Source: an uncultured Bacteroidaceae bacterium (GTDB lineage: Bacteria; Bacteroidota; Bacteroidia; Bacteroidales; Bacteroidaceae). Taken from it: a stretch of DNA of 64,000 bases. The position numbers and the translations under genes are program-made. Shown here piece after piece: positions 1 through 64,000 of the stretch; position 1 is the stretch's first letter; each line of letters begins with the position of its first letter. The notes under the pieces are model-generated. The model did not search any database, had not been told where the DNA came from, and was given only the letters and a program-made list of their open reading frames with translations. The DNA lies in contig CAJONZ010000105.1 of NCBI GenBank assembly GCA_905236065.1, forward strand, positions 1 through 64,000. Direction: 5' to 3'.

Positions 1-242
1 AGCAAGACCGCAACGCGGTCACCGCTCCGTAACCGAGGGTACGAGCGTAGCGAGCACCCCCGGATATCAGGTGGTAGAGCGACATCGACCCTAAAAGGGT
101 CGCCCAATGCCACTGATGGGGCACCCCTTCAGGGTGCGTCTCTCTTTGCATCCCATCCGCAGGTCGTACCGACCTACGGTTACGGAGCGGAGACGCTTTC
201 AGCGTCCTGCTGGTACAAATCGTGGTACAATAGCGGATAGTC
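1..242. repeat. Palindromic MITE-like repeat, copy A (left end cut by the window)
   Basis: The segment is a string of short perfect hairpins: GACCGC/GCGGTC at 6-20, GACCCT/AGGGTC at 87-101, GCACCC/GGGTGC at 121-137, AGGTCG/CGACCT at 161-175 and GACGCT/AGCGTC at 192-206. A larger inverted repeat encloses four of them: CCGCTCCGTAACCG at 22-35 pairs with its exact complement at 177-190. A second copy, about nine in ten positions identical by eye, lies in reverse orientation at 13281-13532. Copy A lies just beyond the terminator of the minus-strand gene at 323-2830. It has no protein-coding character. Confidence 0.85.
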
Positions 243-245
243 ATA

Positions 246-295
246 TAAAAAAAATCAGGAGTGTGCCTGATGCTTAGGTTCAGACACACTCCTGA
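246..295 (-). terminator. Rho-independent terminator of the 323-2830 gene
   Basis: An 11-bp perfect stem (TCAGGAGTGTG at 255-265 with its complement at 285-295) is followed, on the minus strand, by a run of eight T residues. It sits 28 bp past the stop codon of the secreted-protein gene. Confidence 0.85.
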
Positions 296-322
296 ATGTC
301 AATTTCGTCAGGATGAACGGGC

Positions 323-2830
323 TTACTTGATGAGTACCTTGACGGTCTTGCCGCTCTTCATCTTCACGATGTTCAGACCTTTCTGCATCGTGGCACGCTG
401 TATGCCGGCTGCGGTGTAGATGGTCTCAACCTCGTCGGTTGCTGTGGCGGGTGACTCGCAAATGCCAGTGGCCTCCTCCTCGGACAATGCGCCACGGTAG
501 AACAGCTTCACGTTGTCAACCATGCCCCATACGGTTCCACCATTTACGATGCGTGTACCAATTTCAAGGGTTCCCTCTTCGCCTACAACGGTTCTGATTC
601 TGTAGAGGTTGCCATAGTACGTGTTGCTCTTCAGCGGCTCAACGTCTTCGTCATAGACAGATGCCTCGCCTGTTTCATTCTGACCGGCAATTACGTTCTT
701 GTAGTCCTCGTTAGCATATACCTGCATACCCTCGGCATCGGCAAATGCACCAATCTCTAACGTGTATTTACCTGCAGGCAGGTTCGTGATGGTCTGATAG
801 ACACGGGCGTTGCCTGGGTTCCAAAGGTTCAGGTACTGTGTATCGATTACCTCGCCGTCGGCAAAGCTGGTCCAGCTGTTGCTGCCACAGGTGCCCCAAC
901 CGTCGTTCGTCCAGCCGTTTGCGCCGTCGGCGAACGATGGGTTGAAAATCTTTGAGGTGTATTCCACAGGGTTCTCTTCGCTGGCCGGATCCACAGGAAT
1001 CGTCAGCTTAAACTCGATGTCGTAGAGCTCGTCCAGCAAAGTCTTCAGGTCGCTGTCTGTGCTGTTGCTGAAATCGATGCCTGCATACTTTTCCATCCAT
1101 GCAGTGTATGTATCGTCAGCCTCTTGCGAGCAGGCGTCTTTGTATTCCTCGTAGATTCCCATAGCATTCTTCACTTCCGAAGTCAGCGTCTCGATGTCCC
1201 ATACATAATTCTGCGCCTCGTCGTTCAGGGCCTGAAGTCGCTCGGTGACTGCGTTCACACCGTCCGTGTTCAGTGCGGCATCCTCCAGTACGGGGTCGGC
1301 CTCGTCCTGCACGAAGTCACTGAGCAAAGAGCCGTAATACGTGTTGATGAGCTCATCGTTGGACAGTTCGTCAGCCGTGTTGCAAGCCTCTACCAACTTG
1401 GCGTATGCGTTGGCATTCGTGTTGATTTTGTTCAGGATGTCCTCGTAGGCAGGGATGATGGCCAAGATTTCTTCCTTCGTCCGTACTGTGTTGACGGATG
1501 CCAATACCTGTTCGTACTCGTTAATCAGGGAGTCCATCACGGTTACGTCGTCGAACGAGGGTGCGCTCTCCAGCAGGCCGCTCAACCAGAAGCGGTATGC
1601 CTCCACGCCGCAGCCATAGTACTTCACTTCCGCATTGTCCAGGGCAACCCAGTTTGTGCCGGCCTCGTCCTGAGCGAAACCATAGAGCAATGTGCCGTCG
1701 GTCACCTCGGTGGTAGCCTGATAGACCGCTCCGGCAGCACCGCTGCCTACCGTCTTTTTGTTCTCGTTGGCAAACACATAGCCATCCTTGCTCTGTGAGT
1801 AGGCTGCCATGCTGACCACATAGATGCCATTGGGCAGTCCGCTCATTTCCTTGTAAGCCGCACCTTCCAAAGTCGCTGCCCAAATGTTGAGGGTCGTGCC
1901 TTCGAAGCCCGTCCACGAGCCATCAATCCATGTTTGCGTACCCCAGGTGGTAGCACCGATTCCGTTCACCCAGCTGTCGATGTTGTCGCAGGGGTCGGAG
2001 TCGATGGTGACGGGGGTGTCGGGGGTCACTGACTCCTCATAGTATTTCAGTACCTTGGCATACAGCGTGTTCTCTGCGGCCTGAATTTCCTCCATCGTAC
2101 TGCTGGTGTTGGCATAGACGGCCTTTTCGGTATCGATGCCCGTCACGCCCATGGTCTCGGCTTCGGCAATCTGCTTGCCCAACTTGACGGCCTCTTCATA
2201 GACTTCCACGAGTGCCAGGTAGGCCGCATAGTCCGTCTGGCTGACGAAGGCCCAGGTAGGCAGGAAGGTGCCGGGTGCGTAGTCGTTGTCTTCGCCGAAA
2301 TAGTCATAGATGACGCCCGTGCCGGTCTGTATGCCGTCGCGCTCGTTCCTGTAATCCGTGTAGAGGCCCATCATGTAGCCCTCCATGTCTGCATTTCCGC
2401 TCCATTCTGGGTTTGCGTCCGCACCGATGATGTTGTAGGTGTTGTTGCCCTTATCCACAAACTGGAAGAGGGTGTCGGGCTGTTCACTGTTGTCCATGTA
2501 GATGTTTCCCTGGGTGGTGATGAACATCTTGCGCCAACCGCTCTTTGCCACGGTATAGTCATAGATGAGGTAAGTCTTGCCGTCCCATTGACCGTTTTCG
2601 CCGGCTACAGTGTTGACCACGAAGCGCAGACCCGTGTCGCCGACCGTTGCATGAGTGCCCCAGTCGTTTCCTTCGGTCAGGAACTGCTTGGCTTCCGTGT
2701 TGTAGATATAGACTGTGTCGCCCGGAGTGAGAGGCTGAAAAGCGCCGCCATACACTGGCTGCGTCCATTCATCGGCAAACACTCCCGTAGAGGCTGCGAG
2801 GGCAGCCAAAAAGAGTAAACTTTTTTTCAT
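323..2830 (-). CDS. Large secreted multidomain protein with a T9SS-like C-terminal tail
   Basis: An 835-residue exported protein. Residues 1-19 form a signal peptide (MKKSLLFLAALAASTGVFA). The first 200 residues resemble the aromatic-rich N-terminal domain common in Prevotella surface proteins. Two galactose-binding-like beta-sandwich regions follow, near 275-410 and 628-785, each with a 'YLNLW'- or 'LNIW'-type strand and a late 'DNVKL'- or 'DNAEV'-type strand. Helical spacers lie near 205-270 and 425-610. The last 40 residues (IYTAAGIQ...GLNIVKMKSGKTVKVLIK) look like the sorting tail of Prevotella T9SS cargo. It has its own promoter and terminator. No catalytic signature was seen; a carbohydrate-binding surface role is an inference. 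Confidence 0.75.
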   Translation of the reverse strand: MKKSLLFLAALAASTGVFADEWTQPVYGGAFQPLTPGDTVYIYNTEAKQFLTEGNDWGTHATVGDTGLRFVVNTVAGENGQWDGKTYLIYDYTVAKSGWRKMFITTQGNIYMDNSEQPDTLFQFVDKGNNTYNIIGADANPEWSGNADMEGYMMGLYTDYRNERDGIQTGTGVIYDYFGEDNDYAPGTFLPTWAFVSQTDYAAYLALVEVYEEAVKLGKQIAEAETMGVTGIDTEKAVYANTSSTMEEIQAAENTLYAKVLKYYEESVTPDTPVTIDSDPCDNIDSWVNGIGATTWGTQTWIDGSWTGFEGTTLNIWAATLEGAAYKEMSGLPNGIYVVSMAAYSQSKDGYVFANENKKTVGSGAAGAVYQATTEVTDGTLLYGFAQDEAGTNWVALDNAEVKYYGCGVEAYRFWLSGLLESAPSFDDVTVMDSLINEYEQVLASVNTVRTKEEILAIIPAYEDILNKINTNANAYAKLVEACNTADELSNDELINTYYGSLLSDFVQDEADPVLEDAALNTDGVNAVTERLQALNDEAQNYVWDIETLTSEVKNAMGIYEEYKDACSQEADDTYTAWMEKYAGIDFSNSTDSDLKTLLDELYDIEFKLTIPVDPASEENPVEYTSKIFNPSFADGANGWTNDGWGTCGSNSWTSFADGEVIDTQYLNLWNPGNARVYQTITNLPAGKYTLEIGAFADAEGMQVYANEDYKNVIAGQNETGEASVYDEDVEPLKSNTYYGNLYRIRTVVGEEGTLEIGTRIVNGGTVWGMVDNVKLFYRGALSEEEATGICESPATATDEVETIYTAAGIQRATMQKGLNIVKMKSGKTVKVLIK

Positions 2831-2865
2831 AAATGTATTGTTATTGTGTTAAGGAATAAGTTGCT

Positions 2866-2897
2866 GCAAAGGTACGACTAAGTGAGCACAATGCAAA
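2866..2897 (-). promoter_or_regulatory. Promoter of the 323-2830 gene
   Basis: On the minus strand, TTTG (2894-2897) and TACCTTTGC (2866-2874) are separated by 19 bp, an exact match to the Bacteroidetes -33/-7 consensus. The -33 box lies inside a long hairpin (2889-2927). Confidence 0.8.
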
Positions 2898-2945
2898 ACG
2901 AAAAAGGATTTTTTTCGCTTTGCATTGTTGAACGTGAGCACGTTC
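2889..2945. other. Two hairpins between the nucleoside kinase and the next gene
   Basis: A 9-bp plus 7-bp stem interrupted by one mismatch (2889-2905 with 2911-2927) and a small perfect palindrome GAACGTGagCACGTTC (2930-2945). They follow the nucleoside-kinase stop codon on the minus strand and may end that transcript, but the usual T-run is missing. The first hairpin overlaps the downstream promoter. Confidence 0.5.
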
Positions 2946-2965
2946 TTTCCCTATATTGAAGCATG

Positions 2966-4621
2966 TTAATACTTGAAGGAACTGCCACCGGCAAATTCGC
3001 GGAGGAGGGACGTAGGCGGAATCTGGTCGGCAGGGACAGGGGTGAAGTAGCGGAGGAATTTGCGGAGACGGCTGGCCTCGGCGTATTCGGGGTCGCGTTC
3101 GTTGACCTGTTCGAGCACGGGCATGATTTGATTACGCATGACTCCCAACTCGTAGAGCAGGGCGGAATTGAAGGTGGCATCGGCATTCTCCTGATAAGGG
3201 GTAATCCACTTTTCCTCGCCGGTATTGACGGATGGGTTGCGATGGATGGTCTCGCGAGCCGTGAAGCCTCGGTAGTTGTAGTCGCGGAGGATGCGGCGCA
3301 GGAGCCGGATGTCGGCGGTAGGCACGTAGTTGTGCTCGTCGAGCGAAATGGCTGTGAGTGCCGAAACATAGACGCGATACTTGTCGGCTTCCTCAATCTG
3401 AATGGACATGATGGGATTGAGGGCATGGTTGCCTTCCAGGATGATGACATCGTCGGGGCCAATGCGCAGACGACGACCGTCATAGACCCGTTCGCCGATT
3501 TGGAAATCGTAGTGCGGAAGATCCACTTCCTCGCCCCGCAACAGCTGATTCATCTGTAGGTTGAAGAGCGTGGTGTCAACCGCCCCGATGCACTCGAAAT
3601 CGTACTCGCCGTTGGCATCAAGAGGGGTGTCAACGCGGTTGACAAAGTAATCGTCCGTGGAAATGATATGGGGGTGCATTCCCAATGCCTGCATCTGAAT
3701 GGCAAGACGCTTGGAGATGGTAGTCTTGCCAGAGGAGCTTGGACCCGCGATGAGCACAATCTTGGCACCTCGCTCCACGATGTCGTCGGCTATCTTGGCG
3801 ATTTTACGTTCCTGCAAGGCTTCGCTGATATTGATAAGCTCGGTGGCACGTCCCGATTGGATGGCGGCGTTGACCTGTCCTGCGGTGCGCACACCAAGGA
3901 TGTTCTGCCAACGGTGGTATTCACGGATGGCATCGAGCATTTTGTTTTGCTGGGGCATTTCGCAGAGCGTAGCAGGGTCTTGCTGTGAAGGGATGCGCAA
4001 CAGAATGCCTTCGTCAAGCTGCGTGAGGTCGAACAGGTGGATTTTACCCGTGCTGTTGAGCAGGCAACTGTAGAAATAATCGATGGTGTCGCCTAACTGG
4101 TAATAGTAGGCGTAGAGATTGGTCTGGCTCTCCAGAAGCTGTGCCTTGCTTTCCATGCCTCGGTTGCGGAAGAGGCTGATGGCCTCCTCGATGGGGCACT
4201 GGATGCGATGGATGGGCATGTCGGCATCGATAATCTGCTGCATCCGTTTCTTGATGTCGCGGATGTCGGCCTCGGTGATGGTTCGCCCGATGGCAAGGTT
4301 ACAGTAGTAGCCACGGCTCACGCCCGCCTCAATGAAGAGCCGACCGTCGGTGTAGAGGTCTTCCACGGCCTTGGACAAAATGAAGAAAAGGGTACGCGAA
4401 TAGACCCTCATGCCCGAATGGGTATAGAGGTCAAGGAACTCAACGTCCTTTGAGTTGTAGAAGCGGTAGTTGAGTCCCTGCACCTTATTGTTGATGCGGG
4501 CGCTGACGGGACCATACTTCATTTGCAGCCCGCATAGGTCATAGACCTCATAGAGCGTACTGCCGAGGGGAACGCTGACATGTTCGCCCGTATTCTTACA
4601 CCGAATGGTTATGCTGCTCAT
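2966..4621 (-). CDS. Nucleoside (uridine-type) kinase with TGS-like N-terminal half
   Basis: A 551-residue protein. The first 65 residues resemble a TGS domain, and residues 66-200 resemble the second domain of threonyl-tRNA synthetase. The C-terminal half is a P-loop kinase of the uridine kinase/phosphoribulokinase family, with Walker A GPSSSGKT at 293-300 and a later 'IILEGNHALNP' segment. Such TGS-kinase fusions are common in Bacteroidetes and are annotated as nucleoside kinases; the exact substrate is not clear from sequence. The gene starts 9 bp after the stop codon of the CotH-type gene, so the two are probably co-transcribed despite unrelated roles. Confidence 0.8.
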   Translation of the reverse strand: MSSITIRCKNTGEHVSVPLGSTLYEVYDLCGLQMKYGPVSARINNKVQGLNYRFYNSKDVEFLDLYTHSGMRVYSRTLFFILSKAVEDLYTDGRLFIEAGVSRGYYCNLAIGRTITEADIRDIKKRMQQIIDADMPIHRIQCPIEEAISLFRNRGMESKAQLLESQTNLYAYYYQLGDTIDYFYSCLLNSTGKIHLFDLTQLDEGILLRIPSQQDPATLCEMPQQNKMLDAIREYHRWQNILGVRTAGQVNAAIQSGRATELINISEALQERKIAKIADDIVERGAKIVLIAGPSSSGKTTISKRLAIQMQALGMHPHIISTDDYFVNRVDTPLDANGEYDFECIGAVDTTLFNLQMNQLLRGEEVDLPHYDFQIGERVYDGRRLRIGPDDVIILEGNHALNPIMSIQIEEADKYRVYVSALTAISLDEHNYVPTADIRLLRRILRDYNYRGFTARETIHRNPSVNTGEEKWITPYQENADATFNSALLYELGVMRNQIMPVLEQVNERDPEYAEASRLRKFLRYFTPVPADQIPPTSLLREFAGGSSFKY

Positions 4622-4630
4622 GCTTATCGC

Positions 4631-7600
4631 TTAATTCTTAAATTCCACACGAATCTTCTTGGTCAGTGTACGACCGTCGGTCAGACGGTATTTCACGAGA
4701 TAGATGCCTGGCGTAAGGCCTGCCTTGCTGGTGCCTGCCGGACGTCCGTCCAGGGTGTAGTAGTTGACAGACTCCAGTGCGGAGGCATATTTGACAGAGG
4801 CAATGTCGGTAGCCTCGCCAAGGGTCAGTGAAACGGGATTCAGACGTGAGCCCAACACCTCGCCATTGAAGAAGAACGTCTCGTTGATGTTGGAGACAAT
4901 GCCCGTCTGCGGATGGGCTGCCTTGAGGAAGATGTTCTCCAGGTTGCCGCCATAGACGGTGAGGTAGAGCGTATTGCCGATGTACTTTCCGACACCACGG
5001 CATTCGCCAGCCTCCGTGAAGGCACCGACCGCATAGTCCGTGGTCTGTTCGCCCTGCTCGTTCACGGTGGCGATGATGTTCATCACGTTCGGATAAGCAC
5101 CCACCTGTGTAGTCCACGGTGAGCGGGGCTGTGAGAGGAAGCGGGCTTTCGCATGGTTGCCCGTATTGCCGGAAGCCTCAGCATAGTGGAAAGCCTTGGT
5201 CTTGGCGGACTTATAGAGATATGCCTCGCCCGGCTGGAGCGTGTTGAGCGTACCGTCCCATGCGCCACCCTCGTAAGTGGCAATGCCCGTCTGACCCACG
5301 ATGATGTCGCCCTCCTCGGGTTGGGCATCAGCAAAGGCCGCACTGACAGGCTGTGCAAAAAGTTGCGGATAGCCAATCCAGTTCCAGCCCGCCTTCAGTG
5401 TGACGGCGTTGGCAGCGACATCGAAGAAAGGTGCGCCGTAGGTGTAGTCCATGTCGGCTTTCATCTTCACCTTATAACCAGCCGCAGGGGTGAGGGAGGT
5501 AAGACCGCCGACCCAGCCAAGACGCGGGTCGTTGATGTATTGCTTGGTCTGGCTCAGGAAGTTCTCGGCATTCGTCGTCAACGTGGAAACCGAAATGTCG
5601 TTGGCCAACGGATGAGAAACCCAGTTCCAGCCTTCGGCGAGTTCCAGCGTGAAACGAGAACCGGGGGCCGCCATATTGTATGGCTTCATGCCTATCAGCT
5701 CGGCGTATGGTGTGTAGAGATTCTGCTTGCCAATGGTCGGAGCCTCCATTAGATAGACGCTCTGACCACCATCGGGATAAAGTCCGACGGACTGAGTGCC
5801 TGTGTGAGCCACGTAAATTAGTGTGTCGGCCCATTTGCCCTCCTCGTCTGTGAGAATGACCTTCTCTGCATCCTCATTGCCCAGTTTGAAGGGGGCGTGA
5901 AGCTGTGATGAACCGATGCGCTTGCTGGCCCAGACAACCAAGTGCGACTTGGGCTCAATCACCGTGTTCACTTCGTCCGTGGCTGGAATCTGGTATTTTT
6001 GCGGGTTATCCAAATCATCGGAGAGATACATGCCCGCCACGTCGATGGGCGCATCGGTGGTGTTGTAAAGCTCCACCCAGTCGTCTTTCTTGAAATATTC
6101 GTTCACATAGACCGTGTTGGCGGCACTGATTTCATTCACCTTCACAGGCGTGGAGCCTGCGGCAATGAGGTCGGCATCGGATACTTTCTCCCAGACAGCC
6201 CGCAACGTGGGTGAGCCGGAGGTCGGCAGCGTGTATTCCACATCGGTCGAAACAATACCCGAACTTTCCGCATAAGTCTTCATTTTCAAGGTAGCACGCC
6301 AGTAAAGGTCGCTCGACGTGCCGGAGTTGTTGTGAAGCTCCACGGCAATGACGTTTGTGCCCGAACGGAAAAGCGAGGCATCCAGTTGCATGGTGCCGCT
6401 GTCCGGGTTGTCGTGTGCCCAGGTCGTGGAGTAGGTGCTGTAACGGACCTCGCCGGAAGACATGTTGTAACGACCAGCCTCCACACCGTTTACATAGATA
6501 ATGAAACCGTCATCGGCTACCCATTCCAACACGTAGCCGTTCGTCTCCGAATAGTTGCGCACGTTGACGTTCTTGCGGAAATAGAGCGTTGACAGCGAGG
6601 TGTTCGTGGTGGTGGTCACCGTCTGGCCATAGCCCAAGGGAGCGGAGCCGCTTTTCCAGTCTGTCGTGGAATAGTTGGAGGCCTTCCAACTCTTTCCGTC
6701 AAGGCTGCCCTTGTCGTAATAATACCAAGTCGTATTATCTGCAAAAAGATTCGTCGTGCTGGTGACTGTCGGCTCGCTGTCTGACCAGCCAAGGAATTTA
6801 TAGCCTGCGGGTGCCATCGCCTTTACGGTGATAGGCGTGTAGAGCGTTCCGCTGAATGAGCCAGTGGGAACCTCCATGCCGTTCAGCAGGATTTGCGCCT
6901 CGCTGATATTGCTTGAAAGGGATGCCGTGATTTTGCCGGTTGTACTCAGCTTCAGATAATTCTGCATGGCGTTTATCATCGTGTTTTGGCGGTTGGCAAA
7001 ACTATTAATCAGAGAGTTGGATGTATTGTAAGGATTGACGTGGCCGCCAGTGGCCAGGAGGTTGGCGCGTTCACTGATAATCTGGTTCGTCAGTTCGGGC
7101 GTGAAGACAGAGCCTGCCACCAGACAGAACGCATCCACGAACTTCTTCTTGAACGTCGGGTTCTTAAGCATGTTCAGGAATATTGTCACAAATTTAATCT
7201 CCAGCGTAAGTTGTTTCCCTTCGATGCTCTCGTCGGTTGCGTAATTATAGCCGTACAGAGCATTGAATGTATGTGTCTGTTTATCTGCAAACTCGTTGAA
7301 AGAGTTGGAGGTGTTGAACGAGTGGTCAAGGTCGAAGAGCACGAAGTGGAATTTGCCGTCCGCCTTGCTACGGAAACCTTTCACGTTGTTCCGAGGCCAG
7401 TCGTTGTTGCCTAAGTACAGTTCGATGGCCATGTAATTGATGTATTCATCGATATCCACCAACTTGCAGATATCTGCATAAGAGGCTTCGTTTGCGGCAT
7501 CCTCTGCCAGGTCATACCAAAGTTGGAAACTCTCGTCCGTGCCCGTCATTTGAACATAGCCGGAGTCGGGACCTATCTCAAACTGGTCAAGTTCCTCGCT

Positions 7601-9778
7601 GTCATACCCATAGTTTGCCTTGGCAAAGTGCTTGTTGTTGGGTTCGCGCATGTTCAGCACGGCGTATGCCTGACCGTTGATATAGATATGTACTGGCTTC
7701 CACGACTGGTAATCCACGTAAATACCACTGGCTTCCACCACGCCCTGAATCGAGCCGTCCTTGATGCGGCAGGAAGTGTCGTTACCGCCATTGCGAATTT
7801 GCAGGGTCTTGTGGCGGAGGAAAGGCTTGTTCTCGAAGAACTGATAATCGAGTGAATTTTGCAAATCGTAAATCTTGTTTGCTTTCAGCTTGAAGGAATG
7901 GGGCGTCCAGGCACGGCTCCAACCGCCGCACATGCTGAAGTCGCACTCTTGGCTAATCACACACTCATTGTCGGTGGTGATATATTCAAAGTTCACGGGA
8001 CGATCCCACGGCATGTTCCAATTGCAAGGCGAGGATTGTCCGTTGCCGGCACGTCCGTTTTCGCTCTGTGAGAAAACGCCGTAGTCTGCGCCGTAGAGGT
8101 TGGCATTGTCCGTCACCACAGAGATAATGGGGAAAGGTTCGTTGCCATTATTATATATATATGTACGTGTAACGACCGGGCTGGGAAGCATTCCCGTCTT
8201 GAACAGGCGGAATCGGTAACAGGTGGTTCCTGTCACCCTGAAAGAGCCTGTGGCAGAAATTTTTCCGTTGGTCATCGTCGGGGTGGAACCGTCGGTCGTA
8301 TAGACCAAGGTCGCCCCTGTTGGAATGGTCACGTTCACCTGCAAGGTACCCGTAAACAGTTGGGCTGGCTGACTGATGACAGGAGCCGACAACTGGGTGG
8401 TGGCAAATGTGCTGGAGGCGTTGCTGCGCTCCGGGGTAGGCTCTGCCGTAGTGCCCCACGTTGCTCCGCCATCCGTTGTCCGCGCCCATGATGTACGGCC
8501 AATGGCCTGGGGATAAGTCTGCTGTGCAATAATCCGCTCGCCGTCGGAAATGATAATCATGCCACCCTCTGGATTCAGACTACCGTCAATTTGGCGGTAG
8601 CTTTCCCACTTGAAAACCTCAAAGTGGTCGAAATTCAGCAACGCAAAACCACCGGGAGGAATGGCGCCGTAGCCATCAATCAGACGATATTTCTTCAGAT
8701 TGGCAGGGTCGTCCGTCACGTAGAGTCCGCCCAGCGAGACACCCTTTCCCGTCGGGTTGTAAAGCTCCACCCATGAGCCATAGTTCCACGAAGGGTCAAG
8801 ATACACGTCTATGTTGGAGGCCATAATCTCATTGATAATGACATTGGCGGCTGTCGGATCGTTGGTCGATACCGTCACCTCGCAGACTGCATCCACGCCA
8901 CTGTCGTCAATGGTCTCCGCCATGATGACAGCCGTACCTTCGCTTATTGCCTTGACGACGCCCTGGTCATCTACCGTTACGACACTTTCGTCATCCGACC
9001 ACCACGTCACCTTGTGGTAAGTCGCATCCTCCGGCAACACTGTGGCGGTCAGTGTCCTGCTCTCACCAACGACCAAGTCCAACACCTCGTCAGACAGCAC
9101 TACCTCCGTAGCGTTAATCATTTCGCCGAAATACTCCAGCTGCCAGTTGTCGATACAGGTCCAGTCATTGTTGATGCCATAGCTCTTGCGGATGCCAATC
9201 ATCAATTCTCCGTCCTCACCCACTTCACATTCAACAACATTCTTATAGTATCCTTCCTCAAACCAATAATAGGCAGCCTCCATATTGTTGGGAATATAAT
9301 AGCCGTTACCTACATAGGAGATTCCGCCACCCAACGAATAGGGGAGTGCGGCACTGGAGGCCGGAGCTATCGGAGTGGAGTAATCGCCCTCCGACGAAAT
9401 CGCATACAACTCGGCATACTGATAGTTCACATACGTACCATTGGAATACTGTGAGTAGTCGTTCCCCGAATCGCCCATGCGGTAAAACGCACTCAGACTC
9501 AGTCGGTAGGAACCCGGCGTCAGGCCCGACAAGCGTTGATAGGTATTGTAGGTTTTGTTATAATGCTCGGCGTTTTCCTTCTGGTTGTAGGCACTCAGGG
9601 ACGTACCTTCCCATCCACCGAGATAGTTGCTGTCGTAGCGTGGGTTATTGATATAATCGTCGGTCACGTCAATCCATCCCAGTGTCTGCGCACTGCCAAC
9701 CAACGCTTTCAGGCACATAAACAGAACGAACAGGCAGAGCGTCCTGCTCATTCCCATTGTATTAGTCTCTTTTTTCAT
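4631..9778 (-). CDS. Giant surface protein with CotH-kinase, Ig-like and lamin-tail domains
   Basis: A 1715-residue exported protein; the signal peptide ends near residue 31 (ALVGSAQ), and Met8 or Met10 could also be the start. Visible domains in order: a jelly-roll region (35-220), a bacterial Ig-like domain of the BIG2 type (225-305, ending 'GVVKAISEGTAVIMAE'), a lamin-tail domain (313-420, 'IINEIMASN'), a chitobiase-C-like repeat (470-540, 'YTTDGSTPT'), a CotH kinase domain (550-960, 'NNDWPRNNVKGF' and 'FDLDHSF' near 815-821), a second lamin-tail domain (about 1215-1330) and a C-terminal T9SS-type sorting tail ('YTLDGRPAG...GIYLVKYRL'). CotH proteins phosphorylate secreted proteins in Bacillus spores; the substrate here is unknown. 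Confidence 0.8.
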   Translation of the reverse strand: MKKETNTMGMSRTLCLFVLFMCLKALVGSAQTLGWIDVTDDYINNPRYDSNYLGGWEGTSLSAYNQKENAEHYNKTYNTYQRLSGLTPGSYRLSLSAFYRMGDSGNDYSQYSNGTYVNYQYAELYAISSEGDYSTPIAPASSAALPYSLGGGISYVGNGYYIPNNMEAAYYWFEEGYYKNVVECEVGEDGELMIGIRKSYGINNDWTCIDNWQLEYFGEMINATEVVLSDEVLDLVVGESRTLTATVLPEDATYHKVTWWSDDESVVTVDDQGVVKAISEGTAVIMAETIDDSGVDAVCEVTVSTNDPTAANVIINEIMASNIDVYLDPSWNYGSWVELYNPTGKGVSLGGLYVTDDPANLKKYRLIDGYGAIPPGGFALLNFDHFEVFKWESYRQIDGSLNPEGGMIIISDGERIIAQQTYPQAIGRTSWARTTDGGATWGTTAEPTPERSNASSTFATTQLSAPVISQPAQLFTGTLQVNVTIPTGATLVYTTDGSTPTMTNGKISATGSFRVTGTTCYRFRLFKTGMLPSPVVTRTYIYNNGNEPFPIISVVTDNANLYGADYGVFSQSENGRAGNGQSSPCNWNMPWDRPVNFEYITTDNECVISQECDFSMCGGWSRAWTPHSFKLKANKIYDLQNSLDYQFFENKPFLRHKTLQIRNGGNDTSCRIKDGSIQGVVEASGIYVDYQSWKPVHIYINGQAYAVLNMREPNNKHFAKANYGYDSEELDQFEIGPDSGYVQMTGTDESFQLWYDLAEDAANEASYADICKLVDIDEYINYMAIELYLGNNDWPRNNVKGFRSKADGKFHFVLFDLDHSFNTSNSFNEFADKQTHTFNALYGYNYATDESIEGKQLTLEIKFVTIFLNMLKNPTFKKKFVDAFCLVAGSVFTPELTNQIISERANLLATGGHVNPYNTSNSLINSFANRQNTMINAMQNYLKLSTTGKITASLSSNISEAQILLNGMEVPTGSFSGTLYTPITVKAMAPAGYKFLGWSDSEPTVTSTTNLFADNTTWYYYDKGSLDGKSWKASNYSTTDWKSGSAPLGYGQTVTTTTNTSLSTLYFRKNVNVRNYSETNGYVLEWVADDGFIIYVNGVEAGRYNMSSGEVRYSTYSTTWAHDNPDSGTMQLDASLFRSGTNVIAVELHNNSGTSSDLYWRATLKMKTYAESSGIVSTDVEYTLPTSGSPTLRAVWEKVSDADLIAAGSTPVKVNEISAANTVYVNEYFKKDDWVELYNTTDAPIDVAGMYLSDDLDNPQKYQIPATDEVNTVIEPKSHLVVWASKRIGSSQLHAPFKLGNEDAEKVILTDEEGKWADTLIYVAHTGTQSVGLYPDGGQSVYLMEAPTIGKQNLYTPYAELIGMKPYNMAAPGSRFTLELAEGWNWVSHPLANDISVSTLTTNAENFLSQTKQYINDPRLGWVGGLTSLTPAAGYKVKMKADMDYTYGAPFFDVAANAVTLKAGWNWIGYPQLFAQPVSAAFADAQPEEGDIIVGQTGIATYEGGAWDGTLNTLQPGEAYLYKSAKTKAFHYAEASGNTGNHAKARFLSQPRSPWTTQVGAYPNVMNIIATVNEQGEQTTDYAVGAFTEAGECRGVGKYIGNTLYLTVYGGNLENIFLKAAHPQTGIVSNINETFFFNGEVLGSRLNPVSLTLGEATDIASVKYASALESVNYYTLDGRPAGTSKAGLTPGIYLVKYRLTDGRTLTKKIRVEFKN

Positions 9779-10069
9779 AAGTTAGTCCTTTCTTATCAGA
9801 AACAATTTTTTTACCAGTGAGTTTTTTTTAAACAACGGCCTTATTCACTAATCTGCCGCAAACTTACGACTTTTTATCGATTATTTGGCTAAAAGTATCA
9901 ATAAAAGTGGCTTTTTTAACTGAGAACAAAGAAAAATGAGTACTTTTGCAGTGCGTTTACAAGAAAAACACTATCTTTGCGGCGGGCTATGCGATTAAAC
10001 CAACGACAGGAAACGTAGTCCAAACGAAATACAGGTACAGATTATTAACTCTTAAAAACGAATAGACAA
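9779..10069. promoter_or_regulatory. Divergent promoter region, CotH-type gene / ompA-family gene
   Basis: On the minus strand, TAAGTTTGC (9858-9866) is a likely -7 box for the CotH-type gene. On the plus strand there are two tandem -7-like boxes, TACTTTTGC (9941-9949) and TATCTTTGC (9972-9980), the second about 90 bp before the lipoprotein start. None has a well-spaced TTTG -33 box. No gene is seen in this stretch. Confidence 0.55.
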
Positions 10070-10921
10070 ATGAAGAACGGAAAGTTTTTTGCCATGTCAT
10101 TAGTGGCAGCAGCGCTTCTCACTTCCAGTTGCGCTATGAAAAAGGATCTTGACAATTGCAAGAACGACTTTAAGTCCTTACAGGATAAGTTTACAGCTCA
10201 GTCGCTTGAACTGAAAGAGGCTCAGACCAACGTAACCAGCCTCAACACACGCCTTGCTGAGGCACAGGCAGAGCTGGCCGACCAGAAAACCACTAACAAG
10301 GGACTGCAGAAGGCCCTCAGCGAGAGCATCAATCAGGGCGGTGCAAACATCTCCAAGCTCGTTGACGAAATCAACGCCAGCAACAAGTACATCAAGCAGT
10401 TGGTTGACGCAAAGTCAAAGAGCGACTCACTGAACCTGGCCCTGAGCAACAAGCTCACCCGCTCACTCTCCAAGGAGGAACTGAAGGACGTTGACGTGCA
10501 GGTACTGAAGGGCGTTGTCTATATCTCCTTGAACGACAACATGCTCTACAAGTCTGGCTCTTACGAAATCAGCCCTGCAGCAGCAGCTACGCTTCAGAAG
10601 ATTGCAAAAATCATCACCGACTACAAGGACTATGAGGTGCTCATTGAGGGTAACACCGACAATGTGCCCATTTCAAAGACCAACATCCGCAACAACTGGG
10701 ACCTCTCCGCACTGCGTGCTTCCTCTGTTGTTCAGGAGCTTCAGAACAAGTACGGTGTAAACCCAAGCCGTCTGACTGCCGGTGGCCGTGGCGAATACAA
10801 CCCCGTTGCCGACAACGACACAGAGGCTGGCCGCAGCAAGAACCGCCGCACTCAGATTATCATCACGCCGCAGCTCGACCAATTCATGGACCTGATCGAC
10901 CAGGCTCCGGCAGAAGAATAG
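10070..10921 (+). CDS. OmpA-family lipoprotein
   Basis: A 283-residue protein. The signal peptide ends in lipobox LTSSC, with the lipidated cysteine at 21. Residues 25-150 are a heptad-rich coiled coil. The C-terminal 130 residues are an OmpA/MotB peptidoglycan-binding domain containing 'GNTDNVPIS', 'NWDLSALRASSVV' and 'NRRTQIII'. It probably links the outer membrane to murein, as Pal and Lpp do in enterobacteria. It is monocistronic, with a strong terminator directly after it. Confidence 0.88.
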   Translation: MKNGKFFAMSLVAAALLTSSCAMKKDLDNCKNDFKSLQDKFTAQSLELKEAQTNVTSLNTRLAEAQAELADQKTTNKGLQKALSESINQGGANISKLVDEINASNKYIKQLVDAKSKSDSLNLALSNKLTRSLSKEELKDVDVQVLKGVVYISLNDNMLYKSGSYEISPAAAATLQKIAKIITDYKDYEVLIEGNTDNVPISKTNIRNNWDLSALRASSVVQELQNKYGVNPSRLTAGGRGEYNPVADNDTEAGRSKNRRTQIIITPQLDQFMDLIDQAPAEE

Positions 10922-10948
10922 ACATAAACCTCGCAATAAGGAAACTGA

Positions 10949-10977
10949 AAGGTGTGCCCACTCGGCACACCTTTTTT
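10949..10977 (+). terminator. Terminator after the OmpA-family lipoprotein
   Basis: Stem AAGGTGTGCC / GGCACACCTT with a 5-base loop and a run of T residues, 28 bp past the stop codon. Confidence 0.9.
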
Positions 10978-10989
10978 CGGATTTGTCAT

Positions 10990-11026
10990 ATAAAAAAGAA
11001 GGAGGGAAAAAACTTCTCTCCTTCTT
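10990..11026 (-). terminator. Terminator after tRNA-Leu
   Basis: Read on the minus strand, a 9-bp stem (AAGAAGGAG at 10996-11004 with its complement at 11018-11026) is followed by a T run. It lies immediately past the tRNA 3' end. Confidence 0.8.
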
Positions 11027-11029
11027 CCG

Positions 11030-11111
11030 TACCCCGAGCCGGGCTCGAACCGGCACATCTTGCGATATTGGTGTTTGAGACCAACGCGTCTACCAATTCC
11101 GCCATCGGGGC
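11030..11111 (-). tRNA. tRNA-Leu (anticodon CAA)
   Basis: The minus strand folds as a class II tRNA. The acceptor 5' arm is GCCCCGA, pairing with TCGGGGT (the outermost pair is G-U), and the discriminator base is A. The D loop contains GGTAGAC. The anticodon stem-loop TTGGT-ctCAAac-ACCAA gives CAA, which reads UUG. The variable arm is long (around TATCGCAAGATG), as expected for Leu, and the T arm contains GGTTCGAGCC. CCA is not encoded. Confidence 0.93.
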
Positions 11112-11232
11112 ATACCTTCATTTTTAAGTGTTTAGAGGGCCTAAAACCTTAAAATGCGATGCGTTTTTTGGTTTTGCGAGTGCAAAGGTAAGGAAAATTT
11201 ATAAAAGTGAAAAGTTTTAGCGGGAAAATTCT

Positions 11233-11241
11233 TAATTTTGC
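11233..11241 (+). promoter_or_regulatory. -7 box for the potassium channel gene
   Basis: TAATTTTGC lies 28 bp before the ATG at 11270. A methionine further upstream at 11207 precedes this box and so could not be the start if the box is real. No clear -33 box is seen. Confidence 0.5.
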
Positions 11242-11269
11242 CGTGAAATTTAAAGAAAGGGAAATCACT

Positions 11270-12091
11270 ATGAAAAGACTTTGGGCCTTATTGAAAGACA
11301 AACCACGGCTTTGGCACATTATTTTCGAGTCAGACGATCCAGCCTCAAAAACTTTCGACCTCACAGTGATTGTCGCCATCATCCTGAGTCTGGTTGTGGC
11401 TTTTGTGGAGAGTATGCCGAGCGTTGCGGGACTGTATAAAGATGTACTGACCGTGCTGGAGTATGCGCTGACGTTCTTTTTCACGGTGGAATATGCGCTG
11501 CGCATCTATTGTTCCCCTGTCAAGAAGGATTATGTGCTAAGTTTCTTTGGCATCATCGACTTGCTGGCCACGCTGCCCTTGTACCTTTCTTTCATCCTGC
11601 CGGCCACGAAGTATATGTTTATCTTGCGGGCATTCCGTCTGATACGCATTTTCCGTGTGTTGAAGCTGTTCGCCTTCATCAACGAGGGCTACCTGCTGCT
11701 GGAGAGCATCAAGCGAAGCCTGAATAAAATCCTGGTCTATTTCCTTTTTGTCATCGTACTGGTGACCATCATTGGTACATTGATGTTCATGGTCGAGGGA
11801 CAGCGTCCCGACTCCGACTTCACGGATATTCCCACCAGCATCTACTGGGCCATCGTGACGCTGACGACCGTGGGCTACGGCGACATCACCCCCGTGACAA
11901 CCTTTGGACGCTTCATGTCAGGCATCGTCATGATTCTTGGCTACACCATCATTGCTGTGCCCACGGGCATCGTGAGCGCCACCATGATTGACGAGACGAA
12001 GCGGAAGGGAGTGAAGGGGCGTTGCCCACGTTGCAATCAGAAGACAGACCTGGATGCAAATTATTGTAAACATTGCGGCGAGCGTTTGTGA
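11270..12091 (+). CDS. Voltage-gated potassium channel with C-terminal zinc ribbon
   Basis: A 273-residue Kv-type subunit. Six hydrophobic segments are visible, with an S4-like arginine series (LRAFRLIRIFRVLKLF, 119-134), a pore loop with selectivity filter TVGYGD (200-205), and S6 ending near 238. After S6 a short basic stretch leads to a zinc ribbon with paired CxxC motifs: C252, C255, C266 and C269. The family normally forms tetramers in the inner membrane. The ribbon on the cytoplasmic end may serve assembly or sensing; that is inference. It appears monocistronic. Confidence 0.88.
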   Translation: MKRLWALLKDKPRLWHIIFESDDPASKTFDLTVIVAIILSLVVAFVESMPSVAGLYKDVLTVLEYALTFFFTVEYALRIYCSPVKKDYVLSFFGIIDLLATLPLYLSFILPATKYMFILRAFRLIRIFRVLKLFAFINEGYLLLESIKRSLNKILVYFLFVIVLVTIIGTLMFMVEGQRPDSDFTDIPTSIYWAIVTLTTVGYGDITPVTTFGRFMSGIVMILGYTIIAVPTGIVSATMIDETKRKGVKGRCPRCNQKTDLDANYCKHCGERL

Positions 12092-12427
12092 AATTCTCTG
12101 CCTTGTTTCACGATTTTTCCACCTTGTTTTTTCGATTCTCTTACACATTATTATATTTAAGGAGAAAAATATGTTTTCCTGGAGAGCCGCTGTTTAATTA
12201 ATTTTATGCAAAAAATGTGTTTTGCAACATGGTTTTTGCGCTTTTTCTTCCTTGAATGCAAAAAAAACGTGTCCTAATGTGTTTTTTTCTTAAATAAATT
12301 TGGCGGGAATGGTTTCTTTCCGTACTTTTGCGTCAGAAATACGAGAAAAAACGTGTTTTCAGCAAATTAAATTTGCAAAAAGGATTTAATAAACTATAGT
12401 ATTAACAATTTAAGATTTTGAAGAATT
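12092..12427. promoter_or_regulatory. Intergenic region with strong promoter for the barrel gene
   Basis: TTTG (12299-12302) and TACTTTTGC (12323-12331) are 20 bp apart, a textbook Bacteroidetes promoter. The leader of roughly 90 bases is AT-rich and holds the palindrome GCAAATTaAATTTGC. The upstream 200 bases are AT-rich, with no gene seen. Confidence 0.8.
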
Positions 12428-13222
12428 ATGAAAAAGTTTATTATCGCAGCTCTTGCAATTTGTAGCTTTATTTCAGCTAATGCACAGGAGACTTATTTCG
12501 GTTCACAGAAGGGTGGCTTCGCACTTTCTTTCAACGCTAACCCACTTCTGAACTATGCAGGCAACATGTTCAACGGTACTCAGAACAACAGCCTCTCTGA
12601 TTTCGAAGGTATCAAGAACGACCTCTTCGGCGGTATTACTATCACTGGTAAGTATTTCGTAAAGGACAACCTCGCTATTGACCTTGGTTTCGGTTTCGAC
12701 AACAATTACAACAAGAACAACAAGTTTGAGAACACTAATGAAGACCAGCAGAACATGAAGACTGGCTTCAACAAGAGCAGCAAGGCTGACTTCATGTTCA
12801 AGGCTGGTGTTGAATACCTCCTTCGTCCTGGCAAGCGCCTCCAGCCAATCGCAGGTATCGACATCGTTTACGTTCATGGCAACCAATGGGCTTCTACAGA
12901 GACTAACGGCTATGACGCTGACAACAAGCTGGTTTCTACCTCAACTGCTACAGCTACCAACCCTGTTAACAAGCTGGGTATTATTGCTAACGTAGGTGTT
13001 GAGTACTTCGTTTGCAAGTCTATCTCTTTCGGTGCTACCCTCAACTTCGGTTTCGCAAAGACTTGGAACCGTCACACAGAGAAGGGTGAGGCTACTGTTA
13101 CTACAGGTGGTACTACTACAACTGTTACTTCTCCTGAGATCAAGCGCACTACTTCTACCACAACTCAGCTCAAGACTGGTAACAACTGGGGTGGCAACAT
13201 CAACGTAAACTTCTACTTCTAA
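12428..13222 (+). CDS. Outer-membrane beta-barrel protein
   Basis: A 264-residue protein with signal peptide MKKFIIAALAICSFISANA. The rest alternates polar and aromatic residues in beta strands, contains several 'GITITGKYFVKDNLAIDLG'-type hairpins, and ends in phenylalanine (INVNFYF), typical of BAM-assembled barrels. Codon use is strongly biased, which suggests high expression. The promoter is strong and a terminator follows. The function (porin-like or structural) cannot be told from sequence. Confidence 0.8.
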   Translation: MKKFIIAALAICSFISANAQETYFGSQKGGFALSFNANPLLNYAGNMFNGTQNNSLSDFEGIKNDLFGGITITGKYFVKDNLAIDLGFGFDNNYNKNNKFENTNEDQQNMKTGFNKSSKADFMFKAGVEYLLRPGKRLQPIAGIDIVYVHGNQWASTETNGYDADNKLVSTSTATATNPVNKLGIIANVGVEYFVCKSISFGATLNFGFAKTWNRHTEKGEATVTTGGTTTTVTSPEIKRTTSTTTQLKTGNNWGGNINVNFYF

Positions 13223-13250
13223 TAATATAAGTGTACATCATAATAATAAA

Positions 13251-13278
13251 ATGCTCGGCAATTGCCGGGCATTTTTTT
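13251..13278 (+). terminator. Terminator after the first barrel gene
   Basis: Stem ATGCTCGGC / GCCGGGCAT (one wobble pair), loop AATT, then seven T residues. Confidence 0.88.
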
Positions 13279-13280
13279 GT

Positions 13281-13532
13281 AACTATCCGAAATTGTACCA
13301 CTTGGACGCTGAAGGCGTCTCCGCTCCGTAACCGTAGGTCGGAACGACCTGCGGATAAGATGCAAAGAGGAACGCACCCTGGAGGGGTGCCCCATCAATG
13401 GCACTGGGCGACCCATTCAGGGTCGATGTTGCTCTATCACCTGATAACCGGGGGTGCTCACTGTGCTCGTATCCTCGGTTATTGAGCGGAGACCGCGTTG
13501 CGGTCTTGCTGGTGCTACAATTGTGGATAGTC
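13281..13532. repeat. Palindromic MITE-like repeat, copy B (complete)
   Basis: A full copy of the element at 1-242, inverted. Its ends form imperfect terminal inverted repeats: AACTATCCGAAATTGTACCAC at the left, and the complement of GACTATCCACAATTGTAGCAC at the right. All five internal hairpins of copy A are present, and many base differences from A fall in the loops. The left end starts 3 bp after the barrel gene terminator, the same polarity copy A has to its own upstream gene. No clear target-site duplication is visible. Confidence 0.87.
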
Positions 13533-13975
13533 TTTTTTTTGCATGATTTCTCCATGGGTAATTTTATGGAGCAGCAGATTCTTCTATCCCGAACACATAT
13601 ATATATATTATAACCCTGGTTGTGTGTTGTTTTTTCTTTTTTTATGCACACCCAGCTTTCAAATCATGGTTTTGACGTTTTCTCACCGCCAGTCTTAAGT
13701 TTCAGAAACTGTAAAAGAATCTGTTGGAAGTACAGGGAAAAGTGTAAAAATGTCCTAAAACCCAAATGGAATTGTCTTTTTCCGATAAATTTTGTGCGCA
13801 CACAGCATTTTTTTGTTAAAATGTTTGGCGCATATTACAAAAAGATGCTAACTTTGCAGCGTCAAACAAAAACAAGGGGATCCGAAAACCTTGTCTGAGT
13901 AAACAAAAAACTCAGTATTTAGAGTAGGACTTATTCAAATTTTTTAATATTAACTTTTAAAAAATTATTTAGATT
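13533..13975. promoter_or_regulatory. AT-rich intergenic stretch with promoter for the second barrel gene
   Basis: TTTG (13824-13827) and TAACTTTGC (13849-13857) are 21 bp apart and would give a leader of about 110 bases. The preceding 290 bases hold an alternating AT tract and no convincing gene; a 92-codon reading frame there lacks coding character. Confidence 0.75.
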
Positions 13976-14554
13976 ATGAAGAAGATTATTCTTTCTGCTC
14001 TCGTAGCAGTTGCTTCACTCAGTGCAAGCGCACAGGTTTGGTTAGGTGGTGATATCGCTTTTGGTACAACTAAGCCTTATGATGGTGCTGAAAACTGCAC
14101 TAAGTTCACTATCGCTCCTCAGGTAGGTTACATGTTCAGCGAGAAGTTCGGTCTTGGTTTGAACCTCAAGTTCACTGCAATGAACGACAACGGTGCTGCT
14201 TACAACCTCCTCACCGCTAATGATGCTGATTTCTATGCTAACCCAGGCAACTACGCAAAGAACTCTTTCGGCGCAGGTCTGTTCGCACGTTACATCTTCG
14301 CTAAGGCTGGCATCGCTTCTTTCTTCTTTGATGGTGGTGTTGACTTCGAGACTTACAAGGACATGGGTAGCAAGATTGCTATCGCTATCCAGCCAGGTGT
14401 TAAGTTTGCTGCTTCTGAGAAGATCGACGTTGTAGCTAAGATTGGTTACCTCGGATGGCAGAAGTACCTGGGTGACAAGTCTTCAAAGGGCTCTTACTTC
14501 GGTATTGGTCTTGAGGAGTCTGCTCTTTCACTCGGTATGTCTTACAGCTTCTAA
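13976..14554 (+). CDS. Small outer-membrane beta-barrel protein
   Basis: A 192-residue protein with signal peptide MKKIILSALVAVASLSASA and about eight predicted amphipathic strands, ending '...LSLGMSYSF' with the C-terminal phenylalanine of outer-membrane barrels. It resembles the 8-stranded OmpA/OmpW-like barrels called 'porin family' in Bacteroidetes. Codon bias matches the neighbouring barrel gene and suggests abundant expression. It has its own promoter and terminator. Confidence 0.8.
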   Translation: MKKIILSALVAVASLSASAQVWLGGDIAFGTTKPYDGAENCTKFTIAPQVGYMFSEKFGLGLNLKFTAMNDNGAAYNLLTANDADFYANPGNYAKNSFGAGLFARYIFAKAGIASFFFDGGVDFETYKDMGSKIAIAIQPGVKFAASEKIDVVAKIGYLGWQKYLGDKSSKGSYFGIGLEESALSLGMSYSF

Positions 14555-14574
14555 TCGAGAGACAACAAATAATG

Positions 14575-14602
14575 AGGCGTCCAAATTTTGGACGCCTTTT
14601 TT
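14575..14602 (+). terminator. Terminator after the second barrel gene
   Basis: GGCGTCCAAA paired with TTTGGACGCC, followed by six T residues. Confidence 0.9.
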
Positions 14603-14652
14603 GTGCATATACCTTAATGGTTCATACAAACACCAACAGGGCTGAAATACAA

Positions 14653-14678
14653 ACAGGCAGGGGTTGTTCCCTGCCTGT
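14653..14678 (-). terminator. Probable terminator after lpxH
   Basis: A 10-bp perfect stem (ACAGGCAGGG / CCCTGCCTGT) lies 37 bp past the lpxH stop codon. On the minus strand it is followed by a T-rich but interrupted stretch, so it is a weaker candidate. Confidence 0.6.
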
Positions 14679-14714
14679 AATCTATCTCCCAGTGAGACTA
14701 TTCTTGACCTGGAA

Positions 14715-15548
14715 TCACAGTTTTGTCTCTCCCTCCACGAAGTTATCGACAAAAAGATGCTCGCCGTCCCAGACGGCATAGGTGAACAGCGACATCCATT
14801 CACCGAGGATGATGAGGCGGGTCTCATGCGTCAACATGAGGTCAAGGTCAATATGACGATGGCCAAAGATGAAGTAGTTGATGGTCGGATGCGTTTTCAG
14901 ATAGTCTTTGGCATAAAGGACCAGTCCTTCGTGCTCTTCACCTTGGTAAGGTTCCTCCTCAAAGTCAAAACTTTCATAGCCCACAAGATTCTTCACTTCT
15001 CCCTGGAACTGAGGCACATCCGACTTGATGCGCTTCAGGCGGGAATGCTTCGCCCAGTTGCGGCCAAAGCGGATGAAGCGGTCGGGATGTATGAACGTGG
15101 AGACCAACTTCCGGAGCATTTTGCTGTGGAAACACCTGAACAGCACTTTCGTCTTCCAGTTACGGTCGCGGTAGTCCAGGCCATCTCCATGGGCCAGATA
15201 GAAAATCTTTCCGTTCAGGTCGAGTGTTTCTGCACGACGATGGATAATGACGCCACACTCCGTCGTGAGGTAGTCGAGCATCCACATGTCATGATTCCCG
15301 GCAAAATAGTGAACCTCCACACCGTTGTCGGTCAGCTCTGAGAGCTTACCTAAGAAACGAGTGTAGCCCTTGGGTACCAGCTCCTTATACTCAAACCAGA
15401 AGTCGAACATGTCGCCTAACAGATAGACGGCCTCAGCCTTGTCCTTTATCTGGTCCAGAAAATTGACAAGGCGTCGCTCCTGTGTGCGCCCATGCTTCAA
15501 GGCAAGGGAGCCAAGGTGTGCATCGGATATAAAATAGATTTGCTTCAT
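14715..15548 (-). CDS. lpxH: UDP-2,3-diacylglucosamine diphosphatase (metallophosphoesterase)
   Basis: A 277-residue calcineurin-type phosphoesterase. The metal-binding motifs are all present: D-A-H (9-11), 'LLGDMFD', 'GNHD', 'LAHGDG' and 'FGHRH'. The length and the lid region after 'LAHGDGLD' fit LpxH of Bacteroidetes, which hydrolyses UDP-diacylglucosamine to lipid X in lipid A synthesis on the inner membrane face. It is the last gene of a tight minus-strand cluster, 5 bp after the DUF59 gene. LpxH is the best guess; other UDP-sugar pyrophosphatases are possible. Confidence 0.8.
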   Translation of the reverse strand: MKQIYFISDAHLGSLALKHGRTQERRLVNFLDQIKDKAEAVYLLGDMFDFWFEYKELVPKGYTRFLGKLSELTDNGVEVHYFAGNHDMWMLDYLTTECGVIIHRRAETLDLNGKIFYLAHGDGLDYRDRNWKTKVLFRCFHSKMLRKLVSTFIHPDRFIRFGRNWAKHSRLKRIKSDVPQFQGEVKNLVGYESFDFEEEPYQGEEHEGLVLYAKDYLKTHPTINYFIFGHRHIDLDLMLTHETRLIILGEWMSLFTYAVWDGEHLFVDNFVEGETKL

Positions 15549-15553
15549 ATACG

Positions 15554-15889
15554 CTACATAAATCCTAAATCAAGTTTCGCCTCCTCGCTCATCATGTCCT
15601 TGTTCCATTCCGGTTCGAAGACCACCTCCACATTCGCATTCTTCACGCCCTGTATGGACGTGAGTTTCTGGTTGATGTCCTCCAGTATGAAATCGGCGGC
15701 GGGACAGTTTGGCGCCGTAAAAGTCATGTCGATGTTGAGGTCGAACACGTCCTCGCCTTCCGGCTCAACGGCATCCGTCACCTCTATCTTATAAATCATG
15801 CCGAGGTCATATACATTCACGGGAATTTCGGGGTCGAACACCGTCTTCAGCATTTCTATGGTCTTGTCTTCTATTTGTTCTTTGGTCAT
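15554..15889 (-). CDS. DUF59/MIP18-family Fe-S assembly factor
   Basis: A 111-residue single-domain protein. 'VFDPEIPVNVYDLGMIY' near the start and 'MTFTAPNCPAADFI' with its cysteine are hallmarks of the DUF59 (SufT/MIP18) family, which helps mature iron-sulfur proteins. The last third ('VKNANVEVVFEPEWNKDMMSEEAKLDLG') is also typical. It sits between radC and lpxH with short gaps (23 and 5 bp). The position says little about its target proteins. Confidence 0.88.
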   Translation of the reverse strand: MTKEQIEDKTIEMLKTVFDPEIPVNVYDLGMIYKIEVTDAVEPEGEDVFDLNIDMTFTAPNCPAADFILEDINQKLTSIQGVKNANVEVVFEPEWNKDMMSEEAKLDLGFM

Positions 15890-15912
15890 ATCTCTGCTAT
15901 TAAGCCATTGAA

Positions 15913-16662
15913 TTACAAATTACATATTATTTTTCCGTTCTCGGCGAAGCTGTAATAATCGCCGTCGGTCACAATCACATGGTCTATCATGCGTATGTTC
16001 ATGGTCTGTGCGGCTTTGTTCACACGTCGCGTCAACTCATTGTCCGCCATACTCGGCCTCACATTCCCACTCGGATGGTTATGCACCAGCACAAAGCACG
16101 TGGCACTCGCCAGCAAGGCGTGTTTCAGCAACTGCCGGGCATCCACGGCGGTCTCCGTCAGTCCTCCCCGGCTCAGGTGTACACAGCGTATGAGCCGCAT
16201 ACTGTTGTTCAGCAAGAGCACCCAACTCTCCTCATGGTCAAGGTCTTGAATCCTCGGAAGCATGTACTCATGCACACTTTTTCCGTCACTCAGCGACGCA
16301 ATGTCCGTCAGTTTCTCTTCCGAGCGGCGCCGGCCAATCTCGGCGGCAGCCACGATGCTCAGTGCCCGTGCCTCCCCAATTCCCTTATACTGCATCAAGT
16401 CCTCCACCGTCATGCGGTTCAGGCAAATCAGGCTGTTCTCGCAGTCACGCATCACGTCCTGCATCAGCTCCACCGCCGTCTGCTCCGTCGTTCCGCTGCC
16501 AACGATGACAGCCAGCAACTCGGGCACCGTCAAGGCCGAGGCACCCTTGGCCAACAACTTCTCGCGGGGACGGTCGGCCTCCGACAGCTCCTTAATCGTG
16601 GTGTGTCGCTTCTGTGATTCCATCACCACGTCGTTGAAGGGATTGAAATTCTTATTAATCAT
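15913..16662 (-). CDS. radC: RadC-family JAB-domain protein
   Basis: A 249-residue protein. Residues near 20-110 form a helix-hairpin-helix region ('LLAVIVGSGTTEQTAVELM...YKGIGEARALSIVAA'). The C-terminal half is a JAB/MPN domain with the metal-binding motif HNHPSGNVRPSMAD. RadC was once thought to be a DNA-repair protein; its true biochemical role is not settled. Met14 (MESQKRHT) is an alternative start. It is the third gene of the porT-lpxH cluster. Confidence 0.88.
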   Translation of the reverse strand: MINKNFNPFNDVVMESQKRHTTIKELSEADRPREKLLAKGASALTVPELLAVIVGSGTTEQTAVELMQDVMRDCENSLICLNRMTVEDLMQYKGIGEARALSIVAAAEIGRRRSEEKLTDIASLSDGKSVHEYMLPRIQDLDHEESWVLLLNNSMRLIRCVHLSRGGLTETAVDARQLLKHALLASATCFVLVHNHPSGNVRPSMADNELTRRVNKAAQTMNIRMIDHVIVTDGDYYSFAENGKIICNL

Positions 16663-16703
16663 TGCGTTCTAAGCGAAATGAAAACAAAGCCCTGCAAGCG
16701 GCC

Positions 16704-17783
16704 TCAATCATAGAAATTCTTCTCAAAGGCCGTAAACTCGTCCTGTTTCAGCACACACCGCTTCCACCAAGACTCGATGAAGCCCAACCCATAGCCCGTC
16801 AGCTGCGTAAAGGCGGCGGGAATACTGAGCAGACCCACCCACAGGCTGCGGTTGCGGAGGCTGGAGTCGATGAAAATGAGGCCGCTGTAGAGCAGCAACG
16901 GAATGAGTCCCAGCAAAGAGAGCACAAAGCCCACGCCCTGATGCATATTGTCTGTCGGACGGAGGCCGTTGGCATCGAGCCACTCGCCATACGTCCACAG
17001 GCCCGCTCCACCTACGATCAGCAACAGGCAACCGAATACGCCCAGCGTGAACACCATCGGCAACAGGTGGACGAGCTTGAGGGTTCCGGGATGACGCTTC
17101 TCCAGGTTGATGCGGGCAATGCCGCTGTTATACACCTGCCGGAAGAACTTGCGGAAATCCGTGCGGCGCTTGTGCCAGACCCAGGCTTCCGGGAACAGGC
17201 GGCAGCTGTAGCCTGCCTCTACAATCCTGTAACTGAAGTCGATGTCCTCGCCGAAACGCATCCGGGCAAAGCCCCCCAACTGGTTATAGACCGTGCGACG
17301 CATTCCCATGTTGAACGAGCGCGGATAGAACTTGTCCATCTTCTGCTTGCCGCCACGAATGCCACCCGTGGTGAAAAAGGACGTCATGGAATAGCTAATG
17401 GCCTTCTGCACGGGCGTGAACGAATCGTGTGCCGCATCGGGCCCGCCGAAAGCATCGCACGGACGCTCCGTCAGCTCCTTTTCGACCGCTGACAGATAGC
17501 CTGGCGGAATGATGCAATCACTGTCGAGGATGAGGATATACTCACCCTGCGCCCGCTCCACGCCGTAGTTTCGGGCTGGCCCCGGACCGCCGTTAGGCTT
17601 CTGGAAGTATTTGATGTCCAGACTGTCTGCATACTTCTCCACCACATCCTTGCAGGGAATCGCCGAGCCGTCCTCCACCACTACAACCTCAAAGTCCTTC
17701 ACCTCCTGACGGCAAAGGCTCGCAAGCAACTCGTCGGCCTCGTCGGGCCGATTATACACAGGGATAATCACTGAATATTTCAT
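16704..17783 (-). CDS. Family 2 glycosyltransferase with C-terminal membrane segments
   Basis: About 359 residues. The GT-A fold opens with 'YSVIIPVYNRPDEADELL', followed by 'VVVEDGS', 'GGPGPARNYG' and the metal-binding 'LDSDC'. At least two hydrophobic helices lie after residue 240, so the enzyme is membrane-bound. It probably adds a sugar to a lipid-linked or cell-surface glycan. I chose the start at MKYSVI, because the preceding MCR triplet overlaps spacer sequence. It follows porT by 39 bp. Confidence 0.82.
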   Translation of the reverse strand: MKYSVIIPVYNRPDEADELLASLCRQEVKDFEVVVVEDGSAIPCKDVVEKYADSLDIKYFQKPNGGPGPARNYGVERAQGEYILILDSDCIIPPGYLSAVEKELTERPCDAFGGPDAAHDSFTPVQKAISYSMTSFFTTGGIRGGKQKMDKFYPRSFNMGMRRTVYNQLGGFARMRFGEDIDFSYRIVEAGYSCRLFPEAWVWHKRRTDFRKFFRQVYNSGIARINLEKRHPGTLKLVHLLPMVFTLGVFGCLLLIVGGAGLWTYGEWLDANGLRPTDNMHQGVGFVLSLLGLIPLLLYSGLIFIDSSLRNRSLWVGLLSIPAAFTQLTGYGLGFIESWWKRCVLKQDEFTAFEKNFYD

Positions 17784-17822
17784 ACGACACACAAACGCCC
17801 CGTGAAGGGGAGGTAGATAGCA

Positions 17823-18551
17823 TTACTCGAAGTAGAAGGTGAGGACAATCATCTTGCTGCGGCCCTTGTCCACCGACTCGGTGAAGATGAGCTGCGAGGG
17901 GTCGGTGATGTCATCTCGATTCTTGTTGATGATGTTCGCCAGACCGAAGCAGAATTTTATCTCAGGAATGAACTTAAACCAAGGGGAATAGAAATCACAG
18001 CCAAGGCCCGCCTCCAGATAGCAGTCGAACTTCTTGAGGAGCAACTGTTTCTGCTGCTTGACGGTGAGGTCAATCATTGGGTTCACACCCAGCATCATGT
18101 AAGGGCGGTAGTTGTTGAAACGCTCTGCTGCGAACTTCACGTCAACGGGTATGGAAATGTAGGTCGATTTGATGGACTGATACTGCCGCTCGTTGTTCAA
18201 CTGGTTCAGGAAGGTCACATTCTTCGTGCCGAAGTGCATGGTGGGAATCACGCGCAGGGCCAGATGCTGTGTCAGGTAGAACTCGCCCAGGATGCCGACG
18301 GAGAACCCCGGTTCGTAGTTCGGCGTTTCCGCAAACCACTGATTGCCTGCCGCATCCCGGTAGCCGTTCTGGTCCAGTTCCATATCCTGCATGTGGATGC
18401 CCGCCAGGAATCCGTAGTGGAAACGGCGTTGGTCAATGTAGGGACGGTTCATCACCTTCCGCTTCTGTGCATGGACTGTTCCGATGCCAGAAGGAAAGAA
18501 GAAAAAAAATGCTGCCAGTATATAGATGATATGACAATGTGCAAATTTCAT
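17823..18551 (-). CDS. porT: PorT-type T9SS outer-membrane barrel
   Basis: About 242 residues. A signal peptide (MKFAHCHIIYILAAFFFFF...VHAQ) precedes a barrel with PorT-family features: 'FHYGFLAGIHMQDMEL', 'PGFSVGILGEFYL', 'RVIPTMHFGTKNVTF', 'SIKSTYISIPVDVKF', 'NYRPYMMLGVNP' and 'PEIKFCFGL'. PorT is required for type IX secretion in Porphyromonas. SprA, the secretion channel, is encoded at the other end of this window. A -7-like box (TACTTTTGC, 18555-18563) lies only 3 bases before the ATG. It heads the cluster porT - GT2 - radC - DUF59 - lpxH. Confidence 0.82.
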   Translation of the reverse strand: MKFAHCHIIYILAAFFFFFPSGIGTVHAQKRKVMNRPYIDQRRFHYGFLAGIHMQDMELDQNGYRDAAGNQWFAETPNYEPGFSVGILGEFYLTQHLALRVIPTMHFGTKNVTFLNQLNNERQYQSIKSTYISIPVDVKFAAERFNNYRPYMMLGVNPMIDLTVKQQKQLLLKKFDCYLEAGLGCDFYSPWFKFIPEIKFCFGLANIINKNRDDITDPSQLIFTESVDKGRSKMIVLTFYFE

Positions 18552-18602
18552 GCTGCAAAAGTACTGATTTTTTAGCACTTTAAACGCATAAAAGCCAAGA
18601 AA

Positions 18603-18635
18603 ATTGCTCAGTTGTCGGCTTTTTGCTAACTTTGC
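18603..18635 (+). promoter_or_regulatory. Promoter of proC
   Basis: ATTG (18603-18606) and TAACTTTGC (18627-18635) are 20 bp apart, about 217 bp before the proC start, giving an unusually long leader with repeats. Confidence 0.65.
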
Positions 18636-18699
18636 GGCATAAAATCAAAACGTGCATCAGGAATAGACAGACGAGGGCTCGGAACTTTCTCCAAATTCA

Positions 18700-18786
18700 C
18701 GCAGAACTCTTTTCATGAATACAGTTCTGCGTCGTCTTCAATAGAGTTCTGCGTCATCTCCGATAGAGTTCAGCGTTGTATCTGCC
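18700..18786 (+). repeat. Tandem 22-bp repeats plus inverted copy in the proC leader
   Basis: Three 22-bp units run head to tail at 18721-18742, 18743-18764 and 18765-18786, each built on AGTTCTGCGT (AGTTCAGCGT in the third). Just before them, CGCAGAACTCT (18700-18710) is the exact complement of AGAGTTCTGCG in unit 2 and, over 9 bases, of unit 1. The leader RNA could therefore form alternative hairpins. Further down, ACTCAAA-type repeats run up to the start codon (18831-18850). Confidence 0.75.
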
Positions 18787-18852
18787 TAAAAACAGGAAGA
18801 TTACGCACCCAAAAACACAGAAGGTAAAAAACTCAAAACTCAAAAACTCAAT

Positions 18853-19632
18853 ATGAAACTTACAGTCATCGGCGCCGGCAACATGGGCGGCGCACTCATC
18901 AAGGGATGGGCAAAAAGCGGAAAAGTAGAGTCAATCACCATTGCCGACAAGAACGAGGCACTGCTCGCACAGTTCAAGCAGGAATATCCGGGCATCTGCA
19001 CCACGATCGACAACATTGAGGCCGTGAAGGGAAGCGACGTTATCATACTGGTTGTGAAGCCTTGGCTCATGAAGTTGGTACTGGCAGAGGTGAAGCCCGT
19101 GCTCGACTTGGAGAAACAAATCATCGTGAGCGACGCAGCCAACTTCACGACGGGAATGCTGGCCGAGGAATTGGGCCAACAAGGGCAATACTTCTACGTG
19201 ATTCCAAACATTGCAGCCGAGTTCGGTGCAAGCATGAGCTTCATCGCCAAGGGCGAAGCCGCCACGGCTGAGAGTGTGAAGGCCGTCGAGGGGCTCTACG
19301 CCCTGGTGGGCGACACCCTGGTCGTGACGGAGAACCTGGTAGGCCCAGGCATGATGATGGCCAGTTGCGGCATTGCCTATGTGATGCGCTACATCCGTGC
19401 CCAGATGGAAGGCGGTTGCGAGATGGGATTCTATCCGGCACAGGCCAAGCAGATTGCCCTGCAGACCATGCAGGGAGCCGTTTCGCTGCTGAAAGAGACA
19501 GGCTGGCACCCAGAGGAAGCCATCGACAAAGTGACCACTCCTGGCGGAGTCACCATCAAGGGTCTCAACGAGTTAGACCACGCAGGCTTCAACTCTGCCG
19601 TCATCCGCAGTCTGAAGGCCGGACTGAAATAA
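18853..19632 (+). CDS. proC: Pyrroline-5-carboxylate reductase
   Basis: A 259-residue enzyme. The N-terminal dinucleotide-binding motif is VIGAGNMGGALIKGW. The central 'VKPW' and the C-terminal '...LLKETGWHPEEAIDKVTTPGGVTIKGLNELDHAGF' block are diagnostic of ProC. It catalyses the last step of proline synthesis, P5C to proline with NAD(P)H. It is slightly shorter than the usual 265-275 residues, but the catalytic block is intact. The gene stands alone between porT (divergent) and the fructan locus, with a long repeat-bearing leader and a very strong terminator. Confidence 0.92.
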   Translation: MKLTVIGAGNMGGALIKGWAKSGKVESITIADKNEALLAQFKQEYPGICTTIDNIEAVKGSDVIILVVKPWLMKLVLAEVKPVLDLEKQIIVSDAANFTTGMLAEELGQQGQYFYVIPNIAAEFGASMSFIAKGEAATAESVKAVEGLYALVGDTLVVTENLVGPGMMMASCGIAYVMRYIRAQMEGGCEMGFYPAQAKQIALQTMQGAVSLLKETGWHPEEAIDKVTTPGGVTIKGLNELDHAGFNSAVIRSLKAGLK

Positions 19633-19657
19633 AAAATTTTCATTCAGATAAACAACA

Positions 19658-19709
19658 AACCCATAAAACTCGTTGAGGCATTGTATCTTCAACGAGTTTT
19701 ATGGGTTTT
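19658..19709 (+). terminator. Strong terminator after proC
   Basis: A 19-bp perfect stem (19658-19676 with 19689-19707), a 12-base loop, and T residues on the right arm. The A/T tails on both sides could let it act in both directions. Confidence 0.9.
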
Positions 19710-19835
19710 CGTGGTCTTGAACAGGACGTCAGCAATGGCGGGATTCTGAGGAAATGGATGGTAGGATTGCTGTTGTTAAAAAAACAGCAAAACGGAAAGT
19801 TTTTATTGAAGAAAATAATTGTTTCTTTCTCTCCC

Positions 19836-19916
19836 AAAAATGTTGCATTGTAACAGATTGGGGAATAGATGCAACATTTCTTGTGGAAAGGAAGGGTGTT
19901 TTGTGATTAACTTTGC
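19836..19916 (+). promoter_or_regulatory. Fructan-locus operator and promoter 1 (MFS gene)
   Basis: AAATGTTGCAT (19838-19848) and its exact complement ATGCAACATTT (19869-19879) form an inverted pair. The 9-bp cores start 29 bp apart, and the second core starts 39 bp before the -7 box TAACTTTGC (19908-19916). There is no well-placed -33 box, which suits an activator. The same layout recurs at 22879 and 31080. Confidence 0.75.
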
Positions 19917-19953
19917 AGCAAAAATAACAATCTAACATAAATCTCAAATCGAC

Positions 19954-21105
19954 ATGAACAAAAACAACCTTTCCCGACTCATCCCCGTCATGCTGTGTTT
20001 CTTTGCCATGGGGTTCGTCGATCTGGTGGGCATCGCCAGCAACTATGTGAAGGCCGACCTCAATCTCTCAGATTCGATGGCGAACATCTTTCCTTCGCTC
20101 GTTTTTTTCTGGTTCCTCATCTTCAGTGTGCCGACAAGTCTTTTGATGAATAAGATAGGACGTAAGAATACGGTTCTGTTGTCTCTGCTTATTACGGCCC
20201 TCAGCCTCTTCATCCCCATCTTTGCTGAGAACTTCTATGTAATGCTCATTGCCTTCTCCCTGCTCGGCATTGGCAACGCATTGATGCAGACCTCGCTCAA
20301 TCCGCTTGTGGCTACTGTCATGCAGGGAGGTAACCTTGCCAGCACCCTCACCTTCGGACAGTTCATCAAGGCCATCGCTTCCTTCATGGCACCCTACATC
20401 GCCATGTGGGGCGCCGCAGCCAGCATCCCCACTTTCGGGCTCGACTGGCGCATCCTCTTCCCCATTTATTTAATAATAGGTGTTTTGGCCACGCTGTTGC
20501 TCTATGTCACCAAAATTGATGAACCCTGCACCCAGGGCAAGCCCTCCTCTTTCGTGGGAGCCATCAAATTGTTGGGCAACCCACTCATTCTGCTCTGCTT
20601 CCTTGGCATCATGTGTCACGTGGGCATTGATGTGGGCACTAATACCACTGCCCCCAAGCTCCTTATCGAGCGTCTTGGCATGACTCTTAACGAGGCTGCC
20701 TTTGCCACATCGCTCTATTTCATTTTCCGTACGATAGGATGTCTCACCGGCAGCTTCATCCTTCGGAAGGTGAGTAACCGCACCTTCCTCTTCATCAGTG
20801 TTGTGATGATGGCACTTGCCATGGCAGGCATGTGGATGGGTACGGAATTGTGGGTGCTTTATGCGGCCATCGCCCTTGTCGGCTATGGCAACTCCAATGT
20901 CTTCTCTCTCTGTTTTGCGCGTGCTCTCGATGTTGCTGGCGACAAGCAGAATGAGGTCAGCGGACTGATGATTATGGGCCTTTTTGGCGGCACCCTCTTC
21001 CCGCTGCTCATGGGCTTTGCCTCCGATGCAGTGGGTCAGGCTGGAGCTGTCGCCGTGATGGCTGTCGGTGTAGTCTATCTCTTCTTTTTCTGGACCCGGA
21101 AATAA
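19954..21105 (+). CDS. MFS sugar transporter, probable fructose importer
   Basis: A 383-residue protein with about twelve hydrophobic segments and the MFS loop signature 'LLMNKIGRKNTVLL' between helices 2 and 3. It resembles the FucP/GluP branch of sugar:proton symporters (for example 'LGIGNALMQTSLNPLVATVM'). In the Bacteroides fructan locus an MFS carrier imports free fructose across the inner membrane. The same job is likely here, because its promoter carries the same operator as susC and a fructokinase lies in the locus. Confidence 0.82.
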   Translation: MNKNNLSRLIPVMLCFFAMGFVDLVGIASNYVKADLNLSDSMANIFPSLVFFWFLIFSVPTSLLMNKIGRKNTVLLSLLITALSLFIPIFAENFYVMLIAFSLLGIGNALMQTSLNPLVATVMQGGNLASTLTFGQFIKAIASFMAPYIAMWGAAASIPTFGLDWRILFPIYLIIGVLATLLLYVTKIDEPCTQGKPSSFVGAIKLLGNPLILLCFLGIMCHVGIDVGTNTTAPKLLIERLGMTLNEAAFATSLYFIFRTIGCLTGSFILRKVSNRTFLFISVVMMALAMAGMWMGTELWVLYAAIALVGYGNSNVFSLCFARALDVAGDKQNEVSGLMIMGLFGGTLFPLLMGFASDAVGQAGAVAVMAVGVVYLFFFWTRK

Positions 21106-21161
21106 CACACCCCATTACAATAAAACAAAACATTAATTTAGAAAAGATTAGCATTTTTCCC

Positions 21162-21191
21162 GCTGGAGCTTGTGAAAGTTCCAGCATTTTT
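21162..21191 (+). terminator. Terminator after the MFS gene
   Basis: A 10-bp stem GCTGGAGCTT / AAGTTCCAGC (one wobble pair), loop GTGA, then five T residues. It lies directly before the -7 box of the regulator gene. Confidence 0.8.
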
Positions 21192-21194
21192 GTC

Positions 21195-21203
21195 TATCTT
21201 CGC
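21195..21203 (+). promoter_or_regulatory. -7 box of the regulator gene
   Basis: TATCTTCGC, a variant of TAnnTTTGC, lies 33 bp before the ATG. No copy of the locus operator is seen here, so the regulator seems not to control its own gene by that site. Confidence 0.55.
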
Positions 21204-21236
21204 ACCGTAAAAACCCAAAATAGAACACCCCATCCC

Positions 21237-22850
21237 ATGAAAAATCCCCTATACCCCCTCTGCCTCCTCCTCTCCCTCACCTTCCTTTCCCTCTCCTGCA
21301 CAGGTGAGCGGAAGAAAATCGTTGCCGTCTCGCAATGCTCCATGGACGAATGGCGCAACCAGATGAACGAGGAAATGCGGCGCGAAGCATTCTTCCATAC
21401 CGACCTTGACGTGGAGATTCATTCCACACCCGACAACACCCAGCAGCAGATAGCCGACATCGAAAGCTTCATCCAACGAAAAGTCGATGCCATCGTCGTG
21501 GCACCCAACGAATGGCATCCCCTTCGTCCCGTCATCGAGAAAGCCTACGATGCAGGCATCCCCGTCATCCTGATTGACCGTAAAATCAACAGCAAGAAAT
21601 ACACGGCTTTCGTCGGAGGCGACAATGTGGATGTAGGCCGGAAGGCCGCCCACTACATCCGAAACCTCCTGCCCAATGGCGGCACCCTCATCGAGATTGA
21701 AGGACTTGCCAGCAGCACCTCCTCACAGGAACGCAAGCAGGGACTGCATGAAGTGCTCGACTCCTTTCCCGACATCCGTATCGCCGCCGACGTGATTGCC
21801 AATTGGCAGCGTCAGCGAGCCTTTGAGGTGATGGACAGCATCGGCCCTCAGATTGCCCACGAACCCGTTGACATCATCTTTGCCTACAACGACCGCATGG
21901 CTATCGGCGCACGGCAGTCGTTGGAAAAAGCGATGAAGGCAGGCAAACTAAGTCTGCCTCGGATGCCCCTCTTCATCGGTGTGGATGCCCTGCTCAACGA
22001 CACCCTGGGCATCGGGCGAGTGGCCGACGGCACCCTCGAAGCCTCATTCCTCTACCAGACAGGCGGCGACAAAGCCATCCATACCGCTGCCTGCATCCTC
22101 AACGGATTGCCCTACGAGCGGGACCAAGTGTTTGAAACCTGTTTGGTGAACCGAGGCAACGTCCACCTTATGCGCATTCAGGCCAACCACATCAAAGAAC
22201 AGGAAGGCAAGATTGAATTTCTCAACAACCGCCTCGATCAATTCTTCAAGGAATATTCCGCTCAGCGCATCCTCCTCTGGACCTTCATCATTCTGGTCAT
22301 CCTGCTCATGGCATTCATCGTCATGGGCATCCGATTCGTTCGCGTGAAACACCGCATGAACGCCAAGCTCCAGCACAAGAACGAACTCCTGCAGCGTCAG
22401 CGTGACGAATTGGAGGCCGAACGCGACAAACTCATCGAGGCACAGATGACCACTGCCGAAAAGCATGAAATAGAAGTGGAGATGGAGCAGAGCGAACAGC
22501 GCATCGAACGGGGCGAAGGACTCTTGCCCCAAGACCAGCGGTTCATCGACAAATTCAACACCGTCCTCCAGCAAAACATGGACAACTCCGAACTCACCGT
22601 CGATATGCTCGGTGCCGAAATGAACCTCGGACGTGTACAACTCTACCGCCGCATCAAGTCCCTCACCGGACATTCCCCCAACGAACTCCTGCGCATTGCC
22701 CGCCTCACACGCAGCAGGGAACTCCTGCAAGATGGCCGGCACAACATCTCCGAAGCAGCCTACGCCGTTGGCTTTTCCTCCCCCTCCTACTTTGCCAAGT
22801 GCTACAAAGACCATTTCGGCCAGCCCCCCACCGCCACATTAAGAAAATAA
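21237..22850 (+). CDS. Membrane-anchored AraC-type regulator with periplasmic sugar-binding domain
   Basis: A 537-residue protein. Residues 1-20 are a signal sequence ending in a lipobox-like LSLSC21. Residues 28-310 are a LacI/ribose-binding-type periplasmic domain ('VDAIVVAPNEWHPLRPVIEKA', 'IPVILIDRKI', 'FVGGDNVDVGRKAA', 'IIFAYNDRMAIGA', 'FIGVDAL'). A coil (314-343), one transmembrane helix (345-367) and a second coil (368-425) follow. Residues 430-535 are an AraC double helix-turn-helix ('LTVDMLGAEMNLGRVQLYRRIKSLTG', 'ISEAAYAVGFSSPSYFAKCYK'). The Bacteroides fructose sensor BT1754 has the same ends but carries kinase and receiver domains between them. Those are absent here, with no room for them. 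It probably activates the fructan locus on sensing fructose. Confidence 0.85.
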   Translation: MKNPLYPLCLLLSLTFLSLSCTGERKKIVAVSQCSMDEWRNQMNEEMRREAFFHTDLDVEIHSTPDNTQQQIADIESFIQRKVDAIVVAPNEWHPLRPVIEKAYDAGIPVILIDRKINSKKYTAFVGGDNVDVGRKAAHYIRNLLPNGGTLIEIEGLASSTSSQERKQGLHEVLDSFPDIRIAADVIANWQRQRAFEVMDSIGPQIAHEPVDIIFAYNDRMAIGARQSLEKAMKAGKLSLPRMPLFIGVDALLNDTLGIGRVADGTLEASFLYQTGGDKAIHTAACILNGLPYERDQVFETCLVNRGNVHLMRIQANHIKEQEGKIEFLNNRLDQFFKEYSAQRILLWTFIILVILLMAFIVMGIRFVRVKHRMNAKLQHKNELLQRQRDELEAERDKLIEAQMTTAEKHEIEVEMEQSEQRIERGEGLLPQDQRFIDKFNTVLQQNMDNSELTVDMLGAEMNLGRVQLYRRIKSLTGHSPNELLRIARLTRSRELLQDGRHNISEAAYAVGFSSPSYFAKCYKDHFGQPPTATLRK

Positions 22851-22878
22851 AAGTTTCAACTTTGTTGCAACCTCATCC

Positions 22879-22959
22879 AAAAATGTTTCATCGAAACAAG
22901 TTTGCGAGCGGTTGCAACATTTGTTTATAGTAATAGCTATGCACACTCGCTACCTTTGC
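22879..22959 (+). promoter_or_regulatory. Fructan-locus operator and promoter 2 (susC)
   Basis: ATGTTTCAT (22883-22891), within the perfect palindrome TGTTTCATCGAAACA, and TTGCAACAT (22912-22920) start 29 bp apart. The second core starts 39 bp before the -7 box TACCTTTGC (22951-22959). No -33 box stands at the usual 19-21 bp. Confidence 0.75.
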
Positions 22960-23018
22960 GGCAACAAAACCGAGAACAAAAAACAGTTATTACTAACATT
23001 TAAAATCTTCAACCCATT

Positions 23019-26000
23019 ATGAAGAACAAAATCTTTCTCAGTCTTCTCGCCCTGACGGTTCCTCTGCTTGCGTGGAGTCAGACCATCACCGTGAAAGGTA
23101 TCGTGACCGAGAACGTGTTCAACGAACCCGTCATGGGGGCCACCGTCGTGGAGACAGGCACAAGCAACGGTGTCGCCACCGACATGGATGGACGTTTCAC
23201 CCTCACTGTCCCCACGAAGAGCACCTTGACCATCTCCTTCATCGGTTACAAGACTCAAGTACAAAAACCGCAACCCACGATGACCGTCGTGCTGGAAGAA
23301 AACTCCGAGCTTCTCAACGAAATGGTCGTCACGGGCTACACCGTGCAGCGCAAGGCCGACCTGACAGGTGCCGTCAGCGTGGTCAGTGTCGATGAGATTG
23401 CCAAGCAAAATGAAAACAACCCCATCAAGGCGTTGCAAGGTCGTGTGCCAGGCATGAACATCGCTGCCGACGGCAACCCCTCCGGTGCGGCTTCCGTCCG
23501 CATCCGTGGCATCGGAACCTTGCGCGACGGTGCCAGCGAACCGCTCTACATCATCGACGGCGTTCCGACCAAAGCCGGTATGCACGAACTCAACGGAAAC
23601 GACATTGAAAGCATCCAGGTCCTGAAGGACGCTTCTTCCGCTTCCATCTACGGTAGCCGTGCCGCCAACGGTGTCATCATCATCACCACCAAGCGAGGCA
23701 AGGAGGGCAAGGTGAAAATCAATTTCGACGCAAGCGTTTCGGCTCAGACCTACGCCCACAAGATGAAGGTACTCAATGCAAGGGAATTCGGACAAGTGAT
23801 GTGGCAGGGTTACGTAAACGACGGCTTCAATCCCAACATGAATGGCCTGGGCTACCAGTACGACTGGGGTTACGACTCGCAAGGCGTACCCGTGCTGAAC
23901 GGCATCACCATGAGCAAATACCTCGACGCAGCCGGCACCACGCCCGCTTCCGACACCGATTGGTTTGACGAGACCACCCGCACGGGCTTCATCCAACAGT
24001 ATAACCTCTCCCTGAGCAATGGCTCCGAGCGCGGTTCCTCCTTCTTCTCTTTGGGTTATTATAAAAACAAGGGCATCATCAAGCATTCTGATTTTGAGCG
24101 CTTTTCCGCCCGCATGAACTCAGATTACAAACTCATCAAAGTGGGCGAGCGTCACCTCATCACCGTCGGCGAGAACTTCACGGTGAACCGTACCAGCGAG
24201 GTACAGGCTCCCGGCGGCTTTCTGGAGAACGTGCTTCAGTTCAACCCCTCGCTGCCCATACGTACGGTGGACGGCGACTATGCCGGTCCCGTGGGCGGCT
24301 ATCCCGACCGTGAGAACCCGTTGGCACGGTTGGAACGCAACAGCGACAACCGCTACAGCTACTGGCGCATGTTCGGCGATGCCTACCTCAACATCAACCC
24401 CTTCAAAAACTTCAACGTCAAGACCACCTTCGGCCTCGACTACTCCCAGAAGCAACAGCGCATCTTCCAGTACCCCGTCACCGAGGGCACGGTGGCCAAC
24501 AAGACCAATTCCGTCGAGGCCAAGCAGGAACACTGGACCCGGTGGATGTGGAATGCCATCGCCACCTACAACCTCGAAGTGGGCAAGCATCGTGGCGACA
24601 TCCTGCTGGGTACCGAGTTGAACCGCGAAGACGACGTTTGGTTCAGCGGAAAACGCAACGACTTCGAACTGCTGAACTCCGACTACATGTGGCCGAATGC
24701 CGGTGTCGGCGAATCGTTGGCACAAGGCAGCGGCGAAGGCTACACACTGACCTCATTCTTCGGCAAGCTGAACTATACCTACAATGACCGCTACATAGCC
24801 AGCTTCACCCTGCGCTACGACGGCAGCAGCCGTTTCGGCAAACACAACCGCTACGGAACCTTCCCCTCCGTCAGTGCCGGTTGGCGCATCAGCGAGGAGT
24901 CGTTCATGAAGAACCTGACGTGGCTTGACAACCTGAAACTTCGTGCCAGCTGGGGACAGACGGGTAACCAAGAGATTCCCAACCTGGCCCGCTATACGCG
25001 CTATATCAGCGATTACGGCGAAGCTAAGTTCGGAGGCCAGAGCTACGGAACCAGCTACGACATCGCCGGCAGCAACGGCGGTCAGACACTCCCTTCCGGT
25101 TTCAAGCGTACCCAGCTGGGCAACGACGACCTGAAATGGGAAACCACCACGCAGACCAACCTCGGCTTCGACTTCGGCCTCTTCAACAACGCCCTCTACG
25201 GCTCCTTTGAATGGTACTTCAAGAAGACCAAGGACATTCTGGTCGATATGCCCGCCATCATGGTGATGGGCGAAGGAACCAACCAGTGGATCAATGCCGG
25301 CGAGATGGAAAACAAAGGCATCGAGTTGAACGTAGGCTACCGGGGCAAGGTGGGCGACTTCCAGTACGACGTCTCCGGCAACATCGGCACCTACCGTAAC
25401 AAGATTACGCGGTTGCCAGAGACCGTCGCCTCCAGTGGAGACTTTGGCGGCAACCGCGTAGAGAGTGTCGTCGGCCATCCCTTTGGCGCACAGGTTGGTT
25501 TCGTCTATGACGGCATTTTCAAGAGTCAGGAGGAAATCGACAACCATGCTGTCCAAAATGGCGCCGGCCTCGGTCGTATCCGATGGAAAGATCTCAATGG
25601 CGACGACGTTATTAACGAGAAAGACCAACAGTGGATTTATTCACCCGTTCCCGATTTCACCTGGGGTCTGAACATCTACCTCCAGTACAAGAACTGGGAC
25701 TTCACCATGTTCTGGCAAGGCGTACAGGGCGTGGATGTCATCAGCGACTTGAAACGCGAGACCGACTTGTGGAGCGGCCTCAACATCTCCAACCTGAACA
25801 AGGGCCGCCGCCTGCTCGACGCATGGAGTCCAACCAACATGGACTCAAACATCCCCGCCGTCAGCACGATGGACAACAACAACGAGAAGCGCGTCAGCAG
25901 CTACTTCGTGGAGAACGGCTCCTACGCCAAGCTGCGCACCGTCCAGCTGGGATACAACTTCCCCCAGCGCGTTTGCGGGAAAATAGGCATGGAGCGCCTC

Positions 26001-26132
26001 CGCGTGTACCTGTCCGCCCAGAACCTGTTCACCATTAAGAGCAAAAGTTTCACGGGCGTCGATCCGGAGAATGCCAACTTTGGGTATCCCATTCCCCTCA
26101 ACGTCACTTTCGGAATCAATGTTTCATTTTAA
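23019..26132 (+). CDS. SusC-type TonB-dependent outer-membrane transporter
   Basis: A 1037-residue protein. A signal peptide (ending LLAWSQ) is followed by a carboxypeptidase-like regulatory domain (22-95, 'VKGIVTENVFNEPVMGATVVETGTSNG'), a plug domain (105-225, 'ALQGRVPGMNI', 'IRGIGTLRDGASEPLYIIDGVP', 'DIESIQVLKDASSASIYGSRAANGVIIITTKRG') and a large barrel ending in phenylalanine. SusC proteins import oligosaccharides bound by their SusD partner, powered by TonB. It is the first gene of a four-gene run (susC, susD, binding protein, GH32-like lipoprotein) reading from operator 2. Confidence 0.95.
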   Translation: MKNKIFLSLLALTVPLLAWSQTITVKGIVTENVFNEPVMGATVVETGTSNGVATDMDGRFTLTVPTKSTLTISFIGYKTQVQKPQPTMTVVLEENSELLNEMVVTGYTVQRKADLTGAVSVVSVDEIAKQNENNPIKALQGRVPGMNIAADGNPSGAASVRIRGIGTLRDGASEPLYIIDGVPTKAGMHELNGNDIESIQVLKDASSASIYGSRAANGVIIITTKRGKEGKVKINFDASVSAQTYAHKMKVLNAREFGQVMWQGYVNDGFNPNMNGLGYQYDWGYDSQGVPVLNGITMSKYLDAAGTTPASDTDWFDETTRTGFIQQYNLSLSNGSERGSSFFSLGYYKNKGIIKHSDFERFSARMNSDYKLIKVGERHLITVGENFTVNRTSEVQAPGGFLENVLQFNPSLPIRTVDGDYAGPVGGYPDRENPLARLERNSDNRYSYWRMFGDAYLNINPFKNFNVKTTFGLDYSQKQQRIFQYPVTEGTVANKTNSVEAKQEHWTRWMWNAIATYNLEVGKHRGDILLGTELNREDDVWFSGKRNDFELLNSDYMWPNAGVGESLAQGSGEGYTLTSFFGKLNYTYNDRYIASFTLRYDGSSRFGKHNRYGTFPSVSAGWRISEESFMKNLTWLDNLKLRASWGQTGNQEIPNLARYTRYISDYGEAKFGGQSYGTSYDIAGSNGGQTLPSGFKRTQLGNDDLKWETTTQTNLGFDFGLFNNALYGSFEWYFKKTKDILVDMPAIMVMGEGTNQWINAGEMENKGIELNVGYRGKVGDFQYDVSGNIGTYRNKITRLPETVASSGDFGGNRVESVVGHPFGAQVGFVYDGIFKSQEEIDNHAVQNGAGLGRIRWKDLNGDDVINEKDQQWIYSPVPDFTWGLNIYLQYKNWDFTMFWQGVQGVDVISDLKRETDLWSGLNISNLNKGRRLLDAWSPTNMDSNIPAVSTMDNNNEKRVSSYFVENGSYAKLRTVQLGYNFPQRVCGKIGMERLRVYLSAQNLFTIKSKSFTGVDPENANFGYPIPLNVTFGINVSF

Positions 26133-26150
26133 GACAAGGAAATTGCAATT

Positions 26151-27887
26151 ATGAAAACTACCCATAAACTTATCACCTGCCTTCTGAGCTGCAACGTGAT
26201 TGCAGCCCTCACTTCCTGCTCCGGCTTCCTGGACGAGCACACGCCGCAGGGCACACTCAGCGAGGAGCAAGTGAAGTCTTCTGAGAATGCGGAAAACATG
26301 GTCGTTTCCGCCTACGCCATCTTCACGACAGCCGAAGACATCAACTCCAGTTTCTCGATGTGGAACTTCGACGTCCGCAGCGACGACGCCTACAAAGGCG
26401 GCAACGGCACCAACGACGGCGACGTGTTCCACCAGTTGGAAGTCCAGCAGGGCGTACTGACTACGAACTGGAACATCAGCGACATGTGGCAGCGCCTCTA
26501 CGACTGCATCTCCCGCGTGAACGGTGCCATGGCGTTGCTGAACGCCTGCGATGACAGTTTCGCCCCGAAGCAACAGCGGCTGGCCGAGATGAGGTTCCTG
26601 CGGGCCTACGCCCATTTCCAGCTGAAGCGGCTGTATAAGCATATCCCCTTCGTGGTGGACGAGAACATGACCTCGGAGGAGTATTACACGCTGTCAAACC
26701 GCACCTACACAAACGACGGAGGATGGCAACTCATCATCGACGACCTGACGCAGGCCTACAACACCCTGCCGACCGAGCAGGCCGAGAAGGGACGCCCGAC
26801 CAAGGCGGCTGCCGCTGCCCTGCTGGCCAAGGCCTATCTCTACAAGGCTTACCGCCAGGAGGATGCCGCTACGAACCAGGTGACCAGCGTCAACGCACAG
26901 GATTTGCAGCGCGTCATTGAGTTCACCAACCCCTCGCTCTATGCCAACTATGGACTGGAAAGCGACCTGCACAACAACTTCCGCCCCGAGGAGCAGTATG
27001 AGAATGGGGTGGAGAGCATCTGGGCCATCCAGTATTCGCGCAACGACGGCAGCACCTACGGCAACCTGAACTGGAGCTTCGGCCTCATTCCGCCCAACAT
27101 CCCCGGCGTACTCGACGGCGGTTGCGACTTCTATAAGCCGTCGCAGAACCTCGTCAATGCCTTCCGCACGGGCGACGACGGCCTGCCCCTGCTCGACTCG
27201 TACAACGCCAAGGACTATGACCTGACGACGGACAATGCCGACCCGCGCCTCTTCCTCACCGTCGGCATCCCCGGCCTGCCCTACATGTTCAACCGAAACT
27301 TCATGATGGACAAGAGCGAGACGTGGAGTCGCTCACGCGGCGTCTATGGCTACAACGTGTCGCTAAAGCAGAATGTGGATCCTGCCCTCATCGACCAGTA
27401 CCTCATCAAGGGTAGCTATTGGGCCAGTCCGATGAACCGCATCGTACTGCGCTATGCCGACGTGCTGCTGATGAGGGCCGAGGCATACGCCCAATTGGGT
27501 CAAACCACGGAGGCCATCCAGCTGGTCAACCGACTGCGCAGCCGTGCCGCGGGCAGTACGCAGATGATAGGCAGCTACCCGCACCTGTATGGCGTGAAAA
27601 TCCACGTGGCCAACTACCGAGGCAGCTACACGAAGGAGGAGGCGCTCAGGATTGTGAAGATGGAGCGCCGCCTGGAACTGGCCATGGAGTACGAGCGTTT
27701 CTTCGACCTGGTGCGATGGGGCGATGCCGCCACCGTGCTGAACAAATACTTTGCCGAGGAGATTCCCCACTGCGCCATCTACAGCAACGCCTTCTTCACG
27801 GCAGACAAGGACGAGTACCTGCCCATCCCCCTGCAGGCGATGTCCGATTCGCAGGGACGCTACACGCAAAATGCGGGGAATTGGTGA
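26151..27887 (+). CDS. SusD/RagB-type glycan-binding lipoprotein
   Basis: A 578-residue lipoprotein with a lipobox near residues 21-25 (ALTSC). The helical SusD fold is recognisable in 'MRFLRAYAHFQLKRLYKHIPFV', 'GRPTKAAAAALLAKAYLYKA' and, near the end, 'RYADVLLMRAEAYAQLG' and 'KMERRLELAMEYERFFDLVRWGDA'. It starts 18 bp after susC and forms the lid of the SusC transporter. Ligand specificity cannot be read from sequence, but the GH32 neighbours point to fructan. Confidence 0.94.
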   Translation: MKTTHKLITCLLSCNVIAALTSCSGFLDEHTPQGTLSEEQVKSSENAENMVVSAYAIFTTAEDINSSFSMWNFDVRSDDAYKGGNGTNDGDVFHQLEVQQGVLTTNWNISDMWQRLYDCISRVNGAMALLNACDDSFAPKQQRLAEMRFLRAYAHFQLKRLYKHIPFVVDENMTSEEYYTLSNRTYTNDGGWQLIIDDLTQAYNTLPTEQAEKGRPTKAAAAALLAKAYLYKAYRQEDAATNQVTSVNAQDLQRVIEFTNPSLYANYGLESDLHNNFRPEEQYENGVESIWAIQYSRNDGSTYGNLNWSFGLIPPNIPGVLDGGCDFYKPSQNLVNAFRTGDDGLPLLDSYNAKDYDLTTDNADPRLFLTVGIPGLPYMFNRNFMMDKSETWSRSRGVYGYNVSLKQNVDPALIDQYLIKGSYWASPMNRIVLRYADVLLMRAEAYAQLGQTTEAIQLVNRLRSRAAGSTQMIGSYPHLYGVKIHVANYRGSYTKEEALRIVKMERRLELAMEYERFFDLVRWGDAATVLNKYFAEEIPHCAIYSNAFFTADKDEYLPIPLQAMSDSQGRYTQNAGNW

Positions 27888-27931
27888 CTTTCAACATGTA
27901 GTTCATAATGATAACAAAAAAAGCAAGAATC

Positions 27932-29326
27932 ATGAAAACCATCTATAGTGAAATCCTTTGTCTCCTCTGCCTGCTCTGTGCCGCCGCTTGCAGCGACGGG
28001 CACGACGGCGACTTGCGCCTCGGTGGGGACTGCCAGGTCGAGGCCCTTACGCTCGACAACTACGAGGGGAAGATTGACCGGGCTGCCCGCTCCATCGTCG
28101 TCCAACTGCCGGAGACGTATGACCACGCTGCCGTGCAGGTGACGAGCCTGCGCCTCTCCGAGGGTGCCGCCTGCAACGTGAGGCAGGGCGAAGTCCTCAA
28201 CATGGATGCGGCCAAGGTGCTGCGCGTCTGGAATGGCGACGCATTCCTCGACTGGACGCTGTCGGTCATCCACGACGAGGCCCGCATCAGCAACTTCATC
28301 CTCAACGACCTCTACACGGGAACCATCAACCAGGCTGCCAAGACCATCACGGTGTATGTGCCTGCCACGGTTGAACTGACCGGCATGGTCCCGACGATTC
28401 TCCTGAGCACGAACGCGGGGGTTGCTCCCGCCTCTGGCGTGCCGCAGGACTTCTCCCAGCCCGTGACCTACACGGTGAGGAACAACTCGGCTGAGGCGAC
28501 CTACACGGTCACCGTCGTGGCCATCGACAAGCCTGCCGCCCTGTTTGTCGGCTCCGCTGCATCGATGAGCGAACTCGACCCGGAGGCGAAGGCTGCCTGC
28601 GAGTGGATGCTGGGCAATGTGGCAGGGTCGCTCTATGCCTCCTTCGCCGACCTCCGTGCCGGCACACTCGACCTCTCCGACTGCAAGGTTGTTTGGTGGC
28701 ACTGGCACCACTCCCCTGCCGTCGATGGGCACGACGACTTTGTGACGAAGGGTGCGGATGCGCTCGACACGAAGAACCAGCTGCGCTCGTTCTATGAGAA
28801 CGGCGGTGCCCTGCTGCTCACCCGCTATGCCACCAACCTGCCCTCGTTCATCGGGGCCACGGGAGACGACGAATGGACTACGCCCAACAACTGCTGGGGC
28901 GACGAGGAGAACAATGCCAAGGTGTGCGGCAGCCCCTGGGACTTCCGCATCTTCGACGGACAGGCCGACCATCCGCTGTGGAGCAACCTGATTCAGGGCG
29001 ACGAGGCAGGCAGGGTCTATTGCACCGATGCCGGCTACCACATCACCAACTCCACGGCACAATACCATATCGGGACAGACTGGGGCGGCTATGCCAACTA
29101 TGACGCCTGGACAACCCGCACGGGTGGCAGGATTCTGGGCGTGGGTGGCGACGGTGCCATCGTTGCCTGGGAATATCCGGCCCACGACGGCAAGGGCGGC
29201 ATCGTCTGCATTGGCTCTGGCTGCTACGACTGGTATTCCAATGCCTTCGAGCCGGGCTATGCCGAGAACTTCCACAAAAACATTGCGACTATCACTCAGA
29301 ATGCCATCAACTATTTAACGAAGTAA
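27932..29326 (+). CDS. DUF4960-like surface lipoprotein, probable fructan-binding protein
   Basis: About 464 residues from the preferred start MKTIYSEILCLLCLLCAAAC, a lipoprotein signal; an ATG 24 bp upstream is possible. Two small Ig-like modules (about 25-110 and 111-190) precede a C-terminal domain of roughly 280 residues opening 'KPAALFVGSAASMSELD' and rich in tryptophan ('VVWWHWHHSP', 'DEWTTPNNCWGDEE'). This resembles the DUF4960 region of lipoproteins found beside susD in GH32 loci. In Bacteroides the equivalent position (BT1761) holds a surface glycan-binding protein. No catalytic motif was recognised. Confidence 0.65.
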   Translation: MKTIYSEILCLLCLLCAAACSDGHDGDLRLGGDCQVEALTLDNYEGKIDRAARSIVVQLPETYDHAAVQVTSLRLSEGAACNVRQGEVLNMDAAKVLRVWNGDAFLDWTLSVIHDEARISNFILNDLYTGTINQAAKTITVYVPATVELTGMVPTILLSTNAGVAPASGVPQDFSQPVTYTVRNNSAEATYTVTVVAIDKPAALFVGSAASMSELDPEAKAACEWMLGNVAGSLYASFADLRAGTLDLSDCKVVWWHWHHSPAVDGHDDFVTKGADALDTKNQLRSFYENGGALLLTRYATNLPSFIGATGDDEWTTPNNCWGDEENNAKVCGSPWDFRIFDGQADHPLWSNLIQGDEAGRVYCTDAGYHITNSTAQYHIGTDWGGYANYDAWTTRTGGRILGVGGDGAIVAWEYPAHDGKGGIVCIGSGCYDWYSNAFEPGYAENFHKNIATITQNAINYLTK

Positions 29327-29333
29327 CAAGACC

Positions 29334-30989
29334 ATGAATACGATTTATAGCAAAATGCTCTCTATGCTCTGTGTGCCCTGCCTGCTGTGTGCTGCCTGCA
29401 GCGAGGAAAGCTTTGATGCCGACCCTGCCCGCGACTGGGCAGGCACGAGCCACCTTTTCGTCCCCACGGACGATGCCGGTTTCAACACCTACTACAAACC
29501 CGCCGTGGGCCGCGTCGGCGATGCCATGCCGTTCTACGATCCGAAGGTGGGCGACTTCAAGGTGCTCTACCTGCAGGAGTACGACAACAACGGCCCCTGC
29601 TACCATCCCTACTGGGGAGTCAGCACCCGCGACGGTGCCAACTACGCTTCCCTGGGCGAAGTGCTGCCTGCCGGCACCTCCACCGCCCAGCAGGATGCCA
29701 GCCTCGGTACGGGCTGTGCCCTCTACGACGAGGAGGACGGCCTCTACTACATCTACTATACGGGCTACAACGTCCTGTTGCCCAACCGCGAGGTGGTCAT
29801 GCGTGCCACCTCCCCCGACTTCAAGAACTGGAAGAGGGACAACGCATGGCAGCTGAAAGGTGCCGACTACGGCTATAGCAGCACGGACTTCCGTGACCCA
29901 CAGGTCTTCACGGCAGAGGATGGCTTCTTCCACCTGATTGTCTCCACCCGTCCCGCAGGGAGTGGCAATCCCGTCTTCGCCGAGTTCAAGTCCGCCGACC
30001 TGAAGACATGGGAGCACGTCGGCCAGTTCCCCATGATTTGGAACCGCTTCCTGGAGTGTCCCGACATCTTCAAGATGGGCGACTGGTGGTACATGGTCTA
30101 TAGCGACAGCTACAAGGAAAACTGGTGCCGGAAGGTGAAGTACAAGAAAGCATCGACCTACGAGGGACTGAAGGCCTGCTTCGACGGTTCTGACGCAGGA
30201 GAGGCCGTTCTCGACAGCCGTGCCTTCTATGCCGCCAAGACGGCCTCGAACGGTACCGACCGCTACATCTGGGGCTGGTGTCCCTACCGCACGGGGTCTG
30301 ACCTCCACGAGAAGAACACCAATGTGGGCGGTGGAACGGGCAATGAGCCCAACTGGTCTGGGGCCCTTGTCTGCCACAAGGTTGTCCAACACGCCGACGG
30401 TTCGTTGACGTTAGGCAAGGTTCCGACCATGGATGCCAAGTACAACAAGCCACAGGCTGTCACCACCATGGCCGCCAACGGCAGCAACGCCGTACCCGGT
30501 GCGTCGGTTCCTGATGCCTTCACCCTCTCCGGCAACGATGCCTATACCCTTTTCTCCCGTCTTGGCACCTGCAACCACATCAGCTTCACCGTCGCTACCA
30601 GCAACAACTGGGATCGCTTTGGCATATCCTTCGTCCGCAGCACTGACACCGACTTTTACTACACCATCGTCGTCAACCCCGAAGACGAGAACCACCGCAA
30701 GCTCAACTTTGAGCAGGAGGGCTACCGCCTCAAACTCAATGACAAGGGTGAGGAAGAGAAAGTCAACGGAAAGGGCTTCATCGAGGGCATTGACGGCTAC
30801 TGGTTCGAGCGTCTCGCCGACAACACGTACCACATTGACATCTACACGGATAACAGCGTCCTGACGCTTTACATCAACGATGTCTGTGCCTACACCCAAC
30901 GCATCTACGGCATCCAAAAGAATTGCTGGAGCATCAACAACTACGGTGGCTCCGTCACCGTTAGGGATGTGAAAGTCAGCCAGCAGTAA
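29334..30989 (+). CDS. GH32-like surface lipoprotein (atypical nucleophile motif)
   Basis: A 551-residue lipoprotein (LLCAAC, cysteine 22). The first 330 residues form a five-bladed propeller related to GH32. The usual WMNDPNG is replaced by VGDAMPFYD, with D63 in the nucleophile position. 'FRDPQVF' (D188) matches the transition-state-stabilising RDP motif, and 'ECPDIF' (E241) supplies the acid/base. The C-terminal 170 residues form a beta-sandwich, as in GH32. It starts 7 bp after the DUF4960-like gene. It is probably a surface endo-fructanase making oligosaccharides for SusC/D; substrate linkage is unknown. Confidence 0.72.
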   Translation: MNTIYSKMLSMLCVPCLLCAACSEESFDADPARDWAGTSHLFVPTDDAGFNTYYKPAVGRVGDAMPFYDPKVGDFKVLYLQEYDNNGPCYHPYWGVSTRDGANYASLGEVLPAGTSTAQQDASLGTGCALYDEEDGLYYIYYTGYNVLLPNREVVMRATSPDFKNWKRDNAWQLKGADYGYSSTDFRDPQVFTAEDGFFHLIVSTRPAGSGNPVFAEFKSADLKTWEHVGQFPMIWNRFLECPDIFKMGDWWYMVYSDSYKENWCRKVKYKKASTYEGLKACFDGSDAGEAVLDSRAFYAAKTASNGTDRYIWGWCPYRTGSDLHEKNTNVGGGTGNEPNWSGALVCHKVVQHADGSLTLGKVPTMDAKYNKPQAVTTMAANGSNAVPGASVPDAFTLSGNDAYTLFSRLGTCNHISFTVATSNNWDRFGISFVRSTDTDFYYTIVVNPEDENHRKLNFEQEGYRLKLNDKGEEEKVNGKGFIEGIDGYWFERLADNTYHIDIYTDNSVLTLYINDVCAYTQRIYGIQKNCWSINNYGGSVTVRDVKVSQQ

Positions 30990-31014
30990 CAAAACTGGCG
31001 GGATGCATTCCCCC

Positions 31015-31052
31015 GATGGGAGGATGTGTCAAAACAGACCTATCCTCCCATC
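31015..31052 (+). other. Hairpin after the susC operon
   Basis: GATGGGAGGAT (31015-31025) pairs perfectly with 31042-31052. It has no T run, and lies just before the terminator proper. Confidence 0.5.
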
Positions 31053-31056
31053 ATTG

Positions 31057-31106
31057 AAAAAAATCGTTCAATATAGCAGAAAAATGTTGCATTGAACGAT
31101 TTTTTT
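31057..31106 (+). terminator. Terminator of the susC operon, overlapping operator 3
   Basis: A 16-bp perfect inverted repeat (31057-31072 with 31091-31106), including seven A residues on one side and seven T on the other, with an 18-base loop. The loop and right arm contain the first arm of the locus operator. Confidence 0.82.
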
Positions 31107-31159
31107 GTGCCAATGAAACATAATTGATTTCGAGACAGGAACATTCATCCTACTTTTGC
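31080..31159 (+). promoter_or_regulatory. Fructan-locus operator and promoter 3
   Basis: ATGTTGCAT (31084-31092) and ATGAAACAT (31113-31121) start 29 bp apart. The second core starts 38 bp before the -7 box TACTTTTGC (31151-31159). This matches operators 1 and 2 in layout. Confidence 0.72.
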
Positions 31160-31193
31160 AGCGGAATTGCAAAACACTAAAAACGGAATGAAC

Positions 31194-32120
31194 ATGAAAA
31201 AGATTTTACTTCTGGCAACGATGTTTGCCGCAACAGTATGTAACGCACAGAACGTCCTATGGAATGGTAATGACAAGGAAGTGGGTAGCGACGGTGGTTT
31301 CTGGAACCGGGCTGACCCCACAGTGGTTGAAGACAATGGCAACAAGTGCCTGAAGGTGACACTAAAGGGGAACCCTGGTGGTTGGGATCAGGAACACCAC
31401 AATGCCGCACTGCCGATTGGCGATGCCAATTTCAAGGGATTGCGCCGCATATCCTTCCGTCTGAAAATGTCCGACAAGCACAACGTGATGGTGCAACTGG
31501 AAGGCAATGGCTACAATATCAAGCGTGTGTTCTGGTACGACACTCCAGGTGAGTGGCAGACGATGGTCTATGAATTCGGGGCTGGCCCAGACAATGAGAA
31601 GATAACGGAAACGGGCAACAACGTGCTGGCCATCTGGCCCTTCGAAGAGACTGCCGACGGTGAGGGCAAAACGGTTTATATCGATGACATCCAATTGAAC
31701 GGCCCCTTGGTAAACGAGGTGGGTGTGCGCACGTTGGCCGACAATTCGTTGACGGGGGAAGTGAAAGTTACCGGAAACTTGGAGGCTGGACACTATCAGA
31801 ACACCTGGGACGGTGATTGGCACAGCGAAGACTTCAGCGATTATAGCCTCCTGGCTGCAAAACTGGCCACCGACGCCACGGTGCTGGACGCCACGGAAGC
31901 CACATTGGTTGACCCGAACTGGGAGGCCGTTCTTGCCAAGTGTCCGGGTATCACCATCCGTACCGGCACGAGCGACATCACAGGCATCCATGCCCTCACG
32001 GAAGATGCAAGGAAGGCGAAGGGCACAGAAACAGGTGCATGGTACGACTTGCAAGGCCGACGCATCGCCAAGCCCGTGAAAGGTTTGTACATCAAGAACG
32101 GGAAAAAATACGTGAAGTAG
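31194..32120 (+). CDS. Small secreted CBM-like protein with T9SS-type tail
   Basis: About 308 residues. The start MKKILLLATMFAATVCNAQ is chosen because an upstream methionine (31167) falls at the predicted transcription start. After the signal peptide comes a jelly-roll of about 160 residues with carbohydrate-binding character ('SDGGFWNRADPTVVEDNGNK', 'RRISFRLKMS', 'GEWQTMVYEF', 'VYIDDIQLNG'). A second region follows (about 175-255), then a C-terminal tail 'WYDLQGRRIAKPVKGLYIKNGKKYVK' like Prevotella T9SS cargo. It has its own copy of the fructan operator and precedes the GH32 gene. It may bind fructan outside the cell; no known family was assigned with certainty. Confidence 0.68.
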   Translation: MKKILLLATMFAATVCNAQNVLWNGNDKEVGSDGGFWNRADPTVVEDNGNKCLKVTLKGNPGGWDQEHHNAALPIGDANFKGLRRISFRLKMSDKHNVMVQLEGNGYNIKRVFWYDTPGEWQTMVYEFGAGPDNEKITETGNNVLAIWPFEETADGEGKTVYIDDIQLNGPLVNEVGVRTLADNSLTGEVKVTGNLEAGHYQNTWDGDWHSEDFSDYSLLAAKLATDATVLDATEATLVDPNWEAVLAKCPGITIRTGTSDITGIHALTEDARKAKGTETGAWYDLQGRRIAKPVKGLYIKNGKKYVK

Positions 32121-32144
32121 TTAGCTTGTATGCAGAAAAAACAG

Positions 32145-32153
32145 TATTTTTGC
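32145..32153 (+). promoter_or_regulatory. Possible internal -7 box before the GH32 gene
   Basis: TATTTTTGC lies 46 bp before the chosen GH32 start. No properly spaced -33 box and no operator copy were seen, so the GH32 gene may also depend on read-through from promoter 3. Confidence 0.4.
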
Positions 32154-32198
32154 GGCAAAGGTGTATCAAGTACAATGTACATTCAACGTAAAAAAAAG

Positions 32199-33914
32199 AT
32201 GAAGAAAATAAAATGCTTTTTCCTGATGTCTGCACTCGCGGCACTCCCCATGGGGGGTGTCTGCGAGACGCAGAGACTACAGGTTGGCGACGGAACGCCG
32301 GAAATAGTAGTGACACCACAGGCTTGCGAACAGAGCATCGTGACGCCGAAAGCCGAGGGACGCTACCTTTGGCTGCCCATCCAGGAGTCCGCTCCCGAAG
32401 GGAAGGTGCAGGTTATCGTCAGCGGCATGGTGCAAATGGAACAGCATGTGCGCATGGCTCGTGAGCAAGTCGATTACTATGTGGCACTCGACCTGCAGCC
32501 ATATCTCAGCGAGAAATCGCTGAGGGTCTGTGTGCAGAATGTGCCGACGGGCAGCGTATGCTTCCAGAAACTGGCACAGAATGATGATGCCGACTATGCG
32601 CTTATCCAGGAGAAATACCGCCCGCTGTATCACCACACCCCCAAACGCGGATGGATGAACGACCCCAATGGTATGTTCTACAAGGACGGCGTGTGGCATC
32701 TTTACTACCAGTACAACCCCTACGGTTCCATGTGGGGCAACATGCACTGGGGACACTCTAGTTCCACCGACCTCATCCACTGGAAGGACGAAGGCGTGGC
32801 TCTGGCTCCCGATGCGTGGGGAACCATGTTCAGCGGGTCGTGCGTGATTTTACCACAAAACGGACAGGGTGGAGAAGTCGTGGCGATGTACACGGCCAGC
32901 CGTCCCACACCGTTTGGCGGTGATGTGCAGGCACAGTGCATCGCCTTTTCCAACGACGGTGGAAAAACGTTCAAGAAGTACGAGGGAAACCCTGTGCTGA
33001 CCGCCGAGGACAAAGACTTCCGCGACCCGCGCCCATTCTGGAACGAGGACATCAAGGCGTGGAACCTGATCTTGGCTGCTGGACAGGAAATGCGCATCTA
33101 CTCGTCACCAGACTTGAAGCGTTGGAAGTACGAGTCAGCTTTCGGCAAGGAGTACGGCAACCACGGCGGTGTGTGGGAGTGCCCAGACCTGTTCCCGTTG
33201 GAGGTGAGAGGTGAGAAGAAAAAGGTGAGAAAAAAATGGGTGCTTATTTGCAACATCAACCCAGGAGGTCCCTTCGGTGGCAGTGCCACGCAGTATTTTG
33301 TGGGTGACTTCGACGGCCATCACTTTACGGTGGATGATGCCAGTCGTTACACCGACGGAAAGGCGCTGTGGATGGACTATGGCAAAGACCACTACGCCAC
33401 AGTGTCGTTTGCCAATGCGCCTGATGGAAGAAGGACAGTAATGGCATGGATGTCGAACTGGCAGTATGCCAACGAGGTGCCGACCAAACAATTCCGATCG
33501 GCCAACTCGATTGCCCGCGACCTGTTCCTCTATGAGGTGAGAGGGAGAAAGAAAGAGGTGAGAGGGGAGTGGTTCCTGGGTAGCCGTCCGGCCATAGAGT
33601 ATGACGGCAAGGGACTGGACAAGACGTACAGGGTGAAGGGCTCGACCACCATCCGTCTGACGAATGCTGAGGGAGATGTGTTTGTCATCACTTACGACCA
33701 AAAGGCCATGACCCTCTCATGCGACCGCACCCAGTGTGGCGAAACGTCGTTCAGCGAACACTTTCCTGCCGTGACAGTGGCTCCCGTACACAGAAAACTG
33801 ACGAGCATCCGCGTGTTCATTGATAACAGTTCGGTAGAGGTGTTCGGCAACAACGGCGAAGTGGTACTGACCAATCTCGTCTTCCCCCAAAGCCCGTTGA
33901 ATCATCAAAAATAG
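32199..33914 (+). CDS. GH32 fructan hydrolase (levanase/inulinase/invertase type)
   Basis: About 572 residues from MKKIKCFFLM, with a signal peptide ending near GGVC. After an N-terminal beta domain (25-130), the GH32 propeller carries all catalytic motifs: GWMNDPNG (nucleophile D155), FRDPRPF (D276) and WECPDLF (acid/base E327). A C-terminal sandwich follows ('SIRVFIDNSSVEVFGNNGEVVLTN'). It releases fructose from fructan chains or sucrose, probably in the periplasm. Two short purine-rich segments, at residues 335-347 and 446-458, encode nearly the same peptide (EVRG-KK-VR--W) and look inserted. The fructokinase gene follows by 30 bp. Confidence 0.92.
   Translation: MKKIKCFFLMSALAALPMGGVCETQRLQVGDGTPEIVVTPQACEQSIVTPKAEGRYLWLPIQESAPEGKVQVIVSGMVQMEQHVRMAREQVDYYVALDLQPYLSEKSLRVCVQNVPTGSVCFQKLAQNDDADYALIQEKYRPLYHHTPKRGWMNDPNGMFYKDGVWHLYYQYNPYGSMWGNMHWGHSSSTDLIHWKDEGVALAPDAWGTMFSGSCVILPQNGQGGEVVAMYTASRPTPFGGDVQAQCIAFSNDGGKTFKKYEGNPVLTAEDKDFRDPRPFWNEDIKAWNLILAAGQEMRIYSSPDLKRWKYESAFGKEYGNHGGVWECPDLFPLEVRGEKKKVRKKWVLICNINPGGPFGGSATQYFVGDFDGHHFTVDDASRYTDGKALWMDYGKDHYATVSFANAPDGRRTVMAWMSNWQYANEVPTKQFRSANSIARDLFLYEVRGRKKEVRGEWFLGSRPAIEYDGKGLDKTYRVKGSTTIRLTNAEGDVFVITYDQKAMTLSCDRTQCGETSFSEHFPAVTVAPVHRKLTSIRVFIDNSSVEVFGNNGEVVLTNLVFPQSPLNHQK
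33201..33239 (+). repeat. Purine-rich in-frame segment 1 in the GH32 gene
   Basis: Thirteen codons reading EVRGEKKKVRKKW, built from GGTGAGA units. A related segment lies at 33534-33572. It falls between the WECPDLF motif and the conserved 'NINPGGPFGGSATQYF' block, in a loop region. Confidence 0.7.
33534..33572 (+). repeat. Purine-rich in-frame segment 2 in the GH32 gene
   Basis: Thirteen codons reading EVRGRKKEVRGEW, closely similar in DNA and peptide to 33201-33239. It lies just after 'ANSIARDLFLY', at the propeller-sandwich junction. Confidence 0.7.
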
Positions 33915-33944
33915 GAAACAATCAAACTTATACTTTTAAAAAAT

Positions 33945-34850
33945 ATGAGAACAGTAGTAGGCATTGGTGAGGCACTTTGGGATTGCCTCCCGGAAGGTAG
34001 AAAATTTGGCGGTGCGCCAACGAATTTCGCATATCATTGTGGGCAGTTCGGACTCGACGCCTGGGCTGCCAGTGCGGTGGGTGACGATGCGCTTGGGCAT
34101 GAAATCCTTGGCATTTGCAGGGATGCGGGCTTGCAGGTGGTTTGCCCGGAAGTACCCTACGAGACGGGGACGGTGCAGGTGACGCTCGACAAGAACGGCA
34201 TTCCGCTGTATGACATCAAGACGGGTGTGGCCTGGGACAACATCCCCTACACCAGGGAACTGGCAGACCTGGCACGACGGGCCGATGCCGTGTGCTGGGG
34301 GTCGCTGGCACAACGCTCATACGTGAGCCGTAACACCATCCGTAGCTTCATAGAGGATATGCCAAAGGATGCGCTGAAGGTGTTCGACATCAACCTGAGG
34401 CAGAATTTCTTCACGAAGGAGGTCATCGAATCCTCTTTGCAGATGTGTAACGTCTTAAAAATAAACGATGAGGAACTGGTGACCGTGAGCCGTGTGTTTG
34501 GCGCATTGCCCGAAAGCGATGACGACTTCGACACCATCTGGCAGCGCATCGACTTCGAGGGCAAATGCAGGGCTATCCTGACGAAGTACGACTTGCAGAT
34601 GCTTATCCTGACCTGTGGCGTGAATGGCTCGTATGTGTTCACCCCCGACGGCGAAGTGAGCCAACAGGGCACTCCAAAGGTAGAAGTGGCCGACACGGTG
34701 GGTGCCGGCGACTCGTTCACCGCCACCTTTGTCAGCAGTCTGCTCTTGGGCAAGTGTGTGAAGGAAGCCCATGAGCGTGCCGTGAAGGTGAGTGCCTTCG
34801 TCTGTACGCAACATGGAGCCATGCCCTTGATTCCCGCATCGTTGAAGTAG
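33945..34850 (+). CDS. PfkB-family fructokinase
   Basis: A 301-residue sugar kinase. It opens with 'VVGIGEALWDCLPEG...GGAPTNFAYH', typical of fructokinases, and carries the catalytic and anion-hole motif DTVGAGDSFTATF near 247-259. It would convert intracellular fructose to fructose-6-phosphate, feeding glycolysis. Its place at the end of the fructan locus, 30 bp after GH32, supports fructose as substrate over other PfkB sugars. Confidence 0.9.
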   Translation: MRTVVGIGEALWDCLPEGRKFGGAPTNFAYHCGQFGLDAWAASAVGDDALGHEILGICRDAGLQVVCPEVPYETGTVQVTLDKNGIPLYDIKTGVAWDNIPYTRELADLARRADAVCWGSLAQRSYVSRNTIRSFIEDMPKDALKVFDINLRQNFFTKEVIESSLQMCNVLKINDEELVTVSRVFGALPESDDDFDTIWQRIDFEGKCRAILTKYDLQMLILTCGVNGSYVFTPDGEVSQQGTPKVEVADTVGAGDSFTATFVSSLLLGKCVKEAHERAVKVSAFVCTQHGAMPLIPASLK

Positions 34851-34877
34851 AGAGAGGCGTAGGGCCCGTTTGCACGA

Positions 34878-34913
34878 TTGCGCACCTTCGGAAAAAGGTG
34901 TGCAATTTTTTTT
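34878..34913 (+). terminator. Terminator at the end of the fructan locus
   Basis: An 11-bp stem TTGCGCACCTT / AAGGTGTGCAA (one wobble pair), a 6-base loop and eight T residues. Confidence 0.87.
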
Positions 34914-34972
34914 GCGTTTTTCTGCACATTTGAAAAATTTATGTGTAAAAGCCTAAAAATAAGGTTTTCTAA

Positions 34973-35005
34973 TTTGCCATAGTAAGCGGTAGTTGTTAAT
35001 TTTGA
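34973..35005 (+). promoter_or_regulatory. Promoter of the acyl-CoA synthetase gene
   Basis: TTTG (34973-34976) and TAATTTTGA (34997-35005) are 20 bp apart. The leader of about 85 bases contains a weak GCAC-gag-GTGC hairpin followed by five T residues (around 35031-35045), perhaps an attenuator. Confidence 0.7.
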
Positions 35006-35098
35006 ACCGTGAAAAGATTGCGCCACGCACGAGTGTGCAATTTTTAACAATAGGAAACAGAATAATTTTAACGACAAAAAGAACATATCCGTCCCGCC

Positions 35099-36775
35099 AT
35101 GTTAGAAAGATTTCTGAAACAAACGACGTTCACATCGCTGGATGATTTTTATAAGAATTTCGCACTCTATGTGCCGGAGGATTTCAATTTTGCCTACGAC
35201 ATCATGGACGAATGGGCCAAAGAGGCTCCTGAGCGGCTTGCCATGATTTGGACGAACGACCAGGGCCTGGAAAAGCAATTCACCTTTGCCGACCTGAAAC
35301 GCGAATCGGACAAGGCCGCCGGCTTTTTCCACGCCATCGGCATCGGCAAGGGAGACAAGGTGCTGCTCATCATGAAACGGCGCTATCAGTTCTGGATTGT
35401 CATGCTGGCCCTGCATAAGATTGGTGCCATTGCCATTCCGGCCAGTTTCCTGCTGACGGAGAAAGACATTGTGTATCGCATCAAGTGTGCAGACATCAAA
35501 ACCATCGTTAGCTGCGGCGACGAGGAAATCGTGAAGCACGTGAACGATGCATACGCAGAATGGCCTGCCTTGTCGCACCGCATCAGCATTGGCCCCATCG
35601 TGCCGGAAGGATGGTTGGACTTCAACGCGGGCACGGAGGCCGCAAAGCCATACGTCCGTCCCCTCTTGCACAACAAGGCGACCGACCCGCTGCTGATGTA
35701 CTTCACGAGCGGCACGAGCGGACAGCCCAAGATGGTGCTCCACGACCAGACGTATGCCATCGGCCACATCGGCACCGCCGCCTTCTGGCACAACCTGAAG
35801 CCCGGTGCGCTGCACCTGACGGTGTCGGACTCCGGCTGGGGAAAGTGTGCGTGGGGAAAGCTCTATGGACAGTGGATTGTGGGCGTCACGCTCTTTGTCT
35901 ATGACCATGAGAAGTTTACGCCTGCCGACATTCTCCACAAAATCGAGCAGTACAAGATAACAAGTTTCTGTGCGCCGCCCACTATCTACCGTTTCATGAT
36001 TCGCGAGAACCTCTCAAAGTTCGACTTGTCCTCGCTGCAATATGCAACGACCGCCGGCGAGGCACTCAACGCTGCGGTCTATCAGAAATTCCTCAAGGCC
36101 ACGGGATTGCAAATCAAAGAGGGCTTTGGACAGACGGAAACGACTTGTCTGCTGGCTACCTTGCCCTGGATTCCTACCAAACCGGGCTCGATGGGCGTAC
36201 CCATGCCGCAATATGACGTGAAGCTGGTCAGGAACGACGGTACCATCGTGACAAAGCCCGGAGAACACGGACAGATTGCTGTCTGCACGAAGCATGGAAA
36301 GCCCGTGGGACTGTTCTGCGGCTACTACAATGATGTCGATTTGACCTATCAGGCTTGGCACAACAACCTTTACTTCACGGGTGACGTGGCTTACTTCGAC
36401 GAGGATGGCTACTACTGGTATGTGGGTCGTGCCGACGACGTGATAAAGAGCTCAGGCTACCGCATTGGCCCGTTCGAGGTGGAAAGTGCCCTGATGACCC
36501 ACCCCGCCGTGGTGGAATGTGCCATCACGGGTGTTCCCGACGAGATACGCGGCCAAATCGTGAAGGCAACCATCGTACTGGGAAAAGAATGGAAAGAAAA
36601 AGCTGGGGAAGAGCTGATTAAGGAATTGCAGCAACACGTAAAGACTATCACCGCTCCTTATAAATACCCACGTGTGATTGAATTTGTGGATGAACTGCCC
36701 AAGACACACTCCGGCAAGATTCGCCACGTGGAAATCAGGGAAAAGGATGCGCAGAAAGCCCAAAAATCCTGTTAG
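35099..36775 (+). CDS. AMP-forming acyl-CoA synthetase
   Basis: A 558-residue adenylate-forming enzyme. The phosphate-binding loop is 'LLMYFTSGTSGQPKMVLHD' near 200-218. 'EGFGQTETT' (about 341-349), 'YYWYVGRADDVIKSSGYRIGPFEVES' (hinge region) and the C-terminal lysine in 'PKTHSGKIRH' complete the set. It resembles the medium-chain or acetyl-CoA synthetase-like group widespread in Bacteroidetes; the natural acid is unknown. It is transcribed alone and converges with the lipoprotein gene downstream, only 11 bp between the stop codons. Confidence 0.85.
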   Translation: MLERFLKQTTFTSLDDFYKNFALYVPEDFNFAYDIMDEWAKEAPERLAMIWTNDQGLEKQFTFADLKRESDKAAGFFHAIGIGKGDKVLLIMKRRYQFWIVMLALHKIGAIAIPASFLLTEKDIVYRIKCADIKTIVSCGDEEIVKHVNDAYAEWPALSHRISIGPIVPEGWLDFNAGTEAAKPYVRPLLHNKATDPLLMYFTSGTSGQPKMVLHDQTYAIGHIGTAAFWHNLKPGALHLTVSDSGWGKCAWGKLYGQWIVGVTLFVYDHEKFTPADILHKIEQYKITSFCAPPTIYRFMIRENLSKFDLSSLQYATTAGEALNAAVYQKFLKATGLQIKEGFGQTETTCLLATLPWIPTKPGSMGVPMPQYDVKLVRNDGTIVTKPGEHGQIAVCTKHGKPVGLFCGYYNDVDLTYQAWHNNLYFTGDVAYFDEDGYYWYVGRADDVIKSSGYRIGPFEVESALMTHPAVVECAITGVPDEIRGQIVKATIVLGKEWKEKAGEELIKELQQHVKTITAPYKYPRVIEFVDELPKTHSGKIRHVEIREKDAQKAQKSC

Positions 36776-36786
36776 GAAGACGGGGG

Positions 36787-37413
36787 CTAAAGGGAGGCAG
36801 ACGGGAAGGTAAACGTCTGCACGTCTTCATAAGTAGGAATGCGCAAGCATACGGAATCATACGCTTCCACGCCGTTCACACGCAACTGCAGGGAAGCGTA
36901 TCTTTTTTGTGTGTAAGACTCTGCATCGGCGGCAGGACGCTTGTGCAGGAAAGAGACGTAAAGCACCCTGCGCTTCAGGGAATCAAGACAAAAGGCATAC
37001 TGATGGGTGCCGTTGCCCGTGGTCAGTTCTCCGAACGACAGATTCACGTACTTCCCTTTCTGCCAGACGCTAATCAGCTTGACGGGGTGTTCGTACCGCA
37101 CCTCAAATTCCTCTGCCGGAACGGGGGCGGAGCAATAGACGGGTGCATTGCTATAAACACGGGGACTGCCATCCCTCCAAGCATAGCTGATGACACTGCG
37201 AATCAGCGTGTCCGCCGCCTCGGCTCGCAGTTGTTGCCCTGAAATATCCAGTACCAGCCCATTGTCCAGCGTGGCGGTCTGTGCAACGCCATCTGCATCG
37301 ATATAGATGTCGCAGACCTCCGTCACAAAATCTGTGACAGGTGCCTCGTCGTCGTCTTTCTTGCATGCCACAAGAAAAAGCAGACCCATCAGATAAATCA
37401 GGGAACGACGCAT
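36787..37413 (-). CDS. NigD-like lipoprotein
   Basis: A 208-residue lipoprotein with lipobox FLVAC (cysteine 17), followed by an acidic linker KKDDDEAP. The mature part is all-beta, with 'DNGLVLDISGQQL' near 52 and 'RYASLQLRVNGVEAYDSV' near the end. This resembles the NigD-like family of Bacteroidales lipoproteins, named from a bacteriocin operon; most members have no known function. It starts 3 bp after the acyltransferase gene and closes the PASTA-rluD-ddl operon. Confidence 0.55.
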   Translation of the reverse strand: MRRSLIYLMGLLFLVACKKDDDEAPVTDFVTEVCDIYIDADGVAQTATLDNGLVLDISGQQLRAEAADTLIRSVISYAWRDGSPRVYSNAPVYCSAPVPAEEFEVRYEHPVKLISVWQKGKYVNLSFGELTTGNGTHQYAFCLDSLKRRVLYVSFLHKRPAADAESYTQKRYASLQLRVNGVEAYDSVCLRIPTYEDVQTFTFPSASL

Positions 37414-37416
37414 AAG

Positions 37417-38580
37417 CTACACTCCTTTGGCTTTATTATAGTTGCGAAGCGGGTTGGCATACATGGTCAAGATACGCTCACGGAGGAAAGGTACATCCGG
37501 TTTTTCCACCCGCACCTTCGCTATTTTCTCACGGAGGTAAGCCTCAAAGGCCGGTGCATTGACCTTTTCTCCGTTCAGTTCCGCCAACGCCGCTTGGTTG
37601 GCTGGGTAAATCCTGTAATTCTTATGAATCTCCTGATCAATGTGCTCCGCAATCAGCCTATAGATTTCGGTGCGGGGAATGGCCTCCGCATCCAACGTGT
37701 CGAGCCACTCGTTGATGCAGGGTGCGGCTTCGTAATGGATATGCCCCTTCTTTCCCCAGATGCCGACCTTCATGTTCTCCAGGTCGTCCTGCTTGCTCTT
37801 TTTCCAGCCCGGAATGTCACGTTTCTGCTGAAATTCCTGAGCCTTCAAGTAGTCGCACGGGTCATACTCCACGGAGATGGCCAGCGGAACGATATGCATG
37901 TCCTTGATATTCCGGATGATGTCGGCGGTGGTTTTCCCTTCCGAAGGGCCCCCTAGCACCAGCATCTTCAGTACGCTCTCCTGAGTCAGGTCGTTGGAAT
38001 CCTTGGCACGTCCCTCACGCTGCGCAATCCAGATGTTCTCATGCTTCTCGTTGATGGCAAAGTGCATGTACTGACTCATGTGAATGGAACTGCGCAAGGT
38101 CTCCTTCGGGGTCAAGCCTCGGTTCACCACAAATGCCTTGTTCATTCGCACCAGTGTCTTAATCCACGGATAAATCAGCAGGTTGTTGCCAATGGCAATC
38201 TCCACCGTTTTGGCAAAGCCCGCATCGTTCAGCATCACGTCCAGAATGGCCGAGTCGAGCACGATGTCGCGATGGTTGCTCACAAACGTATAGGAGCCGT
38301 CTTTTTTCAGGCTTTCGTCGAAATGGAAACTCCAGCCCGTCGCACACTTTCTCAGACAATACTTCACCACGTGCTTCATGTAGCGAATCTGAAAATCCTG
38401 CGGCGTCTTGATGCCGATGAACATCATTCGCAGCAGGGCATTCCGCAGCCCCACAGGCATCCAAGGTACCATGCCCTTGAGAATATGGCTGAACTTACGG
38501 TCGGCAAGCATTTCCTCAAACGCCGCCTTCATCTCACCCTCCGCATACGGGCGAATATCATCAAAATCAGAAAGTGTCAT
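37417..38580 (-). CDS. PlsC-like glycerolipid acyltransferase
   Basis: A 387-residue protein. The acyltransferase signature 'YTFVSNHRDIVLDSAIL' (about 97-113) gives the catalytic His-Asp pair, though the spacing departs from the usual HX4D. 'NKAFVVNRG' and 'IWIAQREGRAKDSND' match the second and third conserved blocks. It is longer than plain PlsC (about 240 residues) and probably acylates a glycerolipid at the inner membrane. Its operon partners ddl and rluD are unrelated in pathway. Confidence 0.75.
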   Translation of the reverse strand: MTLSDFDDIRPYAEGEMKAAFEEMLADRKFSHILKGMVPWMPVGLRNALLRMMFIGIKTPQDFQIRYMKHVVKYCLRKCATGWSFHFDESLKKDGSYTFVSNHRDIVLDSAILDVMLNDAGFAKTVEIAIGNNLLIYPWIKTLVRMNKAFVVNRGLTPKETLRSSIHMSQYMHFAINEKHENIWIAQREGRAKDSNDLTQESVLKMLVLGGPSEGKTTADIIRNIKDMHIVPLAISVEYDPCDYLKAQEFQQKRDIPGWKKSKQDDLENMKVGIWGKKGHIHYEAAPCINEWLDTLDAEAIPRTEIYRLIAEHIDQEIHKNYRIYPANQAALAELNGEKVNAPAFEAYLREKIAKVRVEKPDVPFLRERILTMYANPLRNYNKAKGV

Positions 38581-38618
38581 ATCGTTCGTTGTTTAAAAAG
38601 AGGTTCAATATCCAATCT

Positions 38619-39617
38619 TTATTCCCCTAACTTGTCCTCGATGATTTCCGTCAGCACGTCCTTCATTTCCAAGTTGGCGGCACGTACTTGCTGCGGGATG
38701 AAGCTCGTCGGTGTCATTCCTGGGGTCGTGTTGATTTCCAACAGATTGATGACATCGTCACCTGCCTCGTTCTTCGAGATGATATAGTCCATACGAATCA
38801 TGCCGCTGGCACCCAGCAAGTCATAGATGGCCGAGGTCAAAGCCTGCACACGCTTCGTCGTCTCTTCCGACAGACGGGCAGGCGTGATTTCCTCCACCAT
38901 GCCGTTGTATTTTGCATCATAGTCAAAGAACTCCGTCTTCGGCACGACTTCCGTAATCGGCAGCACTTGGCCACCACCCGTCCGTGTCTTATACACGCCG
39001 TTGCTGATTTCCATGCCCACCATCAGGCTCTCTATCAGCACGTCGTCACTTTCCTCGCGGGCTTTCTCGATGGCAGGCAGAATCTCTTCCTGCGACTTGC
39101 ACTTCGTTACGCCAAAACTGCTTCCTCCAGCATTCGGCTTCACAAAGCAGGGCAAACCCACCTTGGCTACGATGTCTGCCGCATCCACCACCTTGTCCTT
39201 ACGGACGAGCACTTCCTCGGCCACCTTTACGCCAAAGCCTTTCAGGTACTGATTCAACGTAAACTTGTCGAAGGTCATCGCCTCCACCAACTGTGAGCAA
39301 GTGGAATATGGAATCTTCAGCAAGTCGAAATAGCCCTGCAAAATGCCGTCCTCCCCCGGCGTTCCATGCACCGTGATGTAAGCATAGTCTGGCTTCACGT
39401 CCTTGCCCCACTCGTCCTTGAACGAGAAATTGTGCAAATATACGGGCGACGTCTTTCCACTGGGCAGGTGCGCTTTCCAGTCCGTGCCCTTTATCTCAAC
39501 CGTATAAACCTCATAATGCTCACGATCCAGCCACGAACTGATACCCGCAGCCGAGCGCATGGAAACATCATGTTCCGAGGAATCTCCTCCTGCTATGATA
39601 GCAATAATCTTTTTCAT
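38619..39617 (-). CDS. ddl: D-alanine-D-alanine ligase
   Basis: A 332-residue ATP-grasp enzyme. 'IIAGGDSSEHDVSM' at the start, 'TVHGTPGEDG', 'PCFVKPNAGGSSFGVTKC', 'GMIRMDYI' and the metal-binding 'LLEINTTPGMTPTS' are standard Ddl motifs. It makes the D-Ala-D-Ala dipeptide for peptidoglycan. It starts 4 bp after rluD. The upstream PASTA protein may also act at the cell wall, so the operon has a cell-envelope flavour. Confidence 0.95.
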   Translation of the reverse strand: MKKIIAIIAGGDSSEHDVSMRSAAGISSWLDREHYEVYTVEIKGTDWKAHLPSGKTSPVYLHNFSFKDEWGKDVKPDYAYITVHGTPGEDGILQGYFDLLKIPYSTCSQLVEAMTFDKFTLNQYLKGFGVKVAEEVLVRKDKVVDAADIVAKVGLPCFVKPNAGGSSFGVTKCKSQEEILPAIEKAREESDDVLIESLMVGMEISNGVYKTRTGGGQVLPITEVVPKTEFFDYDAKYNGMVEEITPARLSEETTKRVQALTSAIYDLLGASGMIRMDYIISKNEAGDDVINLLEINTTPGMTPTSFIPQQVRAANLEMKDVLTEIIEDKLGE

Positions 39618-39621
39618 GTCT

Positions 39622-40686
39622 CTATTTTTCTTCTGTTTCAGCGTATGTACGCCATTTATTCAACAAATTCGTAATATCCTCCGGCAGTTCCGAGTCGAAC
39701 ATCATTTCCTGTCCCGTTCGTGGATGCACAAAACCCAGCGTCTTTGCATGGAGCACCTGGCGAGGACATAGTTTGAAGCAATTCTCGATAAACTGTTTGT
39801 ATTTTGCCGTTGGCAATCCCTTCAGCACCTGGTCACCGCCATAGCGTTCGTCGGCAAACAGCGGATGGCCGATGTGTCGCATGTGCGCCCTGATTTGGTG
39901 CGTCCGTCCTGTCTCCAGCACACACTTCACCAACGTGGTATAGCCATAGCGCTCTAATATATAATAATGTGTAACGGCATGTTTTCCATTCTCCGAGTCA
40001 GGTGGAAACACAGCCATGCGCAACCTGTCCTTTGGGTCGCGGCCAATGTTGCCCTCAATGCGGCCTTCATCTTCCTGAAAGTTGCCCCACACCAGGGCAT
40101 TGTACTCCCGTTTCGTCGTCTTATTGAAAAACTGCAGCCCCAGGTGCGTCTTGGCCTCAGCCGTCTTGGCTATCACAATCAGGCCGCTCGTGTCCTTGTC
40201 GATGCGATGCACCAGACCGATTTCTGGATTGTTGATGTCATACGCCGGCGCATCCTTGAAATGCCAAGCCAACGCATTCAGCAACGTTCCCTTCCAGTTG
40301 CCGAAGCCCGGATGAACCACCAGTCCGGCGGGCTTGTTCACCACCATGAGGTCGGCATCCTCATACACAATATCCAGCGGAATGTCCTCCGGGCTGATTT
40401 TATTGTCATAGTGCGGACGGTCGAGCATCACCTGAATCACGTCGTCGGGCTTCACCTTGTAGGAACGCTTCACGGGCTTCCCGTTCACAAGGATGAATCC
40501 CGCATCCGCCGCCTTCTGCACCCGGTTGCGGCTTGTGTTGCTCATTACGATGAACAGATACTTGTCTATGCGCAACAACTTCTGACTCTTGTCGCACACA
40601 AACCGATGATGTTCGTACAAGCCCGACTGTTCGTCCAGCTCCAGGTCATCCTCCTGTTCATCCTTTATCAATTCCGCCTCGTCCAT
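39622..40686 (-). CDS. rluD: RluD-family pseudouridine synthase
   Basis: A 354-residue enzyme. An S4 RNA-binding domain (34-95, 'LRIDKYLFIVMSNTSRNRVQKA') precedes the catalytic domain with the signature GLVHRIDKDTSGLIVIAKT, containing the active aspartate. 'ETGRTHQIRAHM' follows. It would convert specific uridines of 23S rRNA (helix 69 in the case of E. coli RluD) to pseudouridine. It is slightly extended at the acidic N terminus. Confidence 0.9.
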   Translation of the reverse strand: MDEAELIKDEQEDDLELDEQSGLYEHHRFVCDKSQKLLRIDKYLFIVMSNTSRNRVQKAADAGFILVNGKPVKRSYKVKPDDVIQVMLDRPHYDNKISPEDIPLDIVYEDADLMVVNKPAGLVVHPGFGNWKGTLLNALAWHFKDAPAYDINNPEIGLVHRIDKDTSGLIVIAKTAEAKTHLGLQFFNKTTKREYNALVWGNFQEDEGRIEGNIGRDPKDRLRMAVFPPDSENGKHAVTHYYILERYGYTTLVKCVLETGRTHQIRAHMRHIGHPLFADERYGGDQVLKGLPTAKYKQFIENCFKLCPRQVLHAKTLGFVHPRTGQEMMFDSELPEDITNLLNKWRTYAETEEK

Positions 40687-40711
40687 ATATCACTGTGTCT
40701 TTCGTGCTTCC

Positions 40712-41341
40712 TTAGAAATCCATGTCGAAATCGACAGCTCCCTCTGGTTCCGCCTCGTACATCGAATCCAGCTCCAGCGAGTCACTCTCGCCCGCACCCG
40801 CCAGGATGGTCAGCGCACGGTCACGCGACACCATCTGTCCGGCGTACAATTCACGCATACCCTGACGCACCCCGACCACAAAGTCGCGTGGCTGTCCCTC
40901 CACACGCAGGCAGGGTGTCAGGCTAAAGCCCAATGCCTTCAGCTGGGCCTCTGCTTCGCGCAGCGAACTGTTCTGTACAATGTCTGGGAACTTTACCTTC
41001 GGTTCCCCCTTCAGGTTGATGGTCAGGTAGATGATGCGGCCACTTTTCACGTAGCTGCCGCCTTTTGGTGTCTGCTCAATCACAGCCCCTGGCCGCGCCT
41101 TTGCCTGATAAATCGAGTCGGCAATTTCCACACGCAGTCCTGCCGCCTGCAACTCCTCTGTGGCATTGTTGGCCGAACTGCCCACCACATCGGGCACCTC
41201 AATCTTCTCACCATGGTGCGTAAATTCGCCCAACGCATAGAAAACAATGACCGGCGCAGCGATTAACACCAGTGCCATCAGGGCGATGTTCACCCAGAAT
41301 ATCACACCCGAACGGCCACAAAAATATGTTCTAAGTCCCAT
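40712..41341 (-). CDS. PASTA-domain membrane protein
   Basis: A 209-residue protein with one transmembrane helix near residues 14-35 and two PASTA repeats outside the membrane (about 45-112 and 113-180, 'EVPDVVGSSANNATEELQAAGLRVE' and 'KFPDIVQNSSLREAEAQLKALGF'). The tail is acidic. Unlike PASTA kinases there is no kinase domain. PASTA modules bind uncrosslinked peptidoglycan or muropeptides. It heads the operon PASTA - rluD - ddl - acyltransferase - lipoprotein. Confidence 0.87.
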   Translation of the reverse strand: MGLRTYFCGRSGVIFWVNIALMALVLIAAPVIVFYALGEFTHHGEKIEVPDVVGSSANNATEELQAAGLRVEIADSIYQAKARPGAVIEQTPKGGSYVKSGRIIYLTINLKGEPKVKFPDIVQNSSLREAEAQLKALGFSLTPCLRVEGQPRDFVVGVRQGMRELYAGQMVSRDRALTILAGAGESDSLELDSMYEAEPEGAVDFDMDF

Positions 41342-41382
41342 TTTCTCTCTGTTTCGTCAAGTTCAACTTCATGATTCACGAC

Positions 41383-41391
41383 GCAAAGTTA
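41383..41391 (-). promoter_or_regulatory. -7 box for the PASTA operon
   Basis: On the minus strand TAACTTTGC lies 42 bp before the start codon, right beside the rpmH terminator. No clear -33 box was seen. Confidence 0.55.
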
Positions 41392-41392
41392 A

Positions 41393-41433
41393 ACAAAAAA
41401 AAGCAGAAGTCTGTAAAAAACTCCTGCTTTTAT
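41393..41433 (-). terminator. Terminator after rpmH
   Basis: On the minus strand, AAAAGCAGGAGT pairs with ACTTCTGCTTTT (one wobble pair), followed by a T run. Confidence 0.8.
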
Positions 41434-41449
41434 TCTCGTTACTTGGAAT

Positions 41450-41605
41450 TTACTTTCCGTGGTGCTCGCTCGATACGGACAACTTCTTGCGTCCCTTCTT
41501 GCGACGAGCTGACAAAACGCGGCGGCCATTGGCAGTCTGCATACGCTCACGGAAACCGTGCTTGTTAATTCTCTTCTTGTTGTGAGGTTGGAATGTTCTT
41601 TTCAT
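41450..41605 (-). CDS. rpmH: 50S ribosomal protein L34
   Basis: A 51-residue basic protein. It begins [20 protein letters not shown] and continues with [24 protein letters not shown], the near-universal L34 sequence. It belongs to the large ribosomal subunit. It has its own promoter and terminator and is divergent from efp. Confidence 0.97.
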
Positions 41606-41659
41606 AATCTTATATCTTTATTAATTATTCATTTTTAACTTCTGACTTCAAAAGCGGTT

Positions 41660-41691
41660 GCAAAGTTAGACTTTTTCCACAAAATGGCAAA
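41660..41691 (-). promoter_or_regulatory. Promoter of rpmH
   Basis: On the minus strand, TTTG (41688-41691) and TAACTTTGC (41660-41668) are 19 bp apart. Confidence 0.78.
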
Positions 41692-41718
41692 ATAAAAAGC
41701 CGATTTATATCAACTTTT

Positions 41719-41750
41719 TTTGTCATTTTAATGTAAATCCGTAAATTTGC
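41719..41750 (+). promoter_or_regulatory. Promoter of efp
   Basis: TTTG (41719-41722) and TAAATTTGC (41742-41750) are 19 bp apart, with the start codon 45 bp downstream. Confidence 0.8.
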
Positions 41751-41795
41751 ACCCGATTTTCAACAGTAAAGAACTCAAAACGCAAAAAAAATCTT

Positions 41796-42365
41796 ATGGC
41801 TATTTTAGCAGGCGACATTAAAAAGAACGTGTGCCTTCGCCTCGACGACGGCAAAATTTATGTAGTAATCGACTTCCTTCACGTCAAGCCAGGCAAGGGC
41901 AACACCGTGATGCGTACCAAGTTGCGCAACGTGGAAGATGGACGTGTGCTTGAGCGCACTTGGATTGTATCTGCCAAGCTCGACGACGTACAGGTTTCAC
42001 ACCAGCAATTCCAATTCCTCTACAAGGAGGGCTCTGACCTCGTGTTCATGAACACAGAGACTTACGAGCAGGTAAACATCGCTAAGGAGCTCATTACCGG
42101 CGGCGACTTCCTCAAGGAGGGTGAGACCATGGTCATGGCATCCATCGACGAATCCACTGGTGCTATCCTCACTGCCGAGGCACCCGTAAAGGTTGTCCTT
42201 CAGGTAACCTACACCGAGCCGGGTCTGAAAGGCGACACAGCAACCAACGCAACCAAGCCAGCCACTCTTGAAACCGGCGTGGAAATCCGTGTGCCACTCT
42301 TCATCAACGAGGGCGACCTCGTCGAGGTTGATACACGCGACGGCTCTTACGTAACTCGCAAGTAA
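41796..42365 (+). CDS. efp: Translation elongation factor P
   Basis: A 189-residue protein of standard length. The three EF-P beta domains are recognisable. The tip loop reads 'HVKPGKGN', placing a lysine at the position that is modified in many bacteria, and the end carries 'EIRVPLFINEGDLVEVDTRDGSYVTR'. EF-P relieves ribosome stalling at proline runs. It is monocistronic with a good terminator. Confidence 0.97.
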   Translation: MAILAGDIKKNVCLRLDDGKIYVVIDFLHVKPGKGNTVMRTKLRNVEDGRVLERTWIVSAKLDDVQVSHQQFQFLYKEGSDLVFMNTETYEQVNIAKELITGGDFLKEGETMVMASIDESTGAILTAEAPVKVVLQVTYTEPGLKGDTATNATKPATLETGVEIRVPLFINEGDLVEVDTRDGSYVTRK

Positions 42366-42396
42366 TCCCTTCGTCCACAAGACACTACTGAATAGC

Positions 42397-42428
42397 AACA
42401 GCGATGCCAACGGCACCGCTGTTTTTTT
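42397..42428 (+). terminator. Terminator after efp
   Basis: AACAGCG-a-TGCC pairs with GGCA-c-CGCTGTT around loop AAC, followed by seven T residues. Confidence 0.88.
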
Positions 42429-42527
42429 GTATGCTCAATATGGGCATCACCTACTGGGTATATGTTCCGAGTAACCCCTAATAGCCGGCATTGCATAGCC
42501 AAAGGCAAAGGTGTCTCGTGATTTTGT

Positions 42528-44750
42528 TTAGCTGATGGCTCCCCAGTTGATGTTGGTTTCGCGCAGGGCGTTGAGGCGCTGCCAGGCTATCTGGTATTCG
42601 GGAAGGGATTCGGTGGGGTCGGTGTCGATGAGGCGTTGGGCGGAGGCACGTGCGTAGGTGAGGATTTGACCGTCGCGGGCGATGTTGGCGATTTTCAGGT
42701 CGAAGGCCATGCCCGACTGCTGGGTGCCTTCAAGGTCGCCGGGGCCTCGGAGTTTCAGGTCTTCTTCAGCTATTTCGAAGCCGTCGGTGCTATCGACCAT
42801 GATTTGCAGGCGACGACGGGTGGTGGCGCTGATTTCGTACTTGGTCACCAGGATGCAGTAGGATTGGTCGGCTCCACGGCCTACACGTCCGCGCAGCTGA
42901 TGGAGCTGGGAAAGGCCGAAGCGTTCGGCATTCATGATGATCATGACGGAGGCATTGGGCACGTTGACACCCACCTCGATGACGGTGGTGGCGACGAGTA
43001 TCTGGGTGCGACCGCTGGCAAAAGCCTCCATCTCGCGGTCTTTCTCGGCGGACTTGAGTTTGCCGTGTACGCGGCTGACCTTGTATTCGGGAAAGGCGTC
43101 GCACATCTGTGCATAGCCGCGCTCCAGGTCTTGGAGGTCGAGTTTCTCGGTTTCCTCGATGAGGGGATACACCACATAGACCTGCCGGCCCAGGCTCAGT
43201 TCCCGTCGCATGGACGCATAAATGTCGTTGAGGTGGGCCAGAAAGCGGTGGATGGTGTGGATGGGCTTGCGACCCGGAGGCAGTTCGTCGATGACGGAGA
43301 CGTCGAGGTCGCCATAGAGGGTCATTGCGAGGGTGCGGGGAATGGGGGTGGCCGTCATGACGAGGACGTGGGGGAATGAGCCCCGTTGTTCTGTGGTTTT
43401 GTTCCAAAGCTTGGCCCGTTGTGCCACCCCGAAGCGGTGTTGCTCGTCGATGATGGCAAAGCCAAGGTTACGGAACTGCACACCATCTTCGATAACGGCA
43501 TGGGTGCCGATGAGGATGTGGACGGAGCCGTCGATGAGGCCCTGCAAAACCTCTTTGCGGCGTTTGCCCTTGACGGAGCCGGTGAGGAGTTCGATGCGCA
43601 GGGACATGTCGCCGACGAAGTTGCGCAGGGTTTCGAGATGTTGTTCGGCCAGGATTTCGGTAGGTGCCATGATGACGGTCTGGTAGCCGTTGTCGATGGC
43701 GATGAGGGCGCAGAGTAGGGCGACGAGGGTCTTGCCAGAACCGACATCGCCTTGGAGCAGACGGTTCATCTGCCGGCCAGAACGCATGTCCTCGCGTATC
43801 TCGCGGACGACCCGCTTCTGTGCGCCAGTCAGCTGGAAAGGAAGGTAGTGGTGGTAGAAGGTGTTGAAGGCATTGCCTACGGTGCTGAAGACGAATCCGT
43901 TCTCCTTCTGCTTTCGGTTGCGGGCGTAGCGCAGGATGTTGAGTTGCACGTAGAAAAGTTCCTCGAACTTCAGGCGGGCTTGGGCACGGCGCAGGGCTTC
44001 GGCACTGGTGGGGAAGTGGATGTTGCGGATAGCCTCGTCGTAGGACATCAGGTGGTATTCCTCTACGACGGGCTGGGGAAGTGTCTCAGGCAGCGGCTGG
44101 GTGATGAGCTTGAAGAGGTTGCCCATGAGTTTTGCGATGGTTGAGGAAACCAGGAAACTCTTCTTCATGCGCTCGGTCGTGTGGTAGTGGGGACGGAAAG
44201 AAGGCTTCCCCTCTTCCCCGGCTCCTCTCTCCCTATCGGGCGAGGGGAGGGAAAGTGGGTTGTATGATGGAATGTCCCCTTCTTCATTAAGGGGAAGGGT
44301 TGGTGAGAGGGGCTTTAGCGTGTTGTAGTAGAGTTCGGTGGGTGCCTCCTCGATGTCTGGGTGACTGATTTGCAGACTTCCGTTAAAGACGGTGGGTTTG
44401 CCGAAGATGATGTACGGGGTGCGTACCTTGTAGGCTTTGCTGACGAATTTCAGGCCACGGAACCAGACCAGGTCGATGAATCCGCTGCCATCGGAGAAAT
44501 GGCCGACGATGCGTTTGTGGTGTCCCTCACCAAATTCCTCCACCGACATGATTTGCCCGCAGAGCTGCACGTGAGGCATGTTGCCCGTAATCTCGGCGAT
44601 GCGGTAGAATTTCGTGCGGTCAACGTATCGGTAGGGATAGTAGTTGAGCATGTCGCCCATCGTCTTGATGCCGATTTCCTTTTCCAAGAGTTCGGCCCGT
44701 CCGGGGCCTACGCCTTGCAAGTATTTTATTTCGGTGGACGGTTGGAACAT
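42528..44750 (-). CDS. recG: ATP-dependent DNA helicase RecG with an in-frame insertion
   Basis: A 740-residue protein. The wedge/OB domain (about 55-140) leads to a superfamily 2 helicase core with Walker A GDVGSGKT, 'DEQHRFG' (motif II), 'MTATPIPRT' and 'QLRGRVGRG'. RecG reverses stalled replication forks. Residues 146-184 (KPLSPTLPLNEEG...GEEGKPS) are proline-rich, match nothing in RecG, and explain why the protein is about 40 residues longer than usual. The rest is intact, so the gene is probably functional. It follows dnaG by 28 bp. Confidence 0.93.
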   Translation of the reverse strand: MFQPSTEIKYLQGVGPGRAELLEKEIGIKTMGDMLNYYPYRYVDRTKFYRIAEITGNMPHVQLCGQIMSVEEFGEGHHKRIVGHFSDGSGFIDLVWFRGLKFVSKAYKVRTPYIIFGKPTVFNGSLQISHPDIEEAPTELYYNTLKPLSPTLPLNEEGDIPSYNPLSLPSPDRERGAGEEGKPSFRPHYHTTERMKKSFLVSSTIAKLMGNLFKLITQPLPETLPQPVVEEYHLMSYDEAIRNIHFPTSAEALRRAQARLKFEELFYVQLNILRYARNRKQKENGFVFSTVGNAFNTFYHHYLPFQLTGAQKRVVREIREDMRSGRQMNRLLQGDVGSGKTLVALLCALIAIDNGYQTVIMAPTEILAEQHLETLRNFVGDMSLRIELLTGSVKGKRRKEVLQGLIDGSVHILIGTHAVIEDGVQFRNLGFAIIDEQHRFGVAQRAKLWNKTTEQRGSFPHVLVMTATPIPRTLAMTLYGDLDVSVIDELPPGRKPIHTIHRFLAHLNDIYASMRRELSLGRQVYVVYPLIEETEKLDLQDLERGYAQMCDAFPEYKVSRVHGKLKSAEKDREMEAFASGRTQILVATTVIEVGVNVPNASVMIIMNAERFGLSQLHQLRGRVGRGADQSYCILVTKYEISATTRRRLQIMVDSTDGFEIAEEDLKLRGPGDLEGTQQSGMAFDLKIANIARDGQILTYARASAQRLIDTDPTESLPEYQIAWQRLNALRETNINWGAIS
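44199..44315 (-). repeat. GC-rich palindromic insertion within recG
   Basis: The 39 codons contain short inverted repeats (CCCCTT / AAGGGG; CTCCC / GGGAG) and read in frame as KPLSPTLPLNEEG ... PLSLPSPDRERG. The peptide resembles translations of intergenic repeats familiar from Bacteroidetes genomes. It behaves like the palindromic elements known to insert into Rickettsia proteins. Confidence 0.72.
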
Positions 44751-44778
44751 GGGAAAGTTGTAGAATGAGGGGTGAAAG

Positions 44779-46830
44779 TTAGTTGATGAGGATGCGGTCG
44801 CCCAACTTTTTGGCGAGTTCGCGCTGGAAGATGCTGAGTTTCATGTAACGTTGCATGGCCTCTTCGCAGTGGGCTGGGTCGCTCATCTGTGCCTGGCAGT
44901 CTTTCATCTCGCTGTTGATGATGGCAAACTTGTAGTCGAGCATCAGATGGAAGATGTAGTCGGGCATCAGTTCCTGTTCCGACGGCATTTCCATGCGCTT
45001 GGAGAGTTGGTAACGCTCGGTCATGAGGTTGGCGGCCTCGCGGCTGATTTCCAAGTTGGGGCTGTTGAGAAAGTAGCGGCTTGCGACGAAGCCCTCGTTG
45101 TCAATGTGTTCGACGGCCTCGGCAAGCATCAGATTGTAGAGCGGTGTCTGGAACTGGATGCCGTCGCCTTGTAGGTCGTTTGCTACGAAGGAAATGAGGG
45201 GAATGGCCAGCGGTTGTCCGGCCTCGTCCTCACACTCGATGACCTGCTCACCGTAACGGACGATGAGAGTCATAATCATGCGTTCCAATCCGTGGAAGAA
45301 AGAGGATGGGGCGGTGGTGGATGTCGGGGTGGGGGTAACAGGCGTCTGCACGGTTTCCGGCGGAAGGTCGGGCAGGAAATCCGGCGGAAGTTCCTCGCTT
45401 TCGATGGTTCCTGCCGGAGGGGGAGTCGTGTCGGACGTTATGGCCTCGGCGTTCTGACGTTCGGCCAGGCGCTGTTGGCGCTCTTGTTCGATGGTGGCCT
45501 GCTTGCGCATTTGCTCCAAGGCAGCCTGTTTGTTTTTGGAAATCTCCCTCAAGAGCATAGCCTCGTCCTGTTGCAGCAATTCGGCGCACTCATGGACGTA
45601 GGCAGAGCGAAGAATCTCGTCAGGAATGACGGAGATGCTATAGACGATGCTTTGTGTGAGCTGGGCACGTTTCAAAGGGTCTCGGCTTGCGTCTTTCAGG
45701 AGTAGGTTGGTCTTGAAGATGATGAAGTCGGTCTGATGCTCCTCGACGTAGGACTTGAATTCTGTAGCATTGTGCTTACGGGCAAAGCTGTCGGGGTCGT
45801 CACCGTCGGGCAGGAGGAGGATTTTGACGTTCATGCCCTCAGCCAGGAGCATGTCGGTGCCTCGCAGGGCTGCGTGGATGCCGGCCTCGTCACCGTCGTA
45901 GAGTAGGGTGATGTTGTTGGTGTAGCGGTGGAGCAGGCGGATTTGCGCCTCGGTGAGGGCGGTACCTGAGTTGGCCACGACGTTCTCAACACCGCATTGG
46001 TGCATGGAAATGACGTCGGTGTAGCCTTCCACCATATAGACACGGTCTTCCTTGGCAATCTGTTTTTTGGCCTGGAAGATGCCGTAGAGTTCGCGGCCCT
46101 TGTTATAGATGTTGGATTCCGGGGAGTTGATGTATTTCTGACTGACACCCTTGGTTCGGGTGTCGAGCACACGACCACCAAAAGCAACGATTTTTCCGCT
46201 GACGTTGAACCAGGGGAACATGACGCGGCCTCGGTAGCGGTCGTTCACCCGTCCATCGTCTTTTCGGTAGCACAGGCCAGTCTTGATGAGATATTCTTCC
46301 TTATAGCCTTTCTGAACGGCGGCGGTGGCAAGGGCATTCCACTTGTCGAGCGAGAAACCGAGCCGGAACTTCTCGATGATGTCGTCGCGGAAACCACGGC
46401 TGCGGAAGTAGGCGAGTCCGATGGCTTGTCCGTCGATGTCGCTTTTCAGTACGTCGTGGTAGTATTGACTGGCCCATTCGTTGACGTTAAACATGGCCTC
46501 GCGCTCGTTGAGCTGTTGTCGCTGTTCGGGGGTGATTTCTTTGTCCTCAACCTCGATACCGTATTTTTTTCCGAGAAATTTCAGTGCCTCGATATACGAC
46601 AACTGCTCCATTTTCATAATGAAATGGACGGAGTTACCGCCTTCTCCACAGGCAAAGCACTTGCAGATGCCCTTGGCGGGAGACACGTGGAAGGAAGGGG
46701 TTTTGTCGTCGTGGAAAGGGCACAGACCTTTGTAGTTTGCACCGGCCCGGCGCAAAGTTACGTATTCGGACACCACATCCACAATGTTGGCGGCGTCGAT
46801 AATTCGGTCTATGGTTGTTTGGTCGAGCAT
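44779..46830 (-). CDS. dnaG: DNA primase
   Basis: A 683-residue enzyme. The N-terminal CHC2 zinc finger (36-64, 'CPFHDDKTPSFHVSP...CKCFACG') is followed by the RNA-polymerase domain with TOPRIM motifs ('VYMVEGYTDVISMHQ', 'LLYDGDEAG'). A proline-rich linker (about 465-515) leads to the C-terminal helicase-binding region. It synthesises primers at replication forks. It lies 32 bp after folE and 28 bp before recG. Confidence 0.96.
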   Translation of the reverse strand: MLDQTTIDRIIDAANIVDVVSEYVTLRRAGANYKGLCPFHDDKTPSFHVSPAKGICKCFACGEGGNSVHFIMKMEQLSYIEALKFLGKKYGIEVEDKEITPEQRQQLNEREAMFNVNEWASQYYHDVLKSDIDGQAIGLAYFRSRGFRDDIIEKFRLGFSLDKWNALATAAVQKGYKEEYLIKTGLCYRKDDGRVNDRYRGRVMFPWFNVSGKIVAFGGRVLDTRTKGVSQKYINSPESNIYNKGRELYGIFQAKKQIAKEDRVYMVEGYTDVISMHQCGVENVVANSGTALTEAQIRLLHRYTNNITLLYDGDEAGIHAALRGTDMLLAEGMNVKILLLPDGDDPDSFARKHNATEFKSYVEEHQTDFIIFKTNLLLKDASRDPLKRAQLTQSIVYSISVIPDEILRSAYVHECAELLQQDEAMLLREISKNKQAALEQMRKQATIEQERQQRLAERQNAEAITSDTTPPPAGTIESEELPPDFLPDLPPETVQTPVTPTPTSTTAPSSFFHGLERMIMTLIVRYGEQVIECEDEAGQPLAIPLISFVANDLQGDGIQFQTPLYNLMLAEAVEHIDNEGFVASRYFLNSPNLEISREAANLMTERYQLSKRMEMPSEQELMPDYIFHLMLDYKFAIINSEMKDCQAQMSDPAHCEEAMQRYMKLSIFQRELAKKLGDRILIN

Positions 46831-46862
46831 CTGTCGAAAGGCTCTTTCACGAATGTTCTGGC

Positions 46863-47447
46863 TTAGAGTGTGGTTGCGTAGTTTCTAATCATGCTTAGAA
46901 ACTCTTGGCGTAGGGTTGCGTCTTCGGCGAATACGCCTGTATATTCACGTGTGACCGTGTAGGCACCCTGTTTCTCCACTCCGCGCATCTGCATACATAG
47001 GTGCTGCGCCTCAAGCACAACGATGACGCCTTTGGGGTTGAGTGATTCCTGAATGCAATCGCAAATCTGCTTGGTGAGTCGTTCCTGGACTTGGAGTCGG
47101 TGGGAGAAAATGTTAACCACCCGTGGAATCTTGCTTAGTCCCGTGATATATCCGTCGGGGATGTATGCCACATGTGCCTTCCCGAAGAAGGGCAGAATGT
47201 GGTGTTCGCACAGGGAATAGAACTCGATGTCCTTCACGACAATCATTTTGTTGCATCGCTCTGCAAATTTTGCGGAGTTCAGTACGGCTGAGGCATCGAC
47301 TTCGTAGCCACTGGTAAGTTCCAACATGGCCTTTGCCACACGTTTTGGGGTTTTGAGCAATCCTTCGCGGCCAATGTCCTCGCCGATGGTTTGGAGATTG
47401 CTTCTTATGGCCTGTTCAATCGCACTGAGTTGTTCGTCTTTTGTCAT
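46863..47447 (-). CDS. folE: GTP cyclohydrolase I
   Basis: A 194-residue enzyme. Zinc ligands are visible in '[13 protein letters not shown]' and '[10 protein letters not shown]', with the substrate loop '[23 protein letters not shown]'. It converts GTP to dihydroneopterin triphosphate, the first step of folate synthesis. It follows the SPOR-domain gene by about 140 bp, so it may have its own promoter. Confidence 0.96.
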
Positions 47448-47464
47448 TTTCTTATTTTTTTTGA

Positions 47465-47545
47465 AAAGGGGTGATAGAACCCTTTGTGATTTTTACGTTG
47501 TCTGAAAAATCGAGGAAGAAAAGATTGGAATCCCGTTTTTCAGAC
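47465..47545. other. Hairpins upstream of folE
   Basis: AAAGGG/CCCTTT (47465-47485) and GTCTGAAAAA / TTTTTCAGAC (47500-47509 with 47536-47545) lie between folE and the SPOR-protein gene. They could end the upstream transcript or shape the folE leader; neither is certain. Confidence 0.45.
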
Positions 47546-47590
47546 ATTCTTGCTGTCTTATTATTATATATATGTGTGGATGGTATGGGT

Positions 47591-48103
47591 TTATTGATAG
47601 ATGTAGATTTCGGAGCGCACAATCATGGCATCTTGGCCAATGCCGGCACCCCGTAGTTTCTGTAAGGCATCCCATGCCTTTTGCCGGTCGGTGAAATCGC
47701 CCACGCGGCATCGCCAGTGTGGAGACTCGAACGATGTGTAAGTTTGGTATTCGGGAAAGAGTGCAGAGACTTTCTCGGCAGCCTGTTGTGCCTTGGCCTG
47801 ATGAACGCGCTGGCTACCGCCCCAGTAAATCTGGATGCGGAATCCCCTCACCTTTGTCTTTTTGCCCGTTTGCTGCACTCCGCTCTCCTCGTCCACAATT
47901 TTCTGCTGCGACTTGTCATCAGTGGAGGGGGTGGCCTGATGCCGCCCCTTTCCATTGATGATGTCGGTCAAACGCTGGTCTTGCGTAATGGTCACGACGC
48001 CCTGACCGTCCACCCTTTTTGTGAGTTTGTTGATGAATGCGGTCTGTGCGTTCATGGCAGCAGCGAAAGCCAAAGTCACAACTATACAAAATAGTTTATG
48101 CAT
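47591..48103 (-). CDS. Exported SPOR-domain protein
   Basis: A 170-residue protein. Residues 1-19 are a signal peptide (MHKLFCIVVTLAFAAAMNA). A low-complexity middle (45-90) precedes a C-terminal SPOR domain (94-165, 'RGFRIQIYWGG...YQTYTSFESPHWRCRVGDFTDRQKAWDALQKL'). SPOR domains bind denuded glycan strands of peptidoglycan at division sites. It lies 30 bp after tpiA. Confidence 0.87.
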   Translation of the reverse strand: MHKLFCIVVTLAFAAAMNAQTAFINKLTKRVDGQGVVTITQDQRLTDIINGKGRHQATPSTDDKSQQKIVDEESGVQQTGKKTKVRGFRIQIYWGGSQRVHQAKAQQAAEKVSALFPEYQTYTSFESPHWRCRVGDFTDRQKAWDALQKLRGAGIGQDAMIVRSEIYIYQ

Positions 48104-48133
48104 AACGTTTGATAGGGTTTTTTCTGAGATTTT

Positions 48134-48892
48134 TTATTTCCAAGCGTCGATGATACCCTTGAAGTCGGCAACCTTGAGCGAAGCGCCACCGATGAGGCCA
48201 CCGTCGATGTCTGGCTTGGCGAACAGTTCAGGAGCGTTGCTTGCCTTACAAGAACCACCGTAGAGGATGGAAGTGTTTGCGGCAACCTCAGCACCGTACT
48301 TCTCTGCTACGCAAGAGCGGATGAATGCGTGGATCTCCTCAGCCTGCTCTGCTGTGGCAGTCTTGCCTGTACCGATAGCCCAGATGGGTTCGTAGGCAAT
48401 GACAACATTTGCAAACTGCTCGGCTGTGAGGTGGAACACGCTGCCTTCGAGTTCTGCCTTGCAGACAGCCTCCTGCTCGTTGGCCTCACGCTGTGCCAAT
48501 GACTCACCGATGCAGAAAAGGATTTTCAGACCATTTGCCAAAGCGAGGTCAACCTTCTCCTTCAGAATAGCCGGAGTCTCATTGTAGTACTCGCGACGCT
48601 CAGAGTGACCGAGGATAACATACTCAGCACCTGTGGATTTAACCATCTCAGCAGACACCTCACCTGTGTAAGCACCCGAAGCCTTGTCTGCGCAGTTCTC
48701 TGCACCGAGGTTGATAACCTTGTGGTCAATCATCTCGGAAACCTTTGCAAGGTGGATGAATGGGGTACAGATGATAACGTCGCAATTAGGTTTGTCTGCA
48801 GCCAGTGCCTCGTTCAGGCCCTTTGCAAGTTCAATACCTTCCTGAAGATTCTTGTTCATCTTCCAGTTACCAGCAACAATTTTCTTTGCCAT
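48134..48892 (-). CDS. tpiA: Triosephosphate isomerase
   Basis: A 252-residue TIM barrel. 'AGNWKMNKN' at 6-14 supplies the catalytic lysine, 'ILGHSERR' the electrophilic histidine, and '[16 protein letters not shown]' the catalytic glutamate and mobile loop. It interconverts the triose phosphates of glycolysis. The order DUF1599 - DoxX-like - tpiA - SPOR - folE appears conserved in Bacteroidales. Confidence 0.97.
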
Positions 48893-48950
48893 AATCGTAA
48901 TGATGTTTTAAATGTTAATAATGAAATGTTTTTAATATGAGGTTGTTGTT

Positions 48951-50261
48951 TTAATCTTCCATTTTCAAGAGTTGCATCTTCTTCGACTTCCGTTTCCATT
49001 TTCTGTAGAGCGAGAATCCTGAACCGATTCGGTCTATGAGCACAAAGGCCAACAGCGGAAAGAAGAACGATTTCAGGACACTAAGTATCTTGTCCTCTTG
49101 CTGCAAAGTTCCTATCTCCAGATTCTCCAATCGGTCACAGAGCACATACTCGTCAGGAATTTGGTAATTGCTCCATTTCCTGATAACCACGCCGTCCTTC
49201 AGCAGCAGCAATCCTGGTGCCGATCTCACCACAGTCTTCAGTTCCCGGTCATCGCAGAGGTAGAAGGGATATTCCGCTCCGGTGTGTTCCCGCCAATATT
49301 CCTGCTCTTCCTCGCTCTCTGAACCCGTCAGGCAATAGAAGCCGTATTTGTTGTCCTGCGCATATTCATACGTTTCGTTGACCAAGTCGATACATCCTTC
49401 GTCGGCATGTAGCAAATTCGGAATGACCAACAGAAATGTATAACCGCTTTCGTAGAGGATGTCCTCCGTCACGTCTTCCCCCGTTTCAGCGTCGGTGATG
49501 AACAGGTTGGCTGCTTTCAGACTATTTTCGGCGGCTATTCTTGTGCGCTTCGTCTCCACATAATGCCACGTGGAGTCCGGGTCGTCGTCCTCGGCGTTCA
49601 GTTCCATTCGCTTTCCGTCCTTTTCATACACGATTTTCACATCAAACGTAGCGTGGCTTTGTGAATTACTCACCGCTTTCAAATCCGTACCAATTTTGTA
49701 AGGACGGAAATCCAAGACGGGCAGGGCATAGACGCAATAGACTGTATAGCCCAGGATGTACACGGTGGAAAACAGTGTGACCAACCACTGTGTGTTGTGC
49801 CCCACGAGTTTCAGGTGTAGCCTGTAGTATTTCAGGTTGATGATGGCAAATGCCAGCAACACGATGTTCTTCAAAACGGTGGCCCCGTTGCTGATGACCA
49901 GCACGTCGCCGAAGCAACCGCAGTCACTCACAGGGTCAAACGCCCAGATATATACCGTCAGCAGCGTCATCATCCCCATGACGAGGGTCGTGAGACGGGC
50001 CGTCTGTACTCGGCTCATGCCAAAAAGCAGGTAAACGCCCAACGAAAACTCCAACAAGGCCAATGCTCCTGCCGCAATCACCAGCGAGAAAAACGGAACC
50101 TGTTCCAGTCCGAATGCTGTAGCATAGTCTCGCAGCTTGAACGCCATGCCGAACGGGTCGTTGGCTTTCACGAAACCGGAAAAAACAAAAACCGCAGCCA
50201 GCGTAAATCGGGCCACGTTCACGGCGATTTTCAGAAAAATCTCCTTTGTCTCTTCCTTCAT
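48951..50261 (-). CDS. DoxX-like membrane protein with C-terminal thioredoxin-like part
   Basis: A 436-residue protein. The N-terminal 170 residues hold four transmembrane helices of the DoxX/methylamine-utilisation type ('LAAVFVFSGFVKANDPFGMAFKLRDY', 'DPVSDCGCFGD' with a CxC pair). The C-terminal 230 residues look like a degenerate thioredoxin-type fold in the periplasm without a CxxC, ending in another helix and a basic tail. It resembles the BT_3928 family of Bacteroides; function unknown, possibly linked to redox. Confidence 0.75.
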   Translation of the reverse strand: MKEETKEIFLKIAVNVARFTLAAVFVFSGFVKANDPFGMAFKLRDYATAFGLEQVPFFSLVIAAGALALLEFSLGVYLLFGMSRVQTARLTTLVMGMMTLLTVYIWAFDPVSDCGCFGDVLVISNGATVLKNIVLLAFAIINLKYYRLHLKLVGHNTQWLVTLFSTVYILGYTVYCVYALPVLDFRPYKIGTDLKAVSNSQSHATFDVKIVYEKDGKRMELNAEDDDPDSTWHYVETKRTRIAAENSLKAANLFITDAETGEDVTEDILYESGYTFLLVIPNLLHADEGCIDLVNETYEYAQDNKYGFYCLTGSESEEEQEYWREHTGAEYPFYLCDDRELKTVVRSAPGLLLLKDGVVIRKWSNYQIPDEYVLCDRLENLEIGTLQQEDKILSVLKSFFFPLLAFVLIDRIGSGFSLYRKWKRKSKKMQLLKMED

Positions 50262-50272
50262 GTTCCTGTGCC

Positions 50273-50815
50273 TTATGCCTCCGCTTCGCTCAACTTAATC
50301 AGTCCGAAGACGGAATAGTTAATCATGTCCAGGTAATTCGCGTCGATGCCCTCCGAAATGAGCGTCTTTCCGTCGTTTTCCTCAATTTGCTTTGTGCGAT
50401 TCAGTTTCATCAGAATCAGGTCGGTGTAGCTGCTTACCCGCATCGAGCGCCAAGCCTCGTCGTAGTCGTGGTTCTTCTTCAGCATCAGCTCCAACGCCGA
50501 TTTCGCATATTTGTCGTACAGGTCCATGGCTTGTTCCACACCCATGTCTTCCGTCTCTGCATACCCCTTCTCCAGTTGGATGAGTCCTACGATTCCGTAG
50601 TTTACAATGCCTTGAAATTCCGGGTAGATTCCCTCGCCGACCCACGACTCGCCTTTCACTTCCAGGCTGCGGATGCGGTTGGCCTTGATGAATATCTGGT
50701 CGGTCACACTGCTGGGACGCATAATCCTCCAAGCCGCACCATAGTCGTGTAGCTTCTTGAAAAACACCTCCCGGCATCCAGCCATCGCCTGTTTGAATTG
50801 TTCTTCCGTGTTCAT
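50273..50815 (-). CDS. DUF1599-family protein
   Basis: About 180 residues starting MNTEEQFKQAM; a longer reading frame begins upstream of the promoter and is unlikely. Two homologous halves are visible: 'FFKKLHDYGAAWRIMRPSSVTDQIFIKANRIRSLE' and 'MLKKNHDYDEAWRSMRVSSYTDLILMKLNRTKQIE'. Each half carries the HDY..AW signature of DUF1599. The family's function is unknown. It is the first gene of the operon that includes tpiA. Confidence 0.85.
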   Translation of the reverse strand: MNTEEQFKQAMAGCREVFFKKLHDYGAAWRIMRPSSVTDQIFIKANRIRSLEVKGESWVGEGIYPEFQGIVNYGIVGLIQLEKGYAETEDMGVEQAMDLYDKYAKSALELMLKKNHDYDEAWRSMRVSSYTDLILMKLNRTKQIEENDGKTLISEGIDANYLDMINYSVFGLIKLSEAEA

Positions 50816-50835
50816 CTTCTTTATATAATAAGTGT

Positions 50836-50867
50836 GCAAAGGTAGCGGAAATCGTTCGCTTTTCAAA
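50836..50867 (-). promoter_or_regulatory. Promoter of the DUF1599-tpiA operon
   Basis: On the minus strand, TTTG (50864-50867) and TACCTTTGC (50836-50844) are 19 bp apart. This fixes the DUF1599 start at 50815. Confidence 0.8.
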
Positions 50868-50906
50868 AAAATATGGATAAAAGATGCCCGTCCATCATTT
50901 TTTTGT

Positions 50907-50915
50907 TAATTTTGT
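50907..50915 (+). promoter_or_regulatory. -7 box of the 50956 gene
   Basis: TAATTTTGT lies 40 bp before the start codon; no clear -33 box was seen. Confidence 0.5.
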
Positions 50916-50955
50916 GCCGCTTTTTAATCTCAAAACCGCATAATCGCACATCCGT

Positions 50956-51648
50956 ATGCCTTATGACAACTTGCACCAATTGATAGAACTTGGCGAATGG
51001 GAGCAGTTGAACCGTTTCTTTTCGGCGATGAGCAACAGCGAGTTTCGCCGTGCCGAGTCATATGTTCGGAAATCGGTTTTGCCCGCCCTTCCTAACGATG
51101 CCTTTTGGGAGGCCCTCTACCACCTCGTCCAGTATCGGCGGCAGGCATTCCTCAGTGGTGTACTTTCTGCTGGGGAACATGCCAACGACGGAACCCTCAA
51201 CCTACGCTGTCAGGGAGCCTTTCATCTCTCTGCCTATCTTCACGAAACTCATCCACTCTCCGTCCCCAAGGTCGTCGGAATGCTCTTGCCACTTTTGCAG
51301 GACAAGCAGCAAGTCGAAGACCTCTTCCACACTTTTCGCATCGATGATCAGCGGCAACGGGTGTTGGCCCTCCTCAGGGTGGAATCTCCTCATGCCTACT
51401 ACCTGCTCTTCAATGCCTTGCGTCACATACCAGACAACCGTCCCCTCGCACTGAATTGCTGCCGTTACATCATGAGCCGTAAAAACGACATGGCCTACAA
51501 CATGGCCGCACTCCTGCAAGCCTATTTTGGACTCGACGAGTTGCGAGGTCAGTTCTCCCTGAACATTCAGCCTTACGAACTTTCACTCCTCGACCGTGGG
51601 CCACAGACCTTCTACAACATACTGAACGGAAAACGCCCTAAACTATGA
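50956..51648 (+). CDS. Conserved hypothetical helical protein
   Basis: A 230-residue soluble protein without signal peptide or membrane segment. It is predicted almost wholly helical, with paired helices suggesting a repeat fold ('EWEQLNRFFSAMSNSEFRRAESYV', 'RQRVLALLRVESPHAYYLLFNALRH'). No known family was recognised. Its stop codon overlaps the xseA start (ATGA), so translation is coupled and a role near DNA repair is possible. Confidence 0.65.
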   Translation: MPYDNLHQLIELGEWEQLNRFFSAMSNSEFRRAESYVRKSVLPALPNDAFWEALYHLVQYRRQAFLSGVLSAGEHANDGTLNLRCQGAFHLSAYLHETHPLSVPKVVGMLLPLLQDKQQVEDLFHTFRIDDQRQRVLALLRVESPHAYYLLFNALRHIPDNRPLALNCCRYIMSRKNDMAYNMAALLQAYFGLDELRGQFSLNIQPYELSLLDRGPQTFYNILNGKRPKL

Positions 51649-52946
51649 CTCATCTCACCCTCTACGAACTCAACAATCTCGTGCGCTCCTCCATCGACCA
51701 CACTTTTAAGACCGCCTACTGGCTGTTGGCCGAACTCAGCGAAGTGTCAGAGCGTCACCGGCACTGCTATGTGGAGTTTGTCCAAAAGGATGAACATTCC
51801 GGCAATCTCTTGGCAAAGGCTCGCGGACAGATTTGGGCTAACCGCTGGGCTTTTATAGCTCCTTATTTCCTGCGTACTACCGGGCGCAACCTCTCCGTCG
51901 GAATGCAGGTGTTGGTACAGGTTCAGGTCACTTTCCACGAACTCTATGGCTATTCCTTGAATGTGCTCGATATAGACCCCGTTTACACTCTGGGCGACAT
52001 TGCCCGCCGTCGTCAAGAAATCCTCCGCACATTGCACGACGAGGGCATCGACACCATGAACAAGGACCTGCCGCTTCCTATGCTACTGCAACGCATCGCC
52101 ATCATTTCCTCGCCCACGGCGGCAGGCTATGAGGATTTTTGCATCCAACTGCATTCCAACCCCTTCTCCCTTGCTTTCCAGACGCAGCTCTTTCCCGCTG
52201 TCATGCAAGGGAACGAAGTGGAGCAAAGCGTGATTCATGCGCTCGATGCCATTGCGGAATGTCAGGAACTGTGGGATGCCGTGGTGATTATTCGTGGCGG
52301 TGGTGCCTCGTCCGACCTTTCCGGCTTCGACACTCTGGAACTGGCCGAAAACGTAGCCCAATTTCCCTTGCCCATCATTACTGGCATCGGACATGAGCGT
52401 GACGACACCGTCATCGACCTTGTGGCCCACACCCGTGTAAAGACACCGACCGCCGCCGCCACCTTCATTGTAAACCACCAGAAGCAGCAGGCTGACTGGG
52501 TGGAAACCCTGGCCGACCGGCTTTCCACCGCTGCTATTCAGACTGTTACTCAGAAAACGGATGAAATCCGTCTGCTGACGACAAGGCTGCCCGCCGCCGT
52601 CTTTATGCGGCAAGGCCGTGAGGCCGCAAGGCTCGACCGATTGGCTCATGTCTTGCAACACACCGCCCTGCAATATATTGCCGCACGTCGGGGACAGGTG
52701 GATTTGGAGTCTCATGCCCTTCGTTCAGCCCTTTCTGCTTTTTTGCAAACCCAACACACCCACCTGCAACTCGCCCAACACGCCCTTGAAGCTGCTGACC
52801 CCATCCGCATCCTTCGCCTCGGCTACAGCATCACCCGCCTTCATGGCAAAGCCCTCAAGGACACCCGCTCCCTCTCGTCCGGCGACATACTGGAAACCCA
52901 ACTCGCCGACGGTACCATCCTTTCAAAAGTGAAAAGTAAAAAGTAA
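51645..52946 (+). CDS. xseA: Exodeoxyribonuclease VII large subunit
   Basis: A 433-residue protein. An OB-fold nucleic-acid-binding domain (1-105) is followed by the nuclease domain with 'IAIISSPTAAGYEDF', 'VVIIRGGGASSDLSGFD', 'ITGIGHERDDTVIDLVAH' and 'TPTAAATFI'. A coiled coil follows, with 'GYSITRLHGKAL' near the end. With XseB it degrades single-stranded DNA. The C terminus (KVKSKK) is encoded by a GTGAAAAGTAAAAAG-type run. Confidence 0.94.
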   Translation: MTHLTLYELNNLVRSSIDHTFKTAYWLLAELSEVSERHRHCYVEFVQKDEHSGNLLAKARGQIWANRWAFIAPYFLRTTGRNLSVGMQVLVQVQVTFHELYGYSLNVLDIDPVYTLGDIARRRQEILRTLHDEGIDTMNKDLPLPMLLQRIAIISSPTAAGYEDFCIQLHSNPFSLAFQTQLFPAVMQGNEVEQSVIHALDAIAECQELWDAVVIIRGGGASSDLSGFDTLELAENVAQFPLPIITGIGHERDDTVIDLVAHTRVKTPTAAATFIVNHQKQQADWVETLADRLSTAAIQTVTQKTDEIRLLTTRLPAAVFMRQGREAARLDRLAHVLQHTALQYIAARRGQVDLESHALRSALSAFLQTQHTHLQLAQHALEAADPIRILRLGYSITRLHGKALKDTRSLSSGDILETQLADGTILSKVKSKK

Positions 52947-53022
52947 AACATAAAAAAACCCCTTTCTATCCACTTCTTCCACCGCTCTACATGGAGAGAG
53001 GAACAGAGAGATTTTATCAAGT

Positions 53023-53211
53023 ATGAAAACCTACGAACAGTCCATGAAACGCCTTCAAGAGATTGTTACTCAAATCGAGAATGGCGAAACAGACATCGAC
53101 TCATTGGCCGCCCGCCTCAAAGAAGCACGCCAACTCGTTGATTTCTGTCGAGAGAAACTCACCAAAGTGGAAACCGAGGTCAAAACCCTCCTTGAAGCCC
53201 CCAAACCGTAA
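53023..53211 (+). CDS. xseB: Exodeoxyribonuclease VII small subunit
   Basis: 62 residues, helical throughout, with the family pattern 'YEQSMKRLQEIVTQIENGETDIDSLAARLKEA...CREKLTKVETEV'. It partners XseA, encoded 76 bp upstream. Confidence 0.92.
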   Translation: MKTYEQSMKRLQEIVTQIENGETDIDSLAARLKEARQLVDFCREKLTKVETEVKTLLEAPKP

Positions 53212-53282
53212 CTTTGCCTCACTCCGACAACCTGTAAAAAAAGTTAATAGAGTGAAAAAAACTTAACAGTTTCAGGACTTTC

Positions 53283-53314
53283 TTGCTACTCTGCTATTTA
53301 TATTGTACCTTTGT
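53283..53314 (+). promoter_or_regulatory. Promoter of ndk
   Basis: TTG (53283-53285) and TACCTTTGT (53306-53314) are 20 bp apart, placing the ndk start at 53381 and ruling out the longer frame. Confidence 0.68.
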
Positions 53315-53339
53315 GCCGATTTTGCGGAAAAAGGTATGA

Positions 53340-53380
53340 CCGTAAAACCGCAAAGCCATAAAAACCGTACAACCGTAAAA
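53340..53380 (+). repeat. Octamer repeats directly before the ndk start codon
   Basis: Five degenerate units of CCGTAAAA (the third is 9 bases) run without gaps up to the ATG at 53381. Confidence 0.65.
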
Positions 53381-53842
53381 ATGGAGAAAACACTCGTAAT
53401 CTTAAAGCCAGGAGCCGTTCAGCGGGCACTGGTAGGCGAAGTAACAGCACGTTTTGAGCGCAAGGGACTGCGTCTTGCTGGTATGAAAATGATGCAACTC
53501 ACCGACGAATTGCTCAACGAACACTATGCTCACCTTGCAGGCAAACCCTTCTTCCAGCGCATTAAAAACTCTATGATGGCTTCACCAGTAGTTTGTTGCT
53601 GCTACGAGGGTGTTGATGCCGTGGAGACCGTCCGCAGTATGACTGGCTCGACCAACTCTCGCAAGGCTGCCCCAGGCACCATCCGTGGTGACTACGGTAT
53701 GTCCTTTCAAGAGAACATCATCCACACGTCCGATTCTCCCGAAAACGCCATCATTGAGCTGAATCGCTTCTTCCGCCCCGATGAGATTTTCGATTACGTT
53801 CCTGGCGTATTCCAATATCTCTACGCCAACGACGAGTACTAA
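53381..53842 (+). CDS. ndk: Nucleoside diphosphate kinase
   Basis: 153 residues. 'LVILKPGAVQRALVGEV' opens the fold, and the catalytic histidine lies in 'NIIHTSDSPENA' near residue 116. 'GSTNSRKAAPGTIRGDYG' carries the nucleotide-binding arginines. It balances nucleoside triphosphate pools. The length and all active-site residues are normal. Confidence 0.95.
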   Translation: MEKTLVILKPGAVQRALVGEVTARFERKGLRLAGMKMMQLTDELLNEHYAHLAGKPFFQRIKNSMMASPVVCCCYEGVDAVETVRSMTGSTNSRKAAPGTIRGDYGMSFQENIIHTSDSPENAIIELNRFFRPDEIFDYVPGVFQYLYANDEY

Positions 53843-53918
53843 TACCATTTTTCCATTTCCCAAGATGGGGGTGGAGCAGCTAATTTTAAAAATCCAATCT
53901 TCAATCTATAAACTACCC

Positions 53919-54932
53919 GTGAGACTAACTAAAATCCTTTCAATCGCCATCTTCTCGTCCATGAGTCTTGGTACACTGGCACAAGACCTCATCGCCAGCC
54001 AGGCTCCATCCGACCGGAAGATGCAAGATATCAACAAAGTAAAACTCAACCGCACTATCAATGTCGATCTCTCCGATCCGGCGAGCGACATTTATACGAA
54101 TTGGACCCGGAAAATCCGTACCGAGGAGGGCCACGTGCCTGCCAACTTCAAGGTGGATTTGCGGGGCTTTTTCATGCCCACCCCCAGCCGCATTGTCACT
54201 TCCAAGTTTGGTCGTCGTTGGGGTCGTCAGCACGAAGGTCTCGACATCAAGGTCTATACCGGCGACACCATCCGCGCTGCTTTCGACGGAAAAGTCCGCA
54301 TCGTTGACTTCAACCGTCGTGGCTACGGATACTACGTCGTGATTCGCCACCCCAACGGTTTGGAAACCCTCTACGGCCACCTCTCCAAACAGCTTGTACG
54401 GGAAGACCAGATTGTACGTGCCGGTGAAGTCATCGGACTCGGTGGTAGCACGGGACGTTCTTTCGGTTCACACCTCCATTTCGAGACCCGTCTGCTCGGA
54501 CAACCCATTGACCCCGCCCTCATGTTCGACTTTGCCAATCAGGACGTGACAGGTGACTTCTTCGCTGTGCGCAACCGTTCCCTGACCAAAGGCACACTGG
54601 CTGCTGCCAACGTCGAGGCTATGGAGGAACAGGCCAAGCAGCGTGAAGGTGTTCTGCTTGTATCTTCTGACCTGTCGGCAGTTGAGGCCGCTGAGAACGT
54701 ATCCGGTGAGGAAACAGCCAATGTGGATATATTGGCCGTTCAGCCTTCCAGCAAGAAAGCTTCCCGTTCTTCCCGTCGTTCACAGCGTTCTGCCACCTAC
54801 CGTGTGAAGAGCGGTGACAACCTCTCGGCCATTGCCAAGCGTCATGGCACCACCGTTGACCGTCTGTGTCGGCTCAACGGCATCAGTAAACGCACCATCC
54901 TCCGTCCCGGACAAGTCTTGAAATGCTCATAA
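53919..54932 (+). CDS. M23 murein peptidase with C-terminal LysM
   Basis: About 338 residues if the GTG at 53919 is the start; this gives a clean signal peptide (VRLTKILSIAIFSSMSLGTLAQ). An ATG at 53865 would add an odd 18-residue extension. The LytM/M23 domain carries 'GRQHEGLDIKVYTGDTI' (first zinc ligands) and 'SHLHFETRLLGQPIDP'. A LysM domain closes the protein ('YRVKSGDNLSAIAKRHGTTVDRLCRLNGIS'). It probably cuts peptide cross-links in murein, or activates another enzyme that does. Confidence 0.85.
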   Translation: MRLTKILSIAIFSSMSLGTLAQDLIASQAPSDRKMQDINKVKLNRTINVDLSDPASDIYTNWTRKIRTEEGHVPANFKVDLRGFFMPTPSRIVTSKFGRRWGRQHEGLDIKVYTGDTIRAAFDGKVRIVDFNRRGYGYYVVIRHPNGLETLYGHLSKQLVREDQIVRAGEVIGLGGSTGRSFGSHLHFETRLLGQPIDPALMFDFANQDVTGDFFAVRNRSLTKGTLAAANVEAMEEQAKQREGVLLVSSDLSAVEAAENVSGEETANVDILAVQPSSKKASRSSRRSQRSATYRVKSGDNLSAIAKRHGTTVDRLCRLNGISKRTILRPGQVLKCS

Positions 54933-54954
54933 GATAAACAAATCCATACATTTC

Positions 54955-54989
54955 AGGCATCCACCTCTCATCGGTGGATGCCTTTTTTT
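54955..54989 (+). terminator. Terminator after the murein peptidase
   Basis: An 11-bp perfect stem AGGCATCCACC / GGTGGATGCCT, a 7-base loop and seven T residues. A separate palindrome CTCCCCAcagTGGGGAG follows at 54994-55010. Confidence 0.92.
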
Positions 54990-55046
54990 CGCCCTCCCCA
55001 CAGTGGGGAGAATGGCTGGATGAAGAAATATAAGAGAGGGATGGTC

Positions 55047-57236
55047 TTAGTGTAGTTGTGACTCAATGAACTTTTGGGCTTCAATGGAAAGATGCTTCTT
55101 TGTATTGCCTTGATAGGGGAGTTTCAGGGGGTCAGAAAATTTGTTTGAGGTGTCAATGACTCCAATCACTTGTGTCCGTTTGTTGAATTTCAATTTGACT
55201 TGCTTTTGGGAAAATTTGTTAGTGAATTTGGACGAGGAAATATATTTCGGGGTGAAAAAACGGTTGAGGGGTAACGGAATATCAATGATGTCGTCGGCAT
55301 CCATTTTGCAAATGGCTTCCCGCAGTTGGAGGAAATCCTTCGTGAACAAACCTTCACCATTGTGGCAGCGATAGTAGCTTGAAAAGGTTTTGTAGATGTT
55401 CTTGCTTCCTTCCATGTACATTTTGACAAAGTCTTCCTGATGATTCATCTCGTTGAAGTAGGGAATGACCATCGTGCGGCGACGAGAGTGATTGAACTTT
55501 TTATTTTCATCCAGCACTTTTTGTGAGAATACGTTTTCGTCTGTGAGCAACCGCCGGTGCAAGAGGTCGAGCGCAAAGCTTTTCTTGTACATCAATAAAC
55601 CTTCTTTCGGGTTTTTGTAATAGGCTTTTTCAGCCGACATGATGGTTAAAAGTCCTGGATAGTCGTCTGGTTCCTTTTTCAATATTATTTTGATGTGGGG
55701 ATAAATGATGGTGGCGTTGCTGAGTTCTTTGGTATGTGGATGTTGTTGGATGAAATAGTAGAGGGCCTGTTTGATGTCTTTGCTTTCCACGCCTAATAGG
55801 TCGTTTGACACTTCTGCTTGGTATTCAGGTATCGATTCGAATCCGGGTGTCACGCTCCAATAGAACACGTCGCAGCTGTCGGCCTCGTAGTTGTTGTCGA
55901 TTTTTGATGGCGGGGCTTGCGTTTGCCTTTGTTCCTGAGTCTGGGTCTTGGTGGTCTGGTCTGGCTGGTTGCTGGTCTTTTGCCGATATTCCATCCTTTG
56001 TAGATGTCTCTTCAGGTTGCTGTGGCGATGGGTGTAGATGCTGACGGAGACAAGGATGATGATGGCTGAGGTAAGAATCCAGCGGAGGGCGGGCCACAGC
56101 CGGAACAGGAACCAAATGACGATGCCCGTGAAGAAGCCTCCAAAATGGCCGCTTGTGCTGATATCTTCGCCGAAACTCCTTACCAAGTTGATGCCGAGCA
56201 GGGGCAAGATGGCGTTCAACTCTCCTTTGAAGGGGTTTTCAGGCTCACTCTTCGGATCCATGGTATTTTGGTTTGCTTTTTGCTCCCTTGAATAGTCTCT
56301 CAATACGTCCAATGCCCAAAATGTCATCAGGCCGAACACGCCGCCGGAGGAACCGACATTGTTGTAGTTGCTGAAGTAAAGCACGAATACGCCTGACCCG
56401 AAGACGGATAGCAGGAAAACGACCAGGGGCAGGAAGTTCTTGTGTCTTAGATACAAGAATAGCATACAATAGTAGTATGCAAAGAGGTTCGACACCAGGT
56501 GAAAGAATCCGTTATGCAGAAAGGCATGGGTCATCAGTCGCCACCATTCCCCCCTGACGAGGACAAGCGAGTAGTGGAGCGAGCCGTATTCCACATAAGC
56601 AAGGGGTCTGTTTTCGGCTGAGAAGGTCACGAGGAACATGAAGAACATGGCCAGTGGCACAATGACGAAGATGAAGATGATAGACAGGAATTTGGTGGTG
56701 AGGAAGCCGCCGTTGGTCTGTTCCTTGCCAGCCGAGTCTTCATATTCCTTGACGACGTACCAGGACCGATAGACGAAGAAGAGCACCAGCCCCTCAATGA
56801 GTAGTACGATTTGCCAGATTTGTGCCACCGTCTTTCTGGCATCGTCATTGAAAAAGAAGGGGGAAAAGCGCATCTCTACATATTCTCCGACACTGTAGAA
56901 CAGGACGAAGGAGAGGCAGGGCAGGGCGTACCATATCAACTTCTCGATGCTGTCGTGAATGGCGCGGATGTAGTGGCGGCACAACCAGAGGTGAAGCCCC
57001 GTGAGGAGTGCCGGAATCAGGTAGGTTGTGAAGAAGTTTTCCGCTTCCTGTGATAAGGAAGCCGTCAGCCACACCCACCGGACAAATCCCCACAGGAGGG
57101 AGAGGGTGATGGATAGCCCGACGATGTGGAACATGGCGTAGTAGCGGTTCCGATAGTATTGCTGGTCGGGCAAAACAAGCGGCTGGATTTCGGTTTGGGG
57201 TGCTTTCTTCCCTTTTTTCTTCTTCGATTTTGACAT
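55047..57236 (-). CDS. Rhomboid intramembrane protease with large cytosolic tail
   Basis: A 729-residue protein. Four extra membrane segments (about 35-160) and another near 182-205 precede the rhomboid core. 'WWRLMTHAFLHNGFFHLVSNLFAY' (231-254) contains the oxyanion histidine and asparagine. GSSG with catalytic S297 (295-298) and SGHFGG with H364 complete the dyad, so it should be active. Residues 395-729 form a hydrophilic tail with no recognised family, beginning with a glutamine-rich stretch. It lies 33 bp after sprA on the same strand. Confidence 0.8.
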   Translation of the reverse strand: MSKSKKKKGKKAPQTEIQPLVLPDQQYYRNRYYAMFHIVGLSITLSLLWGFVRWVWLTASLSQEAENFFTTYLIPALLTGLHLWLCRHYIRAIHDSIEKLIWYALPCLSFVLFYSVGEYVEMRFSPFFFNDDARKTVAQIWQIVLLIEGLVLFFVYRSWYVVKEYEDSAGKEQTNGGFLTTKFLSIIFIFVIVPLAMFFMFLVTFSAENRPLAYVEYGSLHYSLVLVRGEWWRLMTHAFLHNGFFHLVSNLFAYYYCMLFLYLRHKNFLPLVVFLLSVFGSGVFVLYFSNYNNVGSSGGVFGLMTFWALDVLRDYSREQKANQNTMDPKSEPENPFKGELNAILPLLGINLVRSFGEDISTSGHFGGFFTGIVIWFLFRLWPALRWILTSAIIILVSVSIYTHRHSNLKRHLQRMEYRQKTSNQPDQTTKTQTQEQRQTQAPPSKIDNNYEADSCDVFYWSVTPGFESIPEYQAEVSNDLLGVESKDIKQALYYFIQQHPHTKELSNATIIYPHIKIILKKEPDDYPGLLTIMSAEKAYYKNPKEGLLMYKKSFALDLLHRRLLTDENVFSQKVLDENKKFNHSRRRTMVIPYFNEMNHQEDFVKMYMEGSKNIYKTFSSYYRCHNGEGLFTKDFLQLREAICKMDADDIIDIPLPLNRFFTPKYISSSKFTNKFSQKQVKLKFNKRTQVIGVIDTSNKFSDPLKLPYQGNTKKHLSIEAQKFIESQLH

Positions 57237-57269
57237 GGGGTGGGGTGTGGTGACAAAAGGTGTTATTTT

Positions 57270-60200
57270 CTACCTCGTCAGCGAGAAGCGGATGTTGATG
57301 CCGAAGTCGGCTGTGGTGGTGGGGTATGAGCTTTGGGAGACGAGGGGTTTGTTGCGTTGCCAGTCGAGGAAGGCGGACATGGTGAGCAGGCGACTGAAGG
57401 TGTAGTCAGCCTTGACGGCGAGTTTGTAGGCGACACTGCCGCCGGTGGCGGTAGAGATGGCCGTCTGGATGTTGCGGTTGATGGCGTTCTGCATTCGGTA
57501 ACTGAAATCGACGCGGAGGTTGAGGTCGTGGCTGACACCGCCCACTCGCTTGTTGGTGGTCGATGATTTTGCGTTCGAGGCGGTTTTGCTGTCCTGCTGT
57601 TTCTTGCCTTTGGCGTTCTTCTTGTTCTTGGCGTTGTCGGGGTCTTGGATGCGTTTGGCACCGAAGAGGCTGATGTCTTTGATTTTATAACCGATGCCGA
57701 AGACGAGGTCATTGGAGAAATTCTCGGTGAGGGCCACGCTGGTCATGGAGAGGTTCAGCGTGCGGGTCTTCTTGTATTCCAGTTTGGCGGTCATGCCGCT
57801 GTTGAAGGTCATATCGACACCGATCAGGGGCGAGAACGACTCGTTGATGCTGACGGTGGAGACGTTGTAGATGCTGCTGGGGATGGGGGCGTTGGTGGTG
57901 ACGTCGCGGACATAGCCGAGGTCTCCCATGTATTCCATCCAGCTGGTGAAGGAGTTGTAGGCTCCGACGGAATAGACACTCTTGTAGGCGTGGTTGATGT
58001 TGAAGCTCTTGAAGTGGTCGGCAAACCAGGACAGTTTGGTGAGTCCGCTGTAGCGCAGGCTCCAGTTGGGCAGCATGTGGAGGAGAGAGGGGAAGATGCT
58101 GAGGGCACTGCGATGGGGGTCGCCGCCACAGTAGGCTGCGAGGAAGGCGGGCACCATGACATCCGCAGAGTACTCGCCGACGGTACCGTTGGCCGGGTCA
58201 AAGGGCTTTCCGGCAAGGTCGCCTGCCGTTTGGGGATAGACGGTGCCGGCGTATTGTGATTCCACGCGGTTACGGAAGATGGGCAGGTAGCTGAGGAAGT
58301 CTTCGAAGGGCTTTGAGGAGTAGTTGTCGTCGATGCCACCGCACTTGCTGAAGGCTGTCTTGAGTGAAATGGTGGTCTGGTTGAAACTTCCGCTCAGTTG
58401 GGTTGGCATACCGGCATACATGAACTGGATGCTCTTGGAGCGATTTTCGGTGCGGCTGGCATTGAGGTCAATCTTCACGTCGCGGATGGGTTCAAGGGTC
58501 ACCTTCACCTGCAGGTCGGACATGTTGCTGGTGGTGGCCGGCGTGGTGATGGTGGAGTCGTTGGTCATCAGCCAACCACGGTCGGCTGCCTTTTGGATGT
58601 AGTCGTCGCCGACCATACCGAAGGCAAAGCCCAGTCCGGGCGAGAGGCCGAAGTCGGTCTTTTTCTGTCCGAAGGCATCGCCTATCTCGGTCTTGAAACC
58701 AGGCAGGGTCAGTGAATAGGTGTTGCGATAGGAGATGCTGGCGTTGCGCACCATCATCAGGCCGCGTGCCACAACTTGGGTGGCCTTGTACCATCCCTTC
58801 TCCTCAATGGACTGTTTGGCCACGATGTTCACTTTAATGGGGATGGTGTCAAGGTTCTGAATCTTGATGGTGTTGGGGTCGCTCTTCTTATACTTTAATA
58901 TATAGGTGAGGCCGTCGAGGGTGGTGGCACGGACGATGAGGCGGTTTGCGTTGAGCCCGTGTTTCACTTCTGTCTCGGTGGAGTCGTTCAGGGTGACTTC
59001 CTTGGTGAAGGCTTTCGGGTTTTTCTTGACTTTGCTGTCTGCCTTGTCCTTGTCGTTCTTGCCCTTGTCGGCAGTGTTCTTCGTATTCGTCTTTGTGTTG
59101 GTCTTGGTATTTCGGTTGTTGTTGTTTTTGTTGCTGCCAGAGAAACGCTTCTCCACGTCGGCCAGGAATTTCCATTTCTTGTAGAGGGTCTCGAAATTCA
59201 GTTTTCCGTTGAGGGAGACGGTGCGCTGTGTCGTGGCAACGTGTCCGAGTGACGTGCCGTTCTCCAGTTCGGTTCCACGTTTCCATCCATAGCTGGAGTT
59301 GTAGGAGCCATCGGCGGTCATCCAGTCAAAGATTGGAATCTTGTTGAGCGGTACGGAGTAAGAGGCATTGAAGGTGGAGCTGTAGGTCAGCGGGCGGCCA
59401 AAGGAGAGCAGGCTGCGCTTCACGGAGTCTTTCCATGCCGTGTAGTCGTCGGGGTAGAGGTTCTTGTTGACGACACGGTAGGGCTCTTCGATTTCGGCAT
59501 GGGTGGCAGATGTCCACGACATCTTCAGACTCTTGAAAATGTCCCAGCGGAGGCTGAGGCTACGGTTCCAGAGAATCTGGTCGCTCCAGGTGACGGGCAG
59601 TTTGCTGTCGGCGTCGAGGTCGCGTTCCTGGTATTCGTAGTATTGGCGGGACAGGTCGGTGTTGAACTGTACGCTTTGTGGCAGCCATTGCAGGTTCTGG
59701 GCTTTGAGGATGTCAAGCCACTTGGACTTTCCCTTCATGTTCTTGAACGGTTCCAGTGGCTTGTACTTCGGAGCGTATGAATAGCTCAGGCTGGCCTTCC
59801 AGGTTTCTTCGTTCTCATAGACGGTTGTCTCTCCAGTCTTGTATTTCTGACTGTGGGCATAGCTGATGGCAAAGTTGTTGGGATCCCACGGCATGGGCTT
59901 CCGGCTCTGGTAGCCGGACTTCCAGTTGGATAGGGAGAGGTTCTTATTCTTCGTCACCGTCTCGGTCAGGCTGCTCAACGAGTCACGCTCTTCCTTGGTG
60001 GCACATTCGTCCAGTGCATCCTTCAAGAGCATGTCTGTGTCGAAGGGGTTGTACTTTGGCGAAATCTTTTGCCAGCTATAGGAGTAGTAGAAAGGCAGTT
60101 GCATCTTCCACTTTTCAGGGAAGAGTTTGCCCAGTTCGAATTGGGTGGTGATGCTCCACTCATAGAGGTTGTCGTCGCGGCGTTCGTTCACTTTCTCCTC

Positions 60201-63200
60201 CAGACCGCCGAATCCGGCTTTCTCCACGTGCCCGGTCAGGTTCACCGAGCCTAGGTCGCTGATTTGCAGGTTCAGGTTTCCTTGTGCCGCCCAACCGCCT
60301 TCGTTCGAGAAGTCTTGCAGTCGGAGTTCGTTGACCCATACCTCAATGTTTTTGGTGGCACGGCTGTTGTTTCTCACGCCAATCATCATGGTCTTGACTT
60401 CGCCCAACGAAGGGTTACCCATGATGCTGATGCGGTTGTTCGGGCGCTCGGCGTCGTACTGGCGGAAGAGCGACGTGTAGCTGGCATTGCCTTTTGCCTT
60501 GGCCTTGTTGCGTTCGTGTTTCAGGTCGGTGAGAAGTTTCAGGTCGATGTCCAGCATGTTTTCCTGTGGCCAAACCGCCTCACAGCCAGTGGTGCTGTAG
60601 GTGTCGTAATGTCCACGTGGCGTTTTGTTCACGGGAATCTCATATTCGTAATAGTTGCTGCGGTAGTCGCTACCGATGCGGATGAAGACGCTCATCTCCT
60701 TGTCCGATACCATCTCTTCCTCACCCTCCAGTGCGTTGGCATGGACGAACATCTGGATGTGCTTGTAGCGGCGCAGGTCCATGTTCATGGTCTTATAGAC
60801 GGCTCGGGCATCGCCACTGGCCAGACCGCTGACCTTGATGGAAAGTGCCTGCTCGTTTTGCTGCGTCAGCTGTGGCTGTGCGGGGTCAACGACACGGGTG
60901 ATGCCTGGTGGGAGCACGTAGTTGACGGGCGATTTCGAGTTGTTCTCCTCGATGTTGACTGCCGCTACGTTCATCGTTCCCGTGTTGCTGGGCTTGTCGC
61001 CGGTGTAAAGCTCCTTTTTGTAGGGTCGCCATTCTCCGTGTACGAGGTCGAGGCTGGCAAAGCGCAACACGACGGGACGCTCGAAGTTGGTCATGTACAT
61101 TCGCATGAAGCGGATGCTGGAGAAGTCCTTGATGCTGCCAATGGTGGAGTCGGCCTCCTCCACGGGGATGCGGAACAGGTACCAGGTGCATCTTGAATCC
61201 TTGGTGCTGCCGTTGCGCAACGAGGCATTGTACTCACGCTTGTCAACGATGTACTTGGCACCGACGTGGAGGTCATTCGGGTTGATGCTGACATGGTAGC
61301 TGTAGTACTTTTCGTACTCATCCATCGTGTAGTCCATGTTCACATCCTCACAGTCGGGGGACGACTTGTAGGCCGTGGAGTAGTTTTCGCCCGACTCGCT
61401 GGTGTTGGGCGAGTTGCCTTCCACCATGTTGATGCGCTTGTAGCGGTCGAGGATGGAAACCTCGTTGGCATCAAAGTCGCTGCCTCGGAAATAGTGGTAG
61501 TTGTCGCCGGCTGGGTCGTTCCAGATGGCACTGTAGGCATCCTGCGAGATTCTTCCGTTCAGGTTTTGCAGGTATTCAGCGTATGCTCCGAAGGTTCGCT
61601 CGTCCGTGTCCGACAAACCGTCCAAACCGATGTCTTGCTTTTGGCGGGCTCCACTCTCGTTCGAGAACGAATAGACTACGCTCTTCTCGTTGGGCACCCT
61701 TCCCCAAATGGTTTCCATGTAGCTGTTGCTGCTGTTCACCGGGTTTCCGCTCTCGTAGGCTTTCTTTCCGTCCTTCAGCACATCCTCGCTCACCTCTCCT
61801 AAGTTGAAATACAAGTCTCCAGTGTAGGCTGCGATGTCGGCACTGTCACGGGTGTAGATGAAGGGGTCCATCATCCAGAATTCAATGTACTGGATGTTGC
61901 TTGTCTCAAAGTCGCTGGTGTCCAACTTTCGGGTCATACCTCCCCAGCGGTGTTTCGGGTTGTTCAGCCGTCCGTTGTAGTCGAGGTCGAGGTCCAGGTT
62001 GTAAGGGCCTCGCTCACTGGGATAATAGGCCATGTTCAGAATCTCCAGCGTGTTGCTCTCGCCGTAGTTTGTCTCGCGGTTCGGGTAGATTTCTTGCACA
62101 TAGACCTCACGTACATAGTGATTGGACAGCTGGTCAACGTCCCGCTTGATGTGTGACGGTGTCAGGGAACTGCTGCGGCGTGTGAACAGCGGGTCAATCT
62201 TGTACCAAGCCAGCAGGGCACGGTTCTTTCCATAGTCTATGTTGTTGCTCAGTCGGGATTCTGGAAATTCGTGCGGTGTGCTGCTTATCATCCATTCCGT
62301 CGGTTGCATCACGCTGATTTTACTCTCTGTCTGCTCAAAGTCGTCGATGTAGGAGGCGCTTCCCTGCGTGTTCTTTGCCTGTCCGGCAATCAGCTGGGCA
62401 AACTCTCCCGAGAAAGAGAGGTTCGATGGAGCACTGATGTCGATGAGCGGAATCTTGTCAATCATGTTCGTCAGCCATTGCGACTGCTGTTTCCAGTTCA
62501 CGTTCAGTCCCCAGATGGTGTTGTTTAGCGGCTCTTCACCCATGTTCACTTTCGATGTCAACGGCTGTTCCGTCAACCGCATCAGCGTACCGCCGATGGA
62601 AAGGTCTTTCGAGAAATCGTACTGCCAGTTCAGTCCCAGCATCGTCTTTCGCATCGTGGCATATTCTGCCTGACTTTCCAGGCTGACGTTCACGTTGGTG
62701 CCCGCATCGATGATGCTTTGGTTGATGATGTTCACACGTCCCGACGCATAATCGACGGTATAGTCGCTGCCTTCCGTCAGGGTCACGCCGCCCGCCGTCA
62801 CCGTCACCGAACCACGGGGAATGTTCGTGCTTCCAAGATTGATTTCCGAGCCGGACGATGCCTTGTACTCACCCGTCAGCAGGAACTTGTTCTTCTCGGC
62901 AATCAGCTTGGCTATGGTCTTCGTGCTGTCGTACAGTTCATCGTAGCAATACTTGTCGGCCACGTCCTTGCCGTACTTGGCTTCCAACTTCTTGCGCAGC
63001 CAGTAGCCGAAGGGCTCGGCCACGGGGAAAATCACACGTCCCGTGTTGGGTAGGATGGTATAGCCCTCCACGTAGTCGAACTTTCCGTTTGGATGGGTCT
63101 TGTTGTTGTTGTCCAGTCGGTCGAGATTCATCAGCCGGAGCAGCGTCGTGTCCTTGTAGGCCCCTTCTGGCAGGTAGGACATATAGACACCCGTCGTGTC

Positions 63201-64000
63201 GCACAGGTATTTGATGTCCAGTTTGAACTTCTCCCGCTGCACACTCAAGGCATTCAGCGAATAGACGTTTTTCATCATCAGTCGCCAGGTACGCATCGAG
63301 GGTGAGTTGTTCACCGGCTTCAGCAGTTTGACGAACAACGCCTTGTTGTTGTCCTTGATGTCGGCAGAGAACTCACCCACCTGGTAGGTCTGTCCGCCGT
63401 AGGTGTATTCGTAGGCTACGGCCAGACTCTGGTTGCTCCGCAAGGTGGTGCGCAGCGAGATATAGCCCAAATGTGCGTTCAGCGTATATTCCGAACTGCT
63501 CAACAAACGGGCGTTCTCAATCTTTTCGTAGTCGGTGCTACCCTCTAACTCTACCTGCATCCCGTCGATGTTCACCCTTGACAGCACCTCCGATGCCTGG
63601 CTGATGTTGCGGGCCTGGATGTTGTTGCTGTCGTTCACCATCGTGCTGTACAGGTTGTTGGAACCGTTGTCGGGCTGGGTCGTTCCCGCCGGCGACCAAT
63701 AGGTGTCTTGCAGGTTCGTGTGCTCACCCAAATCCACGAATCCCACGATGTCGCGTGTGTTGGTGGTTACACCGCTCGTGTTTGTTATCCACACCTCAAT
63801 GCGCTTGATGTTCACGCCGCTCATGATGTTGGGCAACGTGGAGCAGAATGCGTCGTAGTGGTCGTAGAAGAAGTTGCCAAGGTAGAAGTGGTTGTTCTCG
63901 TCGTAGTCGTAAGCCTCAATCTCAAACTGGCTCAGTTGTGTGCCACCCTGGCTGCTCACGCTTTTCGACTGCGATTTCTTCTGGCTCACCACGGCTTGCA
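57270..64000 (-). CDS. sprA: SprA/SOV, T9SS outer-membrane translocon (5' end beyond the window)
   Basis: At least 2243 residues are encoded and the frame is open at the window edge, so the N terminus is missing. Repeated motifs are typical of SprA: 'GRVNIINQSIIDAG', 'TMLGLNWQYDFSKDLSIGGTLM', 'IDDFEQTESKISVMQP', 'YIEFWMMDPF', 'PSLGEVKTMMIGVRNNS' and a long C-terminal barrel ending 'NIRFSLTR'. SprA forms the very large channel through which folded T9SS cargo crosses the outer membrane. A lysine/asparagine-rich linker sits near residues 1620-1660. Confidence 0.93.
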   Translation of the reverse strand, partial: QAVVSQKKSQSKSVSSQGGTQLSQFEIEAYDYDENNHFYLGNFFYDHYDAFCSTLPNIMSGVNIKRIEVWITNTSGVTTNTRDIVGFVDLGEHTNLQDTYWSPAGTTQPDNGSNNLYSTMVNDSNNIQARNISQASEVLSRVNIDGMQVELEGSTDYEKIENARLLSSSEYTLNAHLGYISLRTTLRSNQSLAVAYEYTYGGQTYQVGEFSADIKDNNKALFVKLLKPVNNSPSMRTWRLMMKNVYSLNALSVQREKFKLDIKYLCDTTGVYMSYLPEGAYKDTTLLRLMNLDRLDNNNKTHPNGKFDYVEGYTILPNTGRVIFPVAEPFGYWLRKKLEAKYGKDVADKYCYDELYDSTKTIAKLIAEKNKFLLTGEYKASSGSEINLGSTNIPRGSVTVTAGGVTLTEGSDYTVDYASGRVNIINQSIIDAGTNVNVSLESQAEYATMRKTMLGLNWQYDFSKDLSIGGTLMRLTEQPLTSKVNMGEEPLNNTIWGLNVNWKQQSQWLTNMIDKIPLIDISAPSNLSFSGEFAQLIAGQAKNTQGSASYIDDFEQTESKISVMQPTEWMISSTPHEFPESRLSNNIDYGKNRALLAWYKIDPLFTRRSSSLTPSHIKRDVDQLSNHYVREVYVQEIYPNRETNYGESNTLEILNMAYYPSERGPYNLDLDLDYNGRLNNPKHRWGGMTRKLDTSDFETSNIQYIEFWMMDPFIYTRDSADIAAYTGDLYFNLGEVSEDVLKDGKKAYESGNPVNSSNSYMETIWGRVPNEKSVVYSFSNESGARQKQDIGLDGLSDTDERTFGAYAEYLQNLNGRISQDAYSAIWNDPAGDNYHYFRGSDFDANEVSILDRYKRINMVEGNSPNTSESGENYSTAYKSSPDCEDVNMDYTMDEYEKYYSYHVSINPNDLHVGAKYIVDKREYNASLRNGSTKDSRCTWYLFRIPVEEADSTIGSIKDFSSIRFMRMYMTNFERPVVLRFASLDLVHGEWRPYKKELYTGDKPSNTGTMNVAAVNIEENNSKSPVNYVLPPGITRVVDPAQPQLTQQNEQALSIKVSGLASGDARAVYKTMNMDLRRYKHIQMFVHANALEGEEEMVSDKEMSVFIRIGSDYRSNYYEYEIPVNKTPRGHYDTYSTTGCEAVWPQENMLDIDLKLLTDLKHERNKAKAKGNASYTSLFRQYDAERPNNRISIMGNPSLGEVKTMMIGVRNNSRATKNIEVWVNELRLQDFSNEGGWAAQGNLNLQISDLGSVNLTGHVEKAGFGGLEEKVNERRDDNLYEWSITTQFELGKLFPEKWKMQLPFYYSYSWQKISPKYNPFDTDMLLKDALDECATKEERDSLSSLTETVTKNKNLSLSNWKSGYQSRKPMPWDPNNFAISYAHSQKYKTGETTVYENEETWKASLSYSYAPKYKPLEPFKNMKGKSKWLDILKAQNLQWLPQSVQFNTDLSRQYYEYQERDLDADSKLPVTWSDQILWNRSLSLRWDIFKSLKMSWTSATHAEIEEPYRVVNKNLYPDDYTAWKDSVKRSLLSFGRPLTYSSTFNASYSVPLNKIPIFDWMTADGSYNSSYGWKRGTELENGTSLGHVATTQRTVSLNGKLNFETLYKKWKFLADVEKRFSGSNKNNNNRNTKTNTKTNTKNTADKGKNDKDKADSKVKKNPKAFTKEVTLNDSTETEVKHGLNANRLIVRATTLDGLTYILKYKKSDPNTIKIQNLDTIPIKVNIVAKQSIEEKGWYKATQVVARGLMMVRNASISYRNTYSLTLPGFKTEIGDAFGQKKTDFGLSPGLGFAFGMVGDDYIQKAADRGWLMTNDSTITTPATTSNMSDLQVKVTLEPIRDVKIDLNASRTENRSKSIQFMYAGMPTQLSGSFNQTTISLKTAFSKCGGIDDNYSSKPFEDFLSYLPIFRNRVESQYAGTVYPQTAGDLAGKPFDPANGTVGEYSADVMVPAFLAAYCGGDPHRSALSIFPSLLHMLPNWSLRYSGLTKLSWFADHFKSFNINHAYKSVYSVGAYNSFTSWMEYMGDLGYVRDVTTNAPIPSSIYNVSTVSINESFSPLIGVDMTFNSGMTAKLEYKKTRTLNLSMTSVALTENFSNDLVFGIGYKIKDISLFGAKRIQDPDNAKNKKNAKGKKQQDSKTASNAKSSTTNKRVGGVSHDLNLRVDFSYRMQNAINRNIQTAISTATGGSVAYKLAVKADYTFSRLLTMSAFLDWQRNKPLVSQSSYPTTTADFGINIRFSLTR

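Follow-up and report, generated by a model that had tools for sequence, protein, structure and literature searches.

The I1-I2 operator of Escherichia coli AraC consists of ~17-bp sites arranged as a direct repeat 21 bp apart, with the proximal site at the -35 region. SusR is not known to use a phosphorelay. HTCS motifs, as printed in Ravcheev 2013 (PMC3878776), are direct repeats with an average spacing of 21 bp. In the same text, SusR is described as sensing maltose in the periplasm; its motifs are direct repeats at a spacing of 67 or 77 bp, and its DNA-binding domain is unlike those of other known transcription factors. In ChIP, enrichment for BT1754 was highest at the 3′ end of the gene that encodes it (PMC3404733). 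In the titles, abstract openings, and selected passages of open-access papers, we recognized no description of a four-box operator of the kind reported here or of a kinase-less HTCS_Fru.

We analyzed a window of 64,000 nucleotides (the whole stretch of DNA presented above), which carries a fructan locus with three promoters (Table 1). On its + strand, the window contains the sequence AAAAATGTTKCATYG exactly three times, starting at 19836, 22879, and 31080; the 9-mer ATGTTKCAT starts at 19840, 22883, and 31084, and a second core, RTGMAACAT or TTGCAACAT, at 19869, 22912, and 31113. The geometry put forward in the original prediction was reproduced in a pattern scan of the window, where the core starts were 29 bp apart at all three promoters and the second core preceded the -7 box (TAnnTTTG) by 39, 39, and 38 bp, start to start. 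None of the three promoters had a -33 box, as no TTTG was found at -33 spacing; at the MFS promoter TTTG preceded the -7 box by 8 bp and at susC by 31 bp, and at the third promoter it was absent. This placement, ahead of promoters lacking a -33 box, fits an activator site. The core pair did not occur in any of 200 dinucleotide-shuffled versions of the window. In the real window, five strand matches of the pair correspond to the three sites, and the -7 box was at the set distance in three of the five.

Table 1. Operators, -7 boxes, and genes of the fructan locus (positions in the window)
Feature	Position	Strand	Details
Four-box operator, MFS transporter	19819..19877	+	A0 19819-19826, A1 19840-19847, B1 19849-19856, B0 19870-19877; four-box scan 28/32; 57.2 bits with R1 (site in R1 training set); 0 mismatches to core pair
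-7 box, MFS transporter	19908..19915	+	TAACTTTG; 30 bp past B0
MFS sugar transporter	19954..21105	+	Pfam MFS_1 5e-34
Terminator-like hairpin	21162..21185	+	Between MFS and regulator genes; pattern match only, from a scan that as a whole was not above shuffles
Regulator gene	21237..22850	+	Lipobox-like N-terminus, fructose-sensor-type periplasmic domain, long helix, AraC-type domain
Four-box operator, susC	22862..22920	+	A0 22862-22869, A1 22883-22890, B1 22892-22899, B0 22913-22920; four-box scan 29/32; 58.9 bits with R1 (site in training set); orthologous sites in relatives
-7 box, susC	22951..22958	+	TACCTTTG; 30 bp past B0
susC-like TonB-dependent transporter	23019..26132	+	Pfam; heads susC-susD-DUF4960-GH32 unit
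susD	26151-27887	+	Pfam
DUF4960 protein	27908-29326	+	Pfam
GH32, BT1760-like	29334-30989	+	Pfam
Four-box operator, third unit	31063..31121	+	A0 31063-31070, A1 31084-31091, B1 31093-31100, B0 31114-31121; A0 and B1 in ATCGTTCA/TGAACGAT flavour, which recurs in relatives
-7 box, third unit	31151..31158	+	TACTTTTG; 29 bp past B0
Third unit	31191..34850	+	
Small protein, third unit	31191-32120	+	Signal-like start; no Pfam match
GH32, third unit	32130-33914	+	Pfam
PfkB sugar kinase, third unit	33945-34850	+	Pfam

The source genome (2.73 Mb, 88% complete) was then scanned for the core pair with up to three mismatches. Seven places were found, against one for the reversed-pattern control: the three window sites, two of them without a mismatch and one with a single mismatch, and four others with three mismatches each. 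This search confirmed the shared operator as real and confined it, in this 88% complete genome, to the fructan locus. Many copies at unrelated genes, an outcome named beforehand as refuting a shared operator, were looked for in the same genome and not found.

Each of the two cores noted earlier is the reverse complement of the other. Between them, the spacer, which had been called unrelated in sequence, turned out to contain a third box, and a fourth box was located 21 bp upstream of the first core. Start to start, the operator reads A0 ATGTTKCA -21- A1 ATGTTKCA -9- B1 TGMAACAT -21- B0 TGMAACAT. It is 59 bp long in the window and 58-60 bp in relatives, in which A1 and B1 start 8-10 bp apart, and the outer boxes, at times also the inner ones, may read ATCGTTCA or TGAACGAT. 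A half operator (B1-B0 plus the -7 box) elsewhere in the source genome was rejected, being not clearly above the reversed control: two matches had one mismatch (C71 and C89) and six had two, including the third window site, the only one of the window sites that suits the -7 distance of this pattern, and the four forward and four reverse matches compared with zero and three in the control. The idea that the two spacer arms pair like a hairpin was also rejected, because relatedness accounts for the match (own arms 6.49 of 13, shuffled partners 5.61, nearest relative's arm 6.34).

Conservation of the four boxes was evaluated by a blind selection, in which sites were defined only by TGMAACA followed 29-31 bp later by a -7 box; the sequences covered were the window and the loci fetched with the regulator protein. 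This yielded 28 sites, against one in reversed sequence; with at least five of six bases matching, A0 was present in 21, A1 in 22, and B1 in 23 of the 28. All loci together gave 60 non-identical sites, a less blind set because some loci were fetched with the model R1. Both A1 and B1 (at least six of eight bases) were found in 51 of them, and nine lacked A1 or B1. A0 accompanied the pair at the expected offset in 48 of the 51, compared with 11 of 867 at other offsets. These counts overstate independence because the genomes and operators are related. As R1 was trained with the three window sites, only the genome pair scan, the blind selection, and the window shuffles test those sites free of R1.

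From 38 four-box matches listed, three weak or genic ones were removed, leaving 35. TAnnTTTG lay 28-30 bp past B0 in 34 of these, the exception (L013) having none, and in loci of six other families, fetched with R1, the -7 box was 29-30 bp past the four boxes in seven of seven. The B1-B0 spacing was ungapped in all 33 aligned operators and the A0-A1 spacing in 31, being shorter by one base in L013 and L015:12203-12271; L025 had a weak B1. A direct repeat of two conserved sites ~21 bp apart was present upstream of PUL genes, as in HTCS-type operators, but the conserved sites numbered four, not only two.

The regulator encoded in the locus is 537 aa long and combines a periplasmic sensor (Pfam Peripla_BP_4, 4.5e-45) with an AraC-type DNA-binding domain (HTH_18, 3.1e-19), both as expected of an HTCS. 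The best Foldseek match of the sensor was 2x7x, the fructose domain of BT1754 (41% identity, TM 0.95 over the target). AlphaFold2 placed one long helix at residues 309-403, running nearly straight into the DNA-binding domain; this modelled helix would cross the membrane. Pfam searches gave no match in the regulator to the HTCS kinase domains HisKA and HATPase_c or to a CheY-like receiver (Response_reg). No operator was found upstream of the regulator gene in the R1 scan.

Among 66 strong-operator genomes, 62 carried a fructose-sensor regulator, although at least nine of the 62 had supplied training operators found through the regulator on the same contigs; minus the known training genomes, the sensor was present in 53 of 57. 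In the four genomes without a sensor match, the operator was on short contigs or close to where a contig ends. Seventeen of 99 sensor-bearing genomes had no R1 match at E≤0.01. On this co-occurrence, the AraC-type regulator of the locus, as originally suggested, is the best candidate for the predicted binding.

We consider it likely, from the sequence evidence, that the four-box operator is an activating palindrome to which two membrane-tethered regulator dimers would bind. Each 21-bp direct repeat would be one HTCS-style dimer site, with the two repeats facing each other. The membrane-anchored regulator would sense periplasmic fructose through its BT1754-like domain, and the ligand might shift helix 309-403 such that two AraC domains become spaced for one 21-bp repeat. 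Two dimers would fill the palindrome, and the B0 subunit, beside where a -33 box would be, would recruit RNA polymerase. Direct mechanical coupling would then have taken the place of the phosphorelay of the HTCS ancestors. Two AraC monomers bound at A1 and B1, with starts 8-10 bp apart, may clash, and perhaps not all four boxes are filled together. This ~60-base pad, at a near-fixed promoter distance, is probably the means by which gut bacteria of the group turn on their fructan-digesting genes.

It seems unlikely that a single dimer on the promoter-proximal B1-B0 repeat, the standard HTCS arrangement, suffices, with A0-A1 serving as an auxiliary repeat for a second dimer used in fine tuning or repression. 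The HTCS motifs printed in PMC3878776 are indeed direct repeats ~21 bp apart, B0 sits at a near-fixed -7 distance, and the T positions directly past B0 were more conserved than their mirror images. However, A0 and A1 were about as conserved as B1, and the window retains the upstream repeat although that side has no -7 box 27-31 bp on.

We regard as very improbable that CRP-type Cur (BT4338) or another factor occupies the central dyad TGTTKC-N3-GMAACA and leaves the outer boxes to the AraC regulator. The Cur consensus, as given in the text of PMC6989115, is likewise a TGTT...AACA dyad, and the dyad alone (up to one mismatch) occurs 43 times in the source genome versus 17 for the reversed pattern. 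However, a Cur/CRP site TATGTTnTAnAACATA, with TGTT and AACA 4 bp apart, was rejected for the operator centre on spacing, as the interval is 7 bp here and 6, 7, or 8 bp in relatives. The centre varies in length, whereas the distance between an inner and an outer box remains 21 bp, and one consensus is common to both kinds of box.

The original proposal, in which a single activator dimer would span A1 and B0, drew on their exact 29-bp spacing at all three promoters, in a pair unique in the genome, but we now give it almost no credence: A1 and B0 are non-neighbouring boxes of a palindrome, relatives conserve B1 and A0 equally well, the start-to-start distance from A1 to B0 varies among 28, 29, and 30 bp, tracking a centre of 8, 9, or 10, and the conserved unit is the almost always ungapped 21-bp spacing, present twice in opposite orientation.

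A histidine kinase was present in the four full-length relatives scanned (L024, L029, L033, and L037), and such full HTCS relatives retain the same operator. Each of the two recognition helices is similar between kinase-less and HTCS proteins. The sensor tree requires four kinase-state changes (4-5 in bootstraps), of a direction, loss or gain, that the tree does not distinguish. The receiver-lock residues D and K named in the text of PMC11253607, located by their 39-residue distance, were both found in 28 of 31 HTCS proteins versus 4 of 34 kinase-less ones; judged by these counts, the lock residues have decayed in the kinase-less forms. The operator has stayed constant while its probable binder appears to have lost phosphate-relay parts more than once. 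The 2024 receiver-DBD lock work (PMC11253607) raised the question of how an AraC domain bound to the membrane is kept from DNA when there is no receiver, and regulators with and without a kinase next to the same operator DNA offer a natural experiment on this point.

In five genomes, the far side of the operator faces a conserved RNA-like element. This divergent element had no Rfam match at the gathering threshold, the best hit of a lax search being a Plasmodium family (E 0.034), and antisense pairing with the PUL leader was rejected as no stronger than for random windows. We see about an even chance that a single DNA code is used with two kinds of signalling chemistry: fructose HTCSs would repeatedly have shed kinase and receiver to become mechanically coupled membrane transcription factors with the four-site operator unchanged, and in some species the far side would drive a conserved structured RNA without Rfam match, divergent from the fructan genes.

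The operator described here for the control of fructan (inulin, levan) genes is precise and occurs in several families within a single order of gut bacteria. The results suggest that, in the case of this regulator, the published two-site HTCS operator may represent one half of a larger element. The four-box operator could also help to locate fructan regulons in unannotated genomes.

With HTCS_Fru (BT1754) of Bacteroides thetaiotaomicron, the locus shares a periplasmic fructose-binding domain, an AraC-type domain, and a susCD-GH32-transporter-kinase fructan locus, but its regulator is without HisKA, HATPase_c, and Response_reg. At the operator level, the comparison is with the general published HTCS format, a two-site direct repeat against the four-site palindrome here. 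Half of the fructan operator is the 21-bp direct repeat of the HTCS operators printed in PMC3878776, whereas the two opposed repeats and the near-fixed -7 distance are different. The BT1754 ChIP peak falls at the 3′ end of the BT1754 gene, and the local susC operator sits just past the regulator's 3′ end. As for SusR, the sugar would be sensed in the periplasm and no phosphorelay would be involved, but the SusR repeats 67 or 77 bp apart are absent here and the spacing is 21 bp. Compared with AraC at I1-I2, the fructan operator has four mirror-symmetric sites and a membrane-bound regulator.

We first compared the three promoters of the fructan locus, where the original prediction had placed a shared sequence, AAAAATGTTKCATYG, followed by a second core. 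The shared sequence was present at each site, with the two cores 29 bp apart and the -7 box (TAnnTTTG) 38-39 bp from the start of the second core. As had also been claimed, TTTG at -33 spacing was found at none of the three promoters. The core pair occurred in 0/200 dinucleotide shuffles of the window, and a whole-genome scan (2.73 Mb, 130 contigs, 88% complete) with 0-1 mismatch returned the three window sites only. With 3 mismatches, four further places matched in the same genome, and the reversed-pattern control gave one. The fructan locus encodes an MFS transporter, the regulator, susC, susD, DUF4960, a BT1760-like GH32, a small protein with no Pfam match, a second GH32 and a PfkB kinase. 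The window also contains a tRNA gene recognized by Rfam (11030-11111, minus strand).

Thirty-eight loci were fetched from related genomes (L-numbers) by one scan of genome contigs with the regulator protein (21237-22850, plus strand) as query. In the orthologous susC leaders, the predicted pair proved real but incomplete, as the conserved block is larger: ATGTTKCA, ATGTTKCA, TGMAACAT and TGMAACAT (half-sites A0, A1, B1 and B0, in order toward the promoter) start 21, 9 and 21 bp apart, and the block as a whole is a palindrome. A four-box scan (at least 24/32) gave 39 placements in 689 kb and 0 in reversed sequences. From 38 non-overlapping hits, three that were weak or genic were dropped (L015:1776, L033:3597 and L033:15877), and TAnnTTTG lay 28-30 bp past the last box in 34 of the 35 retained operators, the exception being in L013. 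When 33 operators were aligned, the B1-B0 spacing was gapless and the A0-A1 spacing was one base shorter in two.

For a blind test, sites were picked by the last box and the -7 box alone, which yielded 28 sites (reversed control, 1). At least five of six bases were found at the predicted offset for A1 in 22/28, A0 in 21/28 and B1 in 23/28, the sites in this test and in its repeat being related by descent. The repeat on all loci, a set partly fetched by the operator model and so less clean than the 28 sites, gave 60 non-identical sites. A1 and B1 accompanied 51 of them, and A0 was present in 48 of these 51, compared with 11/867 at other offsets. The operator is real, and it is bigger and more symmetric than the predicted pair.

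Half-sites also vary. At the third window operator (31061-31104), A0 and B1 are a mutually complementary variant, AAATCGTTCAAT / ATTGAACGATTT, and the ATCGTTCA flavour reappears as an outer box in other operators. Left-right outer-box flavours among 71 operators were G-G in 42, C-G in 13, C-C in 12 and G-C in 4.

A sequence-only profile was then built from 33 operators. The three window sites, which belong to the training set, scored 58.9, 57.2 and 47.1 bits, and the next-best place in the genome scored 14.7 bits (E 0.06). The profile scan found no operator ahead of the regulator gene, which is preceded by a terminator-like hairpin (pattern match only). Within the family, 123/301 genomes matched at E<=0.01 and 66/301 at E<=1e-6. 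Across the order, 9/295 matched at E<=1e-6, seven of them from six other families, and in 7/7 loci of these families the -7 box lay 29-30 bp from the four boxes. The operator's range covers several families of the order. In 21/29 operator loci from the family search, a window fructan gene had a homologue within 1.5 kb. Seven of the remaining eight contain the start of a conserved protein that reaches at least 461 aa before the end of the locus truncates it, and the eighth, L079, ends with its contig. This first-gene protein has a signal-like start and gave no Pfam match in the six copies scanned (that of L024 and five cut ones).

Features at the operators of the window and of related loci
Feature	Location	Strand	Remark
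Operator	window		precedes MFS transporter; shared sequence at 19836
Operator	window		precedes susC; shared sequence at 22879
Operator	window		precedes small protein; shared sequence at 31080
Conserved protein, first gene behind operator	L059, L060, L061, L066, L069, L075, L077		cut
Conserved protein, first gene behind operator	L024:1007-3355		782 aa, then GH32
RNA-like element	L011:11699-11864	-	
RNA-like element	L012:11660-11825	-	
RNA-like element	L065:1292-1460	-	
RNA-like element	L100:4212-4395	+	
RNA-like element	L133:1497-1665	-	

In four loci (L011, L012, L065 and L100), a second -7 box lies 29-30 bp beyond the operator on its far side. Behind it is a conserved, apparently noncoding stretch of ~165 nt oriented away from the operator, and the -7 box suggests that this RNA-like element is transcribed. 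A DNA search detected it in 5/399 genomes of three genera, each time adjoining an operator (the fifth such case being in G044), and did not find it in the window's own genome; no Rfam family matched. One member folds at z -3.76. Two-sided changes occurred in 3/45 consensus pairs, with a covariation term near zero (-0.06) and two competing folds. One predicted fold has two hairpins with complementary loops, GAACCUGGUCUGCGACAACC and GGUCGCAGUUUGGUUC. A covariance model built for the element matched 23/399 genomes at E<=0.01, 18 beyond the five, with weak scores. Five weak matches that were read (L138-L142) resemble two-hairpin elements, three with CTGC(G/A)AC...GT(C/T)GCAG-like arms, and 0/5 had an operator match. 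Such matches possibly represent a wider RNA or mobile-element family.

Turning to the candidate binder, the regulator's sensor (E<=1e-25) was present in 62/66 strong-operator genomes, of which at least nine (G000, G048, G051, G052, G065, G071, G197, G211 and G238) had supplied profile-training loci found via the regulator; without these nine, the co-occurrence was 53/57. In the four sensor-less genomes, the operator is on short contigs or close to a contig end. Among the loci of these four, a related DNA-binding domain adjoins susC in L127, and L126 has a weak one. The sensor occurred in 99/301 genomes, 17 of which gave no operator match at the E<=0.01 threshold. Among solved structures, the sensor is closest in both sequence and fold to the BT1754 fructose-binding domain (2x7x). 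Judged from sequence, the regulator is likely the binder of the operator. L038 encodes a solo 110-aa AraC-type DNA-binding domain (9989-10321), 56% identical to the regulator's and without a sensor. It adjoins susC and a four-box operator of its own, and its contig also carries the L020 kinase-less regulator.

No kinase or receiver domain was found by Pfam in the 537-aa regulator. Its AlphaFold2 model (mean pLDDT 85) comprises a sugar-binding domain, a helix (309-403), a short helix (406-425) and an AraC domain, with low confidence at the helix joint (403-409). Relatives with frames uncut by contig ends are of two kinds, ~490-590 aa without and ~750-1200 aa with kinase and receiver. The operator is common to both; within either kind the distance between its inner boxes is 8 or 9 bp, and it is 10 bp in L021 and L031. 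In a sensor tree of 62 rows, from which 10 duplicates or fragments had been excluded, kinase state switches at least four times, in a direction not readable from the tree. Long-branched rows (L032, L035, L118 and L124) are of uncertain placement; support is good for the 15-row window clade (100/100) and for the position of L091 next to L122, a hybrid two-component system (HTCS) (99/88).

According to PMC11253607, the HTCS receiver presumably restrains the DNA-binding domain through a D of helix alpha6 and a K of the recognition helix. With these columns located by the published 39-residue distance, both residues were present in 28/31 fructose-type HTCSs and 4/34 kinase-less forms. K is mostly R in the window clade; in the clade around L089, D is mostly lost and K kept. 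This pattern, in rows that are related, is consistent with separate receiver losses. A lipobox-like N-terminus (one simple pattern; 10 duplicate or cut rows excluded) was seen in 25/33 kinase-less and 20/29 HTCS regulators, and the window regulator (21237-21300) has LSLSC, just outside the pattern. Sensors may be lipid-anchored besides membrane-spanning.

In the simplest reading, two membrane-tethered dimers would sit face to face on the operator, and the B0-bound subunit would substitute for the absent -33 contact. Both dimers may be bound simultaneously, and ligand may act through coupling via the helix. On sequence grounds, the operator is a new variant of HTCS-type regulation, here paired with a kinase-less regulator as its predicted binder. 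Each 21-bp repeat (two helical turns) agrees with the HTCS motif format published in PMC3878776, a direct repeat with an average spacing of 21 bp. PMC3404733 reports that ChIP enrichment of BT1754 (HTCS_Fru of Bacteroides thetaiotaomicron) was strongest at the 3' end of the BT1754 gene itself; in the window, the susC operator sits just beyond the regulator's 3' end.
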